Source of the DNA: Paramarasmius palmivorus
Taxonomy: Eukaryota > Basidiomycota > Agaricomycetes > Agaricales > Marasmiaceae
Length of the DNA: 64,000 nt
Reading direction: 5' to 3'
Assembly: GCA_037176845.1 (NCBI GenBank)
Contig: JAYKXP010000005.1
Location: 1-64,000, forward strand
Shown: piece after piece, positions 1 to 64,000 of the stretch
How the letters are laid out: the number at the start of each line of letters is the position of its first letter
How positions within the stretch are numbered: the stretch's first letter is position 1
Notes under the pieces: generated by a model
What the model was told of the DNA's origin: nothing
Databases searched by the model: none
What the model saw: the letters and a program-made list of their open reading frames with translations, nothing else
Position numbers and translations under genes: made by a program

Positions 1-648
1 AGGTTGAATGATGCACTTCGGCAGATTGCGTTTGGGTTTGCGAAAAAGGCGAAGTTGGTGGATACCGAGGAGGCGAAGGCGTATAGGGCTAATTATGCCA
101 GCGCTAAAGAGTTTGCCGCGGGCGCTAGTCCTCCTAATTTTGTCCTGTGCGATACCGCCACTGCGGATACGTATTGGATTGGGACGTTACTTGCGGAGAG
201 GTTTGAGAATACCACAAAGTTATTTACGAATGGGACGGGGGTTTATTGCACCACGCAACAAGAGGATAATGCTACCCTGGAGGTTCTCATGCGGGGTGAT
301 ATTTCCGGCTTCGTTGATTTTTCCAGGATTATTATCATGCGTACGGCTTCGGATATTGATAGACCTTTCCCTGGGCAAACCGTGGCGGAAGGCTTGTTTG
401 CAGAGCAAGGAGGTTTCGAACCTTCTATTGCGAACATCTACACTGCGGGGGTCAAGGTCGTACAGGGTATTTTGGCGGGTTGGGATCGTCAATTTAGTGC
501 TGGAGTGAAACCGAAGAATTATATTGGAGATATATTCGGCTCGCTGGGAGGACAACCCGATTTTGGGCCAGGGAGCATCTTTGGTGGGCAGCAAGCGCCG
601 TCTACCAGGAGATCTCTGAAGAGGAGAAGCGTTCACGTTGGAGCATAG
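1..648 (+). CDS. Purine nucleoside permease (NUP)-like protein, C-terminal part, cut by window edge
   Basis: The frame is open from base 1 to a TAG at 646-648, so this is the 3' end of a longer gene. The residues resemble the fungal NUP family (purine nucleoside permease, nucleoside-phosphorylase-like fold): an R-TASD-DRP-PG motif near residue 118, then GGFEPSIANIY and a VVQGILAGWD-like helix. Family members are described as nucleoside uptake or processing proteins, but the true substrate cannot be read here. The tail after 'NYIGDIFGSLGGQPDFGPG' is low complexity and ends in basic residues. No intron is visible in this part. A frameshifted copy of its last 115 bases lies at 8597-8723, where the segmental duplication begins. 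The family call is good; the function is family-level only. Confidence 0.72.
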   Translation, partial: RLNDALRQIAFGFAKKAKLVDTEEAKAYRANYASAKEFAAGASPPNFVLCDTATADTYWIGTLLAERFENTTKLFTNGTGVYCTTQQEDNATLEVLMRGDISGFVDFSRIIIMRTASDIDRPFPGQTVAEGLFAEQGGFEPSIANIYTAGVKVVQGILAGWDRQFSAGVKPKNYIGDIFGSLGGQPDFGPGSIFGGQQAPSTRRSLKRRSVHVGA

Positions 649-725
649 TTAATAAATACGAGCACTGGCCACTGTATAGATACGAGACCTAACGACTTCT
701 TTGTGTTATTCCTCTATTCCGCGCC

Positions 726-1989
726 TTATACCTCCTTGTTCAGGCCTCCGACGCGAACCGAATCACCAGATTGATTGAAGGTGCTAAATTTGGGCGAAGG
801 TTCGAGCGGATAGGAATCAATTCTGGTGGTGGTACCACCAGAACCTGGGTGCGACGCGGGCCAGGAGCGTCCTACCGCGTTAGCAGATCTCGAGTCGGCG
901 GTAGTCCAAGCCTTCCGTGTAGCGACTCTGCTTATGATCAAGAGAGGCGCTATTACCTGCCAATGGAACCCCGCGGTCAGATGGGAAGATAGACGAGGAA
1001 AGCTTTCACAAACCTGAGCTTGGAAAAGCACGGGTAGAAAAATGGACGCAGCGGTATTTCCTGCGGCGTACAGCCCGATAAAGAGAACCGAGAAGACCGC
1101 ATAAATTGCAGAACTCTCGACGAGCATACCGACTATAGGCATATACGGGAGGCCGTTCCAACTTTGCATCGATTGGGCTTTGACCATTCTACGATGGTGG
1201 ACCAGTAATCGAGTCGATATCAATAGTGTGAGGAGGATGTTGAGCGTAGTTGCCAGTGAGAAGTACGTCAAGCCAAAATTCACGGCACTTGCAGTGAAAA
1301 GGGTTGCATCTGGTCGAGATAGTTGGTACATATAAAGGATTCCCATAGCTAAAGGGCTCGTCAGACTAGATCAATGAGCTATCAAATAGGGCTTACAGAT
1401 ATCCGCCAGGTAAAGAAGTATAGGAAGAATCAAAACCCATTGGTGACCTTGCCAGATGACTTTGCATCGAAATAACTGGGCTTGCGATTAGACATGGAAG
1501 AGGTAAATAACAACACCCTTACCAAGAGTCCGTCTGCTAGCCAGTTAGCAATGACGAAACTCGTGTTGGGTACGAGGGCATGCCAATTGGTGAACATTGA
1601 AAATGAATATGCTTCAGGTCCTCCGGGAAACTCGCGGTTGTCAATGAAACTTAGTTGCATGAGCCTGACGTTCATGGCCGTGTAAATTGTACCGAAACCG
1701 AAAAGGACGAATGTATATGCAGCAAGATAATAGTTCCGCTCGCGGCCATGCTTGGGCCGTAGAAGACAGCTCATGCATTTAAAGAAAAGCACGATCGTGA
1801 AACCTGTAGCTTATTGATTAGTCAATGAAGAACCTGATATGTTTTCGCTGACGCACCATAGCATATCTCCGAGAGCTGAATACCAGCAAAGTCGGCATGC
1901 TCCAGAAAGATTACTTCAGCCGGAAGGTCAGGGGCATACGGATTGCCAGTGCTAGGACTCGTGGCTGCTGGAACGTTGGGATCCGACAT
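726..1989 (-). CDS. Seven-TM orphan membrane protein, copy A
   Basis: Five exons can be joined. Exon 1 starts at ATG 1989 and ends at 1857. Exon 2 begins at 1803 with GFTIVLFFKCM. A short exon encodes a CKVIWQGHQWVLILPILLYLADI-type segment, then the long exon within 1346-1017 and a last exon ending in TAA at 726-728. The protein has about seven hydrophobic segments, a conserved NREFPGGPEAY loop and a basic cytoplasmic tail. This architecture matches a large, unnamed family of mushroom 7-TM proteins, distinct in sequence from the STE3 pheromone receptors. Its role is unknown; being co-duplicated with the peptide and UstYa genes makes a receptor or transporter role worth testing. Copy B encodes the same protein at 8811-10064. 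Confidence 0.75.
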
Positions 1990-2532
1990 TTTCAGAGTTT
2001 GGGATGCTCTGAGGGATTCATCACGACTATCTACATCTCTTTATAGGGTAAAATGCAGTGGATGTTGACAATATTGTGAACGCTAGTAACAATATTATCA
2101 TGAAGTTCTAGTATTCCGTGACTGGTTAACTCACAGCGCTTTGATCATCACATAGATGAAACTGTTCCGATGGTAGGGACTGATGCATTGGACGTCGTTG
2201 ATATCTGGGGCGCAACTTGTATACCTTGAAAGGGAAAGGGTGAAGCTCCGATGGTGGAGGTTCTGCGCAAATGCAAAGATGTTCCGTCTGGATTGTACCT
2301 TTCTGCTGGATGCTATTCTTAGTATTCTCACGGTTCGGAAATTTCTCCGTCGGATTTTTCTGAACCAGTTTCGGCTTCAGTGCTTCGTTCAACTAGACTT
2401 ACATCGTTCAAACTCTATCATACTGCCCTGTCAATGGATCACACGGTCATTCAGAGAGGGCAAGGTCCATTTTCAAGGCATTTTGGTACCCATTCTTCCC
2501 CGGCACTGGCAGATATCTCTAGGCCTTAACAA
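1990..2532. promoter_or_regulatory. Divergent promoter region, copy A
   Basis: This non-coding stretch separates the 7-TM gene (-) from the type II membrane protein gene (+). A TATA-like element (tttata on the + strand, 2040-2045) sits about 50 bp upstream of the 7-TM start, and the same element recurs in copy B at 10115-10120. No convincing gene is seen inside; the longer open frames here have no counterpart in copy B. Confidence 0.5.
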
Positions 2533-3446
2533 ATGCATTCCTCTTCATCGGAATCACTGCAACCAATGCTCACAGGTGCAGAGACTCAGAGAAAGGACCA
2601 TGGCATTTCTCGGCTATTGCTATGGTCTTGCCTCATTTTTTCCGTATTCTCATCCATATGCGCGATCGCCCTGCTCCGCCAGCCTTCTGTATCCGTATTG
2701 TCACGACAGCGGTCTCAGGGGCAAGTTTTGCGTCGGCCTAATCCCTACATCAACCTCGACCGCGCGTATAGGCGAAAAGGAGGAAATCGCCTTCTTCCAA
2801 TTCATAGCTTTGCACACGTCCTTCTGCAGATCAATGCGCTAGACCAGCATAGAAAGTTCTTGCCCGAGGAAGAACGTGAATACCATAGCATCGAAGGGTT
2901 CATCTATCCTGACGATCGCCATTTTGTTGTATCCCCCGAGGTTGGTGGAATAGAGGTCTTTCTTCACAATTACTGAACAGTGTTCTCAGACATCGACGGT
3001 CGTCCAAATCAGACACCAAGACTACGGAATGGAAAACTGCACACTAGAGTTGTCAACCCCTGACAGATTAAAAACTGCCTTCGATCCGGCAGTTCATATC
3101 AACGAGTCTACCGTCATTGACATATGGATATTGGACAATACTCGCGAGATATCTCGTTACGACCTCTGGGATTACGCACCAGCTCGAGAGCATCTCTTCA
3201 CCTCCGTCATAGTCTCGAGACAAGGCTGGAACGAGAGTAGGCATTACTTCCACTGCCCACCAACATCCTTCAGCACATTTGAATTCGCCTGCAGGTCGGA
3301 TGATCGGAACTGCCACGTTGAGTTTTGGCAGCGGAAAGCTGTTCCTCCCAACGGTAAGTCTAGTTTCCATATGGGACATTCTTCTGGCACTGACTTCGAA
3401 CCTTCAAGGCATATATCTCACTCAACACGACTCGTTGACTTGCTAG
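2533..3446 (+). CDS. Uncharacterised type II membrane protein, copy A
   Basis: Three exons: 2533-2940, then 2990 to about 3354, then a short terminal exon ending at TAG 3444-3446. The intron at 2941-2989 joins SPE to TSTVVQIRHQDYGMENCTL. A single hydrophobic segment near residues 25-48 follows a short cytoplasmic N-terminus, so the bulk should be lumenal or extracellular. That part contains YPDDRHFVVSPE, a DYGMENCTL segment, DNTREISRYDLWDYAP and three or four Cys, and it ends NGIYLTQHDSLTC. Agaricomycete genomes hold related hypothetical proteins, and I know of no assigned function. It points towards the crystallin-like gene, with the two stops 67 bp apart. Copy B retains every exon. Confidence 0.7.
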
Positions 3447-3512
3447 TCACATATGAACATCGCAATGAATGATATTTGATATACATGTTTCCAATACATT
3501 CTGTGAACTTCT

Positions 3513-4226
3513 CTAACGAAGGTAACAGTTGAACGCCACCAATCTGTCGTTGTAGTTGGTAGCAGCCAGATTGTAAATGGCTCCGGAGTCGATCTTGATA
3601 CCATCTCCCAAGCAATTACTCGAGCTACACGGTCAACCTCGATCAATGCTGGATATAAAAAGACAATTCAGAGGCACTTACACCCAGAAATTACAACCCA
3701 CTCGAGAATCCAAGATGCGGATGCTCGAAAGAACATTGGTCCATCCATTCCCTAGTCCATAACAAGCATCGCAGGTTATGCTCCACTGAATGCACGATCC
3801 AGCAAAGTTGGCATCGGTGCAGGCATAAAACACATCGACAACTTCTTCCTCCGTAGCGTCGGCCTCTGGTGGCTCGTAGGCAGGCCTCCCAAACCCAGTG
3901 ACTTTGGCCCAGTTACCTGTACCGTTGGCGTGTGGTTCAATGGGAAGACAAATGCTGGGTGCTGAGACACATGGGGATGTAAGTCTCGCGTTCAATATTT
4001 TCATACATGATACTTACTTCCGATTGAGCATTCGCTGCCTTTGGTGCATGTCCCTTCGATATCACTGCCACAGGCATCAAATAGCTGCCAGGACTCGTTA
4101 ACAGGGAGCAGTATAAGGAATGTACCATGAACTTACCGGTATGCCCTCTGGAAGCGCAGCTGCATTCCCCTGCTGACTTCGTGCAGCCAAAAGCAACATA
4201 ACAGTACTCAGACGGAGCTTGAACAT
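3513..4226 (-). CDS. Small secreted Cys-rich protein, beta/gamma-crystallin-like, copy A
   Basis: Four exons are joined from ATG 4226 to TAG 3513-3515. The signal peptide is MFKLRLSTVMLLLAARSQQGNA. The mature part carries LFDACGSDIEGTCTKGSEC, then VFYACTDANFAGSC, CYGL, a SSI strand and GCNFWV, and it ends SGAIYNLAATNYNDR. The 'ACTDANFxGSC...SSI...GCNFW' pattern resembles fungal secreted beta/gamma-crystallin-like domains; this assignment is an inference from the pattern. Paired Cys suggest disulfides and secretion. It is convergent with the upstream type II membrane gene and divergent from the UstYa-like gene. Copy B has two tandem versions at 11537-12271 and 12773-13509. Confidence 0.7.
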
Positions 4227-4537
4227 GCTTTGTCGTTCAATGCTCTGAGCCTGTGCTAATTAATAAGTAAGATCCTAAATTCACCTGTCGATATATGGTT
4301 GATCTCTAGGCTGTTCAATTCAAGAAACACTTCTCAAAAGGAAGTGCCGTACATTACCTTATCCGCTATAATCAGAAAGGTCCTCGTTCGGCTTCCTAGC
4401 CGATGTACAGGTACCGCAACTACTTTGAGTTCTATTCCCGTTCGACCCACCTACTTAGGACTAGTCCGTCCCGAACTTCACGAAAGTTCAAGAGTGGACC
4501 ATAAACTGGCTCCGGGAGATACATCTCTTCGCAAATC
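4227..4537. promoter_or_regulatory. Divergent intergenic region, copy A
   Basis: A 311-bp spacer separates the secreted Cys-rich gene (-) from the UstYa-like gene (+). It presumably holds both promoters. I see no ORF conserved with the copy B spacer (13510-13776) and no clear TATA box. Confidence 0.35.
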
Positions 4538-5241
4538 ATGTCTACTCGCAGACTGCTCATGATAGCTGTTGCAGCATCTCTAATTCTCAGCTTCAGCAGC
4601 TTTGTTGCTGTAGGTTGGACCTTCTGGCATAGACATCTAGTCCCACTACCGAAAGTGACAAATACTCAGATCGATTACAGTGAGTCTTCGTTCCGACAAG
4701 TTCAAACACTTTCTGAAATATGGCTTGTATGTCAGCTTATATTGCCCATGATTTTCCCTACTCGCTTCCCCTTCACGAGGAGTTCTTCGAAACACAAGTA
4801 CTCTTGACCGTCGAAGAGAGCTTGCGTTATCCTCTGCTCGGATGGGAGTCGGACGATGCCTGGAGATCTCTTGGCTCCACTTCATACGGCTATGTTCGTC
4901 TCGGAGAGTCTAGTCGCCTTTTCATGGTGACTATGTTCCACGAGATGCATTGTTTGCGGATTCTTAATCTGGCTTTCGATCCCTCCAATATTGTTGGCGA
5001 CGGCCATATTGCGCATTGTTTAGGGTATCTCCGGCAGCAAGCTTTGTGCCATGCGGACCTTACCCTAGAACCAGCTGGATGGAGTGACAGAGATCTTGAG
5101 GGTTCTGATAGACAAGATGCAACACATGTTTGCGGGGACTGGGAGGCCGTATATCGGACAGTGGAGGAAAATTGGGAGGCTTGGAACGCCACAAGGGGTG
5201 CTACTTGCGATGATACTGGACTCTGTGTAGACGCAAGGTAG
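4538..5241 (+). CDS. UstYa-like protein (DUF3328), canonical HxxHC motifs, copy A
   Basis: Exon 1 (4538-4679) encodes an N-terminal TM anchor (AVAASLILSFSSFVAVGWTFW). A 55-nt intron (4680-4734) precedes exon 2. The protein has the two family signatures, HEMHC followed by HIAHC with LGYLRQ and a further Cys, which place it in the UstYa/DUF3328 family. In ascomycete RiPP and cyclochlorotine pathways, members catalyse oxidative cyclisation or other oxidation of peptides, with the His residues thought to bind metal. Length (about 215 aa) and type II topology fit. It is divergent from the Cys-rich gene and close to a second, degenerate UstYa gene and a peptide gene, which suggests peptide modification in the secretory pathway. 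The substrate is inferred, not shown. Confidence 0.85.
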
Positions 5242-5762
5242 TCTAGCTATGTCCAAGAACAACATTCATCAGCCCGATTAAATTCGTTAGAAGGGATACA
5301 ATGCGGGAAGGGTGTACTGCAATCTTATGTCCTAGATTTCTATCATAATGCGAACCACGACAGATCATCAGCCTGAAACCCACTCTGCAGACGGAAAGGG
5401 TATGGCCATTTGAAGTCGCTTTCCTGCATCAGAAGAACTTCATGATAGCGCGCAACACGGAGTTTGAAAGCTGTGGCGCCGGTATGGATGACCTCTACAT
5501 ACATTATGAAAAGTGGATGTTTGTATAGTCCTAGACCTAGGAATAGCCATGATTGAGCCAATCGGTTGGCTAAGAAAATCGAAATGCACGCGCCTCGCGA
5601 AACTTGCGCCACATTGATTCCAGGCACCGTCATGGTACGCTGTCTCCGAAACCTTGTATCATTATATCAATGACTACACCAAACTATACCATTCGTTGAC
5701 TGTGAAACACCGTCATCGATGATCGGATCAGCTAGCACAACAGCGATGGACGTCTCTACGCA
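5242..5762. other. Spacer between the two UstYa-like genes, copy A; possible gene relic
   Basis: The two UstYa genes converge here. On the minus strand, 5343-5633 is open for 96 codons and contains INVAQVSR and, later, ARYHEVLL. Copy B (14513-15049, same strand) has DVAQMLSR and ARYHFEF in the same frame order but with a large internal length difference. This could be a decayed gene or a conserved spacer. I cannot support a functional protein. Confidence 0.3.
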
Positions 5763-6524
5763 TCAACTGCCTGAATCATAATTCCTGTAATTACTCTCAG
5801 CTTCTTCAAAGACCTGTGTCCAGTCCTTGCACGTCTCCGTCACGTCATTCACGGTCACCCTATACCCGGTGTGATTTCGAACGCTCTGCAAGCGAGTGTT
5901 GGATCGACACAAGACCATTTGTCGAAGGTAGTTCATGCAGTGTACGACCAACCGGTCGGGTTTCGCCTCTCCTTCGCTCCCGCCACCAGGGGTAGTTCTG
6001 CGGAATAGAACAAGCCCGTCTCGTATGATGCTGAGGCACCCAAGTTGATGGAATAAAGATATCGTGAATGCGCGTTTCGGCCCATTCACTGGTCCCAAAT
6101 AGATTGTTCCGTTTCCGGGAGGCAGAAGGCTTGCCCACTCGAGTTCGCTCATGTCCGTAGAAAGTCCGTAATGCGCGCTATTTTCGATGGTTATCGAGAC
6201 CGGATCTAACGAGATGTTCCATGTGCGAGGGCGGTGGCGACCAAGGTATGAATTGCCGACTCTGGTATCAGCTAGTCTGAAATTCAGTTTATCGGAATAT
6301 TCAGAAGAAATATGATGCATACAAATTGGATTCGGCAAGGTGAACGACGCCTCCATCAAGTTGAATCGGCTGCCCCGTTCGTAAATGCTGATGGGAGATA
6401 GCAGGAGAAATACGAAGACGATGACAATCAGGCTAGCATAGCGCCGCCAATGATATACTTGAGACGAAATAGAATGAGTTCCTGAGCACCTGAAAATGCA
6501 ATGCTTACCGCACTGTGCGCGCAT
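5763..6524 (-). CDS. UstYa-like protein with degenerate metal motifs, copy A
   Basis: The start is ATG 6524 (MRAQC); the open frame upstream begins with TTG, not ATG. A 51-nt intron (6458-6508, donor gtaagc) leads to VYHWRRY and a TM segment, LIVIVFVFLLLSPISIY. The family signature is present but eroded: HQLGC replaces HxxHC at the first site, and LVVHCMNYLRQ keeps only the second half of the other, followed by a conserved Cys. Copy B has HQLEC and LVTHC. If His residues are the metal ligands, this protein has lost two of four and may be a partner subunit or have changed chemistry; that is inference. It lies downstream of the peptide gene on the same strand, 239 bp away, with its own TATA box. 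Confidence 0.8.
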   Translation of the reverse strand: MRAQCGKHCIFRCSGTHSISSQVYHWRRYASLIVIVFVFLLLSPISIYERGSRFNLMEASFTLPNPICMHHISSEYSDKLNFRLADTRVGNSYLGRHRPRTWNISLDPVSITIENSAHYGLSTDMSELEWASLLPPGNGTIYLGPVNGPKRAFTISLFHQLGCLSIIRDGLVLFRRTTPGGGSEGEAKPDRLVVHCMNYLRQMVLCRSNTRLQSVRNHTGYRVTVNDVTETCKDWTQVFEEAESNYRNYDSGS

Positions 6525-6591
6525 GTCGTTGAGCTTGAGCAATCAGAACTACACCCTCAGAAGTGAGGTCTGCTTCATTGAAACACTTATG

Positions 6592-6599
6592 TTTATATA
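6592..6599 (-). promoter_or_regulatory. TATA box of degenerate UstYa-like gene, copy A
   Basis: tttatata on the + strand (TATATAAA on the coding strand) lies 68 bp upstream of ATG 6524. Copy B has the same octamer at 15803-15810, 77 bp upstream of its start, within a shared 'cttatgtttatataggg' context. Confidence 0.65.
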
Positions 6600-6763
6600 G
6601 GGCTCGGAGAAGCTTCGGACTACATGCCAAACACGATTTTGCTCTACACGACGATGTTATGGATCTCGGTCGCCGATAGTATCTATAGATGGCCTAGGCA
6701 GTTCAACCATTGGACACAGAGAGCAATTGATAGGAGACAATACCTGCGGTATGGCGGTGTTTA

Positions 6764-7001
6764 TTATACACAAATGCTAATCCCTGTGCGATCTCGTCCG
6801 AAGAGACAATGAACATCCTTCACTGCAGATGAACGGACACCTCAATATTCGTATCAATTCCGTCTATGAATACCGCTCACCTTCTTCCTTAGGTTCTTGA
6901 TACTTTCTCTCTTCAATCGGAATGGCAGAAGACCTTGCGGGATAGGCCGTGAGACAGACGAAAACAACGACAGCTAAGCCTATGAGACGTTGGAAGGACA
7001 T
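6764..7001 (-). CDS. Small secreted peptide, candidate RiPP precursor, copy A (59 aa)
   Basis: Exon 1 is 7001-6881 and exon 2 is 6822-6764, with a 58-nt phase-1 intron (6823-6880, donor gtgagc, acceptor ctgcag). Residues 1 to about 26 are a signal peptide (RLIGLAVVVFVCLTAY... ending SSA). A short charged pro-region follows (IEERKYQEPKEE), then the C-terminus VHCLFGRDRTGISICV and TAA. Copy B encodes the same architecture, and the C-terminal GRDRTGIS is identical although six of its eight codons differ silently, which strongly supports both translation and this splice. Without splicing, the frame stops after EEGERYS and loses the core. Two Cys are separated by 11 residues. A secreted, short, single-core precursor beside two UstYa genes fits a RiPP pathway; a plain disulfide-bridged secreted peptide or small effector is the alternative. 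Confidence 0.8.
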
Positions 7002-7053
7002 CTTGCAATGAAAGGTTTGAAGGCCTGGAGTCACAAGCACAGATAATCGAAGC

Positions 7054-7059
7054 TTTATA
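7054..7059 (-). promoter_or_regulatory. TATA box of peptide gene, copy A
   Basis: tttata on the + strand (TATAAA on the coding strand) is about 55 bp upstream of ATG 7001. Copy B has tttatata about 60 bp upstream of its ATG. The short leader and TATA suggest a strong, regulated promoter. Confidence 0.6.
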
Positions 7060-7248
7060 CATACTACGCGCCCTTGAATCCATCAGGTGACACAAGATAG
7101 GAAAGTGCCGTTTTGGGTATAATGTCATAGAGAATCAAGATCTGTGAACCCAGATAAGATTCGGGAATACAGGTAACTGTCCTTGAGCGAGGTTCTTCTA
7201 GACGCTATGAAGAGGAGTGCTTATAGTAAGGCTTTGCGACAAGCTTTA

Positions 7249-7532
7249 CCACCTTTGTTTCCCGGGTAAACAAACAAATCCATGTACTCATATATGCCTG
7301 TACTAGTATACCAACTTTGTCCCAACGGTTGACGAGGGCAACGATGATGCGACAACCAAGGCGGTACGTGATGTTGAAATTTTCTGAAAAAGGAAGGGTG
7401 ACGTGCTCAGCGCTTGGCGAGCTCGGAAGAAAATCGGATGCACTTTTCGCGGACAGAAACAACAAATCAGTTGTCGGATCACGCCCGAACGCGCCAACTG
7501 AACTGTTTGTTTACACGGGAAACAAAGGTGGC
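7249..7532. repeat. Inverted-repeat element, MITE-like
   Basis: The left arm ccacctttgtttcccgggta (starting at 7249) continues to about 7276. The right arm, ending at 7532, is its reverse complement with one mismatch over about 27 bp, and roughly 230 bp lie between the arms. No ORF inside resembles a transposase. Size and terminal arms resemble a non-autonomous DNA element, but I could not confirm a clean target-site duplication. A long hairpin regulatory element is the alternative. Confidence 0.5.
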
Positions 7533-8596
7533 TTTGCGGGGGGCATTACATGCTGACAGGAAACATGTGGAATGTGGGCCAGCGGAGACCGCTGGCAAGA
7601 CGAGCCCGAGGTACGAGCTTTTAGACCAGACAGTGCGAGACACGTACAATTTTACACTTCATTCGTAAGACATGTGTTTCTAAAAGTGGTTATTTGTGAT
7701 AGTATGGATCGCTTCATCTCCCTTAGCTCTACAAGATCAGGTTAGTACTATAGAGTTAAGTGAGGGGGAGGATAACTTACACGGCTTCCATGTAGGACAT
7801 GATGACGGTGGTGGCTGAATCTCACGACTGCAGGTTTGTTATGATATATTGGAGAGGAATGCCACCACGACCTCGTTCACTCCATGGACCAAATGAATCC
7901 AGCACGCAAACACAGTAATTATAGGAGTGGGTAGGTTGAACTTTGAATATTGAATTGCGGCAGCGAACGGAATTCATCGAGCACGATTAGGTATTATCAT
8001 TGTCTTGTCCTGGAAATAGTATGGGCGTCGACCTTTAGTTCTTGCCAGTCGTATTGAATGAACCGGCGTGTAAGTTTAACGAGGTAAACTGAACAATTGC
8101 ACGAGTTTGTGACAGATAGAAGGGAGAAAGCCTAACGAGATACGCACTATACTAGTATTGACTCGGAAAAACCCAACTCCCTAGGCTAACTCCGGATACC
8201 AAGCTTGAAATTCAAGAGACCGGTAGACCGAGTCAAATCATCGTGTGGACCAAAAGAAATTCCTAGATAGGATGCGTTAGTTAATGAGAAAAAAGGAAAT
8301 CGGAAGCAATCGACTTGAAATAGCCCTACAAGAGTAGGATGTCCCTGTCGATGATGATCGATAGAAAGTCCCGCCTGCTCAGTCTGAGATGGAGGGAACC
8401 AAAAAGAAACTGGGATTGCGCAACCATAAGCGCAGACTGACGTAGAGGTTCCCATGGGAGCGATAAATATGGAAAATAATTCCCATTCCCACCCGATCCC
8501 AAAAAAAAGGTGACAGAACCTCGGACTCGTAACCACAGCACAGTGCTGAGCACACATACCCAGTGTTTTTTTTTTTTGCAAGCTTCTGCGAAGGAA

Positions 8597-8723
8597 TATT
8601 CGGCTCGTTGGGAGGACAACCTGATGTTGGACCAGGGAGCGTTTTTGGTGGGCAGCAAGCGTCATCATCTAAGTTACCAGGAGATCTCTGAAAAGGAGAC
8701 GAAGCGTTCACGTTGGAGCATAG
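8597..8723 (+). pseudogene. Frameshifted 3' stub of the NUP-like gene
   Basis: This matches 533-648 of the NUP-like gene: IFGSLGGQPDVGPGSVFGGQQA is readable. An insertion then shifts the frame into an early TGA, while the original terminal TAG (8721-8723) is still recognisable. The rest of the gene is absent upstream. It marks the left breakpoint of copy B. Confidence 0.85.
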
Positions 8724-8810
8724 GTAATAAATACGAACACGGGCAACTGTACAGATACGAGACCTAACGATTTCTTTATGATACGTCTCTGTGACACTCC
8801 TTTGCGTGCC

Positions 8811-10064
8811 TTATACCTCCGCGTCCTTGTTGAGGCTTGTAGCATGTACCAAATCTCCGGATTGATTGGAAGGCTCTAGCGGATAAATATCGACCTTTGT
8901 GGTTGTACCACCAGAAGCTGGTCCGGACGCAGACCAGGGACGTTTGATTGCGTTGGCAGATCGTGAGTCAACGGTGCTCCAAGCCTTTCGGGTGGCAACT
9001 CTGCTGATGATCAAGAGCGGGGCTATGATCTAGTCGTGGTAAACCTTTCATCAGAGGGGAACTAACGAAGCAGATTATGATCCACCCACCTGGGTTTGGG
9101 AGAGGACAGGAAGAAAAATATAAGCTGCGCCACTTCCAGCAGCGTATAGTCCGATGAAGAGAATGGAGAAGATTGCGTAAATTGCAGAACTCTCAACGAG
9201 CATGCTGATTATAGGTATATAAGAGAGGCCCTTCCAGCTCTGATTGGTCTGGGCCCTGACCATTCTACGATGATGAACCAGCAAACGAATCGATATCAAT
9301 AATGTGAGAAGGATATTGAGCGTGGTTGTGAGCGAGAAGTAAGGTAAACCAAAGTCCACTGCACTTTTGGTAAAGAGTGTCGCATTTGGCCGAGAAATCT
9401 GGTAGAGGTAGATGATAGCTACGGCTAAGCGCGTGTTAGCATGTGGCGCTGTGGACGAAATAAACCCGACTCACAAATATCGGCTAGATAAAGAAGTATC
9501 GGAAGAGCCAGGATCCATTGATGACCTTGCCAGATAACTTTGCATCGGAATAACTAGAGTTTATCATTAGATATGAACGAAACCTCTCGCAGCACTCTTA
9601 CCAATAGCCCGTCTGCCATCCAATTAGCAACGATGAACATTGCATTGGGTACAAGACCACGCCAGGTATTGAACATTGAAGATGAGTATGCCTCTGGCCC
9701 TCCGGGAAACTCGCGGTTGTTGATAAAACTCAGTTGCATGAGCCTGACGTTCATGGCCGTGAATATTGTACCAAGTCCAAACAGGATAAATGTGTATGCG
9801 GCAAGAGGATAGTTCCGTTCGCGACCATGCTTTGGCCATAACAAACAACCCATGCATTTGAAGAAGAGGACGATCGTGAAACCTGACCAAATGTCGGTTA
9901 GTCGAGCGAAGGCATAATGAAGACGCTACCGTTAGCTTACCGTAGCATATTTGCGAGAGCTGGATACCAGCAAAGTCGGATTGCTCCAAAAAGATAACTT
10001 CAGCAGGAAGGTCAGGGGCATATGAGTTGCCAGTGTTATCCATGGCTGTTGTAGAGTCCGCCAT
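8811..10064 (-). CDS. Seven-TM orphan membrane protein, copy B
   Basis: The exon pattern is as in copy A: ATG 10064 (MADSTTAMDNTGN), then GFTIVLFFKCMGCL, a short exon with CKVIWQGHQWILALPILLYLADI, a long TM exon (within 9420-9090) and a last exon VIAPLLIISRVATRKAW ending in TAA 8811-8813. TM segments and the NREFPGGPEAY loop are conserved with copy A, while the termini vary. No stop codons or frame breaks are seen, so both copies look functional. Ligand and function are unknown. Confidence 0.75.
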
Positions 10065-10547
10065 CTTTGCGAAACGAGGGGCTCTGGTATATTCATAGCG
10101 TTCATTCACGTCTCTTTATAGTCGGAACTGCAGCAGATATGGGCAGTACCAAAGATGCTGGTGCATATGAGTCTAATGAATGCGACGACTATGTGAACTC
10201 ACGATGCATCATCCAAGTGAGTGAAACTCGGGATCCGTCGACATATCGGAACTCTAAAGACCTAGAGGAAGCGAATTACGATGAATGTTGAATGTTGTAC
10301 TTGTAAGATAGAAGTTCAGGACAATTGTTCGGGGTTGAATGTTGAGCGCTAGTTGAGCGTGTGCCTTGATTCTCATGCATATGGTGTGGGTCCACCATTT
10401 ACGACATCGCTCAGTTGACTCGTGTTGAACTTCTTCATCGACATCATTCGGGCTAGTAATGGTTTGCCGGAAGTTTAGGGAGAGCAAAGCTAGGTTTTTG
10501 ATGTATTTTGGAACCCATTCTTCCCCTACGCTTGCGTATCTCGACAG
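10065..10547. promoter_or_regulatory. Divergent promoter region, copy B
   Basis: This spacer corresponds to 1990-2532 in copy A. A TATA-like tttata at 10115-10120 lies about 51 bp upstream of the 7-TM start, as in copy A. No gene is supported inside. Confidence 0.5.
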
Positions 10548-11471
10548 ATGTTTTCGCCCTCGACAGAATCACTTCAAACAGTCTACCCAGGTCCAAATAA
10601 GAAGACCTGGGGTTACGGTATCTCCCGACTTTTGCTGTGGTCTAGCATCGTGGTTTCTCTCACTTCGTGTATTTGCGCCATCGCCCTTTTCACTCAGCCC
10701 ACTTTACCCTTCTTGACACGAAAGCAAAATCAAGGGCGACTTCTTCGTCGGCCTAACCCCTACATCAACCTCGACCACGTCTACGACTCGAACTCGGAAG
10801 AACGTCTTCCATTCCCTCCAATCTTCAGCTTCGCGCATGTTTTCCTGCAGATACAGCCCCGGGACGACAATCGAAAATTCCTACCAGAGGATGAGCGCGG
10901 ATACTCTAGCATTGAAGGCTTCATCTACCCTGATGATCGGCATTTCGTAGTGTCTCCCGAGGTCGGTCCATTCGTCTTTGATTGCATACAACCGCTTAGG
11001 GATATTGCTAGACATCGACAGTCATCCAAATTCGACACCAGGATTACGGCATGGAGAACTGTACACTCGTGCTAGGCATCCCAGACCTATTGCAGGTGCC
11101 TTTCGATCCAGCACTTCGTATTAGCCGCTCTTCAATGGTCGAGATATGGATGTTGGATAATACACGGGAAATATCTCGCTATGATCTCTGGGATTATGCA
11201 CCTGCCCGAACACGTCTCTTTGCTTCTGTCACTGTGACGAAGCAAGGCTGGAACGGGAGTGAACACAGTTTTCACTGTCCCTCGACATCTTTCAGTACAT
11301 TCGAATTTGCATGCAAGTCGGGCGATAAAAGCTGCTACGTAGAGTTCTGGCAAAGAAAAACTAGTGCTCCCAATGGTATGTCTTTCCGCGGATTGGCTTA
11401 GTTTCAAGTCTGAGGCAATTCTACAAGGCGTGTATGTCATTCAACGCGACTCGCTGACCACTCGCAAATGA
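10548..11471 (+). CDS. Uncharacterised type II membrane protein, copy B
   Basis: Three exons mirror copy A. Exon 1 runs from ATG 10548 to SPE, the middle exon holds DYGMENCTL, DNTREISRYDLWDYAP and STFEFACKSGDKSC, and a short last exon gives GVYVIQRDSLTTRK with TGA at 11469-11471. One TM segment (SRLLLWSSIVVSLTSCICAI) lies near the N-terminus. Conservation is strongest in the lumenal part. The stop is 66 bp from the stop of the convergent Cys-rich gene. A remnant of its 3' end lies further right (12630-12730). Confidence 0.7.
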
Positions 11472-11536
11472 AGGAAGTCATGAATCGCATTCAATATGTT
11501 ATTACAACAAGATATACGATCCAATTCCCATACATC

Positions 11537-12271
11537 TCAACGAAGGTAACAGCTATATGCGATCAGCCTGTCGTTATAGTTCGTGGCAGCCAAGTTGTAA
11601 ATGGCACCAGAGTCGACTTTGATACCGTCGCCGTTGCCACAATTGCTCGATCTACATGTGGCCATCAGTCACTGATAGGTATGATGACAATAAGATCAGA
11701 GATACTTACACCCAGAAATTACATCCTACCTCAGGAGTCGAGATAAAGATGCTCGAGATAGCTTTGGTATATCCTGCCGGTAGTCCGTAACAAATATCAC
11801 AGCTAGCTGTCTGTGTCATGCAGCTCCCCTGGAAATTGGCGTCGACGCAGGCGTAGAAGACATTGAACGTTTGTGCCGCGACAGACTTAACTGATGGGTC
11901 GTACATTGGCATGCCCGACCCAGTGACTTCGGCCCAGCTATCCGTGTTGTTGGTCTGTGGTCCGACAGGAAGACAAATACCGGATGCTACAGATGTACCT
12001 ATTGGGTGAGTGTCTTGCGAAACACTTCCATGCAGATTCTGACTTACTTCCACCAGAGCATTCACTTCCTTTAACGCATGTTCCTACAATGTTACTTCCA
12101 CAGGTACCAAGAAGCTACACTTAGTAGTTAGCGAAAAAGAGTGGACGAAGGTACCGAGAGGGATCGACTGACCGGTATGTTCACCTCTTGCTGTGGAAGT
12201 GAAATTGCGTTCCCGAGTCGAATCTGGGTCGCCAGAAGGAATATAACAGCATTCAGATCAAGCTTGAACAT
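11537..12271 (-). CDS. Secreted Cys-rich protein, crystallin-like, copy B1
   Basis: Four exons run from ATG 12271 to TGA 11537-11539. The signal peptide is MFKLDLNAVIFLLATQIRLGNA. The mature segments LLGTCGSNIVGTCVKGSEC, VFYACVDANFQGSC, CYGLPAGYTKAISSI and GCNFWV keep every Cys seen in copy A. It ends NLAATNYNDRLIAYSCYLR. Intron positions equal those of copies A and B2. The role is unknown; secretion and disulfides are expected. Confidence 0.7.
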
Positions 12272-12772
12272 CCCTGGCTGCTCACTGCACTGAATTTGTG
12301 TTGCCAGTGATGTCTGCCAGTGTTTTATTTCGTTCTGCTTATTCCGATTCACACCTGTTCAAATCCGGATCTGGAGATTCTTCCTACAGGTCGTCGGCAT
12401 GCCCCACGTCATTTGATCGTACCTACTGCAATCAAGAAGCGCCTCATAAGCAAAGGCACAGGATCAAATTTCGGGAATGCAGTAGAAAAGTTCGCATGAG
12501 ATAGCTCCGAAGTCTTATGCGTTACTAATGATGATACGGCTTTGGCTCATCGTACATGTGCTGCCTGTGCTTCCTGTTTATCGTGCAATCTTGAATCTGG
12601 GTGTATTCCGGACTCTCGGGTGACCAGAATGGTCGCATAGCTCTCAATAGTACGTTCTCCCACAGATTGGCCTGGTGTTGAGTCTGAGGTTCTCTTTCAA
12701 GGCATATATGTCATCAATACAACTCGTTGACGCCAATGGGAATACAAAGGTATTTCATTACAATACAGTATT
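12272..12772. other. Spacer between tandem Cys-rich genes
   Basis: The left part is the promoter of gene B1, similar to the sequence upstream of gene B2. The right part holds the relic of the type II membrane gene described separately. No intact gene is seen. Confidence 0.6.
12630..12730 (+). pseudogene. Relic of type II membrane gene 3' end
   Basis: Sequence from about 12630 resembles the end of the penultimate exon, last intron and terminal exon of the gene at 10548-11471. After a 'tctctttcaag' acceptor, 12702-12730 still reads IYVINTTR followed by TGA, matching VYVIQRDSLTTRK. No upstream exons are present, so it hitch-hiked with the tandem duplication and cannot encode the protein. Confidence 0.75.
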
Positions 12773-13509
12773 TCAGCAAGGATTACTGCGGCAGTAGCAG
12801 CTATACGCGACCAACCGGTCGTTATAGTTGGTCGCAGCCAAGTTGTAAATGGCATCAGAGTCGATGTTAATGCCATCACCGTTGCAATTGCTCGATCTAC
12901 AGTTGGCCCTAGGTCAACATTAGGTATGATGACAAGATCGAACCGGCTTACACCCAGAAATTGCACCCGTATTTAGGGCTCAAAATAGAGATGCTCGATA
13001 TAACGTTGGTGAATTGGGCGTCTAGCGGGACACAAGTATTGGCACAGGTGGTTTTCCCCGTCATGCATCGCCCTTGGAAGTTGGCGTCAACGCAAGCAAA
13101 GAAGACATCGACATCTGCCTCGACAAGTTTGACTGAGGGGTCGTACATCGGCATGCCGAACCCAGTGACTTCGGACCAGTTATGCGTGTTGTTGGTCTGA
13201 GGTTCGACAGGAACACAAATTCCCAGTGCTACAGCTATACCTATTATGTGAGTGTCTTGCAAAACGCTTCTACACATGTTCGGACTCACTTCCACCAGAG
13301 CATTCGCTTCCTTTAGCGCATGTCCCTGGAACATTGCTTCCACAGATACCAAGGAACTACAGCAAATGGTTAATCAAAAGGCATAACCGTCGGAAAGATA
13401 ATAGACTGACCGGTATGTTCAACTCTTGTCGTGAAAGTGAAACTGTGTCTCCGAGTCGGATCTGGGTCGCCAGAAGGAAAATAACAGCATTCAGATCGAC
13501 CTTGAACAT
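12773..13509 (-). CDS. Secreted Cys-rich protein, crystallin-like, copy B2
   Basis: Four exons run from ATG 13509 to TGA 12773-12775. The signal peptide MFKVDLNAVIFLLATQIRLGD is followed by FLGICGSNVPGTCAKGSEC, VFFACVDANFQGRC and GCNFWV. It ends YNDRLVAYSCYCRSNPC, with two extra Cys beyond B1. The middle segment between the second Cys pair (CMTGKTTCANTCVPL) also gains a Cys, so this paralogue may form a different disulfide pattern. The exon-intron layout is unchanged. Confidence 0.7.
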
Positions 13510-13776
13510 CCCTGGCTGCTCAGTTCACTGGACTCGTGCTGCCAATGATCCCTGTTTTATCTAGTTCTGCTTGCTCGCATACTGATTTAAATCAGGAAAT
13601 TGTTCTTACGGGTCACAGGCATGCCAGAGATCGTTTGATCGCTCCTGTAATTAGGAAGGTAAGTCCTCCAAGGCACAGGTACCAATGTTTCGAGATGTGC
13701 CGGCAATAGCTCCGAAATCATGTAGTAGGAGGTTCAAGAATGAACTTGGGACACTGGTTGCAATACCCCACCGCAC

Positions 13777-14485
13777 ATGTCCACGAACAGATTACTTCTA
13801 TTTGTCGCTACTTCGCTGCTCGCTCTTAGCCTCAGCTGCTTCGTCGCCGTGAGTTTGGCCCTCTGGCGTCAACTCTCACCACCATTGTCCATCGCGAATG
13901 ATGTCGAGTATAGCAAGTCTCCATGGGCTTAGTTGTCATTCTAAAACTAACTTGTTTGGTTTTTTGGCTCATTCTATAGCATACATTGCTCATGACTTTC
14001 CCTACTCGCTCCCTCTTCCTGAGGAGTTCGCCGACACACGGGTGCTAATGGCCGTTGAGGAGAGCTTGCATTATCCACTGCTTGGATGGCAGTCAGACGA
14101 TGCCTGGAGGTCACTTGGCTCTACTTCGTATGGTTACGTTCGCCTTGGGGAACCCAGCCGCCTCTTCATGGTGACGATGTTCCACGAAATGCATTGCTTG
14201 CGAATCCTCAATCTGGCTTTCGATCCGTCCAATATCGTTGGCGATGGCCATATCGCGCATTGCCTGGGATATCTTCGCCAGCAGGCTCTGTGCCATGTGG
14301 ATCTCACCCTAGAACCGAAGGGTTGGATGCACAGAGACTTCGGAGGCCTTGATAGGCAAGGCGAAACGCATGTATGCCGCGATTGGGAAGCCGTATATCG
14401 GGCGGTAGAAGAGAATTGGAAGTTGTGGAATGCCACAAGGAGTGCCACTTGTGATGATTTCGGGCTATGTGTAGATGCGAAATAG
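13777..14485 (+). CDS. UstYa-like protein (DUF3328), canonical HxxHC motifs, copy B
   Basis: Exon 1 (13777-13912) encodes MSTNRLLLFVATS and a TM anchor. The intron 13913-13979 starts with gcaagt, a GC-AG intron where copy A has gtgagt. Exon 2 carries AHDFPYSLPL, GWQSDDAWRSLGSTSYGYVRLGE, HEMHC and HIAHC with LGYLRQQALC. Both metal motifs and the core are nearly identical to copy A, and no frame break is present. The catalytic role in peptide oxidation is inferred from the family. Confidence 0.83.
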
Positions 14486-14963
14486 ATTCACGGGTTCCCA
14501 CAGGAACTCGGTTCATTCAGAGGGTCCACAGATACTTGACCAACATATGAATTCATCAGATTTGTGAACAGAGCTCGAGCGTATTTTGGGAACGCTGTAT
14601 TTCGTATCGCGATCCGCAAATGTACTTGCTTGTTGAATTTCGCACGTTCCTAGCACATTGTTATGATCACAGAATAGCTCTGAACAGATCGTGCCTTTGG
14701 AAAGGGCCTGGAACTGTTGAACATTGAACTCGAAGTGATAGCGCGCTTGGGCGGGAGAAGTTGTTCTCGAGAGCATTTGCGCCACATCATTGCAGTAGCA
14801 TAAATAACCACTACGGAGTCCAATCCCCGAAACCTTCTGTGACCTTTGGCCGTGTGGAACCAATTGAGAAACCAGGTTCTCCCATTGTATTCTGATTTGT
14901 CGGTTACTCGTGTCGACTAAGTATAAGGCAATGAATGCCGTGAACCAGGAGCATTGTATAGCA
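14486..14963. other. Spacer between UstYa-like genes, copy B; possible gene relic
   Basis: The minus-strand frame at 14513-15049 is open but overlaps the end of the neighbouring UstYa gene, and it shares only short motifs (VAQ-SR, ARYH) with the copy A spacer. Conservation is patchy with a large length difference. I do not call a gene. Confidence 0.3.
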
Positions 14964-15726
14964 TCAATCGTTTGACCCGTGTACATCATAACTGCGTTCC
15001 GCCGCTTCAAACACCTGTGTCCAGTCTCTGCACGTTTCTGTAATATCACTCACAGTCACCCTGTAACCGGTGTGATTACGGACGCTTTGCAGACGAGTGT
15101 TGGAACGACACAAGACCATTTGTCGAAGGTAGTTCATGCAATGTGTGACCAACTGATCAGGCTTCGCCTCTCCTCCAGGCCCGCCACCAGGGGTTGTTTT
15201 ACGAAATGAAATCAGCCCGTCTCGCACAATTCCAAGGCATTCGAGCTGATGGAAAAGCGATACGGTTAACGCCTGATTTTGTCCATCCACCGCACCCAAA
15301 TACATGGTCCCGTTTCCTCTTGGTAGAAGACTTGCCCATTCCTTCTCGCTGATGGCCGTAGAAAGTCCGTAATGAGCGCTATTTTCTATAGTCATCAAGA
15401 CAGGGTCCAGCGCAATGTCCCATGTGCGAGAGTGGTAATTGTGATAGTATAGATTACTACCAACTCCGACATGATCTGCTGTAGATGTCAGGTTCGAGTT
15501 TGATATTGAGAAGATGGGAAGGTACGAACTATTCGGGTTGCCAGACGATTCTTGCAGTAGGCTTGGACGGCCGCGTTGATGAATGGCAATGGAAGAGAGA
15601 AGCAGGAACATCATGGTAAAAATGGCCACGCTGACATAGGGGCCACCCAAGAATTGCCGGTGGTATACTAGGACTAATAGAATGAGAGTTCCGAAGACCG
15701 TGCAGAGACGACTTACCGCACTGCAT
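14964..15726 (-). CDS. UstYa-like protein with degenerate metal motifs, copy B
   Basis: The start is ATG 15726 (MQC), followed by a 49-nt intron (15668-15716, donor gtaagt) and a TM segment (VSVAIFTMMFLLLSSIAI). It shares IENSAHYGLST, EWASLLPxGNGT, LRQMVLCRSNTRLQSVRNHTGYRVTV and DWTQVFE with copy A. The first motif is HQLEC and the second LVTHC, so the same two His positions are missing as in copy A, although the replacing residues differ (G versus E). The loss therefore predates the duplication or is tolerated. TGA ends the frame at 14964. Confidence 0.8.
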
Positions 15727-15802
15727 TCGCTTCTTTTATCAAACACTCACACGACTTGAGCTTGAGGTTGCGAGACTCTTCATTTCATACAAACAGCTTA
15801 TG

Positions 15803-15810
15803 TTTATATA
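15803..15810 (-). promoter_or_regulatory. TATA box of degenerate UstYa-like gene, copy B
   Basis: tttatata on the + strand lies 77 bp upstream of ATG 15726 and matches the copy A element at 6592-6599. Confidence 0.65.
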
Positions 15811-15941
15811 GGGATACTAGACTGGGAAATTCCGGACTACATGCACAATGCTGACGAATTTGGTCATCAGAGCGTCTATAGATACAGTTCAGCAACATTC
15901 AGAAGAAGCAGGGGACGGGCGACGATACCTGCGGGTATTCG

Positions 15942-16176
15942 TCACAGGCAGGCGCTGATTCCAGTACGATCTCTCCCAGAGAGACAATAAACCTCCCTGA
16001 CTGGGAATAAAAGAACACCTCAGCGTTCCGCCTATCTTTGACAATGGAGTCTATTCACCTTCTTCAGTATGTTCTTGAATTCTCTGTTTGACCAGAAGTG
16101 CGGAGGACTCTGCCAGATATGCTGCGAGGCAGATAAAAGCAATAACAGATGTGTTGATAAACCTTCGGAACAGCAT
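15942..16176 (-). CDS. Small secreted peptide, candidate RiPP precursor, copy B (58 aa)
   Basis: Exon 1 is 16176-16059 and exon 2 is 16000-15942, with a 58-nt phase-1 intron (16001-16058, donor gtgaat, acceptor cccag). The signal peptide is MLFRRFINTSVIAFICLAAY ending in an SSA-type site. The pro-region LLVKQRIQEHTEE has diverged, but the C-terminus VYCLSGRDRTGISACL is kept. Against copy A, the last 21 residues have 15 identities. In copy B a Tyr precedes the first Cys where copy A has His. No classical KR/RR Kex2 site flanks the core, so processing is unclear. Unspliced translation would stop at EEGE. Likely substrate of the neighbouring UstYa proteins; this is inference. Confidence 0.8.
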
Positions 16177-16634
16177 CTTGTAATGCAAGGTTAGGTCGTC
16201 GAGAATTGATTGTAACGACTCAAAGTCTCAAGGCCTTTATATAACGGGTCATTTGGTCCTCGCACCAATCAAGTAACACTGAACACAGTACCTTAAACAC
16301 TATTTAGTATTTCCGCAAAAGTACATGTCTTCTTTTCGCTCGGGACGCCATGTTGCAGCGAAGGCCAGTCCTCCGCACGGAAACTAGCAAGAAAGAGTAA
16401 AGGCGTCCTGACGTGTAGTTCATCTAGAATTCAAGTAGTTTTAGAACAAGTCTTATCCAAAAAACATTAAGCACGATACGAATGCATACCTGTATTTCGG
16501 GCTTCGGCTCTTCGGAAAGATGATGGTTCAAGTCAAAGAGTGCAAATGACGACTTGTCCAGTTAGCGGACAAAACGCGAGTCAAGCAGCAAGCTCGAATT
16601 TTGACTCGGATCTTGGCCTTTGACTCTGTCCATC
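16177..16634. other. Intergenic region at the right edge of copy B
   Basis: The left 110 bp are the duplicated peptide promoter. The remainder is unique sequence upstream of the branched-chain aminotransferase. No gene is seen. Confidence 0.5.
16236..16243 (-). promoter_or_regulatory. TATA box of peptide gene, copy B
   Basis: tttatata on the + strand, about 60 bp upstream of ATG 16176, within a block homologous to copy A. Confidence 0.6.
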
Positions 16635-18363
16635 ATGCCTCTCGCGTCTTCTTTACTTCGCTCAAGGCTTCCTCAAAGTGTTCTTCAAGTAGGGTATCGC
16701 TCAAAATTGTCATGGGGTGCATCTGCAATCCCAACACGCCTGCAAAATACATTGGCACCGACATCCTCGAGTCAGACGCCTTCATTAGACCCAATGACAG
16801 GAGAAGTTGTTGCATTACCTGATATACAGGTAACAAAGAGCCTTTGGAATCAGCGGAAGAAATGTAACCAAGTTCTGTAGCCAAATAGACTTGTTATCAC
16901 AAAGAACCCAAACCCTACACCACCACCTTCCTCGAAGACGTTGGTCTTTGGCCGGACTTTTGTGAGTAGTGAGGAGTAGAAGAAGATACACTTTTTGACC
17001 AGCAACCTTTGCAGACGGATCATATGCTTACCATTCCTTGGGATGCAGTTAACGGATGGGCCGCACCTCAGATCCAACCTTGTATGTTCTATCAACACTG
17101 GAAGATCAAATCACTCTGATTAAGCATGGCTAGATGGACCTCTACAACTTGATCCTAGCACCACCGTTTTGCACTACGCGCAAACATTGTTCGAAGGCAT
17201 GAAGGCATACCGCGACGATAACGGGAAAGTGACCTTGTTCCGCCCGGACATGAACATGAAGCGGATGAACAACAGCGCAAGGAGAATCGCGTTGCCGGTG
17301 CGTTGCAAAGATCGCTGATATCAGGATGTCTACTCATTGAGCCAACAGACTTTTGACGGCGATTCTCTACTAGAGTGTATCAAGGAACTTATTCGGCTGG
17401 ACAAGCATTGGATCCCAAGAGAACCCGGTCACTCGTTATACATTCGTCCCACACTCAGTTGAGTTTTCGTGAATTTTCACTGCGAGAACGCGTAAAACTC
17501 AACCGTAACGTTCAGTCGGAACGCAAAAGTTCATTGGAGTCGCCCCACCTAGCGAAGCCCTTCTTTTCGTTATCTGCAGTCCTGTAGGACCCTACTACCC
17601 TAACGGTTTCAAGCCCATTGCACTATACGGTACCACGGAGTACATACGCGCGGCGCCTGGCGGTGAGGAATGTCATTATTGGTCCCATAACCAAAGGCTA
17701 AGTCCCCACAGGCACTGGCGCCTACAAACTTGGTGTTAACTATGCTCCTGGTGTAATGCCTCAGAAGGAAGTCGCAAAACAGGGGTATGCTCAGAACCTC
17801 TGGCTTCATGGCCCAGAACACTATCTCACCGAGGTACGCTCCCTATTATCCAGCAAGATGTGATACTGAAGGAGCATGTAAAGGTCGGAACGATGAACAT
17901 GTTTGTCGTACTCAAAGGAGATGACGGATGTGAGTGCCAAAAAGATTGTTGATCATCAAGAGACTGATTATCTTTGGTAGCCTACGAACTCATAACGCCA
18001 CCTCTCGACGGAATGATTCTTCCTGGTGTTACCCGTGATTCTGTTCTTGCTCTCGCACGGGAACACATTACAGGCATCAAGAAAATACCAAACCTTCCCG
18101 AGAACCTCAAAGTGTCCGAGAGGCCCATCTCGATGAAGGAAGTCAAGGAAGCCTCCAAGACAAATCGTCTCGTCGAGCTTTTCGGCGCTGGTACTGCCGC
18201 CGTTATTAGTCCCGTTGATAGAATCGGCTATCTCGGCGAAGACATCCACATTCCTACAGGTGAAGATGGCATGGGTCCAGTCTCCAGGCCAATCTGGACA
18301 GAGTTGGTTGGACGACAGACGGGCGCGATACCAAGTGCATGGAGCGTAGTTGTCTCCGAGTAA
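16635..18363 (+). CDS. BAT1: Branched-chain amino-acid aminotransferase, probably mitochondrial
   Basis: A PLP-dependent class IV aminotransferase that interconverts Leu, Ile and Val with their 2-oxo acids. About nine exons can be joined from ATG 16635 ([15 protein letters not shown], an Arg/Ser-rich presequence of about 45 residues suggesting mitochondria). Motifs in order are [55 protein letters not shown], the PLP-lysine segment [27 protein letters not shown] and [28 protein letters not shown] follows SAWSVVVSE. The intron ending at gtaaag (near 17882) must be removed to give YLTEVGTMN. Length fits the family. Confidence 0.9.
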
Positions 18364-18558
18364 TTTATCTGAATCTGCTTCATCTTGTTTTACATAGAGG
18401 TCTATGTAGAGAAAGACGTCAAGAACTAATAAAAAAAGGTACATAAGAAATGCGCCCTGAATATTGAAAGCATAAAAAAGGGGGAGAATAATACATGTAC
18501 AGAGTCTATACATTCACTTCTTGATTCTTCCTTTCCCTGAAACTTTTCTTCCCCAACA

Positions 18559-19398
18559 TCAAAGCTTGAATGCTGTCGTAGGATACTGAAGCTTGGCGGC
18601 CGCAGGATGATCAACGAACCAAAAGACGTGGCCGGGATAGGCTGGCCTGACCCGCGAGGCGGGAAGACCAAGCTCTGGTTTATCGATAACCTGTTCCAAC
18701 ATATCGGCTTTGCCTTCTCCCGAGGCTACAAACACCACCCTCGTTGCGTGATTCAAGACGGGATACGTCAGAGTGATCCGCTTTGGAGGTGGCTTTGGTG
18801 AGTCCTCTAGGTAGGCTACCCATCTGTCTTCTTCTGCCAAAAGCTCGTGCCCAGGGAAGAGCGAGCATGTGTGACCGTCTGGGCCCATTCCGAGCAAGAT
18901 GAGGTCAAAAACGGGGAAGCGAGCAGCATCCCTCTGGGCAAACTCCTTAATGAGTTCTTTTTCGTAAGCATCGGAAAGCTCTTCGAGGTCGTCCAAAAGT
19001 GAGACATCGATGGTATGAATGTGCTCTTTGGGGATTGGGACTTTGGAGAAGAGCTCGTCCGTGCAAAGTTTGTGATTGGAATCGGGGTGATCGAGAGGAA
19101 CAACGCGTTCATCAGCATAATAGACTTGCCTAAACATTGGAAGCGGTTAGGGTTGTGTAAGCTTGACAACGTTGAACAGTACATACCACAGATCCCATTT
19201 CACTGAAGGATTTCCGATAAGACCCCGTAGCATTTTCGGCAACGAGCCACCGGAAATAGCGAGAGTGAAGCGACCCTTCTTGTCGATCGCATCTTTCTGG
19301 GCATGGATAACGAACGCTGCGAGGGATTCGACCAGAGCGTCAGAGGATGGGAAAGAGTGGACGACTGGGGGATTAGGTGGATGGTGTACTGCAGCCAT
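18559..19398 (-). CDS. SOL3: 6-phosphogluconolactonase
   Basis: Hydrolyses 6-phosphoglucono-lactone in the oxidative pentose phosphate pathway. Two coding exons: 19398-19187 and 19129-18559, with a 57-nt intron restoring [14 protein letters not shown]. Family motifs are [47 protein letters not shown] and [21 protein letters not shown]. About 260 aa, the usual size. No signal peptide, so cytosolic. The next pathway enzyme is encoded at 30599-32610. The paralogue name is only approximate. Confidence 0.9.
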
Positions 19399-19694
19399 GG
19401 TGGAAGATTTTGAACACTGACAGTGAGAAATTTGAGTCACAGGCCCTGACTTTATCACTTATCAAAATAGGTACGTCATGCGTTGCGGCAGAGCTACGCT
19501 ACTCAAGTAAGGACAACTTTCGAAAACACCAGGGCGTAACAATTGCATATAATGAACAGGTACAGAAATGCGTGTCAACTAGTGGACATTAAACTATAAG
19601 AGCATTGACAACAGCATAGAAAATTATATGTAAAAAGATGACTGTGAACCGAACAAAATCCAAGTTCATGAAACGTGAATGACGTGACTCTTAA

Positions 19695-20641
<947 letters not shown>

Positions 20642-20841
20642 TGTAATAAAATTGGTAGTAAGAGAGAGTCGAGGAAAGTGGCGAAGGGTGAGGAGTGCTC
20701 GTGACGCAGGGCTGGACGGTGGTGGTTGTGGAAGAAAGAGTCGCTTCGGCCTTTTGCCTCATTTGGGTAGAGGTCATCGAGGGGAAGCACGGCGGCAATA
20801 GAATCTTTTCTTCTTCTTGCCTGTCTTCTTCATCTCTCAAC

Positions 20842-21824
20842 ATGGCCGAACCTGCATGGCAGGAGCTCATCCGGATACGGTTGACAGAGCGCAATAGTCG
20901 GGAATCTGCATTCCAGTCCATCATCGAGCAGTGTGAGTTCATCTTGTCAACGGATACGGTACGCTACTGACGGTTTGCAGACCGTAGATTGGCCCAGCAG
21001 ACCAAGCTTCTCAAGGAGCGGAATTCGTCTCTTCTAAGAGCAGTCAGCACCGTCAAGGGCAATCCTAGTAGCTCTACGGTCTATGTAGCTGGAAGTGCCG
21101 ACGAGTGCGTGATCCTTCTGTTGATTTGAATGCACGCAAAGCTCAAGTGACTCTAGTAATCCTGTCCGTGCTGCATATATCGCTTCTCTGGAATCCCAGA
21201 TATCTTCTATGCGGGATGAGCTTGCCGGCGTATACAAGACGCAAGGTCAAAGTACACAGAGACTGTTAGCAATGACAGAAACTCTACGAGAAAAGGAAGA
21301 ATTATCTAGGGTCGATGCGGAGGCTCTGAGGAAGGCAAAGGACGAGCTAGCTGTATTACGAAGAAAGGTTGATCAACACAACGAGTTGATGACTGAGAAG
21401 GACAGGACAGTCCAGGTATGTTCATCGGATGCCGACTCAACAACAAATTACTGAACGCCCAATCTTGTAGATTCTACACGATGAGATCAGCACACTACAG
21501 CTTGAGCTTGGGCAGATCGAGGAGCGTAACTCCACTCTACTCAAGGACAACGCCAAATTACTTCAACGATGGCTAGATGCTAAACAAGCGGAAGCGAACA
21601 AGATGAACGAGGCAAACGAGTTTTACGAGGATATGAAGACTCGTCGGGATGCCGTGCTCAACTGGCGAGACGGAGAGACAAGCAATCCGCCGGATAATGC
21701 ATCCCAAACATCACTCTCGGTTTCGGGAAACGGGGAAGGGCTGGGGAGCGACACATCGAAGGAGAAGAAGGATGGGACGCAATCTCCAGCAACGAAGGGC
21801 ATGGATCCGACACCGAATGGCTAG
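20842..21824 (+). CDS. ATG16: Autophagy protein Atg16
   Basis: Atg16 binds Atg12-Atg5 and scaffolds Atg8 lipidation. Exon 1 begins MAEPAWQELIRIRLTERNSRESAFQSIIEQ, the Atg5-binding helix pattern. Removing an intron with donor gtgagt gives QYRRLAQQTKLLKERNSSLL. The central region is a long coiled coil (ASLESQISSMRDELAGVY to DRTVQILHDEISTLQLELGQIEERN), ending in the family segment NAKLLQRWLDAKQAEANKMNEANEFYEDM. A short polar tail replaces the WD40 domain found in animals, as usual in fungi. The function is family knowledge. Confidence 0.88.
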
Positions 21825-22080
21825 TCATTGATTCGTAGACAAACTAGATACCCTTTAATTATTGAGCAATCACTGTTCCTTTGCCTACAGCCCAGCCTTG
21901 CCGCTTGAACCTAGTGCACGCGAGCAAGTTTGTTGATTGAGATACTATCGTGGGAAAAATCACTTGTTGTTCACGTTCATTCTCTACCTCAACGTCGTTC
22001 CCGACGTCGTTGGCCGCGACGTTCACATTGCCCGGCATCGCGCGACACCTCCTAGGCCAGCATTTATCTATTGGCGGCAT

Positions 22081-24393
22081 ATGACAATTAGCCAAATTCT
22101 CGTGCAAATGGTACCCACTCAGTCCCAGTCAACCTCGAAACGAAAACTTCCTGAAGATTCAAATCCTCTATTGGCTGCGGCAAAGAGACTGAAGAGTGAC
22201 CAGGTACGTGTCAAGAAATATTTTTTGAACCGGTCTTTGACTTAATTTGGCTGTTTTACAGGGTAAAGGCGCGTCAGGGAAGCGCAAAGGTAGGTTTGGA
22301 CGCGTCAATGCAGCCAGGTTCAAGTTTGGTTGATTTCTTCTTTAGCACAGCACGGGAATGAACAAAGCGGCGGGCTTTTGATTGTGCATGCTCCTGAACC
22401 CTTCTCCAGACCCAGTTCTGCACAAGGGCAGGCTTCTCGTCACACGTCCCAACCACCACCAGATCGTCGACCTCCATCATCCCAATCCCAGCATCCAATA
22501 CCAACACAATCGTCTTCACAGCCTAATCTACAACCGTCCAAGAAACTAAGGGCAGGCTCGCAGCCACCATCTTCTTTTGCACAACCCATACCTCAGGCCT
22601 CATCTTCTCGACCACCCCTTTCCAAAGTTGCTTTGTCACAGGCTATTCGAGCTTCTTCGACAGATGGTGCAGTTGAGCGGGACGTTCGAGAGATGGAGGA
22701 TGAAGCCGATCGTCTCCGTCGAGAGTCGCGTGCACGTTATGTTGACCCTTCTTTACGGCCTGGTTCTGCACAACCAGAAGACACTCCCGCCAATCATAGC
22801 ACCCGACATAATCGGAAAGTTGTCGACACGAGACAAAGGATACCCGTCGAAGAAAGTCCGATGATTGCAAGGAACAAAGCTTTACGAGAGGGTGCTATGG
22901 CTGCTATTAGAGCCATATCGGAAGAGCCAGAGACGGAGGAACAGAGGGGGCGGAATCCGAGCAGTACTACACCTAATGGGAAGGGACACAAACGAAAGAG
23001 TTCCGTTAGTGGCCGAGGGAAACGTATATCTGCATCGTTCGAGGCCACAGGCGCTTTCAGTATGTTGTACTTTTGTTCATTAATTCTGCCATGCTCATTG
23101 GTCCAGCCGAGCCACACAAATCAGTATCTCACGAAAGCTTCTACAAACACATCGACGTCGACTTGCCAGAGTCGGAACGCCTACGACAGCTATTCATATG
23201 GTGCCACTCGCGATGTACAGCCCAAGATACATCAGCACCGTCGTCGTCAAAGGTCGACCTACCGCCCCTCTCAGCAAGGGCAGCGTTACTCCTCAAGGAT
23301 GTCCTCAAGATGGAGCTTCGGTCGCTTGCTGACAAGCAAGTAGATCTCAATCCATACTCGGGCCCCTCGTCTTCTCAGGCAGGTCCCTCGAAGACCCCTC
23401 AAATGAAGGAGAACGAACAGAATGTGTCGAACCGCCGATGGGAGGCTGTATACTCTGGCGACATACGGAAGTGAGTAAAGATTATCGTAATTAATGACAA
23501 TTGCTAACTACTCCGATTTCAGAATGGAAGACGAAGAAGCAGCGTGGAAGGAAGTTGATTCGTTCTATGACACATTTGTCAAGAAGGAGCGTACGAGAAT
23601 CGACAACCGAAAGCGTGACCTGGAGTCAGTGGCATCACATTCACACGACGGTGCCAAGTCTGCGAAGGCGCAGGGAAAGCAGAAGGCCACGGTTAACGGT
23701 GATGATCAAGATTTGACCTGGCTTCCTTCGGAACAGCATCTTCCAGAATCCCAGCGGTCTATCGTTGGCCTCTGCAAATCGTTGCTGAGCATTCCCCAGG
23801 CGAGGGGTGAGGAACGAGTGGTAGGCCCTGGTAGTGGGCAGTCACTGTCAAGGATAGAGAAAGAACAGGCCGAGGAGAGGTTAAAGCAGCGCTACGCTGA
23901 CCTGCAGTTCAATCTGGACCAAGTACACTCCTATGTAAATACAGCGCGGGCGGCGACACGGGTAGCCGAAGCTGAACTGGACAAGCGGTACAGAGTATTG
24001 TCTATGGCATTGTCCGCAAAACTGGGAGAAGGCCAGCAACCGTCACCTTTTCCTTCCACGTCATCATCGTCATCCAATGCCGCAGCACAAACACTCAAAG
24101 GCTACTTACCGGACAACGCTTCGCATCCTCAGCCTCGATCTCAGTCTCAGGATCCCAGAGACTTATTCCGGGCATTGGCACATGTGGACAGTGAGAGGCC
24201 GCCGCAGAAGATAGGCGACGAGGTTCGGAGGGCTGCTAGGGAATTGCAGCGGATTGGGGAAGCGGGTGGAGCCGCTGTTGGATCACGAAGGTTGACATTG
24301 CCGCCTTCAGGGCAGACACCTAGGAAGGTTCCTGGAACGCCTCGGAGAGGCAATACACCAGGCAGGGACCGGGAAAGGACGCCAGGCAGGTAG
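22081..24393 (+). CDS. DSN1: Kinetochore protein Dsn1/Mis13
   Basis: A subunit of the MIS12 kinetochore complex. The diagnostic block is SHESFYKHIDVDLPESERLRQLFIWCHSR, typical of Mis13/Dsn1, followed by AALLLKDVLKMELRSLADKQVDL and a Trp-rich WKEVDSFYDTFVKKE segment. The N-terminal third is long, disordered and Ser/Pro/Gln-rich with basic SKRKLPED and KRKSSVSGRGKR patches, and the C-terminus is disordered (TPRKVPGTPRRGNTPGR). About five exons. Two in-frame ATGs (22081 and 22108) are possible starts, and the upstream one is used here with doubt. It converges on the PUB1-like gene. Confidence 0.85.
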
Positions 24394-24685
24394 TTCTTCT
24401 GTTTATCTACATTACACTACACGTTCGATGCTCGCCTTCTAGCTCGCCTCTTGCTTTATGTTATGACTGTTTATCATTATCGTCGATATGTCAAGGAATT
24501 GTAATTGTTATTTGTGCTACTAAAGACAAGCAGGAAACTTATACTTCGTGAGGGGAATGAAGCGGATGTGTACAGTACCGGAGCAATGACGGAGTCGAAT
24601 CACAATGAATGACTAGCTGCAACATTCGATAAACATATAAAAAAAATAAAAGAACAAGGGAAAAATGTTGGTGTCTTGCGCGTGA

Positions 24686-26172
24686 TTAAGGTGCTTGCAT
24701 CTGGGTATCGCCAGCCTGTTGTCCGGCTGCCTGTTGGCCGTAATAACCTAGGGACGATTAGCAAACAGAGACTGCTTAAGTTTGAAAAAGACTTACCGCC
24801 CCAGTAGTTCGAATAATAAGACGAGGGATCTGCTCCGGCCCACTGAGCTTGACCTGCTTGACCTGCAGCGGCGGCGTTGGGGTCTGCACCTGGTTGACCA
24901 ACGTTAGCCAAACCAAGTCCAGGTCCAATGGGGGTAGGTTGAGGCATACCGGTCGCGCCAGGAGCTCCAGCTCCAGGGGCAGCTCCTGCTTGGCTAGGGA
25001 AACCACCATAGGCTCCGAATCCATACTGTCCGTAAGTGTTCGGTTGCGGCATACCATACATCGGCTTGGAAGATTGTTAATAATATGTCAGAAGACTAGA
25101 ATAGACCGACGAACCATGTTACCGTAAGGCGAAGTCCCGGCAGTTGGACTAATAGGTGTAGTCGCCACAGCACCGGCATCAGCCCTGTCCTTGCCCCAAC
25201 TACATTTGATCGGCCTTCCGTGAACCATCTGGCCTTGGAGTTGTACAATTGCCATGGCCGCGTGCTCGTGTGTATCAAGCTTGACGAACGCAAATCCTCT
25301 GTCGGCTTGCATACGGATCTCGGAAAGGTAGCCAATGGATTGGAAAAGAGGAATGAGGTCTGCTTGAGTGCAGTAGGGGACAAGGTTTCCAACATAGACC
25401 GTGGTGTTGTAACCAGGGGTCTGTTGTACGACAGACTCGTAGGACAATGGTCCACCCTGGAAGTTGATGGGAGCAGGAGCGGTACCGGTTACTCCAGGAC
25501 GAGGGCTAGCCACAGCGGGGCTTCCTTGAGTTTTCTGGTTAGCCCAATTGACGCGAATAGCACGAGAGCCAAGCCATTCCCCATTCATAGTCGCAATGGC
25601 CTGCTCCGCATCGGTCTTGTCGCGGAAGGCGAGGAAACCATAACCACGAGACTTTCCAGAGTTCATGTCCCACATAACTCGGGCATCCGACATAGTACCG
25701 AAGGCGCTGAAAGCCTTGGCGAGGACCTCGTCGTTGACTTCTGGGCTGAGATCACCCACGAAAACATGATAATGACCAGTCGTGTCCTCCTTGTTTTGTT
25801 GACCTTGGTAGGCCCAATTGACACGAATCTCGGTGTCAAAGATTTTACGACCGTTCAGGGTTTGAAGAGCCGTCTCTGCGGCACGCATATCAATGTACTC
25901 CACGAAACCGTAATTCAGGCCACCATGCTGATAGTTGCGGTCTGGAATGATTTTGACATGTTGCACAGGGCCAGCAACGGCAAAGATTTCGGTGAGCATG
26001 TATTCAGTGACACGAGGGCTGAGATTGCCGACATAAAGGTGAGCACGTCTCTGGTGAAGAAAAGACGACGCGAATTGGGAGCGAATGAATCGATCAGCAA
26101 AACGAAAGACCAAAGAAAGAGGACAATACTCACTGGTGCCTCGGCAGGTCCTCCCATACCCACAGTATTCAT
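24686..26172 (-). CDS. PUB1: Pub1/TIA1-like RNA-binding protein with three RRMs
   Basis: ATG 26172 starts a 13-codon exon (MNTVGMGGPAEAP). The next exon begins RRAHLYVGNLSPRVTE. Three RRMs follow: HLYVGNLSP...LNYGFVEYID; YHVFVGDLSPEVNDEVL...SRGYGFLAFRD; and TTVYVGNLVPYCTQADL...RGFAFVKLDTHEHA. They are followed by HGRPIKCSWGKD, the typical TIA1/Pub1 ending of RRM3. The tail is Gly/Ala/Gln/Pro-rich (YGQYGFGAYGGFP, GYYGQQAAGQQAGD), a prion-like region expected in stress-granule proteins. TAA at 24686-24688. Three introns interrupt the tail and N-terminus. It binds U-rich mRNA by family knowledge. Confidence 0.92.
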
Positions 26173-26518
26173 GATTGAGAAGATGAGAAGAAATGAGATC
26201 TAGTTGAACCATGGTCAGCCGATATCGACGAAGCGACATAATTTGGCGCACGAAATACAGGAAATAACAGACAGAGAGAAGTCCGAGACAGGAGAGGAAA
26301 GAGATAGAGACAGAGGAGAGGAGAAGAGAAGAGGAGAAAGAGGAGAAAACTATACAGACTCGGAAACACTGTAGAGAGAGAGAGTCAGAGACAGACAAGC
26401 CTGAGCTAATCAGGTGGGAAAAATTTTCCATTGGGCATCACTTTGGCATCACTTTTTTTCACCAGACGTGTCATCATTCACAATGTGTTACTGGAACGAA
26501 ATACATTTCTTTAAAAGA
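26173..26518. other. Polypurine (GA) tract in the PUB1 5' region
   Basis: From about 26259 to 26397 the + strand is almost purely A/G (repeats of gaga, ggag, agaagag), so the PUB1 5' leader or a leader intron is a strong C/T tract. The part near 26440-26458 carries a short direct repeat of 'ggcatcacttt'. No gene lies here. Confidence 0.6.
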
Positions 26519-27713
26519 CTACTTTTGAGGTACTTGTAAAAGAAGGCTGTTCCCCGAACTCGGCACGTATGTAACATTAGGATTCGTCGCAAGAGACTGC
26601 GCAATAGCCTTGCTAGCTTCAATCTTTCTAAATGCAACAAACGCTTCCCCGGCCTTGTCGAGCGCCTGGGATATCGTTTTCGCGGCCTCGGCTTCACCCT
26701 CAGCTCGGATGACTGCAGCTTGACGTTCTTGTTCAGCCTACAAAAAAGGTTAGTCAAGTCTACCTCAAGAAGCTCAGGAATCTCGAACCTTCTCGACAAT
26801 GAATTTAGCCCTTTCGGCATCTATAATAATGTCAGTCAAGCTCTTTAGGAAAGCGAGTAACGAATGATACCTTGCTGCGCTATTTGCTTGGCTTCTACAG
26901 CTTGAGTGAATTCCTGTAAGGACAGCATGAATTAGTGTATCAACAGCTAACATCCATACACACCTTTCCAAACGTTAGGTGTGTTATAGACACATCTTCG
27001 AGTAAGATGTTGAACTCTCCCGCTCTCTGTAGCAAGTCTTCCCTGATTCGCGACGAAACCTGCGAACTCGAGTAAGGTGCCTGCCCGTCATCAAAGTGTG
27101 AGTACTACGTACAACTTCACGCTGGGTGATCAGTTCTGCTGCATCGAACTGTGCAACAATACTCTTCAACACTTCATTTCCGATGGATGGGAGAACCCTC
27201 TCGTCATAGTCTAACCCGAGGCTTTGGTAGATTTTGGGAAGGTGCTCCTTGTCTGGTCGCGAAAGGACACGAAGAGTTAACGAGACCATCTGTAAATCCT
27301 TGGATCCAGTTGTCGTAGAAATATTCTAGGGATTTGAACGGGTGAGACAGGGCCGAATACAAACTGGATTCATGGGCGCACTCGAGGTTTAATACGGCAA
27401 TCGTAAAGGATAGCTCGCTGTAGCCATGGAACGAGGAAATGTGTTCCTTCCCCGGAAGCCTGTGAGATGAAATAGGTATAAAAAAGAGAACAATACAGCA
27501 AAAAAAGATTGTGCGCACAGTGCCCTTCACCCCAGAGAACCTATCGAACATGACCGCCTGGTATCCTCCAGGAACATCATACAAACTTGCCCGTACTCCG
27601 ACAATAGCGACTGCCAAAGGAACTGTAATGGTCTCGTTAGCATGGTTTTACGGCGACCTGAATTCAAGATGTAACCCACATATCAATCTGGAAGCATTTT
27701 GGGCGAACGCCAT
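26519..27713 (-). CDS. PHB1: Prohibitin-1
   Basis: A subunit of the ring-shaped prohibitin complex of the mitochondrial inner membrane, which scaffolds and regulates m-AAA protease. ATG 27713 begins [11 protein letters not shown], and splicing gives [35 protein letters not shown]. After the next intron comes [26 protein letters not shown], then [85 protein letters not shown] and the coiled-coil end. TAG at 26519-26521. About seven introns. Length and all SPFH blocks fit. Confidence 0.94.
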
Positions 27714-27895
27714 GTTGGTAAGTGGTGAGGAAACCTTCGGAGACAAATGCCGGAAACGCGTCCTTTCCGGCGTCAAGTTTGAACGTCAGCACTCGGTCAG
27801 TACCCGGACTCGCTAGGTCTTTTGCACTGGAACGACAATCATATTGTACTATCTATATTCTTCTATCTTAGTATCTATATCTCGGAAAGGCATAT

Positions 27896-30367
27896 CTATG
27901 CTGCCGAGAGGGTTTTCGAGTCTAATAGCAAATCACCTCTCTTCTCTCCATCCATTCTCGCTGACTGACTTCCAAACTGCATAGCTTTCTTCTTCCTGCT
28001 GCTTGCTTCTACCAGCCCCAGCTTGAACGCAGCAAGTCGCAGAAGCATTTTATCTCCAATACCAAGCCCTAACCGAGGGTCCATCTTGTGGTGCACCGGC
28101 AAACCTGCTACGAAAGACACTACATTCAGGTCTAGAAATGGGTGTCTAGTCTCCTTCCCATGTGAAGATATCACGCGGTCGTCTCGACCGAGATTGCGGG
28201 TAGGGATACGTTCGATTTCGAGCTGTAACTAATAACACTGTAAGCAAAGGTTCGATATTCGGATATCTACATAGGCCACCTACCTCCTCAATGACTGATT
28301 TCCATCCTCCATTGTGAGTATACGCCGTTCGATGTCGACCATATCCGCCCAGTAGCTCATCAGAACCCAGCCCATTCAGAAGTACTCGTGCAGTACTAGT
28401 GTAAGGAACAGGTTCAGCTTGAGAATGAGTTCGTACCTGGCCCACTCCGCGAGAAGCAAAATATAGCGCTAGTGCAAGACTCTGCTCATCGTTAAAAATA
28501 GTACTCCGCCTTAATCGAGGATGTACAAACCAAATCCATGACTGTCTTCCCTGGTACCATCAAAGCTTCTACTGTAGATCGAGCCTCTTGAGACTCCTGC
28601 GACATGACTAACACGAAACAGCCTAAGGGGAACTAGTCCGAACCTGGTATGGGACGTCGACCTCGACCTGTGGGTTTGTCAACCGTTGAGAAATGAAATG
28701 CCAACGAACGGGACTGCCTACAAAGTTCCAGATCCGATCGGGGCATAGTCGTCTAAGCTCTTCTAGCTCTTGTAGTCCAGTAACCCGGTCAGGGACCATA
28801 TACGAAGTAGGAGCAGGGTCATTGGTTTGATGGGCCTTTCTCTTCTGCTCTCGTTTTGGCATTGCGCCAATGTTACCCTCATTTTTAAGCCTTATCTTGC
28901 GAGGGTTTTCGAAAGCAACGTTGAGGAGATCTATTGGCCCGCCTTTTGGGAGGTGTCTAATGTGATCGTTAAAGTGAGAATCTGACGGTAAGAATGATCG
29001 TAACACACCTGTCGGCCAGAAGAGTGATTACAGTCGAGTCAATTCCACCACTGAACAGCACAGCTACTCTGGCCTGACCAGGGGACAAGCTATACAAAGC
29101 TCGTTGTTACAATAGCCAATCAATATACTAGATAGACACACCTTGATTGGGGTATATCTCGCACTCTCAGATAAACACTTCTATCTAACTGATAGATTAA
29201 ATCATCCACGGTAGGTTCGAGCCATGCTGGCACAATTTCTAGAGTATCAATCGCTGGAAGCTCGTCACCAGAGGGCAACGTTGTGTTGACCTTTGCTGGT
29301 TCAGCCTGAGTTGAACCATCAATAGCTGAAGTGTTGAATAAGACTGCAAAACTCACATAAGGAGCCTCTCGAGAAGGTCCTTTTCGTGGTATCGATGTCG
29401 AGCAAGTTTCAAAGGAAAGTACCTTGAATAACATGAGTTTTTAGGACCCAACGATATCCAATCTGACGCACTTCACCGGCATCTGCAAGCCTCTGCAAGT
29501 CCACCATATGAATGTGCTCCGTAGATATTTCTTCGAACGAGTAGGCCGGGTTTTCGCCAGCAGAGACGGACGCAAAGAGGAGGTATGGGTTCGTGGTCGT
29601 CGGCCGGTTCATTAACAATGATCTACGACCAAGGGGATCTCTTGCGAAATAGAGCTTCTTCGTTGTTCTCTGGAATGTTCAGGTTCAATTCCATTCAAAT
29701 ACTGCCGCCTCAGACTAACCCACATGGTAAAACACGAACGCATATCTGTTGTGAACGTCAATGGGCCTATCTGAACTATACGCTTTGAGTAACTCACGGT
29801 CCTTCTATGGAGCCAAATATGTCGCGTACATCTTCCGGACCACCACTTTTGACGAGTAGTTCAAAAAGCTTTACCCCATCATTTTCCTCTGGCGATATCT
29901 AGTAAGAAATATGAACAAGCGGACAAACTTTTCTGTTTCTCGGGGGCGCACGTCTATTCCTCCAAAGACCTAACGGGCTGATCGTCAGGCATAGCACCAT
30001 TCTCCAGGATGACAACACTCACCTCCCCGTTCCAGCACAAAAAGTTCCCATCTCTATCATGCGGCTGGATCACCGGAGAAACACCTCTCAGCCGTAGCTC
30101 TGCACCAAAAAACTCCATCGATAGACCATATATTCGGTCCGAAAGCTGCGATGATTCGTCCAAGCTTGGAGGGATGAAAGCATTGTGTGATTGTTGAGCG
30201 TCAGGTCCTGTGCCGAATCAGCACTTCGCTAGGGACTTTCTGGAGGAGTTGGACCGACCGCGAAGAGCGTTGGCATCTCGTAGCTTCTGGCAAACCTCGG
30301 ATAACGCGTTCAGGGTCGCTGGAGAATCGGCTACAGGACTATGCGCGCAGAAAAAGATCCCGCACAT
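27896..30367 (-). CDS. Asparagine synthetase domain protein, ASNSD1-like
   Basis: ATG 30367 starts MCGIFFC, placing Cys2 as a class II glutamine amidotransferase nucleophile. The N-terminal domain includes FLCWNGEVF. The synthetase domain holds VAVLFSGGIDSTVITLLADR (PP-loop SGGxDS), PIDLLNVAFENP, NGLGSDELLGGYGRHR and ETRHPFLDLNVVSFVAGLPV, and the protein ends LLLDSKTLSAA before TAG 27896-27898. The long insert with MPKREQKRKAHQTND and overall order resemble ASNSD1 rather than true asparagine synthetase, so enzymatic activity is uncertain. About ten introns are needed, and exact junctions in the middle were not all resolved. Confidence 0.82.
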
Positions 30368-30598
30368 GGTTCGGATGTGAGAATCGAAAGTGAAATGCAA
30401 GGCGCGCGCGCCTTGCAAAATGCTTGCAATGTTGACCAACCGTCCGATGTTATTACGCGCAACTTTGCACTCTAGAAGAGAAGAATACAGTTCTATAATT
30501 CTTCTCAATACTGTACATTCTTGATTGTTTTGATGTATATAACGACACAATGACAGCAAATCTACACAATCCCTGACCAGAGGGCTGAACACCACTCC

Positions 30599-32610
30599 TT
30601 ATGTGTTGTAGGTAGAAGCGGAAACACTGCCGCCACGACCGGTCCAGTTGACGTCTGGGAAATGATTTGAGTGAATGATAAATCATCTAGATAGTTCACG
30701 ACTTACGGATGTCCTCTCCAGTCTTGAACTTGGCATTTTCCTTGCCAGGAAGGACACGGAATGTGTGGGCACCGAAGTAGTCACGCTAGCGGGAGTATTG
30801 AGCTTGGGTGGGTAATGGGAAGAGGATGCACTATACCTGTGCTTGCAAGAGGTTGGCAGGAACAATTTCGCTCCTGTAACCGTCGAAGAAGGCCAACGCA
30901 GTGCTGAATGCAGGGGTTGGGATTCCCCAGAGAACCGCCTGAGCAATGACACGTCGCCACCCGGGTTGAGCTTTGTGAACGGCTACATAAAAAAGTCAGT
31001 GCACTGATCGTAAACTGAGGAGTGTTCATATGTTTACCCTTGTTGAAGAAGTCGTCGAAGAGGAGCGATTCAAGCTTCTTGTTCTTGTTGTATGCAGAAG
31101 TGATGTCACTCAAGAAGACACTCTGATGCCTGAATGTCAGCGATAGTCTGCAACAAAATGTACCTGCATACCTTGATGATACATCCTCCACGCCACATAG
31201 AGGCAATACCAGCATAGTTCAAGTTCCAGCCAAGCTGAATAGCAAATTAGCATGATCAATACGTTGGACGATATATTAACTTGGGACATACCTCCTGCGC
31301 TGTCTGACGCATAAGCATGAAACCTTGGGTGTAGGAGATAATCTTGGAAGCGTAAAGAGCTTGTTCGAGGTCGTCGATGAATAGCTGCTTGTCACCGCGG
31401 AAGGGTTCCTTCTGGGGACCAGCGATGACCTTGCTAGCACGAACACGTTCTTCCTTGATGGCAGACAGGCATCGAGCGAAGACGGCCTCGCCAATCAAAG
31501 TGACTGCAGGACAAGATCAGAACCGAACTCATCTATTTCGAACTTATTCAATACGAACCTGGAGTACCAGCGTCGAGAGCGGCGATGGCAGTCCACTTTC
31601 CAGTACCCTTTTGACCTGCTTGATCCAAAATCTTGGACACGACGGGCTCACCGTCGTCATCCTTGAATTTCAAAATGGCAGCAGTGATCTCGATGAGGAA
31701 AGAGTCAAGAACACCCTTATTCCATTTGGTGAAGATGTCGGCAATCTCGTCTTCACTTAAGCCCAGACCACGCTTCAAGATGTCGTATGCCTCAGCAATC
31801 AGCTGCATGTCACCGTATTCGATACCTATCAACATCAAGTCTCAGTAAAGCGCGTCGTATAGCTTGTGGTTACATACCGTTGTGAACCATCTTTACGTAG
31901 TGACCCGACCCAGTTTCACCGACCCAGTCACAGCATGGTTCGCCGTAGGCCTGAGCAGCCGTCTTTTGGAAGATCTCTTTAATGTGGGGCCAGGCAGCGG
32001 GGGAACCACCGGGCATCAAAGAAGGACCATGACGGGCACCTTCCTCACCACCAGAGACACCAGAGCCAACGAAGAGGAAGCCCTTGGCCTCTAACTCTTT
32101 GGTGCGACGAATGGAATCAGGATAGTGGGAGTTACCACCATCAATGATGATATCGCCGGGCTCGAGGTGAGGAATGAGCTGGTTGATAAAGTCATCAACA
32201 GCAGATCCAGCCTTGACAAGAAGGATGATCTTGCGAGGCCTCTTGAGCTTGGCGCAGAGTTCTTGAATGGAGTGAGCACCCTGGACGTTAGTGCCTATTC
32301 GTTAGAAGTTCAGTGCGAGATCAACAAGATCAGAAAATCAAAGCTGACCTTTGGCCTCGTTTGCGAGGAAACGGTCAACCTTCTCAGTGGTACGGTTGTA
32401 TGCAACGACGGTGAATCCCTTGTCGTTCATGTTGAGGATCAGGTTTTGACCCTATTTACAAGATATCCGTTTCAGCCCGACGCCCAAAGAGACGCATAGA
32501 ACACGTACCATGACGGCCAAACCAATAAGACCAATGTCTCCACTACGTGTCCATCATGAATTAGATATCGCGTAGGCCCGAGAAAGAAAAGGGAGAGCTC
32601 ACGTAGCCAT
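30599..32610 (-). CDS. GND1: 6-phosphogluconate dehydrogenase, decarboxylating
   Basis: Oxidises 6-phosphogluconate to ribulose 5-phosphate, producing NADPH. A tiny first exon (MA plus two bases of T, ATG 32610) joins [24 protein letters not shown], the Rossmann NADP site. Then come [93 protein letters not shown] and the C-terminal [14 protein letters not shown] at 30599-30601. About seven introns. No targeting signal is seen, so it is cytosolic. The family length of about 490 aa is met. Confidence 0.95.
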
Positions 32611-33543
32611 GGCTGAATCTAGGTAAAATTTAGAAGATGGTGGTTGAAATGAGAGAGTCGTCGAGGGCGGTGATGCCAGATTATACATCACGGATTTGGC
32701 CGGCCCGTGACTTCATCGATAATGATTTCTTCCAGAATCATTCCGCTGACGACTCCTCCGTGCGCTGGCCAGAACGTTCCCTACAAGACCATACGGTAGT
32801 ATTCAATAAGATCTCAATATACATGGTAAATACGGCAGATTTCCCCCCCACGGCAGACCAGCAATTCATTCCCGGAGGCTGCATCAATCCCTAGTTTCGG
32901 ACTCTTAGGTGAGAGCAATCCCAGTTATTCCGTGCGATACCGCGCCGGTGTATTACGCTGACTGTGGAATCAAAGCTTATAAACCCTCTGACGTATAGCA
33001 AAATGTATGAGTACTACGGGACGCGTAAGCTGGAATATTTGTTACAGATGTAGCGATTCGCGAGAGAGAGGAAATCCTTCAAGTCAGTTCGTGCGACCAC
33101 AGGAGACACGCTGCCAGTGCCCGTGGCATTGAGAAAGAGCGTAAAGCAACTGCTCTCGTGCGAGAAATCCTATATCTATTGTCCACGGATTTCCCGGCCA
33201 TTGTACAGCCTATCAAATACATCGCATGTACACGAATAAGTATTAAATGAATAAATGACTACCATACCCTACGAATGCAGAAGACATAGACATAGATACA
33301 TAGAACGATGACGCGTGAAGAGAAAGAACAGAGAGAGAGATGGATGTATCCAAGAAACCACGATATTAGAATACACTATGTTATACACGGACGCTAGGTA
33401 TCGTTCACCCGGGAATACATGCAGCATTGACCCTAAAAGGAAAGAACAGCACGACAACAAAAAACATCGACACAACACAGGAACGAGAAGATTGAAAGTG
33501 AAAAAAAGTAACCGACCGGTACACATGAGGCCGGTTGAAGGAA
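32611..33543. other. Intergenic: GND1 promoter and 3' flank of the next gene
   Basis: Both flanking genes are on the minus strand, so this holds the GND1 promoter (left) and the 3' untranslated region of the gene starting at 36921 (right). Open frames are short and overlap on both strands without family features. I see nothing else. Confidence 0.5.
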
Positions 33544-36500
33544 TTACTTGCGTTCCCTCCTAGGAGCTTTACCGCCAGTACCGAGGGTACTTCCGCCACC
33601 ACCCCTCATCAGTACTCCTTCCTCAGCAAGTTTGCTTGCACTAGCTTTCAAAAGCTCTTCGCATCTACTTTCGTGCTCGGACCACGAATGCTTGAACATC
33701 TCTGGCAGTGCTGTAGAGATGGGGAATGTCTTCGGTTTTCGACCTGACGAAGCTTGGCGGCATTCACGACAAATGTAAGTCTCGTTAGACGATTCATAGA
33801 GTAGGTTGAGATGCTTGAATGATAACTGTCTTGGCTTTTCTTCCCTCTTCTTCGCCGGTGGCACCGGGACGGAAGACGGCGGTGAGGGCGGTTTGGACGT
33901 TAAAAGTATACCAGGCTTCGGCTGAGCTGCATACGATCCGGGTGGCGGCGGCGGCGGAGGCTTCCAAGTGTTTGGTGGAGAAGCATTTGGGGCCACTGTC
34001 GACGTCGTTGACGACCAGCTAGAGGATGAAGTGGGCGCGGGTCCAGTATTCGTGTCAGACATTCGTCGCCCATTCACTTCACGCTCCCTCTCTTTCTCTC
34101 TAGAAGCCACAACATCTTCCGAGTTTTCTCTTCTCATCACCTTGCCACCATGGCCGTGTGCCTCGGCTGAAGATTGTTCCTCACCAACTATCCCACTGTC
34201 TTCTTCCCTATCCCGCTTTCGTCCGTTGACAGCCTCTGACGCGGTAGACGACCGAACCGACTGTGAGATATTGGATGATGACTCCAACAGGCCATTCACG
34301 TTCTCAGGACCGGCTACATTGGACTGCCGATGAGATAAGGAAGAAGATGGTCTAGGCTCAACAGGATTTGAATGACTTGATGGATGAGGAAGGTGTGGTC
34401 GATGAGAGACGGGAGATGCGCGGTGTTCCACGTCAGGATTGGGTAGGGAGCTCATAATTGGTGGTAATGATATTGGTTGGTTGACATTGGGCGATGCGTG
34501 GTGCCTGATACTTGGCAGCGGCGCAAGAGAATGCTCTGATCTCTTGTACTCGCCTCCAGAGCTGGAGTGGTGAGCGTGCTGCGACCGCTGAACAATTTCT
34601 TCCTGAGGCGATATCGGAATCACGCGCGCGCGCTCTGTGATGTTGGTATCTATCTTCGATATGGGAGTCATCACACTAGGACTGGCCGGGGGTTGCAAAC
34701 TTGCGGGTATTTTGAGAGAGTGAGGATGGCGGGATACAGGCGCAATACCATTATGTATGCGATGGGCTTGTTGAGGATCATACATATGACTAGGCCTCTC
34801 AACCTAACGAAGATCAATCGGTCATTAGCTGATCGAATTATAAAAAGGACAAAAAAGAGTCAGAAGTCCAACGTCATGATACTCACATCCTTCACTGAAT
34901 GAATACTGCCGTTGGGGCGGCTATTTTGACTCATCGTTGCCGCCTTTTGAGCTTCCGCATCTTTCTGCATCTTCCTGTCGCGCCGGTCGAGCTCCAAGCG
35001 CAAACCATTAGCCTCGTTCTTCCAGGAGTCTAGTTCCGCTTTTAATATTTTTATTTCTTCTGTGAGCCTCTTGCTCTCTCCATCTTCGCCGCCCGCAGGA
35101 CGTGCAGTGCGTACTTGATTTTGCAACTCTTCAACCTCTTCCATCAGTTCTTCCTTGTCCGATCGAAGCGAAATCAGTTCGCCTTTGAGGTGAGTCTTCT
35201 CACTCTCACTCTTCATCCTCTCTCTTTCACTCTTTGCCAACTGTTCCTCTAAAGCACGAATACGAGTTTCTCCTGAGATGGTATGTGCATCTCTTTCGTT
35301 CGAAGCAGGAACTGATTCCGGTGGCCGAGCTTTGAGACGATTAATCTCCTTTTCTCGGTCCTCGATCACGGCATTGGCGTTGCGGATATCCTTATCTCTC
35401 TCGGCAATGTTCCTTCTCAACTCTTCAGCTTCGGCGAGCCAGGAGTGTTCCACGTGCCCCCATGCTTGAGCAAGGGCACTCTGTAAATAGGTGAGAGGCG
35501 AGTTGGAAGTCACTAAGGGATTGGTCGTGTGAGGAAAATAGCCTGGGTCAGAGACAGGGGCGTTAGGCATCGGATAACGAGTGTGTGGTCCGGACCGGGC
35601 TTGTGGATGATTTGGAGGATACGGATGTTGAGCCGGATGTGCAGGAACCCGAGCAGAAGAAGAGGGAGAAGCGGTCTGCTGAGGATATGTCTGTCTCCGT
35701 TGTTGAGGTACCTGCTGGGCTTGATTGTGAGCTATCATCTGCACGTTTTCTCTCGGGAGTGAATGCTGATGTGGATGTGGGTGTGGAGGCATTGGCTGTC
35801 TCTGAATAGTGCTGACATTTGGGGACAATGTGTGCGGCGACGGTAGAGGTTGAGGATAGGTGTAAATGACCGTCGTCTGATTTCCGGAAGGGGACGGATG
35901 TATGCCTCGGGGGCTGGACGTTGGGTGCATCTGTGGAGGAGTGCCCATTGCAATTCCATCCGTCCGGTGAGGTTGCTGCTGCTGTGGAGGTTGAGCGTGC
36001 TGTCCTAGCAGGTGTGGTGCCAAAGACACCTGGTTGGCACTGCCACTCGAGCCGGGCCTCGAATGTGTATGCTTCGTATCAGCACTTCCCCTTTGTTCAG
36101 ACTCAACTACTATGGGGGACTGAGGTGTGACACCTGAACCTGTCGGGTGAGGTGAGGGAGCATAGGAGCCTGAGCTCCTCCTAGTAGGAGGGGGAGGCGA
36201 CCAATCCCTTGGCCGACTTGTGGGTAATGGATGTGGAGGCGGATACGAACGTGAAGGAGATATCGGAGATAGCACGACCCCTTCTTCTCTGCTTGCCGGC
36301 CGTGAAATTCTGCTTGAGCTTGCGCCTGGTTGTGAATAATTTATTGCTCGCGAAGTGCTGTTGTGATGCGTCGGTTCGTGATGGCTTCTAGAGCTCTGTG
36401 GATGTACTTGCAGACTATGACTTCGAGGTGGATGTGATGGCGGGGGCGCTATAGGCGGTAACTCTGGGAGAGTATGTCTTCTATGGGCATCATTTCCGTT

Positions 36501-36921
36501 CAGTCGAAGTATGTCATTCCGTCCAGCGACTGCGCTTGTGGAGTTGGACGTGGAGTTTGGAATATAGCTAAAGTGTAACTTTGGCGAGCCCTGCGTGATA
36601 CCAGAGACGAGATCAGTGTATACGAATTGCCCGGAATGACCTTTGATACGCACAGTGGATGGTAAACCAGGGCTCGGCAGCGATGAATCGTGACGCTCGT
36701 GGCGAGGTCGTGCAGCTAAAACAGATGATGGGATACTCGACTATTTAGAAGGAAATTCGAGCTGAGAAATCCAAGTCAAAGATGAAGAAGGATATGCGAA
36801 CCTGAACATGTACAGGCTGCGATAAACCTGAATCTCGGTGCCTTTCTTCACTCCTCTTTTCCCCCCAGTATTGACTCCCTTTACTTTCAACAGACGGTGA
36901 AGCAAGCATATGTCTGGACAT
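33544..36921 (-). CDS. Uncharacterised Pro/Ser-rich coiled-coil protein with Cys/His C-terminal motif
   Basis: I do not recognise a named family. ATG 36921 (MSRHMLASPSVES) begins a short exon, another short exon encodes ARPRHERHDSSLPSPGLPST, and two long exons follow: 36588 to about 34888 and about 34804-33544. The intron between them (donor gtgagtatcat) joins SIHSVKD to VERPSHMYDPQQ. The first two-thirds are disordered Pro/Ser/His/Gln-rich sequence. A coiled coil of about 150 residues runs from EELRRNIAERDKDI to LRLELDRRDRKMQ. The C-terminus has CRECRQ...HSWSEHESRC, arranged C-x2-C-x23-H-x4-H, a possible zinc site. Nuclear or scaffold roles are guesses. Confidence 0.7.
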
Positions 36922-37949
36922 TCCCGAGTCGTTTAATATGGTCGTTTAACCTTCCGTCTTTATTCTTGAAAGTCGCCTGGTTTGATTGATAATGTCGAGC
37001 TGCATAAAGCTCTAGAAAGCCAGAGAAGAAAATTTGAGATGTAAACGAAAGTCGAGACGGATATACTTGTGAAAGGAAGGGGAGAATGCACCTGGAGGAG
37101 TGGACCTAAAATCGAAGAAATGGCAGCAGAGCCGTCGAACGCGTGCCGAAGCTCAGTTTGGTAACATTTTCTCACACTTTTCACTCAACATTCATCGAGT
37201 TCATATGCACTGCCTCGTTTTCTGATGGATAGCTTCTGATATCCCGAGATATCATGAATGAGAAGTAGGATTCAGTTCTCCTGGTCCCGGCTCTGGGTAA
37301 GTAACACAACTGTAATGGACCTCGAGTGAGATATAAATGCGTGTAGGAATCGAACCGGATTCCCGATTCCTGAATTGGTGTTGGAATTCATCCATTCCCA
37401 CGTAATCCGGTATGAGGTCTCGTCTTCGTGCCCATGGCGTGGTATAACGTTATTGAGAGACTGAGCGACCTTAAAAGGCGAAGCTTTCGTCAACGAACCC
37501 GTACTGTATGATGCAACATAGAAGCTGTTAATTATGCTTCTCGAGCGACTGATACAAGAGGAACTTTGAAGGGAAATTGCTGGATCAGACTAAAGTACAA
37601 TATGCCCAGGTGCACGGGAAGAAGCAAAACGGTGGATTTGACGCGAACCGACGATTTCGGAACTTTAGCTGCCGCTTTGACATATAGGTGGAACCGAATT
37701 AGCGACTGCCGGAACTTGTACTTGGATTCTTCGAGCGTATACGTGGCTCGATGATGTTGGGCGCTGAGCTGAGCAATGGCTTGAGAATCCTTGAGCATGT
37801 TGCTGTGCCACCGGCGCCACAGGCCTAAGGAAGTTGAAACGGTTGAAGCGCCGTATGCTGACTAAGACAAGTTACACCCGTCAGCCTTTTCCCGCGACCC
37901 TCTATTTTTGGTCTTTCACCTGTCTTTAGTGCTCACCATTTCATGCAAC
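36922..37949. other. Intergenic between divergent genes
   Basis: This region holds the promoters of the Pro/Ser-rich gene (-) and the Osh3-like gene (+). An 88-codon ATG frame on the minus strand (37532-37798, MLKDSQAIAQLS...) has no clear domain or splice continuation; it could be a small hypothetical gene but support is weak. A palindromic stretch occurs at 37366-37393 (gaaccggattcccgattcctg). Confidence 0.35.
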
Positions 37950-40652
37950 ATGGAACCCCATAAACCTCATGCATATGCTGCTGCTCGTGCTTCTCTATCC
38001 TACGGTCTCTCTCTCTCTACGCATGCTAATCAAGCCACTGCCTCAGTTGTTATTCAGGAAGGATGGGTGTTGAAGAAGCGAAGAAAGAAGATGCAAGGCA
38101 AGTCCCAGATCATTCTATTCTCGGGATAGTCTTAAAACTGTCTTTCTTACTTGTCAATTCAGGCTTCGCACGTCGTTACTTCGTTCTGCACCAATCTGGA
38201 CTCCTTACATACTCCTTCGAGCCAGGTCAACCCGTCCGAGATCAGATTCTACTACAGACTGCTGCTATATCAACTGCGGCGGGTAGGAAGGACATACACA
38301 TCGATTCCAGCAATGCTACCTTTCATATGAAGTGCCTCAGCACAGAGGACTTTAATGCATGGATGCTTGCTTTCAGGTTCATATGTGTTTCGTTTCAATG
38401 AGCGGCCCGCCCCTAATTTCGGTTCTCAGGAAATTCATTGCACCCACTCCGGAAGCCCGTAGGTCTGCAAGCATAAGGCAATCACGGCAAGGAAGCCTTA
38501 AACTGAATAAATCGGCATTGGTAGTGGATGAGATGGGTGCAGTGAGTCGAGACTTGATCTTGGAATGAAGCAAACTTATTCACTTGGGTTTAGACACTGA
38601 CAGAGCTTGAGGACGCGTTCTCTGAGCTTCTCGACAATCACTCCAAGAAGCATCACAGCTTAGGTCGCTCAAAGAGTGAGAAGGAGAGGAATAAAGACAG
38701 TAGTTCTGTGTTTGGGCTCTTTAAGAAAGGTAACGCGCACGATCTTTGCTTTTCAATGCATACCCATTATTTGCTCCCAGCTCATCACCATACCGCTGTT
38801 GAAGACGGACCACGGCCCGACATAAATCGAACGTCAGATGCAGAATTTAGTCCAGAGCAACGCGTTCGCCAGGCTTTGACTGCCTTGAAAACTCAGCATA
38901 CGACCCTCATGAAGTCTATACATGGGCTCTCACCTCTCGAAGCATCCGGCACCCATTCAGGACATCCATCTCCGTTGCCTCATACAGTAGAAGAAGAACA
39001 TGATCAGGGTCAACACGACGAAGACTCCGCCAAGTTCTCTCTCCCCTTCAGCCGAAATTCGAAACGTGCATCCGTCGATACCACACTTACGGACAGCTTT
39101 GTGGAATGGTACGATGCTTCCGAGGGACATGAAGGAGCCGAAGTATTCGAGTTGGATGAACAGACTCCGGAAATCGAACAGCCAAGCAGAATCACCAATG
39201 ACAGCCAAAGCAGCATCTCCCCGAATGATGATACTTCCAGTCTGGATACTGATATCGCTTCCCTGGACGAAAAGCCGTCAGATAAAGTGGAGCACACTCC
39301 ACAAGCGACCTCACACGATGAGAATATGCAAATTGTCAGAAGGACAACCTTACCTGCGCCCATCACCGGTGATGAAGGCAGCTTATTTGCCGTATTGAAG
39401 AAGAATGTCGGAAAGGTAAGATCATTCTACCCACGCAGAACCATGACGTTATTGACGTATTTTAGGATCTCTCTACCATTGCATTCCCTGTAACATTCAA
39501 CGAACCGCTCACTCTTCTACAACGATCAGCAGAGGAGCTCGAGTACTATGATCTTCTCAATCAAGCCGGAGCAGAATCGGATCCTGTCCAACGGATGCAG
39601 TTGGTTGCAGCTTTTGCCGTCTCAAGTTACGCCCACACTCGACATCGCACCGGCAGGAAGGGATTGTGAGTAAATGTTTTCGCGTATCTCCAATTCCCCC
39701 GAATTCTCACTTCTTTTGTATAGCAACCCTATGCTAGCGGAGACCTTCGAGGACACTCGGATGAAATTCATCGCGGAGAAGGTGCGACACAACCCCGTAG
39801 AAATGGCATATCACGCCGAAGGTGCCAATTGGGAGCTTACTGCCACCTCTGCTGGCAAGACGAAGTTCTGGGGTACGTTCACGTCTTCGATATCTATCCG
39901 ACCTTTTACCGAGAGCAAAATCCTTTGATAACAGGCAAGAGTCTTGAGATTATACCGCTTGGCACCACTCACGTTCGAATTGGCAATGACCATTACCAGT
40001 GGTAGGCCGCTTTTCTGCTCAGTACGGCCCTGTGATCTCTAAGGAATGCTTTTCTAGGAAGAAACCATCTTCATTTATGAGGAATCTGATGGTCGGAACG
40101 AAATATCTAGAGCACGTGGGAAAGATGGTCATAGAAAACACAACGGACAATACCCGATGCGTTCTAGAGTTTAAGCAAAGCGGCTACTGGGGCGCTTCAA
40201 ATGTCGTCTCAGGAACAGTTCACGACGCTTCTGGAGAGGTAGTCTCAAAGTTAGAAGGCAAATGGGATGAACAGTTCTCGCACGAGATCGATGCTTCCCA
40301 CTTTGTCGTCCTTTGGAGAGCTACCCCTTGGCCGAAAAACACGGTGGATTACTACGGCTTCACTGCGTTTGGCATCACTCTGAACGAGATCACGAGTGAC
40401 ATTGCCGGCAAGTTACCTCCAACTGACTCTCGTCTTCGACCGGATGTTCGGGCTCTGGAGGAGGGTGACCTGGATACTGCAGAGGCCGAGAAGAACAGGG
40501 TAGAAGAAGCTCAGCGGGATAGAAGAAGACGGGGCGCCGAGCCTTCACCTCGCTGGTTCAAGCAGCAAGGCGATGAGTGGGTTTACGCAGGCGGGTACTG
40601 GGAGGCTCGTGCTCGTGGTTGGAAGGGCGTTGATATGAAACCCCTCTGGTGA
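37950..40652 (+). CDS. OSH3: Oxysterol-binding protein, Osh3-like, with PH domain
   Basis: A lipid-transfer protein of ER-plasma membrane contacts. ATG 37950 opens MEPHKPHAYAAARASLSYGL. A PH domain follows (VIQEGWVLKKRRKKMQ, GFARRYFVLHQSGLLTYSFEPGQP, DFNAWMLAFR), then a long acidic/Ser-rich linker and the ORD domain: VTFNEPLTLLQRSAEELEYYDLLNQA, AVSSYAHTRHRTGRKGF, NPMLAETFED, KFWGKSLEIIPLGTTHVRI, MRNLMVGTKYLEHVGKM, LEFKQSGYWG, GKWDEQ and LPPTDSRLRPDVRALEEGDLD. The ORD signature, EQVSHHPP in most family members and KVRHHP in the Osh3 clade as I recall it, reads KVRHNP here (Asn codon 39791-39793). No GOLD domain is evident. About nine exons; TGA after DMKPLW. Confidence 0.88.
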
Positions 40653-41085
40653 TGTGGTCGTGCTACTATCTCACAGGATACAATAATCTCGCACTAATGT
40701 TGGACTCAGTATATACAGATGCGCTACTACTATACAGGCGAAATTTAGTCATACGTTTGGATACCGTCACCTAATACATACATTATGCACTGGATCGCAA
40801 GTGTCAAGCATACAAGCAGCATGGGCGACTTTCTTGTCGGCCCTTGTATGGAATACCACATGCCAGGAAAGTTGAATTGCCCCGCAACGTGATCAAGGAC
40901 ATCATAGCATTCATATGGAAACTTGGAATATCCGCTGTTTTTCCGGACTGCATTCGAACAACCTCTTTCTGTCGGCGCACGATGGTGCTGATACCAAGAG
41001 GGTCCGAAGTTCTGTCAAGGTCCAAGAATATGCGGAAATTAGATATAAAGCGAACAGACACCATGATCAACTCAGTTGGCCTATC
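40653..41085. other. Intergenic: OSH3 3' flank and GH3 promoter
   Basis: A 433-bp spacer between two + strand genes. Open frames are short and cross the start of the beta-glucosidase gene in wrong frames. No signal is recognised. Confidence 0.45.
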
Positions 41086-44000
41086 ATGGTTTTCCCGGTA
41101 CTCGGTTTGCTTGCGTTCGCTTTGGCAGCTTTTGCTCGGCAAGAGCCTGGTACGTTGCTATTCTTCTCGATAGTCTCTAAATCTCTGAGCGTTCTTTGCA
41201 GCCAACCTATCTCCCGAATGGGCTGCGGCATACACCAAAGTGTGTTCAACCGTTGCTCGATGGTTCTATCTACTAAAGCTAGCCTAGGCGAAGACAGCTG
41301 TCAGTAGACTCTCCCTCAATGACAAGGTCAATTTGGCCACTGGTTCGTCGCATCCACTATAAAAAGTCTCTCGAAACACTGTTATGAACGACGATTGCTA
41401 GGTGTTGGATGGATGAATGATCATTGTGTCGGCAATACACCCGCCATTTCTTCGATATCTTTCCCTGGCCTCTGTTTGCAAGGTACGACCATAGCGCAAA
41501 GGGTTTTGTTTCGGTCATTTGAAGAAGGATAGATGGACCACTGGGTATCAGGAAGTCCGACCTCGTATCTGTTTTCCCCGCGTAGGTTTCTTCGTCTGAC
41601 ACTTTGGATCTGAAGTATCTGAGCTCCTTCGTGCAGCGGTATCAATACAGCTGCAACATTCAACCGTGATTTGATTCGCCAAAGGGGTGCCGCTATGGGT
41701 GCAGAGTTTAAGGCCAAGGGTGTAAATGGTGTGTAAGGTCAACACGCTACGAAAGACTGATGCTCAGCGCGTTTTCTTAGTCGCTCTCGGACCATCGCTG
41801 GATATGGCCAGGGCTCCAGCTGCAGGTCGCATCTGGGAAGCGTGAGTATGGCGGTGGATTCTTTCGTCCACGGCTAATAAGCCTGTTCATACAGGTTTGG
41901 TGGAGATCCTTACCTGCAAGGAGAGGGGGCATTCGAGACTATCACTGGTATTCAGTCGGCCGGAGTTCAGGGTTTGTTTAGTTTGTCACACTCACCTCAC
42001 CATGCTGAGATGCATTGGATCCGTAGCATGTGCGAAACATTACATCAACAACAACCAAGAACATTCTAGGGAGACTAGTTCATCCGAACTTGATGATAGG
42101 TGAGTTATGCCCGGTCATCTATTGTGCTTCGGACTTACATCTCGTTTAGAACGGTACGTTTGGCTTGCACACCAGAGGGACGGAACTAATATCTGCGGTC
42201 CGCATCTAGCAACACGAGATATACGCACTTCCGGTAGTTCCAGATGCTTCAATATTTGCGATCGTTACTGATTACGTTCTATTAGTACTTACGGAGTGTC
42301 CAAGCAAACGTAGCGGCGGTCATGTGCAGCTATAGTAAGTACTATGAAGGCTATAAGGAGAATGATTGACTCACTATATTCCGGTGCAATAGACAAGAGT
42401 TCGTTTCTCAACACTGTTTCAACCCAGATTTCTCACCTCAAACCCCGACAGTCAACGGCACATATGCATGCGAAAACGACAAGATGCTGAACGATGTCCT
42501 CAAGGGAGAATTTGGATTCCCTGGCTGTATGTGCTTGACCCCGATTTGAGTATGTATACCAAGACTAACCGCAATTCCTCAGATGTTATGTCAGGTAAGT
42601 AGGACCGGTGCCAGAAGGTATCTCTTTTGACAGGCGTGCCAGATTGGGGTGCAACCCATTCAACGCTTTCGGTGAACGCTGGCTTGGATGTGAGATGTCC
42701 TTTGTTTGCTTGTGAAAGTTCCACTGACACGCCTCAGATGACAATGCCTGGCGATATAACCTTTGGCTCCGGTACTACGTAAGTTGTCTTGGGATCTGAT
42801 GGGCCATTACGACGTATAAACTTTCTTCCCTTCTAGATACTTTGGAGACACTCTTGTTCGGGCGGTGAACAATGGGCAAGTGTCCCAGGAACGTATGAAT
42901 GTCGGTGTCTTTCTCTTGTACTGACGGGGTTTGTTTCGTGGGCCTGATCTTTGACTTAGGATTTGGCCACGCGAATTCTCGCTGCTTGGTGAACATAACC
43001 TCATAGCTTAACGCTTTACTTTGTTGATATGAGTATAGGTATCTCGTTGGGCAAGATTCTGGTCATCCAGCTGTAAATTTCGACTCATGGAACATTAACG
43101 ATCCGGTTAATCAACACAAAGATGTCCAAGGGAATCATAAGGAGTAAGTCCTGAAAGTGGACCGGAGCTTATTTACTGACTTACAATCAGACTCATTCGT
43201 GAAATTGCGGCGGCATCTACTGTGCTACTCAAAAATGTTGATCAGACTTTGCCACTTCAGAAGCCAGGCAGCATTGGTATAATAGGTAACGGCGCAGGTC
43301 CAAACTCTCGCGGAATCAACAGGTATGCCAAAAACATTCTAACTATGAGATCCAGTCATAATAAAAATTCCCAAGCTGCGAGGATCGTGCGTGTACAAAT
43401 GGTGTTCTTGCTCAGGGTAAGCGCTAATCTCCTTTCCTGGCGTCATGTTACATGTGAAAACCCTTCATTTTAGGTTGGGGATCTGGAACTGCTGAATATG
43501 TACGTCTTTCTTACCTCTCTAGTGAAAGTCCACTGACGCCTATCGTTTAGCCTTACCTGGTAGACGTATGTCTCTACATATATCCCAGTTCTTGATTGGC
43601 TGTTGACCACAATCCAGCCACTCGCTGCAATTTCTTCCCGAGCTCGTTCAGATGGTACAACCGTGTCCTCTACGTTGAGCGATTCGGATCTAGGAGCTGC
43701 AAGGTCCACTGCGAACGGAAAAGACGTCGCGCTTGTCTTTATCACAGGTCAGTGGATAATATACTCTTTGGCCTTCTTTTATTGATGACGTGCTCTGCAG
43801 CCAACTCCGGCGAGGGATATTTAACCGTCGAAGGTAACCAGAGTTCAAACAAATGCAGTTCAATATTTAACGTAGCCTGGTAGGCAATGCCGGTGACCGA
43901 AACAATCTAAAAGCATGGCACAACGGAGTGAGTGAAATATTTCTCGCTGGATGTAACTCAGGCTAATCCGATCCTGTAGGATGCCTTAGTTCAAGCCGTT

Positions 44001-45149
44001 GCCGAGGCCAACTCCAACACAATCGTTGTTGTCAACAGTGTAGGTCCTATTGACATGGAGGCTTGGATTGAGAACCCGAACAGTAAGATATCTTCCTCGT
44101 TCCCTCACGCCTTGTCTGACTATCAACAGTCAAGGCGGTTGTAAGTGTTCTATATACCAGCGAACCTGGTAGTATCTCAATGAGTCTTAGGTATGGAGCG
44201 GGCTTCCTGGACAGGAAGCAGGTTTGTCTGTTGATTTTCTTCACAATTATGATAGTTGACATCCCGACAGGAAACGGACTGGTAGACATCCTCTATGGCG
44301 CATACAACCCTAGGTATTTGAAGCTTCTATCCCTCGCACATGACAAAAATCAACCCCGCTACAGTGGCCGTCTCCCGTATACGATCGGCAAAAGCGTCAA
44401 TGATTACTCAGTACAAGTTCTATACGACAATAGTGGCCCCAACATCCGATACTCTGAAGGTAAGCTCCTCAAAGGTTCCGTAACGACAAACTTAGCACAG
44501 ATGTTCTCTCCTAGGACTCTTCGTTGACTACAGGCATTTCGATCGAGGTAATTTATTAATTAGCACCATTGTGAGCTATAGCTTATTCACCTGCTTTAGA
44601 AAACATTGAACCACGGTTCGAGTTTGGCTTCGGACTATCTTACACCACCTTTGAGTACTCGGACATTTCAATAAGCGGTTCGACCGGAGGATATACCCCG
44701 ACTTCTGGTCCTGGATCCTCTTTGGATGAATCGTAAGGCAGCTAAATATCTTCCCTTTGCTAAGACACTAACACCATTATAGTTTGCATGAAAAGGTTGT
44801 GCAAGTCACCTTCACTCTCCAGAACGAGGGTCCTGTAGATGGCACTGAGGTACGACTTCATCGTAGGATGGCCCTAGAGTGCATTGCTTGACATTGTTCA
44901 CAGATTCCACAACTTTACATTACTTTGCCTGAATCGGCGAACTCAGCGCCACGAAATCTGAAAGGATTTGAAAGCGTCTTCCTCGCGTCCGGTGAAAGCC
45001 AGACCGTAACAATAGAATTGTCACGTTTCGACTTCGCTGTCTGGAGTGCGGGCAGCCAACGCTGGGAAATACCTTCCGGCGAGGCTACAATTTCAATAGG
45101 CGCAAGTAGCAGAGATATCCGTCTGACCGGTACTCTCAACCTTAATTAG
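41086..45149 (+). CDS. Secreted GH3 beta-glucosidase
   Basis: Cleaves terminal beta-glucosyl residues, for example cellobiose, outside the cell. ATG 41086 begins the signal peptide MVFPVLGLLAFALAAFA. Some 25 exons rebuild an uninterrupted protein: VNLATGVGWMNDHCVGNTPAIS, LCLQDGPLGIR, LGPSLDMARAPAAGRIWEAFGG, ACAKHYINNNQEHSRETSSSELDDRT, CSYNKINGTYACEND, YVMSDWGATHST (nucleophile Asp), LDMTMPGD, STVLLKN, VALVFITANSGEGY (acid/base Glu), VWSGLPGQEAGNGLVD, SGRLPYTIGK and FEFGFGLSYTTF, then the fibronectin-III-like end (PQLYITLPESA...). Microexons of 4 nt (42150-42153), 6 nt (42393-42398) and 12 nt (42583-42594) are required to keep frame. All catalytic motifs are intact. Confidence 0.9.
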
Positions 45150-45293
45150 TGTACCTTATTAGTGAACTTGTACAAACATCTTCCAATGCATAACATTCCT
45201 GCATCTGACTGCGGCCCTTGCAATGATAGACCGCTGAAGAGATTTCTCGATGGTGAGATGCGCGATATAATACATATGTAGTGATGTACAGGA

Positions 45294-48003
45294 TTAAATC
45301 ATCCCCATACCGTCCTCATCGTTGCCACCCCAGCCGCTGGCAACAAATTCCTCCTCGTGTGAAGGCGAATGAGGCGGAGACCGTCGCGGAGACGCCTCCG
45401 CTTCCGACTTGACGTCGACACTGGGCATCGACGCGTCTTTTGTACTTGAAGATTTCTGGGCAGGTGACGTAGTTCCCGCGTACCAGGTCACCTGTACAGA
45501 ACCGAGCATGGGTATACTGGTACCCTTAGCGAAACCCTGTATAGTTTTTCAATGCCAATATCGGAAAAGTATGTGAATGAACATACCTGCTCTGCAGCAT
45601 GGCGCGTTCTGAACGAAACAATAACGCCGCCATCTTCAGTTTGAGTTGCGTCCTCCAGCTGCCCGGTGGTCTGAAAAAGGTGGATGAGGTTCACGAATAT
45701 GTGACAGAAGGATACTATACAGACCTCGTACCAGTCCCGGATAGCTTGTAACCCGTCACTGCCTTCAGCTTTAACAAGCAGTTTCTTGGGACGGTTGTCT
45801 AGTTTCATACTGCCTCGCGGGGGCCCTCCGCGGAAGCCACCCCGGTGGAATCCCCGTGCTCTACCTCTGTAGGGCCGATAACCACCACCACCACCATGAT
45901 GTGGTTCAGGATCAGCAGGTATCCCCAATCTCGCAGCCTGTAAGATGCGTTGAGTGAGAATAACATTGCATTGAGCGACACAGAACTACCTCTGCTTTGA
46001 GCTTCTCTAGTTTCGCCTTCAGATCTTCCGTGCTCTCCTTTCCTTCCTCCTCGCCATTGACAGCACCGTGAAGATCCAACTCCTTATCTAAACGTTCTCG
46101 CTCCTGTTGTTCCTTATCTCGCGACACCGCTGAAGATTTACCTCCCGTCGTTATAGACGCTGAGATTGATTTCATCTCTTCGTCTATTGCTCGGAGGCGA
46201 CTCATTATTTCCTTCTTCTCATCGGATGATGCTTGGTCGAGAGAACTCATCTGCGATTTTTGTTCTGATATGAGTTGTTCTAGTTTCTGTTGTTTAGCGG
46301 CTATCGTATTGTGGGGAGCAGGTTTGGAAGGAGTCTGGGAAGGTTGAGGGGGTTTGGAGTCCGAGGTATCCTTCGTGTTTGTGCCGGAAACGATTGGAGC
46401 AGATGCTGCAAGCAGTCTCTGTCCAACTTGACCCTGACCTTCCATTGGCCGATGCCAGAAGACCTTTACGAATCGATTATTGAAGACTGCATCTTCTGAT
46501 TTCCAAGCAGAGCGCGCCTCTTCGTGAGTCGCAAAGCTAATAAGCGCTTTGTTGTGTGCTTGGTCGATCGCAACGTTAGTGACTGTGCCAAAACGTTTGA
46601 ACCAGTCGTTGACATGCTCAAGGCTCAACTTGTCGTCCGGTATCTTCTCTAAAACCAAGGTTTTGTCATTCCTGCGTTCAGGACGGAAGCTTCCTGGTTT
46701 GCCCCCTCGTCCACGACCCCGGAAGCCATTGTTCATTGGTCTTGGATATTGGGATAAGTCCGAAGGTCCGGCCATCTCGACGTCTTGAGGAGGATACGTG
46801 GAGGATGGGTGTGGCGGATGACTTTGGAAGGAATGATTGGGCGCGGAGGGATTGTGTGAGCTTTCGGACTGTGGAGGTACACCGGTCGGCGCGGGGCCTG
46901 ACGTCTGCGAGGATAGTTGGGACGAATGCGATGTGTGGTATTGGGGATTGGGAGTAACGTCACGATACGCAACTTCCGGTGTAAGATCCTGAATAACAGG
47001 CAGCTCACCGGGTGCGTTCGACATGGAGGTTCTGCCTTCCTCGTTCTGTGTTCGAGGAAGTACAGGAGGCCGCATCTGTCGATTGTTGCCCATGTGTCGC
47101 ATATCCATCCTTGCTTCATGAGGATCATAGGCAGCCGCAGGTCCTGATCCCATTCCAAAGCCGTTGAACATCGGCATGAAGGGCATTCCACCCTGCATCA
47201 TGGGTCCATTCATGTACATTTGTGCGGGGACGATTGCATCGTCTCCATGGCTGTACTTGCACAGCGCACCTCGTGAGCAGTAGCCGAGGTCTTTGGGCAA
47301 CATTAGACAGGCACGTTGAAGAGAATGTATCGCTTACTATAATAGTCTCTGCATATCTTTCTCTGGTCAGGTGGATTATATGCAGAATTTCGACCGGGTT
47401 GTGGTGGATATCCGTTACTTGAACCTCTCCCTCGCGAGCTTCCTCCTGACCGTGAGTCTCCTTCAGCTCCATAGCGGGAATATTGGTCCTCGGAGCTCAG
47501 TCGAGGACCTTTTGGTGGTCTGCCATTCTCGTTTTCTTCGTGTTCGAGAGGCCGCTTGCGTGAGTCGGAAGGCGTTAAAAGACCATCCAGCGGGATAGGT
47601 ATTCCACCGTCCAGGGATTTGCTAGAAGATGGAGGCGAAGAAGTGGTATAGGGTAAATAAGATTTCGACCGCAAAGCGGTGAATAGTGTTTCGATAAATG
47701 ATGGACACTCTGGGGCGCAATATAGTCAATAAGTGATACAAACATCTCAAGACTAGTACACGCACCTTTTTCAAGAAATTCGTCCAACTGTGCTGTAAGG
47801 TCATTTCGCAACTCGTTCTCCGGGATATTATGTTGTAATAATGCCAGAACGTAGTCTGCCAAAGCACCAGGTTCAGCATCGCAACTGTAAAAATTTGAAG
47901 CGTCAGTTACTTGCTCTCGAATAAAATTGGTTACACACATGGGTTCCAGAGTCCTGACAAGCCATGCCTTTAAATGCTGAATATTCGCTTGATCAAAAAT
48001 CAT
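45294..48003 (-). CDS. RBM26/27-like RNA-binding protein (PWI-like, CCCH finger, RRM)
   Basis: ATG 48003 starts MIFDQANIQHLKAWLVRTLEPM, continuing CDAEPGALADYVLALLQHN and LRNDLTAQLDEFLE, the N-terminal PWI-like fold of RBM26/27. Splicing then gives a CCCH finger, CRDYYNLGYCSRGALCKYSH (C-x8-C-x5-C-x3-H). An RRM follows (KTLVLEKIPDDKLSLEHVNDWFKRFGTVTNVAID...NRFVKVFWHRP), then a charged coiled coil (KQQKLEQLISEQ...), RGG-like GFHRGGFRGGPPRG, and a second RRM-like segment near the end. It finishes GGNDEDGMGMI. Homologues (fission yeast Rmn1) act in nuclear RNA surveillance with the MTREC/PAXT complex. It shares a 216-bp divergent promoter with the helicase gene. Confidence 0.85.
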
Positions 48004-48219
48004 CGAATCCCGTGAATTTCTGGAGCGATATTTGCGCCACCAAGAGTAAGAAGGAATAACGGCCTGAGCGGTCGAGAATGTTGAGTGACGACGGTACTAA
48101 GCAAAAGTACGAGCGTGGTAATATCGAGCACGTGAACCTCGCGTTGGTGAACGCGTCCAAGTCTGGGAAACGCATTCTCTTCTTTTTCATTCCCATCTTC
48201 TTGCTTTCAACTTCTCGCT

Positions 48220-51200
48220 ATGAGCTCAGATGATTACTACGATACCGACCCCGACGAAGCCGTTCTAGGAGAACTAGATGCTATTGAAGCGGCTCAAGCA
48301 TCTTCCTCGACATGCCACAACAAGCGTCCAGCAATTACTAAAGAGGATTCGTTCTTTGACGATTCCTTCAACTTTGACGAGAGAGAACTCGAAAACCTTG
48401 ACAAAGTTATAGAAGAAGCATATCAAAGTCAACCCGTACATCGCCCTGTCCCACCCAAAGTCTCGTCGCGAGGATCCTTGCAGACTACACTATTTGGAGA
48501 CGTTATCCCCGCCGAAACATCGAACAAGTCAAGAACCTTTAATAGGACTACGTCCAAGAACCAGAGCAAGCCACCTCAAGAAACAAAGAAGTGGGATCAT
48601 ACAGAATTTGCAAAGTCGGGTTGGAAGAAACCCAAAGCAAAGGCTAAGGCGAGGGTTGATGATGCAGAGGAAGATATAGAAGATGAGGCACCCGAGTTTG
48701 AGCAGTTTCCAGCGCCTTTTATCTCAGGTACGACTCCCTCTACTCTCGGAGACCCATATACTCATGAATACTTCTACAGTTGGGTGCGTCCACTTTTCTA
48801 TTTCGTTCACATTACTATGTAGACCTTACTGTTCATACCATACCACAGACCGGTATGCTTCAGCTTAATCACATCAATATACTGTGCTCAAATCTGGTCA
48901 GCCTCCCCCGATGAAGTTGAAACCTGATCTATTGGAAGCCAAACATTGGATTTATCCCCTCAACCAGCCCAAGCGCGACTATCAATTTAACATTGTCAAG
49001 CATGCGCTGTTTGACAATACTATCGTCGCTCTGCCTACGGGTTTGGGGAAGACATTTGTGGCTGGAGTTATTATGCTCAATTGTATGTCATCATTTCGTA
49101 CAAGATCATCACATTGCTCATTCAGTCAGTCTATCGGTGGTTCCCTGAAGGAAAAGTGGTGTTTGTTGCACCGACGAAGCCTTTGGTAGCCCAACAGATC
49201 GAAGCATGTCATCGGACATGCGGGATACCTGGCAGTGACGCTGCAGAAATGACGGGCCAGGTACCAAAAGGAACAAGGAACAGGCTGGCAAGTAATAGTT
49301 TCTTTGCTTACTACGTGTTCTGACTGGTACGACAGTGGAAATCAAAGAGAGTTTTCTACATGACACCTCAGACTTTGATGAACGACCTTGTGTCAGAGAA
49401 CTGCGATGTTCAGGATATCATTCTCCTCGTCGTTGGTGCGTCTGGTAATTCATGGACAATTCGAGCTTGAGCTCAATTGCTTGCTTAGATGAGGCTCACC
49501 GGGCTTCTGGGGGTGACTATGCGTACAATCAAGTCGTTCGATACATGATGGCAAAAAACCCTCATTTTCGTGTGCTAGCCCTTACTGCCACCCCCGGAAG
49601 CACCCCAGATGCAGTGCAGAATCTGGTCGATGGCCTTCATATCAGCCGCATCGAAATCCGAGACGAGAACAGTTTAGACCTGAAACAATACATCCACGAG
49701 AAGGTATAAGTTTTCCCTCGATGCATTCTCGTTATTAACTCTGTTGCAGGAAGTGAAACAGCATATCATCGCCATGTCTGGGGATGTCATTAGTATACGC
49801 GAGCACATTCTGAAAGTCATGGATGTAAGTGTTTCGTCTGTTCATTGCATCTCTTCCGAATAGCTGATTGCGATTGTAGCATTTCGCAAAGTCGCTGATG
49901 GCGAGCGGCATCATTCACCATGTCAATCTTCAACGAGTGCATCCCTACTTCTTTCAGCATAAGGCACAAGAGTTGAAGCAACCCCAAAAGTGGGCATACA
50001 GTCCTCTACACAGACTATCGACGCTGGCACGTGTACTGGGATATCTGGTTCGTACGCAACTAGCCACTTACTGGAACTTCGTGTTACTCACTTATAGTAG
50101 GTCGAAGGCACCATCGGGATGTGCTACACTGCAATGCAGAAATTAATGACAGAAGCCAGCGAAGAGCAAGGAGAGAAACAGAAGACAAGTAAAGCTACAG
50201 CAATAATCAAGCTTCCTTCGTTTATGGACGCCATGCAAGAGCTAGAGAAGCAGAAACAGCGAGGATTCGCGAACCACCCGAAGATGGAGAAGATGCTGCG
50301 ACTTATCATCGACTATTTTGGCCAGAAACTACCAGAGCCCGGTGCTGATCAACAACCAGAGCAGTCAAAGGCGATGGTGTTTGTGACGCATCGAGAAGCT
50401 GTCGACGAAATCGTGGCGGCCATGGACGCACATCGGCCTCTCCTTCGTGCGAGCAAGTTTATTGGGCAGGGAACTGATGTTCGTGGGCAGAAAGGCCAGG
50501 CACAAAAGGAGCAGTTAGAGGTAGCGTCGAACACTCCCGATACCAGAAAACAATAGACTGAGCCCACCTAGGTCATCAGAAAGTTCAAAGCCGATGAATT
50601 TAACGTTCTAGTTGCAACCTCTATCGGCGAAGAAGGGCTGGATATCGGAGAGGTTGATTTGATCATCTGTTATGACGCGCAGAAAACTCCAATTCGGATG
50701 GTGAGCTCTCTGCTAAATCAACACCCGCATCATTTTCATGCTTTCCTTAGCTTCAACGAATGGGTCGTACCGGGCGTAAACGCGCTGGAATCGTTCACGT
50801 ATTGCTCTCCGAAGGTCGCGAAGAGCAAAACCTTGAGAAGGCCAAAGCGACGTATAAAGAAGTCCAAAAGTCCATCGTACGCGGAGACCAGGTGGTCTTT
50901 TATGATGACGTGGAACGCCTTCTGCCGGAGCACATACGTCCGCAATGTGTTGAAAAACAAATGGAGACTCAGGAGTATGTAAGGGAGCCTACAGGGAGAT
51001 CCAAGAGCGCCGGTACGGGGACGACTGGTGTCAAGAGGAAGAGAAACGACGATATTGGAAGAAATATGCCACCAGGCGCGAGCACAGGTTTTGTGAGCGT
51101 CGCCGAGCTCGTTCAGAAGGGGAAATCAAAGAAACAAAAGCCAAATGTTTCTCGCCCAACACTCCGTGATTTCAATGACGCCGCGGGTGAAGACGATGAC

Positions 51201-52753
51201 ACGGATCGAGAACTCGAATCTGGTCTCCTCGCTCCTCCTCCAACCTCTCGGCTTTTGAAATCGACTTCGACTGCGGCTTCTTCGTCAATAAAGGGAAAGC
51301 CCAAGTTACGGAAATCGAAGACTATGCCGGCGGAAGGCCCAAAGAAGGCCAGTAAATCGCGGAAGAAAAAGGAAGACTTGGATGTGCTGACTTCGAGCCA
51401 ATTCGAGAGCAGAGGCATGGACGACTCTGACGACATGGACATAGAAAGAGGACTTGACCTACCCAAATCATCTCCGCCGTCGTCGAAAGACTCAGTCCGC
51501 GCTGGATCATCAGAACGTGCAGCTGTCGACGGAGGTGTAATTGACATCAATACAACAGACGACGACGAACCGTTAGGTTCGTGAACCGCTCATTATCGGA
51601 AATTGCTTCTCTTTTTGACACGGAATCCATTAGCTCAAAGTTCCAAGCCCAAGTCTACACCCAAAGGTTCTCTCCGAAAGACCCGGCCAACTCAAGTCAT
51701 TAATCTGTCCGATTCAGAATCTGGGGAATCCATAGGTCAGTTCGAAAAAACAGTGATCCGTCTCCAGAACCTACTCATGTCCATATAGATCGTAACCTAA
51801 AACAGTCCACCAATGTCGACATTCCTTCTTCAAGCATGCGCCCGAATCAGGCCGACGACAGTATTGCATGGCTTGTTGAGAACGATGACGACGATGAGGT
51901 GTCATTTCAGATCATCGACTCGTCGCCAGTGGCTGGGAAGTCGAAAAAGCGGGCTTATAAAAGCCCATCACCTGGCAGAGGATCTTCACCTTTCGCGGCT
52001 GCAGACGAAGCATTCTATCAAGACGACGATTTGCTTTCACCAGTCAAAGGGAAAGGAAAAGCAAAGGCGTCCTTCTCTTGGGATGGAGATGGACCACCAC
52101 CTCCCAGTCAATCAGCGATGCCGCCTCCTGCGATTCCTTCGCGCTTTGTTTCCGCTTCGTCCCTATTGGCTTTCGATTCACCTCCAGAAGCGTCGTTCGC
52201 AATCAGACCTGCAGGTAAGGCAAAGAAAGCTGCAGTCGTTATTGGAGACTCCCCAGTCGCGGAAAGTCCTCTCGTGCAGAAGCGACGGATTCGGAAACGA
52301 ACAATGGATGAAACTGGGTCGCCGGTGCGCCAGACGAAGAAGGCACGGAAGCCTGCCATATCTGCGAAAGATAATCCTTGGTACGATTTCGAAGCGACAC
52401 ATTCTGGTGACGATGTCAGTGTGGGATCGTCCGGTGATGATGAAGCAGATCCACAGAGCGAGTCTGACAGACAATTCCTGGAAGAGTTGCCGGAGACACA
52501 GGTGTCTCCTTCATACAACCAAACCCAAGTCTATCGAAACTCGTTACTGACACAGGCTCCTAATGGTGCCTCCGGTCCCGCCTTTGCAACAAAGCCTTTG
52601 AGGAGGGCACCGTTTGGTCGGGGTACGATGAGTAACAAGCGCAGACAGGGTGTTTCTAGTTCGCCCCCTAGGGAAGGCGACGAAGACCCGGACGAGTATG
52701 AGTTTGGAAGTTTCGTCGTTCACGACGAGGCTGATATTTCTTACGAGGCATGA
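48220..52753 (+). CDS. MPH1: Mph1/FANCM-family DNA helicase
   Basis: A 3'-5' SF2 helicase that dismantles D-loops and stalled forks. ATG 48220 opens [16 protein letters not shown]. Helicase motifs are [31 protein letters not shown] (motif I), [11 protein letters not shown] (Ia), [12 protein letters not shown] (Ib), [17 protein letters not shown] (DEAH, split by an intron at 49440-49490), ALTATPGS (III), [11 protein letters not shown] (IV), [20 protein letters not shown] (V) and [12 protein letters not shown] (VI). A long acidic Ser-rich tail carries basic [11 protein letters not shown] patches and ends [20 protein letters not shown], usual for basidiomycete Mph1. More than ten introns. Confidence 0.92.
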
Positions 52754-52863
52754 TTGAACATAAGGTTGTTTTTCTACATGTAACATAGCGCACTGTATCA
52801 GTACTATCAACTAGCAATTTGTGAATATTCAATTTCTTGATATGACGCCATTTGTACGTTCGC

Positions 52864-54086
52864 ATGTTACGGATAACCGCCATCTCCTCCAGCTTGACCA
52901 CTTCTTTGAATCTCTTCCGCTGTGCTCATAGGTCACCTTCATTGCGTCGATATGCCACTGTATCTCCGAGTATCATCAACAACATCGGTCAACCGCCTTC
53001 TCCACCTAGCGGGCCTGCACTCGGCGATGTATCGCGTGCCGTGCCTTCTCAACTAGACGACAAGCTGCTTTCATCTCTTTCGCTGGATCAAGTATCTCTA
53101 GGGGATCTGATTCAACAATATGTTGATAGATCTGGACGAGTACTTGACGCGTCGCTCGTGTACGAGTCGCGTCCAACAGGCACGCGGAAGGTTAACTACC
53201 ATTCTGCGGATAAGGTCGGCGAGGAAGGACTCGTCTTGATTGCACATTGCATCAAGGATAAGAGTAGTGGGGAACACAAGGTTACGGTCTCGTCAGGCTT
53301 TGCTTTAGAAGTGCCTGCTTTGAATGGGAAGAAGGAATCTCTCGTTGTCACTTGCGCACATACGCTTGAAGAGGCAAGTTATTCATTGTTGTAACTTCAT
53401 TCTCAAATCCAATTTGACAGTGTTCTACAAGATTCGTCGTTCGCCCCTTGCTCTGAAGCAACATTCCGTACTCTCGGGGACCTTTGCAGTAGCAGGAGAC
53501 GGAGAATTACATCCCGTACATTCTGTCTCATCAGCCCTTCCGCGGTCAGATATCCTGCTTCTCACTTGTGATAAGCTTCCTGTCCGAACCCTTCCTATCT
53601 CCCCTTATCCAGCCCATCCACAGACGCCTATCTGGGCTCATTTGGTGGCTTATGATAAGCGTGACAACGATTCCGGCTGGAGTCCATGGGTAGGTGGAAC
53701 ATGGCGTCGATGGACACGCGGAGAGGTCAAGGGTTACCGAGATTTTGCTGGAAGAGAGAGCCAGGTATTTTTGGAATATTTGATGTTCCCTTCTTCTATG
53801 CTGAGTAGCCCTGCAAAGCCCGGGACGTATGACGCCTTATCGCATATGTTGTTTGCACCCTTGCCAACTCCTGGGTCCAGTGGGGGTCCTATTGTCGACG
53901 AGGAGTCGGGCGCTGTGGTTGGTATCTCTCTTGGGACGAGAATGGACAACCGGATTGAAGGAATACGAGGCTGGGGAGTTCCTTCAGAATGTATTTTTGA
54001 GGTAGGTTTTTCTTGTCCGTAGTTTTTTGCGCTTGGCCAACCGCATCCAGATGTTCAGTCTACCAGGTCTAGAAGGGAAGAAATAA
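52864..54086 (+). CDS. Trypsin-fold serine protease-like protein, likely mitochondrial
   Basis: ATG 52864 gives MLRITAISSSLTTSLNLFRCAHRSPSLRRYATV, an Arg/Ser-rich mitochondrial-type presequence. The first exon ends near VTCAHTLEE (candidate catalytic His). The middle exon has SDILLLTCD (candidate Asp) and LPTPGSSGGPIVDEESGAVVGISLGTR (GxSGGP, catalytic Ser). A short last exon after 54050 encodes MFSLPGLEGKK and TAA 54084-54086. The His-Asp-Ser order and the GSSGGP motif indicate a chymotrypsin/trypsin-2-like fold. About 370 aa. No PDZ domain is visible, so it is not a standard HtrA. The substrate is unknown. Confidence 0.8.
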
Positions 54087-55558
54087 AAAAGTTTTTTTTT
54101 TCAGTATGTATTTACGTCCGTTTCCATGCTATGTTGAGTATTTCCTCGGTATTTCCGATAAAGGTAGTCGGAGAAATGCCTCAATGACATTGTCCAATGA
54201 GATCAAGGCAGGGCGCGGAAATGCCGCATGCCGCGTAAATGACTCAATCAAATTTGCTGAGCTGATGTTTGTTACCTGAAGACATATATAAGGACTGCGG
54301 TGTCTATACAGCTTTTCCGTTCCTTCTTCGTTCCCTTCTCCCAGAGCACCAGTCCTGCCGTCGTCGTTGCCCTTCCTCAGTCGTTCAAGCACCATAAAAT
54401 TCTCCTGTTGTTTTTCTGAATTTCTCTAGTTCTATCAAGATCAACGTCGCTTCGCAGCTATATAGCAATAACACCTCATCTGGTTAGTCATGTTAACGGA
54501 GAAAAGGAAAAAAAAGTAATCCAAGCTCTGGTGTGTGCTCTTCACTTCCATCCAATCATCATCCTGATATTGGTGCACCTAGCATCCCAATAGATCTCAA
54601 GTTCACCTCGGAAATCACTGTTTTGTACACGTTCATTGTCGAAAACATTCTCCCACATCCAGTGCTCGAACCTTCTCCGAGGCCGCAACCATCTTGACCC
54701 GTCCTCTTTAGCCCTCATTCCTAACGTTGCCTCGCCCCCAACCACAGCACTGGTTATTGGAGCTCATCGCCATGGAACACATCTATTTTCAACCCAACCT
54801 TGTCCCGTTCATCTCCAAGGTCCCCGCCCCCTTACCGCTGTCTTCCACGTCTCATGCTCTATATAGTATAAGTTCCTGAGTAAACGTTGACTCGGGGAAT
54901 GTCATGCGCTTCAGGAACCGTGTGGTATGGCCCAACTGGGTCTCACGACCGCATTGAGATTACGACCTTGTCGTTATGCTCATTCGGTCTACGGGGACGC
55001 CAGAATGGTTTCAGGTCTTGGTCTTGATGGACCGGTCTCTAGCCTTCAGGAATACTGTGATACTGGACTACACGGCCCCGGAACGCGTCTTCTGCGGCTT
55101 GAACGGCGTGTGCAAGTTCCATGGCAATATTTGCTCCGCCAGGCGCCAGGCCGTCTAACAAATATTCCAAGAAGCCTTCTAAAGGTGTGAAATACTGTCG
55201 CTTCAAATTTACTATTCCTGTTTTTTTTTTTCCGTCCAGATCTACCTATTATGTGTTTAAATCCTTCAATCATAACATCTATTCCACATTCGATTCTTTG
55301 TGTGACTATCCTGAAATCAGCACCGGTAGGGCCGAAATAAATAATCTAAGACCTGCACCCCACGCGTAAGACTGACCTGGGCGCATGATCCACAGTGTTT
55401 CAAGTGGAAATCGGGTGGAACAAGGGGATAGCTGCGGCGTTGTGACTTGTCTTCGACGTCATGCGATGCCCAATGGGGAGGTATATAAAGGGTGTCTCGA
55501 CGAGGATAAAAGGACATATCTTGAACCACTACCACCAACTGCAAGAAGCTTTAACAAA
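54087..55558. other. Long intergenic region with an orphan TATA box
   Basis: A TATA-like catatatataagg motif near 54285-54295 is followed by a C/T-rich stretch that looks like a transcript leader, but no ATG-initiated frame downstream shows a family signature or plausible splicing. Frames such as MEHIYFQPN (54772) are short. It may hold a non-coding transcript or an unrecognised gene. The right end contains the metallothionein promoter. Confidence 0.4.
55482..55489 (+). promoter_or_regulatory. TATA box of the metallothionein gene
   Basis: TATATAAA lies 77 bp upstream of ATG 55559. A short distance upstream is a cgacgtcatgcg element. The arrangement of strong TATA and short leader suits an inducible gene. 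Confidence 0.7.
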
Positions 55559-55776
55559 ATGATCGCTGTAAGTCTCGCACGTTTACCGTCTACTCGGCCT
55601 TCTCACTTGATACTCACGGTAACAATCTTTAGACTGAAATGAACATGGTCAATGCCCACTGTGGTAATCAGAGCTGCAATTGCGGTGCAAAGTGAGCTGC
55701 CTTACTCTAGAACATCGCAGCCCATCCTCATCGTTTGTTTAGCTGCGCTTGCAAGCCCGGAGAATGCAAGTGCTAA
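55559..55776 (+). CDS. Metallothionein, 33 aa, three exons
   Basis: Exon 1 is only nine bases (ATG ATC GCT, 55559-55567). Exon 2 is 55633-55691 and exon 3 is 55743-55776. The product starts MIATEMNMVNAHC and ends NCGANCACKPGECKC, with seven Cys in a C-x4-C-x-C-x3-C-x-C-x4-C-x-C pattern, the classic fungal class I copper metallothionein spacing. It should bind Cu(I) or other soft metals in the cytosol through thiolate clusters. No signal peptide. The frame is invisible without splicing. TATA box upstream. Confidence 0.9.
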
Positions 55777-56108
55777 AGGCCTTGCTAAATAGCGTGCTGC
55801 GCAGCAAATATGTATTTTGTGACCACCGCAATGTAGTGTGTATCGTGTAGTCAGAAAATCTATGCCATTGAATGTGAGCAGGAATGCGGGAAAAGAATAT
55901 GAACAACAGCTTCATGGCCCAATCCACTTCCACTTCACCTTTCTGGAACACAAGAAACGTGGGGTAGGCTTCACCTCACGCTATTTCCGGTTAGCTCCTC
56001 ATACAAGGTTATGTCAAAAGTTATCGTCCCATTAAGTTTACCGTTTCTGACATATTTCTGAATCGAGACGGAATGTGATTGACAGTGATGATAATACAGA
56101 AACTTCTT
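55777..56108. other. Convergent intergenic region
   Basis: A 332-bp stretch between the 3' ends of the metallothionein and proteasome genes. It should contain both 3' untranslated regions and polyadenylation signals. No gene is seen. Confidence 0.5.
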
Positions 56109-56946
56109 CTAATCCATTCTACCCTTGAGCGTACGACTTATGACTTTATCCTTCGTGCTAATAGAACGGCGGCGTCAGTTAGCGGTCATCACTTGATAAA
56201 GCAGGCACCCACATAACATGAACCTGCACGCCCCAACCCGAATATGCATCGCGGTCAACGGCATTCAACATGGTCTGCGATATCGTCTCAAACAAATCCT
56301 CTGGCTCCAGATCAGGTTCCCATAGTCCTTCAGCAACACCATACAATTTCGAGCTGGCAGTTCCTGCGACAACAAAGTCCTTGGCAAAGTTCAGACAGCC
56401 GATCAAGTCTGTCGCTGCAATGAAGGGTTTAAGGCCACCTGATGGTGTTTTGGACATGCCGGCCATGACAGGTTCGATGAAGTAGGGACCAAAGCGGCGT
56501 TCGTAGAGTGTCGAAGAGACTAGGTGAGCGAAAGTTTCGGGTTCGATCTCGCGTTCTTCTTTGATGGTGTACATGTTGACTCTGTATCTGAAAAGTTCTC
56601 GCCTGCAGATCTCTATCGTAAGAGGGGGCTGAAAGGGAGATGTGGATCGGCTCACAGTGTTGTTACGTCTGTAGCAAGACCTGGTAATCCAAGATAGATT
56701 CGATCGGACACTGGGAAGATCTGGTGCAAGAGTCAGCGATTACCTGACTGCTTTCGACGAGAAAGAGAACGCACCTTTTGGAAGTTGGATGAGATTCCGA
56801 GAGCTTGGTTTCCTAGACGCAAATCGGAAGCGATAGCAACACAATCCTTCCCAACCATGGCTATGACGGAGCCACCGTTATATTCCATTATCGACTACAA
56901 TGACCGTTATTAATAGCATAATTTTGTGAGAGTAATTACTGACCAT
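56109..56946 (-). CDS. PUP3: 20S proteasome subunit beta-3
   Basis: A non-catalytic beta ring subunit. The first coding exon is only the ATG (56946-56944); after a gtcagt intron, the next exon starts [28 protein letters not shown], giving the family's standard MSIMEYNGG start. The rest has [70 protein letters not shown] and [17 protein letters not shown] final intron (donor gtgggt) leads to [15 protein letters not shown] and TAG 56109-56111. Reading through that intron would give a false end, [12 protein letters not shown]. No propeptide or N-terminal Thr, as expected for beta-3. Confidence 0.93.
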
Positions 56947-57137
56947 GATGGGCAAACAAAAGAATGAGAAATCAAGTGGAGAGAGAGTGCAGAGAGCAAT
57001 ACGCGTTCGCAAAGTCGGACGCGCGTCCCCAGACCTACCTAGCGTGGGAACATGTCTAGTCTTACCCAATCGTGGTCATTGCCTGGTAAAGGCGCACTTT
57101 GGCCTTGCGTGCAGTGGCCGGTATTCTCACCTTCAAA

Positions 57138-59550
57138 ATGGCCGACGAGACGGACGTTTTCGCTGCCATGGGCATTGCTGGCTTTGGGAAGGCGGCGCCC
57201 AAGAGACAGCTCGACCCCAAACGCTTCGACAAGACGAAGCGAGGTTCCGTGAGTGCCTTATTGTGTTTTTGCGGCTTTCGAAACTAATCCTCATACTATT
57301 AGGCAGCTACTGAGAAGAAGCCTAGCGGAGAAACGGAATTACCCCAATCTAGCTCGTCAAAAGAAACTCAACCAGAACCCTCGTCTTCGAAGAGTATCAC
57401 AGAAGAAGAAAAGTCACAGGTTAGCGCGGAGAACGTAGAAGCAGAGGACCTTGAGGAACCTGAATACGACCCTTCAGACGCTGAAGACGACAGCGATTCA
57501 CCCACATTCCCAATCACCCATGAACTCGTTCTCAAAGATCACACCAAGGTTGTTTCTGCGCTAGCGATGGATGCTTCGGGTGCTCGAATCGTCTCTGGCT
57601 CTCACGACTATGATTGCAAGTTGTGGGATTTTGGTGGTATGACAATGGATCCCAAGCCTTTCAAGAGCTGGGAACCTGCTGGTTCTTATCATGTATGTGC
57701 ACATGCACTGATAATAGTCGGGTTTTACTGAAATATACTTTCCACAGATTCATGATATCCGGTTCTCCCATGACAGCCAGAAATTCCTTGTAATATCTGG
57801 AACTACGCAAGCCAAGCTGTACGATAGGGATGGAGAGGAAGTGTACGTCATGTTCAGTTGTCTGGAGAACGGGATAGCCTCACCTGACTATCAGGGCAAC
57901 CTTCATCAAAGGGGATCCATATATCCGTGATATGAAGCACACGTCGTGAGTGCGCCATTTTATTTTTGCTGTCCGCTGTCCCTGACCTCGCCCTGGTACC
58001 GAAACTAGTGGCCACGTTGGCGAGCTCACATCATGTTGCTGGCACCCGAAAGACTCGCAAACCTTCATCACTTCGTCGGCTGATTCAACCATACGGTGCG
58101 CTCGGAGTCGCTCCATATCATACCTGTCACCGCCCGGTCTAATATTCTTGTTGCCATCAGGATCTGGGACGTTGAGAATAAACGAAAGCAAAAGTCGGTA
58201 ATCGTTGTCAAATCAAAGGAGCGGGGTGCTAGAACCAAGGTGATGTCATGTGCATATTCGCCCGATGGAGGCCTCATCGCAGGAGGTGAGTGGTATGGAA
58301 TGTTTGAGGAACTGTTCAGCCTAATGACATGACGTCGTAGTATGCCTAGACGGGGCTTTTCATATGTGGAATACGAGTTCCAACTTTGTGAGGCCCAATC
58401 TATCTATTGAAGGGGCTCATGCGAAGCAGTCTGAAACGGGTTCAACGGTCTTCTCAGTAGATGGACGCACGGTCCTTACGAGGGGCGGAGACGACACCGT
58501 GAAACGTGAGTGATGTTCCCTGAATGTAAACCGAAAACAGCTGACAGCGTCGTATCAGTATGGGATATACGATCATTCAAGAAGCCCCTTGCTGTTCGCG
58601 ATGACCTGGCAACGCTTTATCCCAACACCAATGCCGTTTTCAGCCCCGACGAGAAATATATTGTTACAGGCGCTGGTGCGACGCAGAAGGGAGGAAAGGG
58701 TCGTCTGATGTTCCTGAGCAGAGAGAACCTGGAGAGCGTCAAAGAACTAGAAGTCGACTCCACACCAGTGAGAGTTTTCTGGCATTCCAAGATCAATCAG
58801 GTATGTTCTTCTTTTCATTAAAGTGTTTCACAAGATGGGATTAACGTACTGCCGCAGATAGTGACTGGACTTTCAAACGGCCAGATATGTGTGCTGTATT
58901 CGCCTACAACATCCTTGAATGGTGCAAAACTGTTGTTGAACAAGGGACCACCAAGAAAGGTTACGGTAGAAGACATGTCGGATGCATTGGCTGCGCCAAC
59001 GATTCTTACACCACATGCATTGCCGATGTTCCGAGATGGGGATGGTATAGCTAGAGGTAGTAAGCGGAAGAGAGATAAGGACAGAATGGATCCTCGGAAG
59101 AGCAGGCGCCCAGAACTTCCAGTTACGGGGCCAGGGAAAGGAGGGCGTGTTGGAGCCAGTGCGACGCAGCACGTTGTCCAGAACCTGGTGCGGGACACAA
59201 CACGGGACGAAGATGTGAGTTTGTCTTACTGTGTTTTGCTTATGTCATGTCGTGGGCGATGCACCTCGAGGTGGTCGACGTCGTTACTAATTGCTCGTTT
59301 GCCTTCTATTTTAGCCTCGAGAAGCATTGCTCAAGTACGCAAAGGCTGGAGAAGAAGACCCTCAATGGACTGCAGGTGAGTACCTCGCTCTGACTCCTGG
59401 CCGCCAGTGACACGTGTCACTTTGGGTGTTTGCTCCGCATGCTGACGCGTCTCCCGAAACTTTTTTTACGCAGCATGGCGCCAGAACCAGCCAAAGCCTG
59501 TCTTTGCAAATGCACCAGATCAAGAAGAAGAGGAGGAGGAAGAGAAATGA
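57138..59550 (+). CDS. WD40-repeat protein, WDR70-like
   Basis: ATG 57138 starts MADETDVFAAMGIAGFGKAAPKRQLDPKRFDKTKRGS, the WDR70-type N-terminus, followed by an acidic Ser/Glu stretch. WD repeats follow: HTKVVSALAMDASGARIVSGSHDYDCKLWDFGGM, IHDIRFSHDSQKFLVISGTTQAKLYDRDG, HVGELTSCCWHPKDSQTFITSSADSTIRIWDV, MSCAYSPDGGLIAG, FSVDGRTVLTRGGDDTVKLWDIRSFKKPL and NAVFSPDEKYIVTGAG. The C-terminus has a basic KRKRDKDRMDPRKSRR patch and TQHVVQNLVRDTTRDEDPREALLKYA, and ends in a run of Glu before TGA 59548-59550. WDR70 homologues act in chromatin and H2B ubiquitylation near DNA breaks; that is family knowledge. Confidence 0.87.
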
Positions 59551-59911
59551 GGCGACGAATGAAGGGCTTTTAGAGAAGAAAAAAGGAGTCCGACTCTACC
59601 CGAACTTTGTCTTTGACAAGGGGGATGGGCACACTTGGGTATACTGGGCGTTGTTGGGAACGATGAAAAGGGCAGCGCTGGTCAAGGAGTGTCTTTTTTC
59701 ACAAAGATTGGATGTATTTCAGGAGGTCTGAGCGAATATAAGCGACAGAGAGACCCTCTGAGATTTGTCCCTGTATAGCTGTATATGGAAGGGATGGATT
59801 AAACAAGGCCAAATAAAAGACCTTCAAAAGGCCAGCACCTTTGAAACTCCGCTTGAGCCTCGCAGGAACGAAAACTTTCCACCGTCACACTTGTGACAGT
59901 CACACCTTCCC
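59551..59911. other. Intergenic between tandem + strand genes
   Basis: Contains the WDR70-like 3' flank and the BET gene promoter. Frames here continue from the preceding exon out of frame. Nothing else is supported. Confidence 0.45.
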
Positions 59912-62632
59912 CATGAACGACCGTGTCCAAGTCCACGAAACCATCGTCAACGGCGTCGAGAAAACCAATGGCGTTCACGAGCCTCATTCACCAATATCAC
60001 CCGTCGACATCGTCGTCGACCAAGAGAACCAAGATCCAGAGAGCAATGTTCGTAGCGAACCTTTGAAGCCCTTATCCAACAGTCACGCTCTCAAAGACGC
60101 GTCGCTCGTTCCTCAGGTCGCCTCTCCTCAGGATCCAGGTTTGTTATTCTCGTTCATTTGCTTCTGCTGACCGTATTAATCCAGTTTGTTTCAAGATTCT
60201 ATCCCAATTGACCCCCCGACCGGCACACCACCACCGCCAACCGGTGAACTCTTGGAAGAGGTCCGCATTGCCGAGAACCAGACCCCAGATATATCACAAC
60301 CTCTCAATGGATCACATACAAACGGTGTAGACGTTGTAATGGGCGACCACGACGACCATACGCCAGTAACCACACCAGGATTGTCGAGTTCAGCCACCGC
60401 CGACTCAATTGGAGTATCGACATCACACACAACGCCCAACGAAGGTCCAGGAGACGAGGAGGATGGACAAAGGCCTGCAAAGAGAGCGAGGGTACATTCT
60501 GATGCCGATAGGGCGTCCATTGCACATGTAAGCCCCATTTTTTCATGGGCATCGCTTACGATGCTGACCTCGTTCTCGCAAAGTCTGCTACTCCACCACC
60601 TCAGTCGACCATTACATCATCATCTAATGGCACGACTCCTGTTCCTCTTCCATCTGCTACTGCAGAAAGCTCACCCCCCACCAACAACCACCGACTCGAT
60701 GATCACAGACTCCGTATCCACACCACAACAGCCACAACATTTCTTCTCTTCATCTGAGGCTACGCTGAATGTACAGCAATACCGCTTTTGTCAGTCGACA
60801 ATACGGACACTAAAGAAGATGAAAGACGCCGGTCCCTTCCTCAGACCTGTCGACCCCGTCGCTCTCAATATTCCTCATTACCCTTCCATCATCAAGAATC
60901 CCATGGATTTCTCTACTGTCGAACGCAAACTCACTGCTTCCAATCCTGCCAAACCCGACTCCAACCCTGCAAATCCACGTTACTCTAACGCGGACGAGTT
61001 CATCGCAGACATCAGATTGATTTTCCAAAACTGTGTAGCGTTCAATGGTCCCGACCATGTTGTCACGGCGATGGGAAGACGTGTTGAGGAGGTGTTTGAT
61101 AAACAGATAAAGAACCTACCACCTGCAGAGGTTGGTTTTATTCGCATTTTTGTAGCGCGCTTCTCTTAGCTGACTTTTCATTCAGTCTCCAAAACCTGTA
61201 GTCGTCAAGAAGCAGTCGACACCGCCTCGCCCAATCGCTGCTCCACCACCTCCAGTTCCTGTTGCAAAGAAGACACAACAACCACGAAGACCCTCAACGT
61301 CTGTGCCCGTCATCCGTCGGTCGGATGCACAACCCGATCCTGTAGGTCGTCCAAAACGCGAAATTCACCCTCCACCTCCGAAAGATTTGGCTTACGCCGA
61401 TGCTCCGAAGAAACCTAGGAAATCTCGGCCTATGAAAGATGATGGCACTATTGAACAACTCAAGTTCTGTCACCGTGTGCTCGCCGACCTTCACAAAAAG
61501 CAGTACTACCACATTGCCAATCCCTTCTATGAGCCAGTCGGTCAGTATATGGTGAACCACTGTAACATCCAACGTTGATATCTCTTCCTAGATTGGGTCA
61601 AGCTGGAGATTCCGTCTTATCCCAAGGTCATCAAGAGGCCAATGGATTTGTCTACGATGCGGAGAAAACTAGAGCAGAACGAGTACTCAAGTGCGGAAAA
61701 GTTTGCCGACGACTTCAAGCTGATGATACGGAACTGCTTCCATTTCAACCCTGCCGGCACCCCTGTGAATCAGGCAGGCATTGAACTTCAGCGTCTGTTC
61801 GATGAGAAGTGGAGAAACCTTCCAAAACCTCACCAAAGCGTCAGTGATGACGAAGATGATGTCGATGAGGACAGTGAGAACGACCACGAGCGTAAGTGCT
61901 TGCATTTCCTATGGTACTCGTACGTTCCCTAATTATGCGGGCATTCAGGCCAAATTCAAAACATCGAGAGAGAGATTGAAAGCCTTCGTGGAACGCTCAC
62001 CGCGATCAAGCAGCAGAAGGACAAGAAGAAGAAGAAGGAAAAGAAGGAGAAACCACCTGTTCCCTCCACTTCGAAGGCCGTCTCCAAGCCACCCAAGGCG
62101 TCATCGGGCAAGAAGAAGACCAAGAAGAACGTTACCGACGACGACGTCTTATCGTTTGAGCAGAAGAAGGATCTCAGTGAGGCCATTGCGACGCTGGAGG
62201 GCAGCAAGTTGGAGAGAGTGATTCAGATCATTCACGAGGGTGTTCCTGAGATACGAGACGTGAGATTATTTTCTCGATGAATGAGTTCATTTTACTGATT
62301 ATCATATTTAGAGTACCGAAGAAATAGAACTCGAGATAGACACTCTACCAGCGCCTGTGCTCACGAAGCTGTACAACTTTGTCATTAGGCCGATGAAGGC
62401 AGCACCGCCCAAACGGAATCGTCCTGGGAAAGGTACTGGTACCGGAGGCTTGAAGCGGAAGAGTATGGATGAAGACGTGGAGGCCGAGAAGATTCGTCAG
62501 CTCGAGCAGAGAATGGCTTTATTCGAGCAAGGAACAAGCGGCGCAGCATCGGCACCTGTTGCACAACGTCACGACAGCGACCAATCTTCAGACTCGAGCT
62601 CAGACTCGGATTCTGGGAGTGATTCGGATTGA
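59912..62632 (+). CDS. BDF1: BET-family double bromodomain protein, Bdf1-like
   Basis: Binds acetylated histone H4 and links TFIID or chromatin complexes. ATG 59912 starts MNDRVQVHETIVNG. Bromodomain 1 is QYRFCQSTIRTLKKMKDAGPFLRPVDPVALNIPHYPSIIKNPMDFSTVERKL...NCVAFNGPDH. Bromodomain 2 is LKFCHRVLADLHKKQYYHIANPFYEPVDWVKLEIPSYPKVIKRPMDLSTMRRKL...NCFHFNPAGT. Acetyl-lysine-reading Asn residues are present in both (NGPDH, NPAGT). The ET domain is LSFEQKKDLSEAIATLEGSKLERVIQIIHEGVPEI...EIELEIDTLPAPVLTKLYNFV. A Lys-rich coiled coil precedes ET, and a Ser/Asp tail ends at TGA 62630-62632. About seven introns. Confidence 0.95.
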
Positions 62633-62959
62633 TCGTCCTGTTACATCTGTGTTCTTTTTCGGTTTCGTTCGTGTGTTTATAGGTTCACCTTTTTCTTCCG
62701 TTTATCTTACATTATATGGACCTCATTGTGGGCCATTTCCTTTGGTTTCTCGCCTTCGAGACCCTTCTCTCCTACCCTCAAGATTCCTCCTACATTCCGC
62801 GACACATAATTAGCGAGGGCCTTCGAAGGGGATGTAAATCTTGTTAGTTGAAGTTGTAATTTGTCCTTTTGCGTCTCAATACAAGTACAGTAGTCCATAT
62901 GATACTTGACTTCAAAATCAACGAAGGTATTCAATCAAACCGTGGTGTGCACGTTGAGA
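62633..62959. other. Convergent intergenic region
   Basis: T-rich 3' flank of the BET gene and the 3' flank of the zinc-finger gene on the other strand. No gene is seen. Confidence 0.5.
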
Positions 62960-64000
62960 CTACCTACGCTTGGCATTCTTCTTTTGAAACTGTTGCCAGC
63001 CACGACCTGGGTCGCTCGACTTGGCGGATGATTTCGTAGTGTTTGTCGATGCTACCTGTGGTTTGGAATTCGGTACCGGTGCCTGCTGCGTATTGTCAGC
63101 TAGAAGAGGAGGCTGTGGTGCGGGAGGTAAAGGTGTAGAAAGGGCTGTAGAAGATGCTGAGGTCTCCAAAGATGTCCAACCCCCTGTACGAAACGCTGGC
63201 ATGTGTTGTGATGTGGCAGCACTGCCTGAAGATGTTGGTTGCACAATCGCAGCTGGAGGCGGGGGCGGCGGTGATTGGACGGGAGGTGCTGGCTCTGGTG
63301 GGGCAGGACCAGGATTGGTAATGGAAGAGGAAGATGAACCAACAGTGGCCCAGCCAGATTTTTTGAATCCGGACGAGCTAGAAGCGGTATTAGTCACCGA
63401 TGACCAACCACCGCTACCGCTACTAGTATTGGTGCCGATAGATTCCAAAGACGCTGCAGGCGTGGCCAGACTCGACAACTGAGTCGAGGACTGTTTCGAT
63501 ATCTTTATACCACTGGCAGCGGCTAGCTTCCTGAGCTCCTTTTCCTCGCGCTTCCGTTCCTTTTCCTTCCGCTTGTCAATTTCTTCCTGAGGCTTCAGTC
63601 GCATGTTCGCTTGCATATCTTTGGCGCGAGCCTTGTGATGATGCGCGTACGAGTTGGTATGTTCATCGTACTGAGCAACATTCTGAAACTGTTTATCGCA
63701 CAGAGTGCAATAGAAAGCCCGAAGGGTGTCAGATATCTCGGAAGCAAGGGCTGTACGCCGTGCGACTGCATCCTGTAGATAATCAAATGTGAACAGAAAG
63801 CTTATATATGACGCATGATGGTAACAAACCTCCCGAGCTTGACGCTGTTGTTCGGTTTCCTTCTGCTGACGTTCAGAATCTAATTCTCTCCGCTGAGACA
63901 CGGTGCTCTCTATCATGCGGACGTCTTGAGTATTCTTCCCGATTCCTGTGGAGTCGGCCTTCATTTGAAAGGGTATTGGGTCAACACGAGCTGCAAGTAC
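62960..64000 (-). CDS. C2H2 zinc-finger protein, GPATCH8/ZNF804-like, cut by window edge
   Basis: The frame runs from the right edge to TAG 62960-62962. An acceptor-like ttgcag near 63991 may mark the exon start, giving ARVDPIPFQMKADSTGIGKNTQD. After one intron (63771-63829) comes a single C2H2 finger, FYCTLCDKQFQNVAQYDEHTNSYAHHHKARAKDM, then a Lys/Glu-rich helix (EEIDKRKEKERKREEKELRKLAAASGIKI) and a long Ser/Pro-rich low-complexity tail with repeated GGWSSV / SGWATV / GGWTSL / RGWQQF Trp motifs. The finger plus basic helix order matches the G-patch zinc-finger family, but the G-patch would lie outside the window. Nuclear RNA-related function is likely. Confidence 0.78.
   Translation of the reverse strand, partial: VLAARVDPIPFQMKADSTGIGKNTQDVRMIESTVSQRRELDSERQQKETEQQRQAREVCYHHASYISFLFTFDYLQDAVARRTALASEISDTLRAFYCTLCDKQFQNVAQYDEHTNSYAHHHKARAKDMQANMRLKPQEEIDKRKEKERKREEKELRKLAAASGIKISKQSSTQLSSLATPAASLESIGTNTSSGSGGWSSVTNTASSSSGFKKSGWATVGSSSSSITNPGPAPPEPAPPVQSPPPPPPAAIVQPTSSGSAATSQHMPAFRTGGWTSLETSASSTALSTPLPPAPQPPLLADNTQQAPVPNSKPQVASTNTTKSSAKSSDPGRGWQQFQKKNAKRR

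Follow-up and report, generated by a model that had tools for sequence, protein, structure and literature searches.

A candidate single-core precursor peptide gene beside paired UstYa genes in Paramarasmius palmivorus

Background

Ascomycete UstYa proteins act by oxidising secreted peptides of ribosomal origin, according to the accessible sections of two reports (PMC9233826, PMC7329392). The dikaritins covered there (ustiloxin, phomopsin, asperipin-2a and victorin) have small secreted precursors encoded beside UstYa genes, and the known dikaritin cross-links use Tyr or Phe, as far as the available text goes. The KEPs of Basidiomycota carry a signal peptide, lie near DUF3328 in a minority of cases and are defined by repeats with Kex2 sites (PMC7329392, PMC9769878, in their available parts). 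A survey of 1461 fungal strains recorded a nearby DUF3328 gene for 6.1% of the repeat precursors in basidiomycetes (103 of 1680), versus 1647 of 5372 in ascomycetes, and its authors asked whether cyclisation is scarcely present in basidiomycetes or proceeds through a different motif (PMC7329392, accessible portion). In Pleurotus ostreatus, 16 UstYa-like genes, six of them developmentally expressed, were reported and a dikaritin role was called probable (PMC8893723, excerpt). For the UstYa clusters of lichens, which are ascomycete, the available part of PMC12048977 reports that no precursor was found and identifies no single-core precursor; its authors propose that, where repeats are missing, the precursor may have just a single core or may be encoded away from the cluster. 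The literature searched, which consisted mostly of titles and the starts of abstracts and did not extend to subscription papers or preprints, gave no description of single-core UstYa precursors in basidiomycetes.

Here we analysed a 64,000-nucleotide stretch (hereafter, the window) from the 68.3 Mb genome of Paramarasmius palmivorus (Agaricales, Marasmiaceae), which contains a candidate precursor gene, W1. Like the dikaritin precursors, W1 would encode a small secreted peptide beside UstYa genes, one of them a canonical double-HxxHC protein (uC) that recurs in all seven comparable units of the genome. Unlike the dikaritins in the sources available, the W1 type has one core, no repeats, no KR/RR and an intron between leader and core; its uC is paired with a degenerate UstYa (uL), But2-like and 7TM-like proteins are further partners, and there are cores, as in W1, without Tyr. 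Where the dikaritins have repeated cores and Kex2 sites, we found one exon-2 core per gene, and the W1 type likewise has neither of the features by which the accessible text defines the KEPs. We read the gene as a putative single-core, exon-encoded variant of UstYa (dikaritin-like) precursors, and the combination of a tiny spliced peptide with two UstYa genes in several copies suggests a modified-peptide route in mushrooms that is so far undescribed.

Results and discussion

Structure of the candidate gene and its neighbours

W1 lies at 6764..7001 on the minus strand and, once spliced, reads as a 59-aa peptide with a signal peptide, an acidic pro-region and the C-terminal KDVHCLFGRDRTGISICV. 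Exon 1 spans 7001-6881, with the ATG at 7001; the 58-nt, phase-1 intron (6880-6823) runs from the donor GTGAGC, beginning at 6880, to the acceptor CTGCAG, ending at 6823; and exon 2 (6822-6764) includes the TAA at 6766-6764. This spliced reading of the minus strand bears out the two-exon gene for a secreted peptide proposed in an earlier note on this DNA, and the early end of the unspliced frame that the note described is equally real (a stop after 45 aa). The signal peptide was called from hydropathy and the -3/-1 rule only, in W1 as in the other confident candidates. Neither KR nor RR occurs in the 59 aa, in which RK stands at residues 32-33, and all seven confident candidates of the genome carry a single unrepeated core; the single core and missing KR/RR site reported earlier were thus correctly described. 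Upstream, a TATA box (TATAAAG; 7053..7059 on the minus strand, as placed from its distance) has its first base 58 bp before the ATG.

W1 is followed after 239 bp, on the same strand, by uL (5763..6524, minus strand; ATG 6524, 51-nt intron 6508-6458, stop 5763; PF11807 E 1e-14), in which FHQLGC and LVVHC stand in place of HxxHC. Beyond it, on the plus strand, lies uC (4538..5241; PF11807 E 7.5e-16), which carries HEMHC and HIAHC and has at least one intron, the limits of its exon 1 being approximate. The earlier distances therefore agree with these models, both for the gap to the UstYa-like gene (uL ATG at 6524) and for a canonical UstYa gene about 1.5 kb away (stop at 5241), the latter on the opposite strand. 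At lower coordinates in the window are a But2-like gene (2510..3472, plus strand) and a gene for a 7TM-like membrane protein (750..1960, minus strand), both with several exons and approximate limits.

A second copy of this arrangement comprises uL at 14964..15726 (minus strand; PF11807 E 6.2e-15), uC at 13777..14485 (plus strand; HEMHC and HIAHC; PF11807 E 2.7e-15), a But2-like gene at 10494..11401 (plus strand, limits approximate) and a 7TM-like gene at 8840..10064 (minus strand, limits approximate, no Pfam match). All four UstYa genes exceed the PF11807 cut-off, and uL in the window has FHQLxC plus LVVHC or LVTHC. The structure model of uL (mean pLDDT 43) was left unused. Both But2-like copies are absent from the PF09792 list and take their name from relatives, for which a PF09792 assignment was precomputed in 3 of 19; a But2-like structure model (pLDDT 79) had no PDB match at E ≤ 0.001. 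When six further peptides or pieces, the hand-built 7TM model, a But2-like piece and a secreted neighbour were compared with Pfam, nothing reached the cut-off, with two sub-threshold matches (E 0.17 and 0.084).

A tandem paralogue and constraint on exon 2

We found a paralogue, W2, at 15942..16176 on the minus strand, encoding 58 aa with the C-terminus REVYCLSGRDRTGISACL (peptide end YCLSGRDRTGISACL). It repeats the exon structure of W1, with exon 1 at 16176-16059, a 58-nt intron at 16058-16001 (donor GTGAAT) and exon 2 at 16000-15942, and its TATA box starts 65-67 bp upstream of the ATG. An alternative acceptor, giving a 62-nt intron, would produce an unrelated C-terminus. RR occurs at residues 4-5 of W2, inside the signal peptide. 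Both genes lie within a tandem duplication, most repeated blocks of which are spaced 8.0-9.2 kb apart. On the evidence of this tandem paralogue, with its same exons and intron length, the predicted structure of W1 is more than chance.

The two copies share 66% DNA identity in exon 1, 55% in the intron and 68% in exon 2, as against 54% in the upstream 100 bp and 63%, with many indels, in the gap to uL. DNA identity by itself thus fails to set exon 2 apart, because exon 1 and the flank are nearly as alike. The exon-2 differences fall at codon positions 1/2/3 as 4/4/11 (P = 0.024) and those of exon 1 as 15/11/15; for both exons joined, 26 of 60 differences are at position 3, which is not significant (P = 0.068). 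Estimated dN/dS is about 0.31/1.31 over both exons, while dS is not computable for exon 2 alone. As far as this comparison of sequences goes, the spliced frame of exon 2 is under constraint between the two copies.

The possibility that W1 is not a gene, its frame and intron both arising by chance, gains something from the lack of a homologue in the protein database and from exon-2 DNA that is hardly more conserved than the downstream flank. We nevertheless judge it very improbable in view of the third-position bias in exon 2, the same intron in the paralogue, the TATA boxes and the recurrence of the gene type elsewhere. W1 alone gave no protein-database candidate sharing three words, and an alignment of seven sequences (A5) gave 129 candidates, none at E ≤ 10. 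A search of the own genome with W1 returned four matches, which were the two exons each of W1 and W2 only. The exact DNA pattern guessed for exon 2 had no match, nor did the plasmid collection, and Rfam at the gathering threshold gave 0 matches in window positions 1-20000.

Recurrence of the module in the genome

PF11807 matched the genome 48 times, at about 15 places. Outside the window, uL/uC pairs occur at five of these, namely C205a (42-46 kb; with a near-identical, truncated copy on C152), C205b (65-69 kb), C103, C11 and C49; with the tandem window copies counted separately, this makes seven units. Counted by eye, the double HxxHC is kept by uC in 7/7 units and by uL in 0/7, and all five outside places also have a 7TM-like and a But2-like gene. 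PF09792 at E ≤ 10 was found at six places, the same five plus the C152 copy, and all eight matches of a search with the window But2-like protein (two window copies included) were in uL/uC loci. Chance alone would be very unlikely to put six independent But2-like places near UstYa, by a rough estimate that assigns about 0.5% of the genome to UstYa surroundings.

A confident two-exon secreted peptide gene is present in 6/7 units, and the UstYa association is thereby replicated within the genome. The seven confident candidates are W1, W2, L048 (C205b), L049 (C103), L051 (C11) and, both at C49, L052 and L063; in each, hydropathy indicates a signal peptide, and a single GT-AG intron (phase 1, 49-74 nt) precedes one short exon 2. 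In three of the other loci the peptide gene shares the strand of uL and begins 333-406 bp beyond it, on the downstream side. The exon-2 products are unrelated: VEDFARGPQPAGHFTPSQGRVD in L048, GAPPPSVFLT in L049, SDEFKGPPSPGPFLAVDDD in L051, GGEGCDNIAAECP in L052 and GSDSCFAPPCP in L063. The acceptor is ambiguous in W2, L052 and L063, and the alternative changes the C-terminus, so the L063 core may differ. L052 and L063 share an exon-1 type (MQFK...), and an IPxEEIDG-like pro-region is found in L048, L049 and the weak candidate L047 (IPAEEIDG in L047), while alignments of all candidates have almost no conserved column. At the remaining locus (C205a/C152), uL, uC, But2-like and 7TM genes are present and the only peptide candidate is L047, an eighth and weak one with a 49-residue exon 2, no TATA box and no branch-point match. 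The space between uL and the 7TM gene at L047/L053 held no candidate in the three frames of the uL strand, and the L049 peptide matched only itself in its own genome.

The conserved 16-residue C-terminus of the earlier note therefore stands for the tandem pair, in which 12 of 16 residues are identical, but not for the other confident candidates, whose C-termini are unrelated in 5/5. Its reading of the gene as a RiPP precursor fares similarly: the association with UstYa recurs, whereas the core is not conserved beyond the tandem duplicates.

These cores also bear on a plainer account. W1 could be an ordinary effector-like or antimicrobial peptide, small and secreted, with one disulfide, clustered with UstYa genes by duplication and left unmodified by them. 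W1 and W2 do keep two Cys, 12 residues apart (C46 and C58 in W1), are predicted to be secreted and have TATA boxes, and both C49 cores, as modelled, carry two Cys; the L048, L049 and L051 cores, however, have none, and coincidence poorly explains a gene type that recurs in 6/7 units with unrelated cores. We consider this account unlikely.

Exon 2 of W1 reads VHCLFGRDRTG, an HCx5RTG loop, and the core could alternatively be a piece, or an imitation, of a tyrosine-phosphatase P-loop that was gained as an exon. HCx5R is the mark of such phosphatases. Y_phosphatase3 was the sole Pfam family for both peptides (E 0.0073 and 0.055 for the exon-2 pieces; 0.034 and 0.13 for the whole peptides), and the five PDB sequences listed were all PTEN (E 0.44-0.69). 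Yet all four pieces fell under the curated Y_phosphatase3 cut-off, and W2 has Tyr for His, leaving HCx5R in W1 only. Eighteen residues are too few for a catalytic domain, the own-genome peptide search led to no sequence besides W1 and W2, and the five other confident candidates, with their unrelated cores, had no phosphatase match (some pieces padded). The phosphatase resemblance of W1 exon 2 is probably coincidence, and a P-loop origin seems to us hardly credible.

The 7TM-like gene, present in 7/7 units, raises the further possibility that the peptide is a signal, matured by the UstYa pair and perceived by the clustered 7TM protein as its receptor. Of the 12 best 7TM places (E below 2e-9), eight are beside UstYa genes, although the place at C4:595, among these 12, duplicates the window 7TM gene at 97.8% identity, perhaps as another haplotype, and at E ≤ 0.001 only 9 of 29 matches are so placed. 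Neither the hand-built 7TM model nor the exon pieces had a Pfam match, and the protein is a receptor only putatively; we hold a signalling role to be improbable. As a separate observation, at C31:372 kb and C85:29 kb the two UstYa genes with the highest scores each have a 7TM-like relative about 2.2 kb away, and no But2-like match was listed there.

A scan for repeats in 21 loci outside the window picked out the C21 locus alone, in which a repeat gene with ...DAFDNKNIWIKRE units, apparently about one per exon, lies beside UstYa on the minus strand (C21:163 kb). With this gene and the single-core genes, the genome appears to hold both precursor types. The C21 sequence (L016:1-829, minus strand) has the look of a multi-exon precursor with ...NIWIKRE units (IWIKR repeats), a Kex2 repeat gene of the known type.

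Controls on the peptide calls

We applied a strict scan combining a hydrophobic start with a cleavage site, a phase-1 intron of 45-82 nt, a branch-point match and an exon 2 of 6-30 residues, a filter that was chosen after the first examples were known. From the 86.6 kb of cluster DNA it recovered 5 of the 7 confident genes, against none in 105.4 kb taken from elsewhere in the same genome (P = 0.016 for 5 to 0 against these real controls) and 6 starts in simulated DNA totalling 1.04 Mb (P = 1.7e-4). The two genes that it overlooked were W2, which has the donor GTGAAT, and L048, which lacks a branch-point match. When the scan was relaxed, the targets yielded 13 starts, the real controls 2 and the 1.04 Mb of simulated sequence 30, so that relaxed matches mean little. 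In all phases, 110.9 kb of control DNA gave 6 candidates, 0 of them in phase 1.

The TATA box provided a control independent of splicing. TATAWAD begins 44-74 bp upstream of the ATG in 6/8 candidates (none for L051 and L047), against a background of 44 of 2270 window ATGs at 40-110 bp. When a TATA element plus hydrophobic start was sought in 12 loci, with the variant TATAAG allowed after L051 was known, 17 starts were detected; eight correspond to the seven confident peptides (L051 by two ATGs) and five come from the 15-kb stretch that separates the C205 clusters and contains no known module.

Proposed pathway

On balance, we think it probable that W1 encodes a precursor with a single core for a modified-peptide pathway of the UstYa type. 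Spliced, TATA-bearing genes whose secreted products end differently from one UstYa unit to the next fit a constant maturation set acting on a variable core. Under this model, exon 1 would supply the signal peptide and acidic leader that carry the chain into the secretory pathway, and exon 2 would add, at the very end of the peptide, a single core of about 18 residues. Canonical uC, together with degenerate uL, would oxidise that core in the ER/Golgi lumen; the leader would be cut off by a protease at a putative cleavage point, and the product would leave the cell by secretion. Assistance, transport, sensing or protection are possible roles of the But2-like and 7TM proteins. Because W1 lacks Tyr and the L052 core has no aromatic residue and no His, a Tyr ether cannot be general.

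More broadly, mushroom-forming fungi may have an unrecognised class of modified peptides with one core per gene on its own exon, matured by uL/uC and accompanied by dedicated But2-like and 7TM proteins, a proposal that we put forward tentatively, at somewhat less than even chance. If it is true, a core alone on an exon behind a phase-1 intron would let leader and core evolve separately, with cores exchangeable as exons, and repeat-based mining would be blind to the class; this would account for the small share of basidiomycete repeat precursors that have DUF3328 nearby. Single-core precursors would then be one possible answer to the question of basidiomycete cyclisation, here with named gene pairs.

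Further observations in and around the window

At 3680-4226, 11709-12131 and 12951-13373 the window encodes small secreted proteins that are related to one another and end in GCNFWV; by tblastn these three matched in the window but in none of the remaining uL/uC loci covered by that search. At its start, contig C4 (L065:1-1948) is 97.8% identical to window positions 10022-8596 and 80.5% identical to 1938-1. It then enters a frame of 395 codons that looks permease-like by eye; only remnants of this frame seem to be present in the window, and the boundary between C4 and the window seems to be that of a duplication or a haplotype.
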